22,702 nucleotides of DNA from a virus: the IMG/VR virus record IMGVR_UViG_3300045973_000114, positions 1 through 22,702 of that record; one strand, written 5' to 3'. Within the stretch, counting starts at the first letter, position 1; each line of letters begins with the position of its first letter. The translations under genes and the position numbers were made by a program. The notes beneath the pieces were generated by a model. It was given only the letters and a program-made list of their open reading frames with translations. It had not been told where the DNA came from and did not search any database. Below, one piece after another: positions 1 to 22,702 of the stretch.

Positions 1-30
1 AACACAGCGGTTCGAGCCCGCTCACCTCCA
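1..30 (+). tRNA. tRNA, 3' part only (identity unknown)
   Basis: Bases 6-10 (AGCGG) pair with 18-22 (CCGCT) around a canonical seven-base T loop, TTCGAGC, at 11-17. Bases 23-29 would be the 3' strand of the acceptor stem and A30 the discriminator. CCA is not encoded. The anticodon arm lies left of the window, so the amino acid cannot be named. A terminator follows directly. Confidence 0.85.
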
Positions 31-48
31 CTTAAACATCTTAAAATG

Positions 49-78
49 AGAGAATTACGTTTGTGATTCTCTTTTTTT
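49..78 (+). terminator. Rho-independent terminator after the tRNA
   Basis: Bases 49-55 (AGAGAAT) pair with 66-72 (ATTCTCT) around a ten-base loop, and a T run extends to base 78. It ends the tRNA transcript on the plus strand and overlaps the 3' end of the minus-strand HNH gene. Confidence 0.7.
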
Positions 79-606
79 ATTAATATTATCACAGATTAAA
101 TTACATAATTCCCAAACCGAATCATCACTCATTTCGTTTTTCATGTAATTTATTGATCTTGAAACCCACACAATATTACCTTTAATGTAACCCTTTTTGG
201 AATCAATACGATCAACAGATGCAGAATGAATTGGATCTTTAATTATTTTACTATGGGTGGATAATATCAGTTCAACCCCAGAAAATTTGCATAAACCGTT
301 TTGTAACTCCCATTGGGTTTTTAAATCCTCAAGAGTGATATTAACATCTAAACCTTTAGATCCACGCCGATCATTTATAGATTTCATATAATATTTAAAC
401 ATAGTATATTCGTCTCTATGATTATCTTTTAAATTCCAATTTTTATCTCCAAAATTTGAAATGTGGAATTTACCAACACAGCTTCGTGTACAAAAATTTG
501 ATCGATTTAATTTTTTATTTCTGTTGATTTCAGATAATGGCTTTTCATATTCTTTACCACAATTTTTACAAACACACGTTCCTAGTATTCTATTATAATT
601 TCTCAT
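55..606 (-). CDS. HNH homing-type endonuclease with N-terminal zinc finger
   Basis: This 183-residue protein is probably a free-standing phage HNH endonuclease. A zinc-binding knuckle is visible near the N-terminus, with cysteines at about 13 and 16 (CKNC) and 39 and 43. The C-terminal half has a Cys-x-x-Ser-Gly turn at about 106-110, then HSASVDRID at about 127-135 and GYIKGNIVWVS at about 139-149. That order (Cys turn, S-x-DRID, GY-x-x-GN-hydrophobic) is typical of phage HNH genes that spread by homing. The gene sits between a tRNA and a virion-type gene, a common insertion site for such elements. The start is supported by a CTATTTAT box four bases upstream. The exact target and activity are not visible. 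Confidence 0.8.
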   Translation of the reverse strand: MRNYNRILGTCVCKNCGKEYEKPLSEINRNKKLNRSNFCTRSCVGKFHISNFGDKNWNLKDNHRDEYTMFKYYMKSINDRRGSKGLDVNITLEDLKTQWELQNGLCKFSGVELILSTHSKIIKDPIHSASVDRIDSKKGYIKGNIVWVSRSINYMKNEMSDDSVWELCNLICDNINKKRESQT

Positions 607-610
607 AACA

Positions 611-618
611 ATAAATAG
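611..618 (-). promoter_or_regulatory. TATTTAT box of the HNH gene
   Basis: On the coding strand CTATTTAT stands four bases before the ATG. It matches the box found before many genes in this window (see findings). Confidence 0.45.
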
Positions 619-652
619 TGTGGAAGTGAGAAAAAGACTGTGGAGCCGTATT

Positions 653-670
653 AAACCCCTCCGGGGGTTT
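653..670 (-). terminator. Hairpin terminator after the WC-motif gene
   Basis: AAACCCC (653-659) pairs with GGGGTTT (664-670) around a four-base loop. It lies just after the stop codon of the minus-strand gene at 673-1413. The tail is only weakly T-rich on the minus strand (TTTAATA). Confidence 0.5.
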
Positions 671-672
671 AT

Positions 673-1413
673 TTATTCCTCATCATCAATTGAATAATTA
701 TTACTAATAGGTTCGTTTTTTCTTTCTTTATATATTTTAGTTATTCTTTTTATAAAAGACTCAAAATTTTTAAAATATTCCGATTCTTCGCCAGTTGAAT
801 TAATTTCAAATCTATTTAAATCTCTGTCATAATAAAAATATATTCCTACATGATATAATGAATCTGAATAATTTTTATAGAAGTCGCTATATAGTTTGTT
901 ATTCTTTTTTATTCTTTCAAACTCAAATTGTTCCTTTTTATATATATAATTGTATTCTCTTCTATTTTTTTCGATAAATTCTAAAACACGTTTTTTACAT
1001 TCATCTGGAATTAATTTAATGTGGTTATACACATCCAATTCATTTTCATATTTACTGCCGGTTGGTTGTACATCAAATGGATTTCCAATTCCCTTTAATG
1101 TGTGGTATCCATTTTCATTTGCCCAATTAAAATCGCCTTCATAGTTTGTTTTAAACAAATATGTAAATCTAATTTTTTTCCCTCCTCGGAATATAAATCT
1201 TACTAATAATCCTTGTGATGACCACGTATCAAATCCACATTTACCGGTAGAACACCAATGGGTTCCTTTACCATACATTTTAGCAGACATTTGGGATTTA
1301 GGAATAAGACAAATGATATTATTATCCCGATATATAATTTCAGTTTCTTCTTTAAACTGACCACTTAGTTCAGATAAATCTTTTAATTGAGATTCGGTGA
1401 TTAATATTTTCAT
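673..1413 (-). CDS. Phage protein with N-terminal leader peptide and WC-motif domain
   Basis: I do not recognise a named family for this 246-residue protein. It starts MKILITESQLKDLSEL, a short amphipathic leader shared in style with several neighbours. A central region has GKGTHWCSTG at about 48-57, followed by an aromatic stretch and a beta-rich segment (LLVRFIF). A similar WC-plus-aromatic-plus-beta arrangement occurs at about 255-290 of the 588-residue protein encoded at 5017-6783. From memory, comparable 'T-x-WC' domains recur in large phages without known function. The C-terminal 100 residues are charged and probably helical. The start is fixed by an ATATTTAT box five bases upstream. 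A role in the virion is inferred only from the leader and the neighbourhood. Confidence 0.65.
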   Translation of the reverse strand: MKILITESQLKDLSELSGQFKEETEIIYRDNNIICLIPKSQMSAKMYGKGTHWCSTGKCGFDTWSSQGLLVRFIFRGGKKIRFTYLFKTNYEGDFNWANENGYHTLKGIGNPFDVQPTGSKYENELDVYNHIKLIPDECKKRVLEFIEKNRREYNYIYKKEQFEFERIKKNNKLYSDFYKNYSDSLYHVGIYFYYDRDLNRFEINSTGEESEYFKNFESFIKRITKIYKERKNEPISNNYSIDDEE

Positions 1414-1418
1414 ATAAT

Positions 1419-1426
1419 ATAAATAT
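1419..1426 (-). promoter_or_regulatory. TATTTAT box of the 246-residue WC protein
   Basis: The coding strand reads ATATTTAT, then five bases, then ATG. This matches the boxes at 4306-4313 and 6789-6796 in both sequence and spacing. Confidence 0.5.
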
Positions 1427-1430
1427 AACG

Positions 1431-1535
1431 AACAAAGAGTTCTTTTGGAACTCCTTGCCGAGATTTATTGGAACAACCTCCTTTTCGTTAAGAATAAGTT
1501 ATCATCTTTCGGTGACCAAACCTAAGATTCTTCTT
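1431..1535 (-). ncRNA. Candidate small structured RNA in the 1414-1559 gap
   Basis: On the minus strand an ATATTTAT box (1536-1543) is followed at once by a stem. Bases 1527-1532 pair with 1490-1495 (AAGAAT/ATTCTT) and 1519-1523 pair with 1496-1500, with a three-base bulge. About 40 bases further on there is a second hairpin, 1448-1453 with 1437-1442 (GAGTTC/GAACTC), followed by a short T-rich tail. No ORF of useful length lies between. This could be a small RNA of about 100 bases or a structured leader of the gene at 673-1413. No known RNA family is recognised. Confidence 0.25.
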
Positions 1536-1543
1536 ATAAATAT
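1536..1543 (-). promoter_or_regulatory. Orphan TATTTAT box
   Basis: This is a perfect ATATTTAT on the minus strand with no coding start close downstream. The next start codon is about 120 bases away and has its own box. It could start the candidate structured RNA. Confidence 0.4.
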
Positions 1544-1559
1544 CACGAAAAATTATTTA

Positions 1560-2984
1560 TTAAGTATTTCTATTGGTAATTCTATTTACTTTATTTGAAT
1601 TTGTCATATTTTGAGTTCTTTGATTTACCCTTTGTTGTGCGGGATTAAGTGTCGGATTAGTCATCGGTTGTAATCCTTGTTTTGGTGACGTAAATTGTCC
1701 GGTATTTACCTGTGCAGGTCTATTATTAATTTGTGGGTTATTTGCCCCTTGTTCATGATTTGGTGTTATGGGTGACATAGATGGTTCACCGTTTGTTGAT
1801 GATCCTAAATATTCGTTTTTATATGTATTCCACATATTAGTTGTTCTCGGGCCGTATGTGCCAAAACCATGTTGAACATTTCCTTGTAATGTACCGTACT
1901 TATTATGCCATCCCGGGTGATTTTTATCTAACCAATTTTGGAAATTTTGAACTCCGGTAGTATCTTTAAGTTCTGGGGGAATTTGTACCGTTGGAGCAGG
2001 TGTTGTACCTCCGGGTACAGGTTTTTTATCATCAGGATTTACAGTATCTTTTACCGTGGTTAATGTATTATTAACAAGGTCTCGAAGTGGACGGTATATG
2101 TATTCCCAATCACTTTGTGAGTCCATATCGCCAGAAATCCATTTATATAAATTACCTCTTTGTTTTTCGAATGTATCTATTAATGCAAGAAAATCGGGTA
2201 CAGTTTTAAGTGATTGAAAAACACTTGCAAGATCTTTATCATTTGTACCAATACCGTATATGTCATCATAAACTCTATCAGATAACGCAACTATTTCACC
2301 ATCGCTTAATCCTCTAGGAAGTTTAGATATTTTTTCACGATTTGTTGTACAATAATCAAATAATTTTTTAACTTTATCGTTTGAATCTCCACTTGTAGCT
2401 AGCCAATATACTAATGCTCCAACAGCAATAACACCAACACCAATTCCAGTTGCGGCTAATCCAGAAATTCCAAGTCCAAGAAATCCGGCACCTACTGCGG
2501 CAGTAGACGCTCCGGCTTCAACTGCGGCAACTGCGGTTGCCCCTTCAGCGGTGGCGAGAGCGGTTGCTTCACCTCCGGCTAGGGCACCACCTTCAGCGGT
2601 GGCGAGAGCGGTTGCTTCACCTCCGGCTAGGGCACCACCTTCAGCGGCGGCCGATCCGGTTGTTGTCGATACCCATGGTGATCCGTATAATGATGAGGTA
2701 TTTCCCACGTTCGCAACTTCACCTGCGGTATTCGCTACCTTACCTGCGTTTCCTAATTTTGATGCGGCATTTGCGGCTCTACTATTTTTTATATAGTCAT
2801 AACCTTTTTTTAATCCATTAAATGCTGGCTTAGCCCCTGCTCCGGCTACCATTCCAGTAGGAAAATCATTACCTTGTTCGTTAAGAATTGTTTTATTTTG
2901 AACTAACGTTTTTGACGGGTCGTAGATCATTCTTAATTTAATTTCAGATATAATTTCTTCCGGTGTTCTTTCCAATTTTCTCAT
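1560..2984 (-). CDS. Putative virion membrane protein with annexin-like and peptidoglycan-binding-like regions
   Basis: This 474-residue protein has several parts. Residues 1-37 form a leader ending in ILNEQ. Residues 44-160 are Ala/Gly-rich and include two perfect copies of the 16-residue unit AEGGALAGGEATALAT. A long hydrophobic Gly/Ala segment at about 163-196 is a probable membrane span. Residues about 226-303 contain GIGTND followed by helical heptads, which resembles one annexin repeat. Residues about 343-393 (FQNWLDKNHPGW, then FGTYGPRTTNMWNTY) resemble a peptidoglycan-binding-type domain. The tail from about 394 is rich in Pro, Asn and Gln. This fits a virion protein that meets the cell envelope during infection, but the function is inferred. 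The similarities are read by eye and are weak to moderate. Confidence 0.6.
   Translation of the reverse strand: MRKLERTPEEIISEIKLRMIYDPSKTLVQNKTILNEQGNDFPTGMVAGAGAKPAFNGLKKGYDYIKNSRAANAASKLGNAGKVANTAGEVANVGNTSSLYGSPWVSTTTGSAAAEGGALAGGEATALATAEGGALAGGEATALATAEGATAVAAVEAGASTAAVGAGFLGLGISGLAATGIGVGVIAVGALVYWLATSGDSNDKVKKLFDYCTTNREKISKLPRGLSDGEIVALSDRVYDDIYGIGTNDKDLASVFQSLKTVPDFLALIDTFEKQRGNLYKWISGDMDSQSDWEYIYRPLRDLVNNTLTTVKDTVNPDDKKPVPGGTTPAPTVQIPPELKDTTGVQNFQNWLDKNHPGWHNKYGTLQGNVQHGFGTYGPRTTNMWNTYKNEYLGSSTNGEPSMSPITPNHEQGANNPQINNRPAQVNTGQFTSPKQGLQPMTNPTLNPAQQRVNQRTQNMTNSNKVNRITNRNT
2543..2638. repeat. Perfect 48-bp tandem repeat, two copies
   Basis: Bases 2543-2590 and 2591-2638 are identical, and the first few bases of a third copy follow at 2639. 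The unit is 16 codons long, so copy-number change would stay in frame. It encodes the Ala/Gly-rich repeat before the membrane span of the 474-residue protein and is much more GC-rich than its surroundings. Confidence 0.9.
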
Positions 2985-2998
2985 TATTTTGTTTTTAT

Positions 2999-3006
2999 AT
3001 AAATAT
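2999..3006 (-). promoter_or_regulatory. TATTTAT box of the 474-residue protein
   Basis: ATATTTAT on the coding strand, 14 bases before the ATG. Confidence 0.4.
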
Positions 3007-3010
3007 GTAA

Positions 3011-3310
3011 TTATTTCAATTGATTTGCGTGACCTCTGGTTAATTTAGATCCAACAGTATCAGACCATTTGGTTACGTCTAATTGATTTGCCGGGCCTCT
3101 GGTTAATCCAGATTCCCAATGACCAACTTCAGGATAACCCTCCGGGGCAGTTTTAGACGATGATGTTGTTAATGTAGATTCACCCGCAGTTGATATTGAT
3201 GGTTCAGATGCAACTTCCGGGGTCGTAGTTTCAACCTCATCGATTTCTTTTTTTACTCCATGGGATTTTAGTATGTTTGATAATTGTCTTTCTGTAATTT
3301 GTACTTTCAT
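3011..3310 (-). CDS. Small phage protein with leader peptide and LTRGxANQL repeats
   Basis: This is an unrecognised 99-residue protein. It begins MKVQITERQLSNILKS, closely similar in style to the 246-residue neighbour's start. Residues about 26-55 are low-complexity and rich in Ser, Thr, Glu and Pro. The C-terminal third holds two copies of LTRGxANQL, each preceded by a Trp-containing stretch (GHWESG and TKWSD). The repeat is also visible in the DNA, with a 26-base segment recurring 63 bases apart (3019-3044 and 3082-3107) with three mismatches. The protein looks like a short virion-associated linker or binding peptide. Its start is supported by an ATATTTAA variant of the upstream box, four bases before the ATG. 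Function is unknown. Confidence 0.6.
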   Translation of the reverse strand: MKVQITERQLSNILKSHGVKKEIDEVETTTPEVASEPSISTAGESTLTTSSSKTAPEGYPEVGHWESGLTRGPANQLDVTKWSDTVGSKLTRGHANQLK

Positions 3311-3314
3311 TTTT

Positions 3315-3322
3315 TTAAATAT
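3315..3322 (-). promoter_or_regulatory. Variant TATTTAA box of the 99-residue protein
   Basis: ATATTTAA on the coding strand, one mismatch to the common box, four bases before the ATG. Confidence 0.35.
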
Positions 3323-3332
3323 ACGTTAAAAT

Positions 3333-3701
3333 TTATTCATCATAAATTGTTGAATCCTTCTTAGCATAAAGTTTTATAAATTGTCCGGCTTTAGCGTTTG
3401 CTTCGTCTTCAATTTCTCCCCCGATATCTGGCGGTTTTACTTTTAATCTACCTTGTTCATATTGTTTATGATGAGTAAGTTCATGTGCTATTGATCTCAT
3501 TATATCAACTAAGAAACGATTTTTTCCATTAACATGAATAACTTTTTCATCAGCATCATAATCATAATTGGCTGTAGTTCTTAAATTACCCTTACCATTT
3601 TGAATATCGATCTGAGGTGGGTTTTTAATTTCCAGTTCTTCTCTAACGAATTTAGCGAAGTTGTATAATTTTTCTTTTTTATCTTTGTCTAAAAATCCCA
3701 T
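3333..3701 (-). CDS. Small zinc metallopeptidase (HExxH)
   Basis: This 122-residue protein is a probable zinc-dependent peptidase. HELTH is at residues 73-77. A downstream acidic helix, EIEDEANAKAG at about 96-106, could supply the third glutamate ligand, as in gluzincin-like enzymes. The N-terminal part (NFAKFVREELEIKNPPQI) and a central beta hairpin (KVIHVNG) match the usual lead-in of small phage and IrrE/SprT-like metallopeptidases. It has no signal peptide and lacks the leader peptide of its neighbours. The ATG comes two bases after the stop codon of the upstream M23 gene, so the two are probably co-transcribed and translationally coupled. The substrate is unknown; virion maturation or cell-wall entry are possibilities. 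Confidence 0.75.
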   Translation of the reverse strand: MGFLDKDKKEKLYNFAKFVREELEIKNPPQIDIQNGKGNLRTTANYDYDADEKVIHVNGKNRFLVDIMRSIAHELTHHKQYEQGRLKVKPPDIGGEIEDEANAKAGQFIKLYAKKDSTIYDE

Positions 3702-3703
3702 AA

Positions 3704-4300
3704 TTAAGATATATGATCAGGTCTTATTGATATCCCGGAGGGAGTTAATGTTTCGTAATGTAAATGTGGAACATTTGAAGTTCCTCTGTGTGGGTCGTTT
3801 TGTCCTCCACCGGTATAACCAATTAACTGACCCTGTTTAACTTTATCTCCTTTTCTTACCACCCAATTTTTCAAGTGACAATATTTTGTATGTAATGTTT
3901 CGTGATCGATTAAAACATATCCGCCACAACTATTTGGCGATGTGTCTCTAGCGTCGAGTACAGTACCCTCAGCCGGAGCGAATACGTGAGACCCCGAAGG
4001 AGCCGCAAAATCAATACCATTATGATTTGTGTTTTTGCCTTTTATTGGGCCAAAATCTGTTAATATTTTTGCTTCTTTTCCTAATGGATGTAACCATTCA
4101 ATTTCTTCCTCATCTTTAGGTTGGGTATCATTAGGCCCACCCGGTTGATTTGGTTGTTTCAGTATAAAACCATCATCTGACGATTCCTCAAAATATTTTG
4201 CAAACTTTTCGAATTCGGGACTAACTTTTGCATAGCTCCCATCTTCATTCAATTTGTTAAACAATTTATTTATTTGATCTTCTCGTAATTTAATTTTCAT
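3704..4300 (-). CDS. M23 family peptidoglycan endopeptidase
   Basis: This is a lysostaphin-type zinc endopeptidase that would cut peptide cross-links in peptidoglycan. With the start used here the protein has 198 residues. The M23 core runs from about 70 to 198: NHNGID gives His93 and Asp97, YCHL gives His142, and PHLHYE gives His179 and His181, which is the complete catalytic and zinc set. Residues 1-20 (MKIKLREDQINKLFNKLNED) form the leader peptide shared with neighbours, and 21-68 are an acidic linker. An upstream in-frame ATG at 4318 exists, but the conserved ATATTTAT box would lie inside that extension, so the ATG at 4300 is preferred. It is probably a virion-borne or late lytic enzyme, given its position divergent to the GH19 endolysin. 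Confidence 0.85.
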   Translation of the reverse strand: MKIKLREDQINKLFNKLNEDGSYAKVSPEFEKFAKYFEESSDDGFILKQPNQPGGPNDTQPKDEEEIEWLHPLGKEAKILTDFGPIKGKNTNHNGIDFAAPSGSHVFAPAEGTVLDARDTSPNSCGGYVLIDHETLHTKYCHLKNWVVRKGDKVKQGQLIGYTGGGQNDPHRGTSNVPHLHYETLTPSGISIRPDHIS

Positions 4301-4305
4301 ATTAC

Positions 4306-4313
4306 ATAAATAT
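4306..4313 (-). promoter_or_regulatory. TATTTAT box of the M23 gene
   Basis: ATATTTAT on the coding strand, five bases before the ATG at 4300. It supports that start over the ATG at 4318. Confidence 0.5.
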
Positions 4314-4366
4314 CTCATTTCTATTAAAACAAGTCAATTATAAATCAGATAATACTTCAAATTGAA

Positions 4367-4374
4367 ATATTTAT
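4367..4374 (+). promoter_or_regulatory. TATTTAT box of the GH19 endolysin
   Basis: ATATTTAT on the plus strand, four bases before the ATG at 4379. Here the box is oriented with a plus-strand gene, which shows that it follows gene direction. Confidence 0.5.
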
Positions 4375-4378
4375 ATGT

Positions 4379-4987
4379 ATGAGTATAAATATAGAAAATT
4401 TAAAGGGACATATCCCCGATAATGTGTATCCACAAATTATGGATGCCGTTGTTGATTTTGAATTAAACACACCGTTGAGACTCGCACATTTTTTAGGACA
4501 ATGTAGTCATGAATCTATGGGGTTTAAAGTAACACAAGAAAATCTAAATTATTCATCAGATGCTCTTAAAAGAGTATTTGGTAAGTATTTCCCTGATGAT
4601 CTTGCTGACGATTATGCTAGACAACCAGAAAAAATTGCTAATCGTGTCTATGCAAATAGAATGGGCAATGGTGATGAAGATTCTGGTGATGGGTGGAGTT
4701 ATCATGGAAGAGGATATATTCAATTGACAGGAAAAGATAATTATCAATCCTTTGGTGATACTCTTGATAGTAGTATTGATATTATAGGTAATCCCGATTT
4801 GGTATCAACCGATTATCCATTATTATCTGCCGGTTGGTTTTTCCATACAAATGGGTTACAAAAAATTGCGGATATTGGTGCTACCGATGACGTTGTAACA
4901 AAAATTACCAAAAGAATAAATGGTGGTATTAATGGACTGGCCGAAAGAATATTGTTATTTAATAAATTTTACAAGTTGTTATCATAA
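4379..4987 (+). CDS. GH19 family endolysin (chitinase-like lysozyme)
   Basis: This 202-residue protein is a compact glycoside hydrolase family 19 domain, the chitinase/lysozyme fold used by many phage endolysins to cut glycan strands. The hallmark FLGQCSHES is at about 38-46, with Glu45 as the likely general acid. NRVYANRMGNGDE at about 88-100 and the strongly conserved WSYHGRGYIQLTGKDNY at about 106-122 follow. Its length is that of a single catalytic domain. There is no signal peptide or separate cell-wall-binding domain, so it would need a holin or similar to reach the wall. It is transcribed alone on the plus strand, divergent from the M23 gene and ending at a shared bidirectional terminator. 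Confidence 0.92.
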   Translation: MSINIENLKGHIPDNVYPQIMDAVVDFELNTPLRLAHFLGQCSHESMGFKVTQENLNYSSDALKRVFGKYFPDDLADDYARQPEKIANRVYANRMGNGDEDSGDGWSYHGRGYIQLTGKDNYQSFGDTLDSSIDIIGNPDLVSTDYPLLSAGWFFHTNGLQKIADIGATDDVVTKITKRINGGINGLAERILLFNKFYKLLS

Positions 4988-5018
4988 AAAAAGGGGAGAA
5001 TTAATCTCCCTTTTTTTT
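4986..5018. terminator. Bidirectional terminator between the endolysin and the 588-residue gene
   Basis: GGGAGA (4994-4999) pairs with TCTCCC (5005-5010) around a five-base loop, flanked by seven A's on the left and eight T's on the right. It therefore works on both strands. It lies between convergent genes and touches the stop codon of the minus-strand gene. Confidence 0.88.
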
Positions 5019-6783
5019 ATCTTAATCTTTTTAATGATCCGGATATTAAAGCTTCGTCCCCTTTTTCTTTTGATAAAAAAGTTCCCTCAAGTTTATTTGT
5101 TGATTTTGGATTAAATGCGGTCATTGGTAATAACCAATAAAAATAATCACCTCCATTTTGAAATGACGACACGTATCTATTTAACACCAACGTTTTTCTA
5201 TCTGATGTAATAACTAACATAGATGTTGATTTCATATAATCGATAGGTTTAATCCAATCAATAGTATCGATATTCATGATACCCATACGTTGAGATTGTT
5301 TATCGCTATACATAACATTTTTACTTGCTGGGTCAGTGTAAACTTCAGCATATGATACACCAAGGATAGCCTTTTTAAGATCTAATACGCCATTCTTTAT
5401 TCCTAATTGAGTTTTTAAAATTGAATTATCTAAGAAACCATATAATCCGGGATTTTCATTTTTTATGAGATCAATCATTCCGAATGGTTTCGCAGCAATG
5501 GTACATTTAAATCTAGTTTTATAATCATCAAGAGTTGTTCTGGCAATATAACTTTTTCTTAAATTGTCTTCTTCAGTATATGGTAATACTCTAAATGCCC
5601 GGGGAGAATTAATTAATCTACCACTTTCAATATATCTTCGTTGTATTAATAAATTTTGAATTGCAAAATCATGTGGATCACCTTCTCTAAAAACAATTTG
5701 GTCAAGACGAACTTCTTCTTGTTCTTTACGGGTTTTAGGGATAATTCTAAATAGTGTTTCTTTTCCTTGTAGTTGTGGATATATTTGTAATAGGTTTTCC
5801 CATGTTTGTTGTTGTTGATCACCATTTCTTCTTGGAGTAATCACAAATGGGCCTTCATATCTATTTTTTGTTAAATCAACGACCGATATAACTGAGACAT
5901 AGTAGTTGTCATCTTCAGGTCTATTACGGTCTAAAACGAAAAAAAATGACCTTCTATCACGATATGATTCGAATAGGTTTGTTCCACCCCCCGGGGGTAC
6001 TGTTATACACCATGGATTACCATATTGAACGTTATTATATTTTGCAACCAATAGATGTTGTAATCTACCTAATGCGATTGATTCGTCTTTACCCTCAATT
6101 CTGAAAACAGTAAATCCGTTTTCATTTATGAGTCTGTTATACGATCTATTCCATTTTGAATAAGCGTTTCTAAATCTTTCTTCAATTGTTGTTGTGTCCG
6201 GATTTCCAATGTCATAATCTAAATCCCCAATAACTTGTGCGTGATTAACTCTATCCATAAAAAATTCCATAACCCCCCACGGATATTTTGTAATATCTTT
6301 GATGGTACTTATGTCTGAAACATTAAATTCAGGAAATGCTTCATGTAATGCAACGAATTCTGGTTGGTTTATATAATGAGGGTCAACATTTGGATCCACG
6401 TATGTTCTAAATCCGTTTTTTCTACGATTAAATGTAATGATAACATCATCCATGTTCTCTTCGGTTAATGCCGGATTTTCCTCTTTCCATTTACGTTTAA
6501 GTAAAGCGATAGGTGAAAGAGGTTTTACTCTGGATTGTTGGGTTGGTTGACCTTGATTTGCTTCCGGATGTTGTGTTTCGGGATCAATAATATCTTCCTC
6601 TTCACGTTCAGGATTTTCCGGAACTTCAGGTTCAGGTGGTATACCTTGAAGTGGTTCGCCATTATTGGCGTGATCGAGATCTTCTGGAGCTTCATCATGA
6701 TTTAACATGTCATCGTCTTCTTCATCACCGTTCATGTTGGCTTGTTCTTGCAGTAATCGTTGTAAAATATCTTCGAATTTCAT
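5017..6783 (-). CDS. Large phage protein with leader, acidic linker and WC-motif domain
   Basis: This is an unrecognised 588-residue protein. Residues 1-14 (MKFEDILQRLLQEQ) are a short amphipathic leader like those of its neighbours. Residues about 17-80 are strongly acidic and rich in Pro, Asn and Gln, probably disordered. A folded region follows, with GNPWCIT at about 255-261, then an aromatic stretch and a beta-rich FFFVLDR segment at about 280-286. This recalls the WC region of the 246-residue protein at 673-1413. The C-terminal half is mixed alpha/beta with no catalytic motif I can name. No membrane span is visible. Leader, length and neighbourhood suggest a virion or head-internal protein, by inference. 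The ATATTTAT box five bases upstream supports the start. Confidence 0.65.
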   Translation of the reverse strand: MKFEDILQRLLQEQANMNGDEEDDDMLNHDEAPEDLDHANNGEPLQGIPPEPEVPENPEREEEDIIDPETQHPEANQGQPTQQSRVKPLSPIALLKRKWKEENPALTEENMDDVIITFNRRKNGFRTYVDPNVDPHYINQPEFVALHEAFPEFNVSDISTIKDITKYPWGVMEFFMDRVNHAQVIGDLDYDIGNPDTTTIEERFRNAYSKWNRSYNRLINENGFTVFRIEGKDESIALGRLQHLLVAKYNNVQYGNPWCITVPPGGGTNLFESYRDRRSFFFVLDRNRPEDDNYYVSVISVVDLTKNRYEGPFVITPRRNGDQQQQTWENLLQIYPQLQGKETLFRIIPKTRKEQEEVRLDQIVFREGDPHDFAIQNLLIQRRYIESGRLINSPRAFRVLPYTEEDNLRKSYIARTTLDDYKTRFKCTIAAKPFGMIDLIKNENPGLYGFLDNSILKTQLGIKNGVLDLKKAILGVSYAEVYTDPASKNVMYSDKQSQRMGIMNIDTIDWIKPIDYMKSTSMLVITSDRKTLVLNRYVSSFQNGGDYFYWLLPMTAFNPKSTNKLEGTFLSKEKGDEALISGSLKRLR

Positions 6784-6788
6784 ATTAT

Positions 6789-6796
6789 ATAAATAT
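6789..6796 (-). promoter_or_regulatory. TATTTAT box of the 588-residue protein
   Basis: ATATTTAT on the coding strand, five bases before the ATG, the same spacing as for the M23 and 246-residue genes. Confidence 0.5.
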
Positions 6797-6890
6797 ATAA
6801 TAAATATTGGCTAACCGTAAAAAAATTACCGGTCAATATCTTGTTTTATTCTGTTTTCTAAATATATATAAAATATACCACAAGAAAAAG

Positions 6891-7457
6891 ATGTCAGAGA
6901 AAATATTATTTAAAATAGGTTATTATGAAATATATGAAGAAAAAACCCCCTTGGGGGTTATGTTCGTGGCAGATAGTGGAAAGACGTTATATATTAAACG
7001 ATTTAACAAGATAATTTTAAATCCATACCGGGACATAAAAAAATTCAAGAAGGTTGAAGACGCTAAATTATATGCAAAAAAGAAAATTAAAACTAGTTTA
7101 AAGAAAAAAGAAAAGGTTCTTGCCAAGTTACCAAAATCCTTATATTTGATTTTGATGAAAGAGACTGCGTCCGGGAAGACATTTGTTAAAGTTGGAATTA
7201 CATCCAAACGATTTATAATGAGGAGATTCAGTAAGGATTATGGATATGAGGGGTATGTTCTTGAGACGATATTAAGAAGAATTGATAGTCCCAACGCTGA
7301 GAAGTTAGAATCGGAGATTAAAGATACATTAAATAAAAAAAGGACTGCGAAATACAGACCTCTTTTAGAAAGTTTTTCAGGATATTCAGAATGTTATGAT
7401 TACATCAATTTAGATTACATCATAAAGACATTTGACCAAATCAGTAGTAAGGGTTAA
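6891..7457 (+). CDS. GIY-YIG-superfamily nuclease (T5orf172/MUG113-like)
   Basis: With the ATG at 6891 this is a 188-residue protein. The N-terminal 80 residues are basic and may bind DNA. The C-terminal part reads LYLILMKETASGKTFVKVGITS at about 84-105, then RF, a Glu in EKLESEI at about 137-143, and a final FSGYSECYDY. That order matches the T5orf172/MUG113 branch of GIY-YIG nucleases, where K-V-G-I-T-S replaces the YIG strand. A longer reading from a TTG at 6807 adds 28 hydrophobic and basic residues. I reject it because the ATG has an A-rich upstream sequence typical of Bacteroidota starts. The stop codon is directly adjacent to that of the next minus-strand gene. A perfect CCCCC/GGGGG hairpin lies inside the coding region at 6944-6959. 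Confidence 0.72.
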   Translation: MSEKILFKIGYYEIYEEKTPLGVMFVADSGKTLYIKRFNKIILNPYRDIKKFKKVEDAKLYAKKKIKTSLKKKEKVLAKLPKSLYLILMKETASGKTFVKVGITSKRFIMRRFSKDYGYEGYVLETILRRIDSPNAEKLESEIKDTLNKKRTAKYRPLLESFSGYSECYDYINLDYIIKTFDQISSKG

Positions 7458-7553
7458 TTACTTTTTCTTTTTTGGAGAATTTTTTTTGTCAGCTTGTTTA
7501 GGCTGAGGTTTACCTATTTCGTCTTTCTTTACTTGTTTGTTTTTCTTTGCCAT
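7458..7553 (-). CDS. Lys-rich mini-protein (31 residues)
   Basis: A short minus-strand reading frame encodes 31 residues beginning MAKKNKQVKKDEIGKPQ and ending in four lysines. About 40 percent of the residues are lysine and it has no hydrophobic core, so it is probably disordered and nucleic-acid-binding if translated. The start is preceded by an A-rich stretch (AAAAAAACACA), like other starts here. Its stop codon abuts the stop of the convergent GIY-YIG gene with no gap, so the frame exactly fills the space between neighbours. That is the main support for its being real. Confidence 0.5.
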   Translation of the reverse strand: MAKKNKQVKKDEIGKPQPKQADKKNSPKKKK

Positions 7554-7593
7554 TGTGTTTTTTTAATTTGACGGTTATGTTGATTACAACTTC

Positions 7594-7905
7594 TTATCCT
7601 TTTCTTTTCAATCTACTTTCCTTTAAAAGTTCGTTGTTTTCCTTTTCCAAGAAACTAACTTTTACTGACAGTTCAGCTACCAATCCGGTCAATTTTAAAA
7701 TTTGTTCACGCATGGTATCTTTTTCCTTTGAACTGTTTTCAAGTAAAGCCTCCAATTTTAGTATTCTGTCTCTGCAATCGTCCTTCATAAAATTTTCTGC
7801 CTTTTCTCTGGTTAACGCTCTTTTGTCATAGAATCTCCATGCACTTGCTGAACCGAGTACCGTTATTGCGGTAATAATTATTGTGTATATTGAATTTGCG
7901 TCCAT
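7594..7905 (-). CDS. Membrane-anchored coiled-coil protein (possible spanin- or holin-like)
   Basis: With the ATG at 7905 this is a 103-residue protein. Residues about 5-22 (SIYTIIITAITVLGSASA) form one membrane span close to the N-terminus. WRFYDKR follows, then a long charged helix from about 30 to 95 with heptad-like leucines, ending in a basic LKRKG tail. One N-terminal span plus a coiled coil is the layout of inner-membrane spanins and of some holin-associated phage proteins, and a GH19 endolysin and M23 peptidase lie a few kb away. There is no sequence match I can name, so the lysis role is only a suggestion. The extension up to 7953 is rejected because an ATATTTAT box lies between 7914 and 7921. 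Confidence 0.6.
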   Translation of the reverse strand: MDANSIYTIIITAITVLGSASAWRFYDKRALTREKAENFMKDDCRDRILKLEALLENSSKEKDTMREQILKLTGLVAELSVKVSFLEKENNELLKESRLKRKG

Positions 7906-7913
7906 ATCTCTTA

Positions 7914-7921
7914 ATAAATAT
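7914..7921 (-). promoter_or_regulatory. TATTTAT box of the membrane coiled-coil gene
   Basis: ATATTTAT on the coding strand, eight bases before the ATG at 7905. Confidence 0.4.
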
Positions 7922-7986
7922 TTAAAATATAAATAAAGTTGTTTTTTGAACAAGATTTCAATTACACGACTTTAAAAAATAAATAT

Positions 7987-8017
7987 TTTGATATTAATTA
8001 AAATTTCTTTATATTTG
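7987..8017 (+). promoter_or_regulatory. Bacteroidota-type promoter before the 81-residue gene
   Basis: TTTG (7987-7990) and TATATTTG (8010-8017) are separated by 19 bases. This matches the Bacteroidota housekeeping promoter, TTTG and TAnnTTTG. It suggests transcription by unmodified host RNA polymerase, as for an early gene, about 25 bases upstream of the ATG. Confidence 0.6.
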
Positions 8018-8043
8018 TTGAGATATTAGAATTTTTAGAAATT

Positions 8044-8289
8044 ATGGAAGAAATTATTAACCACAACAATAACTTATATGTTGTGTATCGGAAAGTTAGA
8101 CAAAAACGCATAAAAGAAAGTTACGTATCAAAGATAAAAGATCTTTGGTTCTGTGATATAGTACTTAAACGTAAAAATCAAGAGGATGACTATTATTATT
8201 TTTTACGGGAAATATCGGACGCGATAATTGTTGAGGATATTATTCCAATAAAAACTCCGGATGTGATATCACCCCCGGGATCTAAATAG
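8044..8289 (+). CDS. Small unknown phage protein, probable early gene
   Basis: This is an unrecognised 81-residue protein. It has basic and acidic patches, an aromatic DYYYF stretch and a Pro-rich C-terminus (KTPDVISPPGSK), with no membrane span. It is one of few genes here with a clear host-type promoter upstream, so it may be expressed early. Its 3' end overlaps the convergent gene at 8282-8656 by eight bases. Confidence 0.6.
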   Translation: MEEIINHNNNLYVVYRKVRQKRIKESYVSKIKDLWFCDIVLKRKNQEDDYYYFLREISDAIIVEDIIPIKTPDVISPPGSK

Positions 8290-8656
8290 TACCGTCATTT
8301 TCGATATCAGGTTTTTTAGTTCGTTTGACCGGTGGTTTTTTGATCGTTTTAGAAGATACTTCGTTTATTTTATCGAAGTTACTTATAACATCATTTAATA
8401 CTTCAGCTAATTCATAATTTTCATTTTCTTCATTCTTTTTCCAAAGAATAGTAATGAACGCCTTTAGTTCAGACTCATTTAAATTTGTTTTAAGTTTTGC
8501 TACGTTTCTTATCAGCGAGAATACTGTATAAGATATAGTCAATTTTTGATCACTTGGTAGCGTAAAATAATCGGTTACATTAACTGATGTAATAATGTTA
8601 TTCGAAATTTTTTCAAGAAATGAAATAAATGTTGGATGATTAATATTAATTTTCAT
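8282..8656 (-). CDS. Unknown phage protein with basic C-terminal tail
   Basis: This is an unrecognised 124-residue protein, probably all-helical over residues 5-100. A basic tail (KTIKKPPVKRTKKP) precedes an acidic end. Such a tail could contact nucleic acid, but no fold or motif is recognised. It begins MKININHPTF, which is not the leader peptide of the left-hand block. A CTATTTAT box lies 20 bases upstream of the ATG. Confidence 0.6.
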   Translation of the reverse strand: MKININHPTFISFLEKISNNIITSVNVTDYFTLPSDQKLTISYTVFSLIRNVAKLKTNLNESELKAFITILWKKNEENENYELAEVLNDVISNFDKINEVSSKTIKKPPVKRTKKPDIENDGTI

Positions 8657-8676
8657 ACGCCTCGTTCGTTTATATT

Positions 8677-8684
8677 ATAAATAG
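8677..8684 (-). promoter_or_regulatory. TATTTAT box of the 124-residue gene
   Basis: CTATTTAT on the coding strand, 20 bases before the ATG. This spacing would leave a short leader. Confidence 0.35.
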
Positions 8685-8716
8685 TAGTTATTCAATGTTC
8701 GCACAACAAAGATAAT

Positions 8717-8746
8717 AAAAAAAGAGAACAATTTACTTATTGTTCT
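8717..8746 (-). terminator. Rho-independent terminator of the GIY-YIG homing gene
   Basis: On the minus strand AGAACAA (8746-8740) pairs with TTGTTCT (8731-8725) around an eight-base loop, followed by a T run (8723-8717). The stem overlaps the last codons of the GIY-YIG gene, so the gene carries its own terminator. Confidence 0.8.
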
Positions 8747-9387
8747 AAGAATTTATATAATTTATCATTAATTGGCTTTGATTGATGGATATATCTACAT
8801 ACTGTTGATTTATTAACGCCGATTTCTTCTGAACATTCTTTTATTGTATTCCATGTTATATTATCCTCTACTCGAATAACTTTTCTACTCATTCCATGTG
8901 TTCTATGTTTTAACCCTTCTTGATATTTTTTTGATTCTTTTATTCTAGTTTTATGAACAATTTTCTCTTCTTCAGTAAAAGGATGACGTGTCTTTCTATT
9001 ATTAAACGTATATCCTAATTTTTTCATATTAATTCCTTTATTCCATGGAACACTACCAATTTTTGCCCCTTGGTTTTTCTTATCTTCAATAGATTTCATA
9101 CTAATAGTGTCACCACCATGTGTCATATTATATCCACATTTAAATGAGTTAAATTTTTCAATATAATATATCTCTAGGTTATTTAATTCATCAATGTTAT
9201 AACATTCAACTAATTCCTCCCAAATAAAAAATACAACACCATATTTTCGTATAGCGTTGTAAAATTTAGTTTTCACATTTAATCTAATTGATTTTAGATG
9301 TGATTTCTTACGTTCGTCTAACGATTTTGTCGTTTTTCCAACATAAATTTTTCCATTAATGGTATTTGTGACTTTGTAAATTATCAT
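8737..9387 (-). CDS. GIY-YIG homing endonuclease with NUMOD-type DNA-binding tail
   Basis: This 216-residue protein is a typical free-standing phage homing endonuclease. The GIY-YIG domain fills residues 1-92: IYKVTNTINGKIYVGKT at 3-19, Arg26 in DERKKSH, Glu72 in LEIYYIE, and GYNMTHGGD at 85-93. WNKG at about 115-118 resembles the NUMOD3 linker. Residues about 170-206 (VIRVEDN, then a helix-turn-helix ending VCRYIH) look like NUMOD1, which reads DNA sequence. It has its own upstream box and its own terminator, so it is a self-contained inserted unit between the DUF1599-like gene and the 124-residue gene. Whether it cuts a neighbouring homing site cannot be told from here. Confidence 0.88.
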   Translation of the reverse strand: MIIYKVTNTINGKIYVGKTTKSLDERKKSHLKSIRLNVKTKFYNAIRKYGVVFFIWEELVECYNIDELNNLEIYYIEKFNSFKCGYNMTHGGDTISMKSIEDKKNQGAKIGSVPWNKGINMKKLGYTFNNRKTRHPFTEEEKIVHKTRIKESKKYQEGLKHRTHGMSRKVIRVEDNITWNTIKECSEEIGVNKSTVCRYIHQSKPINDKLYKFLEQ

Positions 9388-9401
9388 ACATTCAATTTAT
9401 T

Positions 9402-9409
9402 ATAAATAT
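9402..9409 (-). promoter_or_regulatory. TATTTAT box of the GIY-YIG homing gene
   Basis: ATATTTAT on the coding strand, 14 bases before the ATG. Confidence 0.4.
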
Positions 9410-9425
9410 ACGAATATATGATAAA

Positions 9426-9785
9426 TTACTTAGCCCATTTTCCTCTTTTTACTATTTGAGCAATAATACCATAAACGCTTAAATCTTGATAAGTATCATC
9501 CACCGATTCACCAACTGAATCGGATTTTCCAATAACGACTAGTTGTTTTATACGTTGAATCTTATCATTCATTCTAAAAAATAATCCAGTTAATGAAAAT
9601 CTCACATCATCTTCATTATCTAAAAGAGTGCCACCCGAGATATTACTTGGGCCATAGTTGAGTTGTTTTCGGCAAAATATTTCATATTGTTCGCCTAAAA
9701 TTTTTTTAAATTCCCGACTCATTTCAGGATACTTTTCCTCGATTTCTTTAACCGCAGGTGACTTTGTTGGTTTTTCGTCTGACAT
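9426..9785 (-). CDS. DUF1599-like protein (nucleotide-modification-associated domain 1)
   Basis: This 119-residue protein fits the phage DUF1599 family. FCRKQLNYGPSNI at about 37-49 is the family's K-Q-x-x-YG stretch. FRMNDKIQRIKQL at about 70-82 and SVDDTYQDLSVYGIIAQIV at about 94-112 follow, with an acidic helix pair resembling MazG/dUTPase-type nucleotide-binding folds. The family is often found near nucleotide or DNA-modification genes in phages, but its reaction is not established. The call rests on motif reading by eye. No strong TATTTAT box precedes it, only a weaker TATATTTT. Confidence 0.65.
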   Translation of the reverse strand: MSDEKPTKSPAVKEIEEKYPEMSREFKKILGEQYEIFCRKQLNYGPSNISGGTLLDNEDDVRFSLTGLFFRMNDKIQRIKQLVVIGKSDSVGESVDDTYQDLSVYGIIAQIVKRGKWAK

Positions 9786-9831
9786 AATATTTCTTTTTTT
9801 AAAATATAATGAAAATATTGAAGAAAACCAA

Positions 9832-9839
9832 CTATTTAT
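9832..9839 (+). promoter_or_regulatory. TATTTAT box before the ribbon-helix-helix gene
   Basis: CTATTTAT on the plus strand, 18 bases before the ATG at 9858. Confidence 0.35.
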
Positions 9840-9857
9840 AAGAAATAATTATATAAA

Positions 9858-10121
9858 ATGGCAACTAAAAAATCACAAGAAAAAGAATCGCATCCCGGAA
9901 AGTCGGATATGCCGAAATATAAACAGTTAGTTCGAATGTTATCATTCAGAATTGTACCGGCTTATTATAAAAAAATTGAAGAAGTTGCTGACGACCAATC
10001 CACTACGGTATCTGGACTTATCAGAAGATACATTAAAGAAGGTATGGTAAAAGATCTTGAAATGAAGGGTACTGATACTGACTTTAGAATTGAAAGTAAA
10101 AAAACAAAAAAGACTGTATAA
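9858..10121 (+). CDS. Ribbon-helix-helix DNA-binding protein
   Basis: This is an 87-residue protein. Residues about 28-63 read MLSFRIVPAYYKKIEEVA, then TTVSGLIRRYIKEG. That is one short beta strand with alternating exposed residues followed by two helices, the CopG/Arc/MetJ ribbon-helix-helix fold. The N-terminal 20 residues and the C-terminal tail are Lys-rich. Such proteins bind DNA as dimers and usually repress transcription. It forms a two-gene unit with the next gene, six bases downstream. It may regulate the divergent DUF1599-like gene or its own operon, which is inference. Confidence 0.75.
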   Translation: MATKKSQEKESHPGKSDMPKYKQLVRMLSFRIVPAYYKKIEEVADDQSTTVSGLIRRYIKEGMVKDLEMKGTDTDFRIESKKTKKTV

Positions 10122-10126
10122 TCATT

Positions 10127-10447
10127 ATGGAGAAGAATTTTATAACTGAGGAACAGGTAAAAGTTGCTATTGATAAGATATTAAACGAGGAAAAAGTTTC
10201 CAGAATGGAATATGGCCGGGTTTTATTTAAAATAGAAGAACTGGAAAATTCCCTGAAGGAAACTGCAAATGAATTGAGAAAACTTCAGAGTGTTGTTCCC
10301 CGGGGATTAAAAAATATTACCGATAAAAAACTCACAACGATTTCGAGTTATATTTCAGCATCTCAAAATACATTATTACAAGTTAAGGATAAGGTCAGAC
10401 AGCATAAAAGATCATCAATGTCAGCTGTTGTTATTCCTTCTTCTTAG
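10127..10447 (+). CDS. Unknown coiled-coil phage protein
   Basis: This is an unrecognised 106-residue protein. Residues about 7-52 (EEQVKVAIDKILNEE, then LFKIEELENSLKETANELRKLQ) are strongly helical and likely form a coiled coil. A second helical part follows, then a basic stretch (KVRQHKRSS). It starts six bases after the ribbon-helix-helix gene, so the two are probably co-expressed and may act together. Its 3' end overlaps the convergent gene by 17 bases. Confidence 0.6.
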   Translation: MEKNFITEEQVKVAIDKILNEEKVSRMEYGRVLFKIEELENSLKETANELRKLQSVVPRGLKNITDKKLTTISSYISASQNTLLQVKDKVRQHKRSSMSAVVIPSS

Positions 10448-10796
10448 TATAATCGTCAATTTTAATCATATGTCGTTTACCCTCTTCGGTCATGAAGAAC
10501 ACTTCCTCAACGTCGTCGTCTTCATATGACCCAACTATACCTTTTTTTACCAATCCCTCAAGTACGTTGTGAACGACAACCTCTTTAATATAGATATTAA
10601 ATTCTTCTTCAGTAAAAATGGGATCAGTCTCGGTCAATTCACCATTGATGAAATTTTCCGTTAATATATCACATAAACGTATCTGTGCATAATCGGTAGA
10701 TGATATTTCTTTATCCTCAAAAAAATGTATTTCTTTTAATGCCTCAATCGTTTCATTAGCTCTTTTGATTACAAGTGGTTGATATGTTTTTTTCAT
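10431..10796 (-). CDS. Small protein with possible winged-helix region
   Basis: With the ATG at 10796 this is a 121-residue protein starting MKKTYQPLVIKRAN. Residues about 80-115 (VLEGLVKKGIVGSYEDDDVEEVFFMTEEGKRHM in outline) look like the recognition helix and wing of a winged-helix domain ending in the common 'TEEGK' element. The upstream helices are rich in acidic residues. A longer reading up to 10934 would add 46 aromatic and hydrophobic residues and run through the promoter and start of the divergent glycosyltransferase gene, so I reject it. It could regulate the neighbouring glycan operon, but that is a guess from position. Confidence 0.6.
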   Translation of the reverse strand: MKKTYQPLVIKRANETIEALKEIHFFEDKEISSTDYAQIRLCDILTENFINGELTETDPIFTEEEFNIYIKEVVVHNVLEGLVKKGIVGSYEDDDVEEVFFMTEEGKRHMIKIDDYTKKKE

Positions 10797-10821
10797 CTTT
10801 ATTGTTTTTATAAAATATACA

Positions 10822-10829
10822 CAAAGATA
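10822..10829 (-). promoter_or_regulatory. TATCTTTG element (-7 type) of the winged-helix-like gene
   Basis: The coding strand reads TATCTTTG, a full match to the Bacteroidota -7 element TAnnTTTG, 25 bases before the ATG at 10796. I do not see a clear -33 TTTG at the right distance. Confidence 0.35.
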
Positions 10830-10849
10830 GTGAAAAAAACAACATGCGC

Positions 10850-10881
10850 CTTGAATAATTGGTTTTAATTTGGTATATTGG
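10850..10881 (+). promoter_or_regulatory. Bacteroidota-type promoter of the glycan operon
   Basis: CTTG (10850-10853) and TATATTGG (10874-10881) are separated by 20 bases. This is one mismatch each from TTTG and TAnnTTTG. It lies just before the first glycosyltransferase gene and faces the divergent winged-helix-like gene. No TATTTAT box is seen here. Confidence 0.4.
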
Positions 10882-10900
10882 TTAAAATATATGTAAAACC

Positions 10901-12175
10901 ATGAAAAAGGGAAAAATATTCGTACAAATAGCAAGTTACCGTGACCCTCAATTATCTCACACTATCCGAGATTGTATTGAAAAGTCCAAATACCCAAATA
11001 ATTTAGTCTTTTCAGTTGCTTGGCAACATTCAATTGATGACGAATGGGATTATGATTTATACGAATTCCGAGGAGATTCCCGTATTCAACTTATTGACAT
11101 CGACTATCGAGATGCTAAAGGTGCTTGTTGGGCAAGAAATTTACTACAACAAAAATACAATGAGGAAGAATACACTCTTCAAATTGATTCACATACCAGA
11201 TTTTTACCAAATTGGGATAACGAATTAATTAAAATGTACAAAGGGTTACAGAAAAAAGGTGTTAAAAAACCATTATTAACTGCATACGCACCATCATTCG
11301 AACCAACGAATGATCCGGAAGGTAGAGTTAATGTTCCATGGAAAATGAACTTCGACCGTTTTACCCCGGAGGGGTTTGTATTTACTATGCCCGCATCAAT
11401 TGACAATTTTAAAGAATTAAAAGAACCAGTTCATGCTAGATTTTATTCGGCACATTTTGCGTTCACAACCGGTGATTTTGTGAAAGAAGTACCTCATGAT
11501 CCAGAATTTTATTTCCATGGTGAAGAAAATTCAATTGCTACCCGAGCATTTACATGGGGATATGATTTATATCACCCGCACAAAGTAATCTTATGGCATG
11601 AATATACCCGGAATGACAAAATCAAACAATGGGATGACGATCCACAATGGGTAGCACGAAATTCGGCATCACATAAAAAATGTAGACAACTATTTGGTAT
11701 GGATGGTGAAGTCCAAGCAACCACATTTGGTAAATATGGTTTTGGAACGATAAGAACGTTAGATGATTATGAACGTTACGCCGGAATTTCATTTAAGTAT
11801 CGTGGTGTACAAAAGTACACAAGTGATAATAATTTAGCCCCGAACCCGGAGATTAAAGATCCTGAAGAATATAGAAATTCATTCCATTCCTTATTTAAAC
11901 ATTGTATTGATTTATATGCATCTAATTTTATTGAACCGGATTATGACTTCTGGGTTGTATCGTTCGAAGAATTGGATGGAACAGTTGTGTATCGACAAGA
12001 TGCTGACGCTGAAGAAGTGAAACGTTTAATTGCCAGTTCAAAAAGTGACAGTTGGATAAGATTGTGGAGAGAATATACCGGTAGGATGCCGGATAAATGG
12101 GTAGTATGGCCACACTCCGTATCAAAAGGATGGTGTGAAAGAGTTGAAACAATATTAAACCAAACAATTAGTTAA
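10901..12175 (+). CDS. GT60-like (GlcNAc-type) glycosyltransferase, copy 1
   Basis: This 424-residue protein is a probable GT-A glycosyltransferase of the GlcNAc family (Pfam PF11397, CAZy GT60). The founder enzyme of that family adds GlcNAc to hydroxyproline of Skp1 in Dictyostelium. The family start IFVQIASYRDPQL is at about 6-18. A donor-site strand and conserved arginine sit in GACWARN at 74-80. QIDSHTRF at about 94-101 is the metal/donor motif in place of DxD. Further blocks are YAPSFEPTNDP, the acceptor-side HFAFTTGDF, and EENSIATRAFTWGYDLYHPH with WHEYTR. A C-terminal extension ends in GWCERVE. It is paralogous to the next gene and the first gene of a tightly packed plus-strand operon. 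The acceptor here is unknown. Confidence 0.85.
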   Translation: MKKGKIFVQIASYRDPQLSHTIRDCIEKSKYPNNLVFSVAWQHSIDDEWDYDLYEFRGDSRIQLIDIDYRDAKGACWARNLLQQKYNEEEYTLQIDSHTRFLPNWDNELIKMYKGLQKKGVKKPLLTAYAPSFEPTNDPEGRVNVPWKMNFDRFTPEGFVFTMPASIDNFKELKEPVHARFYSAHFAFTTGDFVKEVPHDPEFYFHGEENSIATRAFTWGYDLYHPHKVILWHEYTRNDKIKQWDDDPQWVARNSASHKKCRQLFGMDGEVQATTFGKYGFGTIRTLDDYERYAGISFKYRGVQKYTSDNNLAPNPEIKDPEEYRNSFHSLFKHCIDLYASNFIEPDYDFWVVSFEELDGTVVYRQDADAEEVKRLIASSKSDSWIRLWREYTGRMPDKWVVWPHSVSKGWCERVETILNQTIS

Positions 12176-13483
12176 ATGGTAAAAAAGAAAATAGTAAAAA
12201 AAGAAAGACGGGAAGAACGAATTTTAGTACATTTACCCGCATATCGCGAGCCAGAATTAGTACCAACCATTAAAAGTGCCATGGAAAATGCTGAGTATCC
12301 GGAAAGATTAGTATTTGGTATTTGTAGACAATATAATCCAGAGGATAAATTTGATGACCTTAGTGAGTTTGAAAATGATCCAAGAATTAAAGTATTTAAT
12401 ATGTTGTATACCGAAGCAAAAGGTTTACCATATGCCCGGGCAATTATTAATGAAAAAATATTAACGGATGAAGAATTCGTTTTACAATTAGATTCTCACC
12501 ATAGGTTTGATAAAAATTGGGATTCAACATTAATTAATTGGTATTACGATTTGAAAGACGAGGGATATAATCCATTAATTTGTGGGTATTTACCGTATTA
12601 CGATCCGTATAACGATCCGGAAAAACGAGTATTAGAACCTTGGTTATCAGAAGCCGCAAGTTTTTATCCACACGGAACAATTTTTATTCGTCCAACCGGA
12701 ATTCCAAATTGGAGAGAATTAACAAAACCTTTTCCTGCAAGATTTATTTCCGGACATTTCTGCTTCGGCCCGAATAAATGGGCTAAGGATGTTAGACATG
12801 ATCCAGACATTTATTTTAGTGGCGAAGAACTCAACCTAACCATTAGATCATTTACACACGGATATGACCTATTTCATCCCCACAGACCGATTATTTGGCA
12901 CGCAACCATGAGAGTTGAACGTAGTGGCATGTTAGTGTGGGATGACCAAAGTAAACGTGGTGATGACATGTGGTGGAGACAACAAGATATCGGAAGATCA
13001 AAAATAAGACAATTATTAAGAACTGAAGATAATGGATTTGATTTAACCGGTTATGATATTGGTACTGTAAGAACAATCCGGGACTATGAAAAATATGCCG
13101 GTATCCACTTTAAGAAAAAATCATTTCAAAAATATACAAAAGAAAACAAATTTCCACCAAATCCAGTAATTGAAGATGAAATTGAATGGGAAAACTCATT
13201 TATGTTTTCATTTTATCATTTAGTCACAGTAACCCGGGAAAATTTACCCGGAACCGATTATTCAAGTATATTGGTTGCATTTGATGATGAAAACGGTAAT
13301 GGTATAAATAGTAGGAGTATAACCGGAATACAATTGGAGAACTTTTTGAAAGATGGAACTCCGATTCATTATGAAGAAATGTTCATGACCGATGTTCGTC
13401 CAACTAGATTAGTATTTTGGGGTTATAGTGACATAAGAGGTTGGGCTGAAAGGTTTGAAATTCAAATACAATACGTAGACTAA
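12176..13483 (+). CDS. GT60-like (GlcNAc-type) glycosyltransferase, copy 2
   Basis: This 435-residue protein is a tandem paralogue of the gene before it. PAYREPEL at 21-28, QLDSHHRF at 104-111, GYLPYYDPYNDP, HFCFGPNKW, and EELNLTIRSFTHGYDLFHPH with WHATMR match the first copy block by block. The shared C-terminal part also matches, with GTVRTIRDYEKYAGI and a final GWAERFE. Its ATG directly follows the stop codon of copy 1, so translation is probably coupled. The N-terminus is unusually basic (VKKKIVKKERREER). The copies are clearly diverged, which points to different acceptors or successive steps rather than redundancy. The activity is predicted from the family only. Confidence 0.85.
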   Translation: MVKKKIVKKERREERILVHLPAYREPELVPTIKSAMENAEYPERLVFGICRQYNPEDKFDDLSEFENDPRIKVFNMLYTEAKGLPYARAIINEKILTDEEFVLQLDSHHRFDKNWDSTLINWYYDLKDEGYNPLICGYLPYYDPYNDPEKRVLEPWLSEAASFYPHGTIFIRPTGIPNWRELTKPFPARFISGHFCFGPNKWAKDVRHDPDIYFSGEELNLTIRSFTHGYDLFHPHRPIIWHATMRVERSGMLVWDDQSKRGDDMWWRQQDIGRSKIRQLLRTEDNGFDLTGYDIGTVRTIRDYEKYAGIHFKKKSFQKYTKENKFPPNPVIEDEIEWENSFMFSFYHLVTVTRENLPGTDYSSILVAFDDENGNGINSRSITGIQLENFLKDGTPIHYEEMFMTDVRPTRLVFWGYSDIRGWAERFEIQIQYVD

Positions 13484-13484
13484 T

Positions 13485-14447
13485 ATGGACAAAAAATTAT
13501 TATTAGTACATTTTGTTGTCGGGCCAACTTATAAGGATAGAATGATTTACAATTTACTAACATATCCTTCTTATAGTTTTTTTGATGTATTAATTTTAAC
13601 CAACGACGTTGAATATTTTTCATCAATATCACATATGATAAATGTTTTTGTTGTTGATATTGACGAGGTTAGAAAAGATTATCCATGGTCTATTGATTTA
13701 GAAACCGTACCGAAAGAAAAAATTAGTGAAGAACTCTATGCAAAAGAAATGACATCATCATGGGTGAAAGTACCGACATTAATGGAAAGGTTCGCATTTA
13801 TATGGAAAAACGCCCAAAATTATGATGGATTTCTTTTTCTAAATAGTGACGTTATTCCCGTTATGAATGAAACTCATTATGAGAAAATTTTAGACTATTT
13901 CGTGAAACCAATATCCATAAAGGGATATGAAGATAAAATAATTTTTATTCCAAGTGGAGGTGTAAATGGCGACGTTAAACTACCTAATTTAGAAGAAGAT
14001 ACACTGGAAATAAATAATCGATATAAAATAACGGATAAGCCATTAGATTTTCGGGCATTTATTCATAATGACGGTAATTTTAGAACATTTAAATTTCCTG
14101 ATAAATCAAAAATAAAACCATTTTTTGACATATTAAATACAATTGTATATGAAGTTAAAGTTGCAAAACGATTACCAAGATTAGGAGTTCACACAATATG
14201 GGATCTCCATTCCGAACAGATAGTTACAATTGCATTAAATTTAAGTGGCGCTGTTGGCTTACCTATGTCACCGTTCTCAGGAATTGAAGCCGGTGATGTT
14301 TTTAGACTTGAATCATATCCTGAAGATAAATTTTGGTTATCAGATATTATGACCCCATCAAACATAAGTAAACAGGACTTTATAGAAAAAAATAGTATCA
14401 AATTAAATGAATATTATCAAAATAATTTTCCATATAAAAACAAATGA
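13485..14447 (+). CDS. GT-A-like glycosyltransferase
   Basis: This is a 320-residue protein. LLLVHFVVG at the N-terminus starts a Rossmann-like nucleotide-sugar fold. A strand with FLFLNSDVIP at about 116-125 looks like the metal-binding DxD-type motif, and IIFIPSGGVNGD follows. Later HTIWDLHSEQI could supply donor or metal contacts. The layout suggests a GT-A enzyme, but I cannot assign a CAZy family. It starts one base after the previous stop codon, and its own stop lies within a heptamer repeat shared with the next gene's start. There is no signal peptide or membrane span, so it is a cytoplasmic enzyme like the others in this operon. Confidence 0.65.
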   Translation: MDKKLLLVHFVVGPTYKDRMIYNLLTYPSYSFFDVLILTNDVEYFSSISHMINVFVVDIDEVRKDYPWSIDLETVPKEKISEELYAKEMTSSWVKVPTLMERFAFIWKNAQNYDGFLFLNSDVIPVMNETHYEKILDYFVKPISIKGYEDKIIFIPSGGVNGDVKLPNLEEDTLEINNRYKITDKPLDFRAFIHNDGNFRTFKFPDKSKIKPFFDILNTIVYEVKVAKRLPRLGVHTIWDLHSEQIVTIALNLSGAVGLPMSPFSGIEAGDVFRLESYPEDKFWLSDIMTPSNISKQDFIEKNSIKLNEYYQNNFPYKNK

Positions 14448-14461
14448 CAAATGACAAATGA
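14441..14461 (+). repeat. CAAATGA heptamer repeat x3 at a gene junction
   Basis: Three perfect copies of CAAATGA lie end to end. Copy 1 holds the TGA stop of the upstream glycosyltransferase. Copy 2 holds the ATG of the FkbM gene at 14451. The ATGs of copies 1 and 3 lead to short dead-end frames. A unit of seven bases is not a multiple of three. Confidence 0.9.
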
Positions 14462-15161
14462 CTTTTTAAAATTATTAAAGCCACAAAACGTATTTCTCAC
14501 TAAGAAAAGAATCGGCCCGCCGGAAGATGGTGGATATGTGATGCCAGAATTCGTATTAGAAAACTGTTCCGCCCTGTTTACTTATGGCGTTGGATATGAC
14601 GAACGATATGAAGCTGAATTTTGTAAACTTTACAATAAACCTGCATACCTTTTTGATCATACGATTGGTCGTGAACCTTGGTCGGGTAACGGAATGACGT
14701 TTAAACCCGAGGGATTAGGTTATGGCGAAAACTGTAAAGAAGTGTTTGAACATTATACTGAACTTGGTATTACCGGTGATATCTTCTTGAAGATTGATGT
14801 TGAAGGATACGAATATGAGTATTTCACAAAAAGTGATACCTCAAAATTAGGTGATTATGTAATGGGTCTCAGTTTAGAAGTACATTGGTTTGAACACGGT
14901 ACTAACCGGGAAAACCTAGAAAAGATCTTATTAAATCTTAGTGAACATTTCATTCTTTGTCATGTACACGCAAACAATTGGGGATATATCCACAATTTTG
15001 ACGGGGTTGATGTACCGATTGTTCTTGAACTTTCATTTATTAACAGAAAATACGTGGATGCTTACGAACCGGACAATCAAGATTACCCAATCGAAGGTTT
15101 AGATATTCCAAATAATCCTAATGCTCCGGATTATCCGTTGACATTTTTAAAAACGTTATAA
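14451..15161 (+). CDS. FkbM-family methyltransferase
   Basis: This 236-residue protein is a probable SAM-dependent O-methyltransferase of the FkbM type, a family that often methylates sugars. RIGPPEDGGYVMPE at about 20-33 is the usual entry motif. LFTYGVGYDERYE at about 42-54 holds the SAM-binding turn, and IFLKIDVEGYEYEYF at about 111-125 is the family's K-x-D-x-EG-x-E signature. LSLEVHWFEH follows. The C-terminal part ends in a Pro/Asp-rich stretch. The start is at the second of three ATGs in the CAAATGA repeat, the only one that opens the frame. Within this operon it probably caps or decorates a glycan. Confidence 0.85.
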   Translation: MTNDFLKLLKPQNVFLTKKRIGPPEDGGYVMPEFVLENCSALFTYGVGYDERYEAEFCKLYNKPAYLFDHTIGREPWSGNGMTFKPEGLGYGENCKEVFEHYTELGITGDIFLKIDVEGYEYEYFTKSDTSKLGDYVMGLSLEVHWFEHGTNRENLEKILLNLSEHFILCHVHANNWGYIHNFDGVDVPIVLELSFINRKYVDAYEPDNQDYPIEGLDIPNNPNAPDYPLTFLKTL

Positions 15162-15164
15162 TAA

Positions 15165-16028
15165 ATGGTTATCGATAGAAGCGACGATATTACAAAGGAA
15201 TTTTATAACTTTAAAGCGGTACATGGTCATGCAGGTATTGCATTTTTAACCGAAAATAAATTTGACCATGTACCTAACATTTCGAAAGATATTCGAGTTG
15301 TTACAATATCAAATAATCTATTTCATAGTCCATTTATAAAACCATATCTTGACAATCCGGATAAACTTAATTTCACTCCGATCATTCTTGATAAACCAAG
15401 TTTAAGGTGTGGAATTGATTTAATTGAACCATTATATGAATACATTGAAAACATCAAAGAAAAATATACATTATATATTGATGCCTATGATACCGTATTA
15501 ATGAGTGATATTGACGATCCACAAGGGATGTTGGACATGTATGATTGTAAATTATTATTCAATGCTGAAGATGGTTACGGGTTTCCGGATCATGGTTGTG
15601 TTGATAAATCATATGTAAAAAAATATGCCGAATTTCATAATTGCGACGAACACATTTATTACGTAAAAAATAGAGATTTAGTATCAAAAATTAATACCGA
15701 AAATTTACAAAAACGTATTCAATGTTTTCCACTTACAAGATCTTTAAACTCGGGATTATACTTAGGGGAAACTGAGTATTTAAAGGAGATTTTGACAATT
15801 ATGATGCAATATATGTATGACGATCCCACTAAGGGTTATCCATTTGGCGAAATCGAAAATCAAAAACTTTGGCAGTATTTACAAAGTATTTGTGAAAATG
15901 AAGAAATACAAATTGACTACATGAATTTATACTTTTTATGGAATCACGATCATAAATTTACATACCCGGTTGATCATTGGGAACACTTCAATTATTTTAA
16001 TAAATTACAAACAATAAAAACCAAATAA
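15165..16028 (+). CDS. PLOD-like glycosyltransferase (procollagen galactosyl/glucosyltransferase type)
   Basis: This 287-residue protein resembles the glycosyltransferase domain of PLOD/LH3-type and GT25-related enzymes, which in animals and mimivirus glycosylate hydroxylysine of collagen-like proteins. YTLYIDAYDTVLMSD at about 101-115 contains the D-x-YD metal/donor motif. LLFNAEDGYGFPD at about 130-142 matches the family's 'F-x-AE-x-x-x-W/F-PD' block. RSLNSGLYLGE at about 192-202 matches 'LNSG-x-x-G'. A late LWNHDHKF with aromatic neighbours would sit near the acceptor. No hydroxylase domain is attached, unlike animal LH3. The neighbours are glycan enzymes and the gene spacing is three bases. 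The acceptor in this phage is unknown. Confidence 0.75.
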   Translation: MVIDRSDDITKEFYNFKAVHGHAGIAFLTENKFDHVPNISKDIRVVTISNNLFHSPFIKPYLDNPDKLNFTPIILDKPSLRCGIDLIEPLYEYIENIKEKYTLYIDAYDTVLMSDIDDPQGMLDMYDCKLLFNAEDGYGFPDHGCVDKSYVKKYAEFHNCDEHIYYVKNRDLVSKINTENLQKRIQCFPLTRSLNSGLYLGETEYLKEILTIMMQYMYDDPTKGYPFGEIENQKLWQYLQSICENEEIQIDYMNLYFLWNHDHKFTYPVDHWEHFNYFNKLQTIKTK

Positions 16029-16029
16029 A

Positions 16030-16851
16030 ATGTCAAAAACAATAGTTACTTTAACTACAATTCCATCAAGATTAACCGAATCATACGGCGATGATTTCAG
16101 ATCGTGTATTAAATCTCTTTTAGATCAATCCGTTACTGATTATGAGTTGAATATGAATATTCCGTATTTCTTGAAAACAACCGGGGAGGAATATATATTA
16201 CCGGAATCATTAATTAAACTGGAAAGTGAAACCGAAAATTTCACTATTTTTAGAACAGAAGATTACGGCCCGGGGACTAAACTCATCCCAACCGTAGAAA
16301 GATCAACCGATCCCGAGGATATTATCATTGTTGTTGACGATGATTTAGTCTACCACCATGATTTAGTTATGGTACAAAGAGAAAATCAAACCAAATGGCT
16401 TGAATCAATTGTCGGTTATGACGGATTAAGATCCAAAGATAACCTCTTCGGTGATGTGCGTGACTACTTTTTTAGTTCTAATTATCGAACAAGTAGAGTG
16501 GATATTCTTCAACACTACAAATCTGTATCATATAAACGAAGATATTTTGATGATGATTTCATTCAATTTACCAAAGATTATTTCTCGTGGAGTGATGACC
16601 TTATGATTGCCGCTTATTTCTCAATGAAAAGAAGAGAAAGAATTGCAACATTTCATGAATCTGATAGAAATTTTGTTTCATTGGAAGAATGGCAATTATA
16701 TGGTGGTGTATTTTCATTCCCGGTTTTAAGACACACTCAGCACGACAGTCTTGAAGGTTGTAACCAATTCAGACATTTGAGTATTGACGATAATAGTGGA
16801 GAACTTTTTAAGTTCATAGATCATGGATATGACCCAAAACCAGAAGTATAA
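16030..16851 (+). CDS. GT-A-like glycosyltransferase with DYGPGTKL motif
   Basis: This is a 273-residue protein. The N-terminus (IVTLTTIPSRL at 5-15, then CIKSLLDQ) is that of a GT2-like enzyme. DYGPGTKLIPTVE at about 78-90 is a recognisable signature of a glycosyltransferase group found in phages, bacteria and eukaryotes. VVDDDLVYH at about 101-109 is the DxD metal site. FSWSDDLMIAAYFSMK at about 184-199 corresponds to the acidic acceptor-side helix. No membrane span is seen. It lies one base after the PLOD-like gene and is followed by a 24-base gap before the large fusion protein. The sugar and acceptor cannot be told from sequence. Confidence 0.78.
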   Translation: MSKTIVTLTTIPSRLTESYGDDFRSCIKSLLDQSVTDYELNMNIPYFLKTTGEEYILPESLIKLESETENFTIFRTEDYGPGTKLIPTVERSTDPEDIIIVVDDDLVYHHDLVMVQRENQTKWLESIVGYDGLRSKDNLFGDVRDYFFSSNYRTSRVDILQHYKSVSYKRRYFDDDFIQFTKDYFSWSDDLMIAAYFSMKRRERIATFHESDRNFVSLEEWQLYGGVFSFPVLRHTQHDSLEGCNQFRHLSIDDNSGELFKFIDHGYDPKPEV

Positions 16852-16875
16852 TACTTAAAATTAAAATAGATACAA

Positions 16876-19800
16876 ATGAGTTTAAGCGAATTGATTAACA
16901 AATATGGTTCAGATAAAAATATAAGTGGGTACACCGAGTTATATGAAAAATTATTCGACCAAATAAAAAGAAACGTAACCGATATCTTGGAAATAGGTAT
17001 CGGTTCTGTTGACCCCGAAATGCCGAGTAGTTTTTGCGGAATTTATCAATATTTCCCTCATTATATGCCCGGAGCGTCATTACGTGTATGGAGAGATTAT
17101 TTTCCAAATGCACAAGTTTGTGGAATGGATATCGATCCAAAATGTGATTTTATTGAAGATAGAATAACTACCGTAATTTGTAGTTCAATGGATCTCGAAG
17201 CATGTGACAGATTATTAAAATCTTCAACATATGACTTCATTCTTGATGATGGTTTACATACCGGAGAAGCACAATTAAAAACTATTCAAAACCTATTCGA
17301 TAGAGTAAAAACCGGTGGATATTATATCGTTGAAGATTGTGGCGGTACGGCAATTGCTGATTTATTTACCAACCCAGAACGATTTAATGAGTTCAAAAAA
17401 ATTGCAAATGATCACGAATATTTTCTTAGAGGAAATGTCGCATTTATTAAAAAGAATTATAGTAAACGTGGGTTGATTGATACTTTCGATGAATTTATCC
17501 GAGATTACAATAAACCACCTGTATATGATGTGACAATACCTGAAGTATCAATACCGGAATATAAAACTATTTTTAGTAAGATCTATGACGATTATGGTTT
17601 TTTTGGGTCACAAGAAAGTCGTTCGGGTGATGGTAGTACCATAAATGCTACAATATTGATCCGGGAAAAAATTAAAGACTTGATCTATGATAAAAATATC
17701 AAAACCGTAGTTGATATCCCCTGTGGGGATTTTAATTGGATGAAAGAAATTGTTTTCAATTTTGATCATTATACCGGTGGTGATATCGTGGAGAAATGTA
17801 TTGAAGAAAATAATGATAAGTATGGAAGTAAACGAATTGAGTTTATTCATTTCGATTTGGTAACCGATAAAATCCCCGCAGGGGATTTATTAATTGTCCG
17901 GGATGTTATTGGTCATTTTCCTCTTGTTGATGGTGAAAAGATCGTTAAGAACATAATAGACAGTAATTGTAAATACTTGTTGGCGACATCGTGGTATGAT
18001 CCAACAAATGAAAATTTTTACCGGGAACATGTAAACGAAAACGTTGACTATGGTAGATTTTACTTTCTAAATTTAAGAAGTGCTCCATTTAACTTACCTG
18101 AACCTGAAATGTATATTGATGAGGGGGTTTTTTATGACGGAGATGGTAAAAGAAAAGGATTAGGATTATGGAATTTGGACAAGGTTCGTCAATGGTTTAC
18201 AGTTCCAACGGTTGAGGAAAAAATAGTTGTGAATAAAATTATTGAACCGGTTGACATGGATGTGTTAGACATTGATATTGTTTCACCGACATTTCATTAT
18301 ATTGGTCAACATAAAACAGGAACACAAGTAGTTCAAATAGGTGCAATGGATGGACTTAGTTATGACGATACCAGAGCATTTCTTGATATGTACAATTGGG
18401 ATGCTTTATTGGTTGAACCGATTCCAGATATGTTTGCTGAGTTGAAAGAAAACTTTAAAACCAGAACCAATTACAAATTTGAACAAAGTGCGGTTACAAC
18501 ACATGACGGTGAAGTGACTATGTTAACAATACCATTAGATGCTATAGTTAAAGAAAATTTACACCCGGGATATAAAGGAATGAGTGCAATATATCCATTG
18601 AAAAACGGATTTGGAAATGAATATCATAGAGATGTTGAAGTAAAGGCCAACCATGGTGTAGATATTTCTGTTCCGGCAATAACTTTTAACACTTTATGTG
18701 AAAAACATGACATTAAAAAAATTGACATTTTAATTTGTGATGCTGAGGGTCATGATTGGATTATTTGTGATCAATTAGATTTCAAAAAATTCCGTCCAAG
18801 TTTTGTGAGATTTGAATACTTTAATTTAACCGATGACGAAAAGGTCTTAATAGTTAAAAAATTAAAGGACAACGGATATGTTGTTTCGATAGTTAACGGA
18901 CAAGATGTTGACGGTGTGGATCAATCATTATGGAATGAAATGGGTATGATTAGCAGTCTTGAAAAAAAGGTTAAAATTGAAGGAGAATTCAATATATTCG
19001 ATTATGTGAATAAATTGACAAAAGAAGAAAAAGAAGAATTGATTACGTTCATAAATAAATCCCCGGAGATTGAGGTATTAAATAAAGATCTTACTATTGT
19101 AACCGGGTTGTGGAATATTAATAGAACCGGAAGAGATTTCAGTCATTACATCGAACATTTTAAGAATTTTTTGGACATTCCAAATTATATGTTCATTTAT
19201 ATTCAAAAGGAATATGAATATTTAGTCTGGGAAAAACGAAGTAAAAAGAATACATGTGTTAAAATTTTTGAACTGGAAGATATTAAAAGTCTTTATGACC
19301 CCTTTTGGAATAAAACACAAGAGATCAGAACCGATCCTACTTGGCTAAATTCAACCGGGGAAAATGGTTGGTTAATTAATAGTCCACAAGCAACATTGGA
19401 ATATTATAATCCTATTGTTCAATCAAAAATGTTTTTACTTAATGATGCAACAATTTGGAATCCATTTAACAATGAATATTTCATTTGGTTAGATGCAGGT
19501 ATTACGAATACCGTTTACAACAAATATTTGACTGAAGAGAGAGCGTTGGATAAAATTATTCCATATCTGAGTAATTTCCTCTTTTTATCATATCCATATG
19601 ATGCTAATGATGAAATTCATGGTTTTAATTTTAAATCAATGAATCGATTAGCCAATGATGTTGTTAAATGTGTATGTAGAGGTGGATTATTTGGCGGTAG
19701 TAAAGAGTCAATAAATCAAGCAAATAGTACTTATTACTCAACCTTAAATGCAACATTAAACAATGGTTTAATGGGAACGGAAGAAAGTGTATTCTCTATT

Positions 19801-20772
19801 ATGGCATACCGTGAACCGAATACGTATAGACGTTATGAACTGGATTATAACGGAATGATTGTTAAGTTTATTGAAGCATTATTACATGATAATGTTACCC
19901 TAGCGCCAATTGATGATAGAAAAATATCCAGACCGGTAACAAATCATGAGATTTCAAAACTTAAAACCAATCTTTATATTTTGACATTTAATTTTCCACA
20001 ACAGGTTCAACATACCATTGATTCAATGGAAAAGACCCCAGAGTGGTTAACTAAACCAAATTTAATCTTATTGGATAATTCAACCAATGAGGAAGCTAAA
20101 CAAGGTAACCGGGAAATCGCCGTAAAATATAAATTCGAATATATTGATCTGGGGGGTAATACCGGAATATGTGGAGGAAGACAGGCGGCGGCTGAACATT
20201 TCGATGCATCCGATGCTGATTTCATGTTTTTCTTTGAAGATGATATGACATCAAACCCACCAGAATTTGAAGGACAATTTTGTAGAAATGGTTTTAGAAA
20301 ATATATTCCAAACTTATATGAACTTGTTCATAAAATCATGTTAAAGGAAAACTTTGATTTTCTTAAATTAACATTCACAGAAGTATTTTTCGATAACGAC
20401 AAACAATGTTGTTGGTATAATGTTCCTCAAGAAGTGAGAACGCAATATTGGCCAGATTACGATAAATTACCGGTAAGTGGTTTAGATCCAAACGTTCCGT
20501 TAACGGAATTCAAAAACATCCGGGTAACTGATGGTTTAGCTTATATAGATGGTGATATTTATTATGCCAATTGGCCAATGATCGTCAGCAAAGAAGGAAA
20601 CAGAAAAATGTTCATTGACACAAAATGGGGTCATCCGTTCGAACAAACTTGGATGTCACATATGTTCCAATTAACCAAACAGGGTAAACTACACCCCGCT
20701 GTCCTTTTAGCCGCACCGATTTGGCACGATAGAATAAAGTATTATCAAAACGATGAAAGAAGGGAAAATTAA
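16876..20772 (+). CDS. Five-domain fusion: three methyltransferases and two glycosyltransferases
   Basis: This is a 1298-residue multi-enzyme protein. Residues about 1-195 are a class I SAM methyltransferase: KYGSDK, then ILEIGIG at 37-43, VCGMDID, DFILDDGLHTGEA and GGYYIVED. Residues about 230-440 are a second, different methyltransferase: GSQESRSGDGST, VVDIPCGDFNWM at 278-289, and LIVRDVIGHF. Residues about 470-700 are FkbM-like: VVQIGAMDG, LLVEPIP, IDILICDAEGHDW. Residues about 735-1003 resemble the HtrL/YibB glycosyltransferase family: LTIVTGLWNINR, FIWLDAGITN, GLFGGSKE. Residues about 1025-1298 are a GT2-like domain: LILLDNST, GGNTGICGGRQ, FFFEDDM at 1118-1124. The reading frame is open throughout and all catalytic motifs look intact. 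Its stop overlaps the start of the TPP-enzyme gene. Confidence 0.85.
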   Translation: MSLSELINKYGSDKNISGYTELYEKLFDQIKRNVTDILEIGIGSVDPEMPSSFCGIYQYFPHYMPGASLRVWRDYFPNAQVCGMDIDPKCDFIEDRITTVICSSMDLEACDRLLKSSTYDFILDDGLHTGEAQLKTIQNLFDRVKTGGYYIVEDCGGTAIADLFTNPERFNEFKKIANDHEYFLRGNVAFIKKNYSKRGLIDTFDEFIRDYNKPPVYDVTIPEVSIPEYKTIFSKIYDDYGFFGSQESRSGDGSTINATILIREKIKDLIYDKNIKTVVDIPCGDFNWMKEIVFNFDHYTGGDIVEKCIEENNDKYGSKRIEFIHFDLVTDKIPAGDLLIVRDVIGHFPLVDGEKIVKNIIDSNCKYLLATSWYDPTNENFYREHVNENVDYGRFYFLNLRSAPFNLPEPEMYIDEGVFYDGDGKRKGLGLWNLDKVRQWFTVPTVEEKIVVNKIIEPVDMDVLDIDIVSPTFHYIGQHKTGTQVVQIGAMDGLSYDDTRAFLDMYNWDALLVEPIPDMFAELKENFKTRTNYKFEQSAVTTHDGEVTMLTIPLDAIVKENLHPGYKGMSAIYPLKNGFGNEYHRDVEVKANHGVDISVPAITFNTLCEKHDIKKIDILICDAEGHDWIICDQLDFKKFRPSFVRFEYFNLTDDEKVLIVKKLKDNGYVVSIVNGQDVDGVDQSLWNEMGMISSLEKKVKIEGEFNIFDYVNKLTKEEKEELITFINKSPEIEVLNKDLTIVTGLWNINRTGRDFSHYIEHFKNFLDIPNYMFIYIQKEYEYLVWEKRSKKNTCVKIFELEDIKSLYDPFWNKTQEIRTDPTWLNSTGENGWLINSPQATLEYYNPIVQSKMFLLNDATIWNPFNNEYFIWLDAGITNTVYNKYLTEERALDKIIPYLSNFLFLSYPYDANDEIHGFNFKSMNRLANDVVKCVCRGGLFGGSKESINQANSTYYSTLNATLNNGLMGTEESVFSIMAYREPNTYRRYELDYNGMIVKFIEALLHDNVTLAPIDDRKISRPVTNHEISKLKTNLYILTFNFPQQVQHTIDSMEKTPEWLTKPNLILLDNSTNEEAKQGNREIAVKYKFEYIDLGGNTGICGGRQAAAEHFDASDADFMFFFEDDMTSNPPEFEGQFCRNGFRKYIPNLYELVHKIMLKENFDFLKLTFTEVFFDNDKQCCWYNVPQEVRTQYWPDYDKLPVSGLDPNVPLTEFKNIRVTDGLAYIDGDIYYANWPMIVSKEGNRKMFIDTKWGHPFEQTWMSHMFQLTKQGKLHPAVLLAAPIWHDRIKYYQNDERREN

Positions 20773-21407
20773 TGGTAACATTAACAAAAGAAGATTTAAT
20801 AAATTTTGAAACAGAGATTGGTGATCTATTTAATTCAGCACAGATTAGATCACCGATTCATCTGTACCACGGAAATGAAGATTTTATGTTTGAATTATTT
20901 AAGGACATAGATATTGAAAACGATTGGGTTTGCGGTACTTGGAGAAGTCATTATCAGGCTCTTTTAAAAGGTATTCCCCCGGAAGAATTGAAAGAACTTA
21001 TTATGAAAGGTAAATCCATGGTATTAAACGTACCGGAGCATAAATTCATATGTAGTTCTATCGTTGGGGGTATTCCCTCAATCGCGGCAGGAATTGCTCT
21101 ATCTATCAAACTACAAGATAAAACTGACAAAGTTTGGTGTTGGGTTGGCGATATGACCGCAGAAACGGGGGCATTTCATGAAGCATATAAATACAGTTTA
21201 AATAATGACCTTCCAATTACGTTTATTGTGGAAGATAATAGAAAATCTGTATGTACACCCACATCAATTGTGTGGGGTAGAGAAACCCCGTATTATTTGA
21301 ATTCCGAATATCAGGGTGGAATTTTAAGACAAAAGAATTTGATATACTACCAATATGTCAACTATAAATATCCCCACGCGGGAGCAGGTAAAAGAGTCCA
21401 ATTTTAA
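20772..21407 (+). CDS. TPP-dependent enzyme, E1-alpha-like (PP domain only)
   Basis: This 211-residue protein matches the diphosphate-binding (PP) domain of E1-alpha/transketolase-type enzymes. IRSPIHLYHGNEDF at 25-38 and GTWRSHYQALLKGI at 55-68 match E1-alpha 'RSHYHALLKG'. The TPP/Mg motif is GDMTAETGAFHEA from 126, with DN at 155-156, about 30 residues later as usual. Typical E1-alpha subunits exceed 320 residues, so this is a minimal domain. It overlaps the previous gene by one base (TAATG) and the next in the same way, so the three are translationally coupled. Its partner is the PYR-domain gene just downstream. The substrate is unknown; transfer of a two-carbon or acyl unit for a special sugar is one possibility. 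Confidence 0.85.
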   Translation: MVTLTKEDLINFETEIGDLFNSAQIRSPIHLYHGNEDFMFELFKDIDIENDWVCGTWRSHYQALLKGIPPEELKELIMKGKSMVLNVPEHKFICSSIVGGIPSIAAGIALSIKLQDKTDKVWCWVGDMTAETGAFHEAYKYSLNNDLPITFIVEDNRKSVCTPTSIVWGRETPYYLNSEYQGGILRQKNLIYYQYVNYKYPHAGAGKRVQF

Positions 21408-21943
21408 TGAAATATTTCGACGAATTAAAACGAGCAATGACTTTGTTAAGCGAACACCCAAAGGTCTTAATAATCGGTCAATCGGTACAATATGAGGGTA
21501 CAGGATTATATGAATCATTAGTCCACGTTGCATCAAATAAAAAGATGGAACTACCGGTTGCTGAATATCTACAATCCGGATTAGCTAATGGTATGGCAAT
21601 TGAAGGTATGATTCCGGTTTCAGTATATCCCAGATGGAATTTTATGCTGATGGGAACCGATCAAATAGTAAATCATTTGGATAAATTCAGAAACATGTCA
21701 GATGGTAAATATAGTCCTAAAGTGATTATACGAGTTGCCGTCGGGGGTGTTAATCTAATTGATCCCCAAGATCAACATAAAGGTAATTTCGCAGACGCAT
21801 TTAGAAGTATGACCAAGAACATTAATATTGTTGAACTACATGAACCAGAAGACATTTTCCCCCAATACGAATTAGCATTAAATAGAACTGATGGAGTTAG
21901 TACTATATTAGTTGAATTTGCTGATTATTCAAGAGAAAAATAA
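21407..21943 (+). CDS. TPP-dependent enzyme, E1-beta-like (PYR domain only)
   Basis: This 178-residue protein matches the pyrimidine-binding (PYR) domain of E1-beta/transketolase enzymes. VLIIGQSVQYEGTGLYES at about 20-37 is followed by MELPVAEYLQSGLANGMAIEG at about 47-67. Glu53 in that stretch corresponds to the glutamate that activates the TPP aminopyrimidine ring. DQIVNHLDKFRNMSDGK and VIIRVAVGG complete the domain. Normal E1-beta subunits have about 320 residues including a C-terminal transketolase domain, which is absent here. With the upstream PP-domain gene it would form one active site at the interface. This is the last gene of the coupled operon; a 20-base gap with a new box follows. 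Confidence 0.85.
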   Translation: MKYFDELKRAMTLLSEHPKVLIIGQSVQYEGTGLYESLVHVASNKKMELPVAEYLQSGLANGMAIEGMIPVSVYPRWNFMLMGTDQIVNHLDKFRNMSDGKYSPKVIIRVAVGGVNLIDPQDQHKGNFADAFRSMTKNINIVELHEPEDIFPQYELALNRTDGVSTILVEFADYSREK

Positions 21944-21951
21944 TTCGAAAT

Positions 21952-21959
21952 CTATTTAT
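21952..21959 (+). promoter_or_regulatory. TATTTAT box before the last, partial gene
   Basis: CTATTTAT on the plus strand, four bases before the ATG at 21964. It is the only such box I noticed inside the glycan region, at a point where translational coupling stops. Confidence 0.45.
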
Positions 21960-21963
21960 CTAT

Positions 21964-22702
21964 ATGATAGTAAATTTCCATTACGAACAACATTATTATC
22001 CAAGCGAATATTCACATATCGAAATATTTGATAGATTATTTGATGCATTTGTATTAATGTACCCAACAGTTGAATTCCGAAAAGTCGATTACCGAAGAAA
22101 AGATCCTGTTGATACAGAACCTATAGAAGTATTTTCAAAATTTAAACATAACTACGGTTGTTTTAATTTTCTTATTATTGAAAACGACGAAAATAAAAAA
22201 TATTTCATTGTATCACATTGGGACAAACTAATTCAAATTACCGGAGGCGTAACCGGTAGACCCGGAGATTATGGATATTGGGATCTTGAGAATTGTGTTG
22301 GTATATTTCCGGCAGTAGGAACTCATACCAATGATTTAACTTACGAGCAATGTAGCATTGACTATACTCCATATTCATACATTCCATATCGAATGTCATT
22401 CCTCGAAAATACCGAAAAATTGTACCACGCAAATATACCTAAAATTATTCCAGACAAACCACATATTCGATTTGGTGGTGATTGTGGATACCTATTCAGA
22501 CAATACTTGTGTCTAAACAACGATCAACGATATCATATTCACAACGAACAAATGTCCACTGATGATTTTTATAACGAAATGGCTACATTTGGTGTCATAA
22601 TAGATATTAACTCGGTAGCCGAGATATCTGGAAGAACAACCGATGCCTTCGGACTCGGTGCGGCACTTGTACGTCCTAAACTAGGAATCAAATATCACAA
22701 TC
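21964..22702 (+). CDS. Partial unknown protein, possibly glycan-related
   Basis: The frame opens at ATG 21964 and stays open for 246 codons to the window end, so the C-terminus is missing. The protein begins MIVNFHYEQHYYPSEYSH and is rich in aromatic and His residues. It has alternating strands and helices, a Gly-rich ITGGVTGRPGDYGYW stretch and a late SGRTTDAFGLGAALVRPKLG. No DxD motif or other catalytic signature is clear to me. Position after nine glycan-type genes suggests a related role, but a new TATTTAT box before it hints at separate control. I do not assign a family. Confidence 0.6.
   Translation, partial: MIVNFHYEQHYYPSEYSHIEIFDRLFDAFVLMYPTVEFRKVDYRRKDPVDTEPIEVFSKFKHNYGCFNFLIIENDENKKYFIVSHWDKLIQITGGVTGRPGDYGYWDLENCVGIFPAVGTHTNDLTYEQCSIDYTPYSYIPYRMSFLENTEKLYHANIPKIIPDKPHIRFGGDCGYLFRQYLCLNNDQRYHIHNEQMSTDDFYNEMATFGVIIDINSVAEISGRTTDAFGLGAALVRPKLGIKYHN

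What the first reader, a model, noticed from the sequence alone, without database searches (positions are those of the whole stretch)
673..6783. Shared short N-terminal leader on unrelated neighbouring proteins
Seen: starts MKILITESQLKDLSEL, MKVQITERQLSNILKS, MKIKLREDQINKLFNKLNE and MKFEDILQRLLQEQ, plus a longer variant ending ILNEQ, on five minus-strand proteins with different bodies (WC protein, repeat protein, M23 peptidase, acidic protein, membrane protein). Several have an (I/L)-x-E followed by a polar residue near the leader's end. Known: T4 internal head proteins carry a capsid-targeting peptide cut by the prohead protease after (L/I)-x-E. Inferred: a comparable virion-targeting tag that sends peptidases and other effectors into the head or virion.
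Basis: partly seen in the sequence, partly recalled or inferred. Interest (0 to 1): 0.75.

Follow-up and report, generated by a model that had tools for sequence, protein, structure and literature searches.

The report
Cleavable capsid-packaging tags in T4-like phages
Many unrelated proteins of uncultured T4-like phages, five of them in this window, begin with short tags that end exactly where the phage's own head protease should cut, which suggests a general way of packing effector proteins inside the virus particle for delivery into the host.

Summary
Three minus-strand genes share one leader (MK-x-x-[IL]-[TR]-E-x-Q-[LI]..). Two others carry unrelated leaders. All five leaders end in [LI]-x-E.

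A collection search found 339 non-redundant proteins with this leader or its long form (MKKI[IV]RLTESDLtrIVKRVIxE|) on unrelated bodies in T4-like phages. In the long form E22 is 90% conserved and [LIV]20 98.5%. Conservation collapses at residue 23. Synonymous codons vary freely, so selection acts on the peptide.

Homologous bodies carry different leaders, or none, and the swap point falls at or next to [LIV]xE|. The T4-type prohead protease (Peptidase_S77) is present in all 14 leader-bearing records of at least 232 kb. It is also in the window's closest syntenic relative, whose capsid protein has the matching propeptide site (LINE|A).

These are best explained as T4-style capsid-targeting propeptides, cut by the prohead protease. 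The scale is new: at least six leader classes, an excess of roughly 17-41 tagged genes in near-complete genomes, and cargo including peptidoglycan hydrolases and ECF sigma factors. Packaging and cleavage are inferred; no virion proteomics was available.

The parts
1369..1413 (-). Class II leader MKILITESQLKDLSE, predicted cut after LSE
673..1368 (-). Body of cargo 1: WC-domain protein (LYxDxxx..YGxGTxWC), function unknown; distant homologue annotated as a virion structural protein (ESI-MS/MS) in Pseudomonas phage PA5oct
2877..2984 (-). Class IV leader MRKLERTPEEIISEIKLRMIYDPSKTLVQNKTILNE, predicted cut after LNE; homologues carry three other leaders, each ending [LI]xE|Q
1560..2876 (-). Body of cargo 2: Ala/Gly-rich repeat protein with a hydrophobic segment
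3236..3310 (-). Class II leader MKVQITERQLSNILKSHGVKKEIDE, predicted cut after IDE; orthologues end VEE|Q and IDE|Q
3011..3235 (-). Body of cargo 3: small protein with GYPEVGxWESGxTRGxANQ repeats, conserved in relatives
3333..3701 (-). SprT-like metallopeptidase-like gene inside the cluster, no leader (assignment from its HELTHHxQ motif, no Pfam match above cut-off)
4244..4300 (-). Class II leader MKIKLREDQINKLFNKLNE, predicted cut after LNE
3704..4243 (-). Body of cargo 4: Peptidase_M23 (E=2.2e-23)
6745..6783 (-). Class VI-like leader MKFEDILQRLLQE, predicted cut after LQE; homologue in the syntenic relative reads MKFNDLLFDIVTE|E
5017..6744 (-). Body of cargo 5: acidic N-terminal region followed by a large WC-domain-like body

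Best explanation
The leaders are capsid-targeting propeptides of a T4-like phage. During prohead assembly the N-terminal part of the leader binds the scaffolding core or shell interior and carries the attached protein into the prohead. The phage's T4-type prohead protease (gp21 / Peptidase_S77), which also removes the propeptide of the major capsid protein, then cuts after the terminal [LI]-x-E, freeing the mature cargo inside the head. The cargo is packaged with the DNA and presumably enters the host at infection. Shown by sequence: modular leaders of several classes on unrelated bodies, a sharp boundary at [LI]xE, leader exchange at that boundary, selection on the peptide rather than the DNA, a co-encoded S77 protease and the matching site in the capsid protein. 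Inferred: targeting, cleavage, packaging and injection.
For: (1) 339 non-redundant leader proteins; in 205 long-form ones E22 is 90%, [LIV]20 98.5%, and column entropy rises from 0.66 bit at residue 22 to 3.23 at 23 and about 4.0 from 29 on; residues 16-22 were not part of the selection pattern. (2) [LI]xE follows the leader in 96% of long and 74% of short leaders against 35-40% in shuffles (z 11.7 and 9.0); [LI]E, [LI]xxE and [LI]xxxE are not enriched, nor are most other residues at P1; [LI]xK is enriched in the long form because of its IVKR core. (3) Leader exchange: 33 homologous pairs whose aligned stretch does not include the leader start; 22 partners have [LIV]xE near the equivalent position and 3 were scored as starting at the site, e.g. 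LINE|SGIRDI vs MNMRKNLILE|SGIRDI, LIQE|QWWL vs VIEE|QWWL, LITE|AVGVP vs MKKRIHE|SLGVP, LLKE|MEKDLI vs leaderless M-EDQDII. (4) Peptidase_S77 in 14/14 leader records of at least 232 kb and 31/55 overall, against 4/20 random viral contigs. (5) Gp23-type capsid proteins of leader phages all carry [LIV][NT]E|[AST] at the T4 propeptide position. (6) The window is syntenic with record G018, which has S77, Gp23 and Portal_T4 genes. (7) Synonymous codon use in the leader follows body usage. (8) Published T4 facts: cleavage at L/I-X-E, and the IPIII targeting sequence has separable targeting residues (4, 7) and processing residues (8, 10) (PMC9026906).
Against: No virion proteomics was available for these phages, so packaging and cleavage are unproven. 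The window record is a fragment without head genes. 26% of short leaders lack [LI]xE within the 14 residues scanned. Six leader records of 150-215 kb lack S77; all six also lack the T4 portal, and the four tested lack Gp23, so they look like fragments, but a different head type is not excluded. The S77 base rate in very large contigs could not be measured well (only one control above 150 kb, negative). Some cargo (lysozymes, GH19) would be expected at the tail tip or as endolysins.
Confidence: 0.86

Rival explanations
1. The leaders dock proteins on the prohead core, but many of the proteins are core components or assembly helpers that are digested or released (like T4 gp67/gp68) rather than cargo injected into the host.
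For: The protease would cut them either way; in T4 core proteins gp22, gp67 and gp68 are degraded by the same enzyme (PMC9958956).
Against: Many bodies are recognisable enzymes or regulators (M23, lysozymes, GH19, ECF sigma factors), and the enriched site sits at the leader boundary; internal windows of the same proteins show [LI]xE in only 15-20%.
Confidence: 0.07
2. The leader is a localisation or interaction tag for something in the infected cell other than the head (host membrane, phage nucleus, RNA polymerase), and [LI]xE is only its helix end.
For: No direct evidence of packaging (what one search gives is one weak homologue in another phage); by eye the leaders look like amphipathic helices.
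Against: Does not explain why at least six unrelated leader classes share only the [LI]xE end, why leaders swap at that end, or why the same motif is the capsid protein propeptide site.
Confidence: 0.05
3. The conserved start is a DNA or RNA signal (promoter or translation initiation region) rather than a peptide signal.
For: Leader genes are enriched for TATTTAT just upstream of the ATG (32/57 vs 291/1224).
Against: Synonymous codons within the leader vary much as in the bodies while the amino acids are conserved out to residue 22; the upstream element is separate and also precedes other genes.
Confidence: 0.01
4. Chance similarity of lysine-, isoleucine- and glutamate-rich N-termini in AT-rich genomes.
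For: Codon usage of the phages is strongly AT-biased.
Against: Shuffled pattern 0 hits vs at least 120; unsupervised alignment of 148 such proteins leaves only the leader and the final E conserved; reversed-pattern controls are zero in 22 records.
Confidence: 0.01

Closest known systems
Phage T4 capsid-targeting sequence (CTS) of internal proteins IPI/IPII/IPIII and Alt, cut by gp21
   Same: Short N-terminal peptide on unrelated proteins, ending in L/I-x-E, in phages with gp21-type protease, gp23-type capsid protein, gp20-type portal and a gp22-like scaffold.
   Different: T4's CTS is about 10 residues and clearly conserved only between IPII and IPIII (PMC9958956). Here leaders are mostly 11-36 residues, fall into at least six unrelated classes, and an excess of about 17-41 genes per near-complete genome carries the N-terminal [LI]xE.
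Head-protein propeptides of phiKZ, 201phi2-1 and SPN3US
   Same: Many inner-head proteins with N-terminal propeptides cut after a glutamate by a divergent gp21-like protease; identical N-terminal 15 residues on diverged paralogues gp53/gp54.
   Different: Their motif is S/A-x-E (phiKZ) or A-x-E (SPN3US), propeptides are often over 100 residues, and these phages are only distantly T4-like (PMC5694885, PMC9026906).
Phage P1 DarB N-terminal packaging signal
   Same: The N-terminal 30 residues suffice to send a reporter to the capsid.
   Different: Shown for a single protein, with the signal at residues 6-10; no multi-class leader set is described (PMC9024508).
Flavobacterium phage vB_FspM_immuto (cultured T4-like relative)
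   Same: Prohead core protease and Gp23 annotated; leader MKKQILSEQFxRMQxLAGIITE|S on two different proteins; shares a cargo body with a leader phage (MRLLELLRE|A there, MKIIITESQFNNLQLDE|F in L050).
   Different: Neither the class II nor the long-form leader was found in the 150 kb of its genome that were scanned.

Membership tests
T4-type capsid-targeting propeptide | Short N-terminal peptide shared by otherwise unrelated proteins of one phage | tested here: met
T4-type capsid-targeting propeptide | Ends in L/I-x-E, the gp21 cleavage motif | tested here: met
   all five window leaders
T4-type capsid-targeting propeptide | Phage encodes a gp21-type (Peptidase_S77) prohead protease | tested here: met
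   14/14 leader records of at least 232 kb and the syntenic relative G018; the window itself is a fragment without head genes, so for this very phage it is inferred from G018
T4-type capsid-targeting propeptide | Same cleavage motif in the major capsid protein propeptide | tested here: met
   LINE|A, LLNE|S, MLNE|S, VTE|T in all 14 Gp23 sequences
T4-type capsid-targeting propeptide | Leader is a separable module | tested here: met
   leader exchange at or next to the predicted cut
T4-type capsid-targeting propeptide | Sequence homology of the targeting part to the T4 IP leader | tested here: inconclusive
   only M-K and the terminal I-x-E resemble the T4 leader as recalled; too short to test homology
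T4-type capsid-targeting propeptide | Tagged protein is inside virions with the leader removed | not testable with these tools
   needs virion mass spectrometry
T4-type capsid-targeting propeptide | Leader alone directs a foreign protein into the head | not testable with these tools
   needs a fusion experiment
phiKZ/SPN3US-type propeptide | S/A-x-E or A-x-E cleavage motif, often over 100 residues | tested here: not met
   P3 is I, L or V and the leaders run mostly 11-36 residues

The most novel reading that the evidence does not exclude
These phages run a general, modular cargo-packaging code: at least six unrelated leader classes, each read by the prohead core and all cut by one protease, with cargo genes swapping leaders freely. 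The cargo includes an ECF sigma factor carried in the virion, so that host transcription is redirected from the moment of injection, along with peptidoglycan hydrolases and many unknown effectors.
Probability: 0.4. Interest if true: 0.85.

Novelty: new variant of a known kind. Interest (0 to 1): 0.7.

Why it matters
It turns a leader known from a few T4 proteins into a sequence-readable address label. Any large T4-like phage genome could be scanned for proteins carried in the head and probably injected at infection, a list otherwise obtainable only by virion proteomics on cultured phages. A 2023 review says the mechanism that localises proteins to the T4 scaffolding core remains mysterious (PMC9958956); hundreds of natural leaders in several classes give the variation needed to test it. 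The cargo list points to unstudied phage effectors, and the leaders may be useful for loading proteins into phage heads.

Tried and rejected
Close relatives of the 588-aa protein: none in viral contigs or phages. tblastn of the bare leader peptides in phage isolates: no match, which may only reflect the shortness of the query. Microcystis phage Mel-JY01: no class I/II leader in the first 50 kb. Structure of the WC-domain protein: AlphaFold2 pLDDT 64, no Foldseek match at E<=0.001 and no convincing PDB sequence relative; its function stays open. DNA/RNA signal as the cause: rejected on codon usage. Literature: no relevant paper in the open library contains the leader strings, and searches for capsid-targeting cargo systems returned chiefly T4, giant phages, P1 and crAss phages; subscription papers were not searchable. 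One regex hit on a RecA-like protein (L118, MAIRKKEFKFEDIKAKF) is a false leader. My first strict pattern missed the long form and was redone. Two region fetches failed on size limits; G007 was fetched again without G013, and G002 was dropped.
Full report
What was checked. Three have the same kind of leader: 673-1413 MKILITESQLKDLSE|L, 3011-3310 MKVQITERQLSNILKSHGVKKEIDE|V, and 3704-4300 MKIKLREDQINKLFNKLNE|D. The other two have unrelated leaders: 1560-2984 ...SKTLVQNKTILNE|Q and 5017-6783 MKFEDILQRLLQE|Q. All five end in [LI]-x-E. Bodies: a WC-domain protein, an Ala/Gly-rich protein, a small repeat protein, an M23 peptidase and a large acidic WC-type protein. The SprT-like gene 3333-3701 inside the cluster has no leader.

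Not chance, and viral. The class II leader as a degenerate DNA pattern hits 88 stretches of DNA in the viral collection, on bodies as different as ECF sigma factors, a DHH-like protein, zinc ribbons and lysozymes. An unsupervised alignment of 148 leader proteins has the consensus MKIxLTESQLxxxxxxxIxE and nothing after it.

Anatomy. In 205 non-redundant long-form proteins, positions 1-22 are conserved (13 and 21 excepted) and position 23 onward is not: column entropy is 0.66 bit at E22, 3.23 at 23, about 4.0 from 29 on. E22 is 90% and [LIV]20 98.5%. The residue after the cut is mostly Q, S, N, E, D or G. The selecting pattern ended at residue 15, so this is not circular. In both forms [LI]xE follows the leader far more often than in shuffles (0.96 vs 0.40, z 11.7; 0.74 vs 0.35, z 9.0), while changed spacing and most changed residues are not enriched; the one clear exception, [LI]xK in the long form, comes from its IVKR core. 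Whole-genome counts without any leader pattern show an N-terminal excess of [LI]xE[QSNGDATE]: about 17-41 genes in the four genomes of 256-295 kb. Codons inside the leader use synonymous alternatives much as the bodies do, so selection is on the peptide.

Leader exchange. Homologous bodies carry different leaders and the junction falls at or beside the predicted scissile glutamate. Examples: MKIIITENQLKQLINE|SGIRDINELLKRYKK vs MNMRKNLILE|SGIRDINKLAKRYNK; MKILITERQYGLIQE|QWWLTFAEA vs MKKIITLTESDLTRIVKRVIEE|QWWLAFAEA; LLITE|KLGVPENI vs MKKRIHE|SLGVPENI vs LRLITE|AVGVPKGI; KLLKE|MEKDLISYE vs a leaderless M-EDQDIIAYK. Of 33 such pairs, 22 partners have [LIV]xE near the equivalent position and 3 were scored as starting at the site; a few of the 33 are long-range or partial alignments that test little. 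The window's own families do the same. Homologues of the 99-aa protein read GELGE|Q, EMGE|Q, EIDE|Q, ELGE|Q on four other leaders; the 474-aa family reads LLQE|Q, YLKE|Q, IFE|Q, ILNE|Q; M23 proteins read KLNE|S, GLNE|Q, IISE|G, GLNE|N. At least six leader classes were seen: I MKKI[IV]RLTESDL..IVKRVIxE; II MKIIITESQLKxL..LxE; III MKKFIITEEEKxRILGMH...LxE; IV LLMKYDxSKTLTEN...IxE; V MNLQENIxRIKEMMGLxxE; VI MKxLIRKILKE.

The protease and capsid. Peptidase_S77 (T4 gp21 family) is present in 14 of 14 leader records of at least 232 kb (not all independent: G001 and G003 have the same capsid protein N-terminus) and 31 of 55 overall, against 4 of 20 random viral contigs. Six leader records of 150-215 kb lack it; all six also lack the T4 portal and the four tested lack Gp23, so they look like fragments. 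Record G018 (94 kb) is syntenic with the window at 42-67% identity for most shared genes and has the T4-style block of portal, S77 protease, scaffold-like protein and Gp23 capsid protein. All 14 Gp23 sequences have [LIV][NT]E|[AST] where T4 gp23 is cut (the T4 site is from my own knowledge). T4 gp21 cuts after L/I-X-E, and in the T4 IPIII leader residues 4 and 7 matter for targeting and 8 and 10 for processing (PMC9026906). The design here, a conserved N-terminal part and a terminal [LI]xE, fits that division.

Mechanism. Most likely the leader binds the prohead core, the S77 protease removes it after [LI]xE during head maturation, and the freed protein stays in the head to be delivered with the DNA. 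Targeting, cleavage, packaging and delivery are inferred. One independent hint: a distant homologue of the 673-1413 protein in jumbo phage PA5oct (28.6% identity over about 60 residues, E about 0.07, so weak) is annotated as a structural protein by ESI-MS/MS and starts MKLFEVFTLYE|D.

Cargo. Among 148 leader proteins Pfam names peptidoglycan hydrolases and binders (phage lysozyme, phage tail lysozyme, M23, GH19, Tae4, LysM, PG_binding), two ECF sigma factors, LRR and HD proteins; most have no family. No DNA polymerase, terminase, capsid or portal family appears in that Pfam list; the one RecA-like hit is a false leader. Why lysozymes should ride in the head is not explained.

Place among known systems. 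It works like, and on the sequence tests that could be decided belongs to, the T4 capsid-targeting propeptide kind. It differs in scale, in the number of leader classes and in cargo. I found no description of it in the open-access library, which is not proof of absence elsewhere. I rate it a new variant of a known kind.

Noticed in passing
window upstream of 1413, 2984, 4300 and 6783 (minus strand); also genomes G001, G004, G006, G007, G014, G018, G022: A TATTTAT element peaks at -13 to -11 before the ATG in these phages and is enriched before leader genes (32/57 vs 291/1224, p=4e-7); it may be a promoter or initiation element. The G018 capsid gene lacks it.
   Followed up: partly
G007 (268,739 bp): 26902-34946 and 230298-237899: Two sets of T4-type head genes (portal, S77 protease, Gp23) in one contig: a chimeric assembly or a phage with duplicated head modules.
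   Followed up: no
window 673-1413 and 5017-6783; L140, L154, L170, L269, L012, L028, L090: A WC-domain family (LYxDxxxLxxxPLTxEASxKYGxGTKWCTT) with no Pfam match in the window proteins, found in many leader phages at varying positions; W-C invariant in the 11 aligned.
   Followed up: partly
L133:18640-19203(+), L048:4743-5279(-): ECF-type sigma factors with a class II leader ending LLE|N and ILE|N: candidate virion-carried sigma factors.
   Followed up: partly
window 10901-22702: Long plus-strand cluster of glycosyltransferase-like and methyltransferase-like genes; the first has relatives at 42-46% identity in Xanthomonas phage XacN1 and Stenotrophomonas phages CM1/RAS14.
   Followed up: no
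G006 loci L144, L145, L146, L148, L149, L151, L152, L155: A multicopy family MKKIKLTESDLYRIVRKVLLEQEEEKRSFTFSPGAF... and its relatives scattered through one genome, all with a class I leader.
   Followed up: no
window 1560-2984, around 2540-2660: Tandem repeats in the Ala/Gly-rich protein (GGALAGGEATALATAE).
   Followed up: no

Follow-up and report, generated by a model that had tools for sequence, protein, structure and literature searches.

Two short, adjacent genes in a viral glycan region probably encode, judging from sequence comparisons and structure models, a minimal E2-independent ThDP ligase resembling the E1 component of pyruvate dehydrogenase (PDH), which would transfer an acetyl group onto an NDP-3-deoxy-4-ketosugar for use in surface glycans. 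The genes lie on a viral contig of 22,702 bases, analysed in full and hereafter called the window, which carries endolysin-type genes (GH19 and M23) elsewhere. An earlier interpretation made from the letters alone (the sequence-only reading) had suggested an unusual building block, for example a two-carbon-branched sugar; this suggestion gained support from the linkage of the pair to 3-dehydratases and from its alternation with YerE-like enzymes. The broader reading has about an even chance of being correct: a widespread, unnamed family of minimal E1-type enzymes in phages and many bacterial phyla would make C-branched sugars with a tertiary alcohol for surface glycans, having arisen independently of YerE and being exchanged with it beside RfbH. 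Ketosugar branching by PDH-like two-subunit enzymes already has precedents, established or proposed, in the antibiotic pathways of actinobacteria. What is new is that the enzyme is cut down to two single domains, that it occurs in a surface-glycan setting in phages and a broad range of bacteria, that it is linked to His-type 3-dehydratases and that it is exchanged with YerE-like enzymes; a literature search returned no paper linking phage, branched sugar and thiamine.

The PP-domain (E1α-like) subunit gene occupies 20772..21407 (+ strand, 211 aa) and was assigned by Pfam E1_dh, an AlphaFold model, a structure match and conserved residues. The PYR-domain (E1β-like) subunit gene follows at 21407..21943 (+ strand, 178 aa), lacks the part encoding the C-terminal transketolase domain and was assigned by Transket_pyr, an AlphaFold model and a structure match. 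Both are on the same strand as, and downstream of, glycosyltransferase and methyltransferase genes. Immediately upstream, a 1298-aa fusion (16876..20772, + strand) combines methyltransferase-like, FkbM methyltransferase, HtrL/YibB and GT2-like domains (Pfam, PHROGs). Its TAA (20770-20772) overlaps the ATG of the PP gene (at 20772) in a TAATG sequence (20770..20774, + strand), and the same sequence at 21405..21409 (+ strand) joins the TAA of the PP gene (21405-21407) to the ATG of the PYR gene (at 21407). The fusion gene is therefore predicted to be translationally coupled to the PP gene from the upstream side. Further upstream glycan genes (10901..16851, + strand) comprise two GlcNAc-type glycosyltransferases (PF11397), an FkbM-like methyltransferase and three further ORFs, one of which weakly matched a glycosyltransferase (Pfam, PHROGs). 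For the next ORF after the PYR gene (21964-22701), no relatives were found among viral contigs.

The PP protein scored 53 bits against Pfam E1_dh (cut-off 22). PP and PYR were modelled with AlphaFold as separate single chains, with phage and bacterial relatives in the input alignments, giving pLDDT values of 92.3 and 92.5, respectively. The PP model superposed on residues 34-268 of human E1α (Z 19.5, rmsd 2.6 over 203 residues) and scored lower against split transketolase (Z 15.1) and DXS (Z 14.8); roughly the last 95 residues of E1α are absent. The TPP motif Gly126-Asp127-Met128 ... Glu154-Asp155-Asn156 (codons 21147-21239, + strand; sequence and alignment) reads GDM...EDN in place of the canonical GDG...N, and G126, E154 and N156 showed no variation among 50 relatives. 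His30 (codon 20859..20861, + strand), equally invariant among 50 relatives, aligned with the E1α active-site His (human mature His63) in a phmmer alignment to 2ozl_A. Arg58 also aligned with an E1α active-site residue.

The PYR protein scored 27.5 bits against Pfam Transket_pyr (cut-off 27). Its model matched residues 4-180 of Thermus E1β (Z 24.1) and, end to end, residues 3-179 of the 330-residue human E1β chain; the match to E1β (rmsd 1.7, Z 24) covered the whole PYR domain and nothing beyond, i.e., the E1β-type C-terminal transketolase domain is absent from the chain. The putative catalytic residue Glu53 (codon 21563..21565, + strand) aligned with the E1β active-site Glu, and His124 (codon 21776..21778, + strand), aligned within the HHH stretch of Thermus E1β, is a candidate for the conserved E1β active-site His; neither varied in 45 aligned sequences. 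In reading the aligned PP and PYR residues, we assumed the roles that they hold in E1 (catalytic Glu, active-site His and Arg). The intact active-site residues and motif make the pair look catalytically complete despite the missing E1β C-terminal domain and the missing 95 or so residues of E1α. These results agree with the sequence-only reading, which had noted the two TAATG couplings (exact in their coordinates), the GD...DN motif, the catalytic Glu and the lack of a transketolase C-terminal domain; its estimate that the subunits are about half the normal E1 size is fair when 211 and 178 aa are set against the 325 and 345 aa of Pau11 and Pau12.

Relatives of PP were found in 75 other viral contigs, nearly all with a PYR partner of 172-198 aa, which was usually the next gene after PP. 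Among the best 80 of 200 bacterial relatives, most had the same split pair (about 200 + 178 aa), carried by Verrucomicrobia, Nitrospira, Pelagibacteraceae, SAR116, beta- and gammaproteobacteria, cyanobacteria and others. Because the same small sizes recur in viral and bacterial relatives, the minimal pair is a family and not a truncation. The sequence-only reading had placed it in a phage glycan operon; the glycan setting held, whereas the pair proved not to be phage-specific. A tree with E1, transketolase (TK) and DXS, a comparison that the same reading had proposed, grouped the minimal family with E1 (98/98), apart from TK and DXS and with long branches. The family formed one branch (96/94) beside E1α, separate from true E1α, and the window fell in a phage clade (100/100). 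Four sequences (L174, L197, L181 and L186) lay on very long branches, and only the placement of the whole minimal family was used.

In the window's clade, the neighbour of the pair is a DegT-fold protein. Phage-type DegT neighbours scored 478.6 and 432.6 against NCBIfam RfbH (cut-off 423), and this type matched 3bcx, the structure of a CDP-4-keto-6-deoxyglucose 3-dehydratase, at 369 bits; the bacterial and minority phage DegT type was closest to ColD where tested. At the site that holds the PLP lysine in aminotransferases, a His, which is the mark of RfbH/ColD sugar 3-dehydratases, was present in all 66 readable phage neighbours and in 69/74 readable bacterial ones. As a control, further DegT proteins were taken from eight of these bacterial genomes, and Lys was present in 22/22 readable cases (one more protein was unalignable and three were too short); His appeared there in just four copies, all belonging to the cassette itself. 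Within the fetched flanks, a His-type DegT stood beside the pair at 59/69 phage and 69/80 bacterial loci, and when related phage contigs were searched over their whole length, 24/24 contained DegT. The pair loci without a His-type neighbour were mostly on short contigs.

The window itself, a 22.7-kb fragment, contained no 3-dehydratase (RfbH) or nucleotide-sugar gene. The close relatives L018 and L034 carry their His-type RfbH at a distance, about 7 and 11 kb upstream of the pair; therefore, its absence from the present fragment does not speak strongly against the dehydratase link. In L003, another close relative, one operon contains the pair, RfbH and a 4,6-dehydratase-like gene. For the window's own phage the link is unproved, and the gene would lie outside the fragment. 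The bacterial cassettes hold GmhA/HddA/HddC-like genes, a B12 radical-SAM protein and GDP-fucose-synthase-like genes; given these GDP-heptose-type genes, bacteria may use a different acceptor, perhaps one derived from GDP-heptose. In a paper on marine viruses, rfbH appears only in a list of viral metabolic genes.

We then compared the TPP enzymes found beside RfbH. The pair lay within 7 kb in 16 of 80 phage RfbH loci; an acetolactate-synthase-type TPP enzyme was found at none of these 16, compared with 35 of the 64 without the pair. In dereplicated loci with full flanks, a YerE-like enzyme occurred in 0/8 RfbH loci with the pair versus 22/29 without (Fisher p=1.7e-4), and a broader sample, in which 32 distinct pair loci had flanks of at least 5 kb on each side, gave 6/32 versus 22/29 (p=9e-6), p-values to be taken as a guide only because the loci come from one collection, are related and are not fully independent. 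The best solved relative of the alternating enzyme was JanthE (8rph, 397 bits), a YerE-like ligase, with acetolactate synthases at 228 bits or less. A TPP enzyme usually stands beside phage RfbH, either this pair or a YerE-like enzyme and rarely both; two TPP enzymes of different superfamilies fill the same slot, mostly singly, and the pair seems to stand in for the YerE-like enzymes. Strict mutual exclusion is not claimed, as 10/69 loci hold both. In the YerE reaction, pyruvate supplies activated acetaldehyde, which is added to CDP-3,6-dideoxy-4-keto-D-glucose, the compound that the RfbH step yields (PMC12247030). The pair would thus share with YpYerE, JanthE and ErwE the proposed reaction and acceptor, an acetyl branch on a 3,6-dideoxy-4-ketosugar of the RfbH pathway, as well as an RfbH-type 3-dehydratase encoded nearby (for the pair, in relatives and not on the window). 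However, the YerE-like enzymes are single chains of ~575 aa in the acetolactate-synthase/decarboxylase superfamily, whereas the pair consists of two short E1-type chains. An SDR downstream of the pair in relatives was considered as a YerF equivalent and dropped, as RfbH loci that lack the pair often have it too; in the window, it does not adjoin the pair.

From these results we infer an acetyl transfer that may proceed as follows. PP as the α and PYR as the β subunit would assemble as α2β2, with TPP held between them and activated by PYR Glu53. A 2-oxo acid, most likely pyruvate, would lose CO2 by decarboxylation, and the bound hydroxyethyl carbanion would attack the C4 ketone of an NDP-3-deoxy-4-ketosugar supplied by the partner RfbH/ColD-type 3-dehydratase. 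The product would be an NDP-sugar in which a tertiary alcohol bears a two-carbon acetyl branch. This NDP-sugar could next undergo reduction (yersiniose-like) and serve as a substrate for the glycosyltransferases that the phage glycan island encodes. If so, phages build rare branched sugars and could put them on virions or the host surface. The pair would also be an unusually small ketone-accepting thiamine ligase (~390 residues in two single-domain chains) and a useful route to chiral tertiary alcohols. In addition, testable functions would follow for phrog_34187, a PHROG family without one, and for gene cassettes in SAR11, Nitrospira and Verrucomicrobia. According to a 2025 review, ketone-accepting enzymes of the E1 type have no solved structure, and viruses are a suggested place to look (PMC12247030).

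The nearest known systems are of the αKADH2 type, for which the evidence varies: KbDH-α/β couples pyruvate to ketones in vitro, aldgamycin branching has feeding and knockout data, inactivation of pau11 abolished paulomycins, and for AviB1/AviB2 and EvdU5/EvdS3 a sugar-branching role has been proposed. KbDH, AviB1/B2, Pau11/12 and EvdU5/EvdS3 share with the pair the E1α/E1β split, TPP, the absence of E2 and the company of deoxysugar genes. Relative to the PDH E1/αKADH2 superfamily as a whole, the separate α and β chains, TPP motif and catalytic Glu are present and the β C-terminal domain is absent. In contrast to the pair, Pau11 and Pau12 are full length, the known systems serve actinobacterial antibiotics and not phage or LPS-type cassettes, and the cited papers do not tie them to RfbH/ColD dehydratases. 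The same acceptor could also receive another donor, i.e., a hydroxyacetyl group, as with transketolase, or a longer functionalised acyl group, giving a hydroxylated or longer branch. ErwE, a YerE-like enzyme, favours hydroxylated C4-C6 2-oxo acids, and for other pathways it has been proposed that transketolases introduce the branch into ketosugars (PMC12247030). Arg76, His90 and Asp92 of PYR, which are invariant and family-specific, could likewise reflect a different donor or acceptor. Nevertheless, we regard another donor as unlikely; fold and tree put both subunits with E1 and not with transketolase, and KbDH, the ketone-accepting E1-type enzyme tested so far, is restricted to pyruvate (PMC12247030). 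Split-gene transketolase (6yaj/6yak) is also divided into PP and PYR chains, but its β chain (303-311 residues) is longer than the PYR domain, and its Z scores were 15.1 and 18.1 versus 19.5 and 24.1 for E1.

It is quite unlikely that the pair is instead a decarboxylase or acyloin-forming enzyme that makes a small molecule, an aldehyde or an acyl unit, for another modification, like AzcB/AzcC or ComDE. Small split PP and PYR chains are indeed known from the α-imino acid decarboxylase AzcB/AzcC (9u8r), in which a chain of 166-170 residues matches PYR; however, this enzyme catalyses another reaction, and its fold match to PYR (TM ~0.62, rmsd 4.4) was weaker than that of E1β (0.86, 2.2). ComDE was not among the matches listed for the PP or PYR model. 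The small-molecule alternative draws further on a deeper branch of the family, which includes single-chain 402-aa cyanophage proteins annotated as 'transketolase central region-containing protein' (P-TIM68, S-SM2; phrog_34187). Their PP and PYR parts are homologous to the pair (30-41% identity), but they have a GDG motif and adjoin an MDR alcohol dehydrogenase and an HldE-like kinase, and no DegT dehydratase was found genome-wide in the genomes of this branch. The cyanophage branch probably does something else. Meanwhile, the window's clade is tied to His-type 3-dehydratases and alternates with YerE-like enzymes beside RfbH, which favours acetyl transfer to a ketosugar.

The E1-like sequence and fold would also fit a pyruvate dehydrogenase E1 that the phage captured and uses to sustain the central metabolism of its host while it infects. 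However, searches of 24 related phage contigs of 44-316 kb found no E2 catalytic domain (PF00198), and the lipoyl domain (PF00364) was found in none of 27 records, while positive controls matched in both searches, which cover relatives, the window's own genome being incomplete. The sequence-only reading had argued from the lack of E2/E3 genes against a role in central metabolism, and had named as contrary evidence a clear grouping with host pyruvate dehydrogenase plus loss of TPP contacts, or an adjacent E2/E3 set; the TPP contacts are kept, E2 was not found, and the link to His-type 3-dehydratases points the same way. With the E1β C-terminal domain missing, a branch separate from true E1α and the pair always in glycan islands, we rejected a host PDH role as very improbable. 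It is just as improbable that the pair is an inactive or regulatory remnant, as its unusual GDM motif and small size might suggest, since both the PP gene (dN ~0.15, synonymous sites saturated) and the PYR gene (dN ~0.2 vs dS ~2) are under purifying selection and are not chance ORFs, the catalytic residues are invariant in 45-50 relatives, and the sizes are alike across phyla.

A YerE/JanthE-like enzyme, i.e., a single-chain TPP ligase of the acetolactate-synthase/decarboxylase superfamily with a proposed role in sugar branching, lay no more than 7 kb from the gene for RfbH, the type of sugar 3-dehydratase that most often neighbours the minimal pair in phages of the window's clade, in about half (35 of 64) of the phage RfbH loci without the pair. 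Such enzymes were located near RfbH in the phage loci L211, L213 and L218, among others. This frequency suggests that genes for making branched sugars are common in phages.

In bacteria, a recurring cassette at L137 (4320-12060) and similar loci included the minimal TPP pair; it also contained genes for a B12 radical-SAM protein, an HddA-like kinase, a ColD-like dehydratase, an HddC-like nucleotidyltransferase and an epimerase. This gene content hints that a modified GDP-heptose-type sugar is involved. In the Pelagibacteraceae locus L139 (3024-9129), three TPP enzyme sets were adjacent to one another, namely, a 566-aa YerE/acetolactate-synthase-like protein, an E1-like pair with longer chains (279 and 305 aa) and the minimal pair, and these were accompanied by a B12 radical-SAM protein.

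Single-chain PP-PYR proteins carrying a GDG motif, a type known from the divergent branch of the family that includes cyanophage proteins, were encoded at L077 (14986-16194), L078 (14983-16191) and L073 (4622-5806). An MDR alcohol dehydrogenase and an HldE-like kinase adjoined these three genes, and a DegT dehydratase was absent from their company. Their function probably differs from that of the pair.

The window itself encodes two tandem PF11397 GlcNAc-type glycosyltransferases (10901-13483; both phrog_24687) and, in one phage gene (16876-20772), a 1298-aa protein in which methyltransferase-like, FkbM, HtrL/YibB and GT2-like domains are fused. The ORF at 21964-22701, which extends past the contig end, had no family match and no relatives among the viral contigs searched. 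The 474-aa ORF on the minus strand (1560-2984) matched no PHROG; the Ala/Gly-rich segment AEGGALAGGEATALAT is present twice within it. T5orf172-domain and GIY-YIG nuclease-like genes (6807-7457 and 8737-9387) share the contig with the pair.
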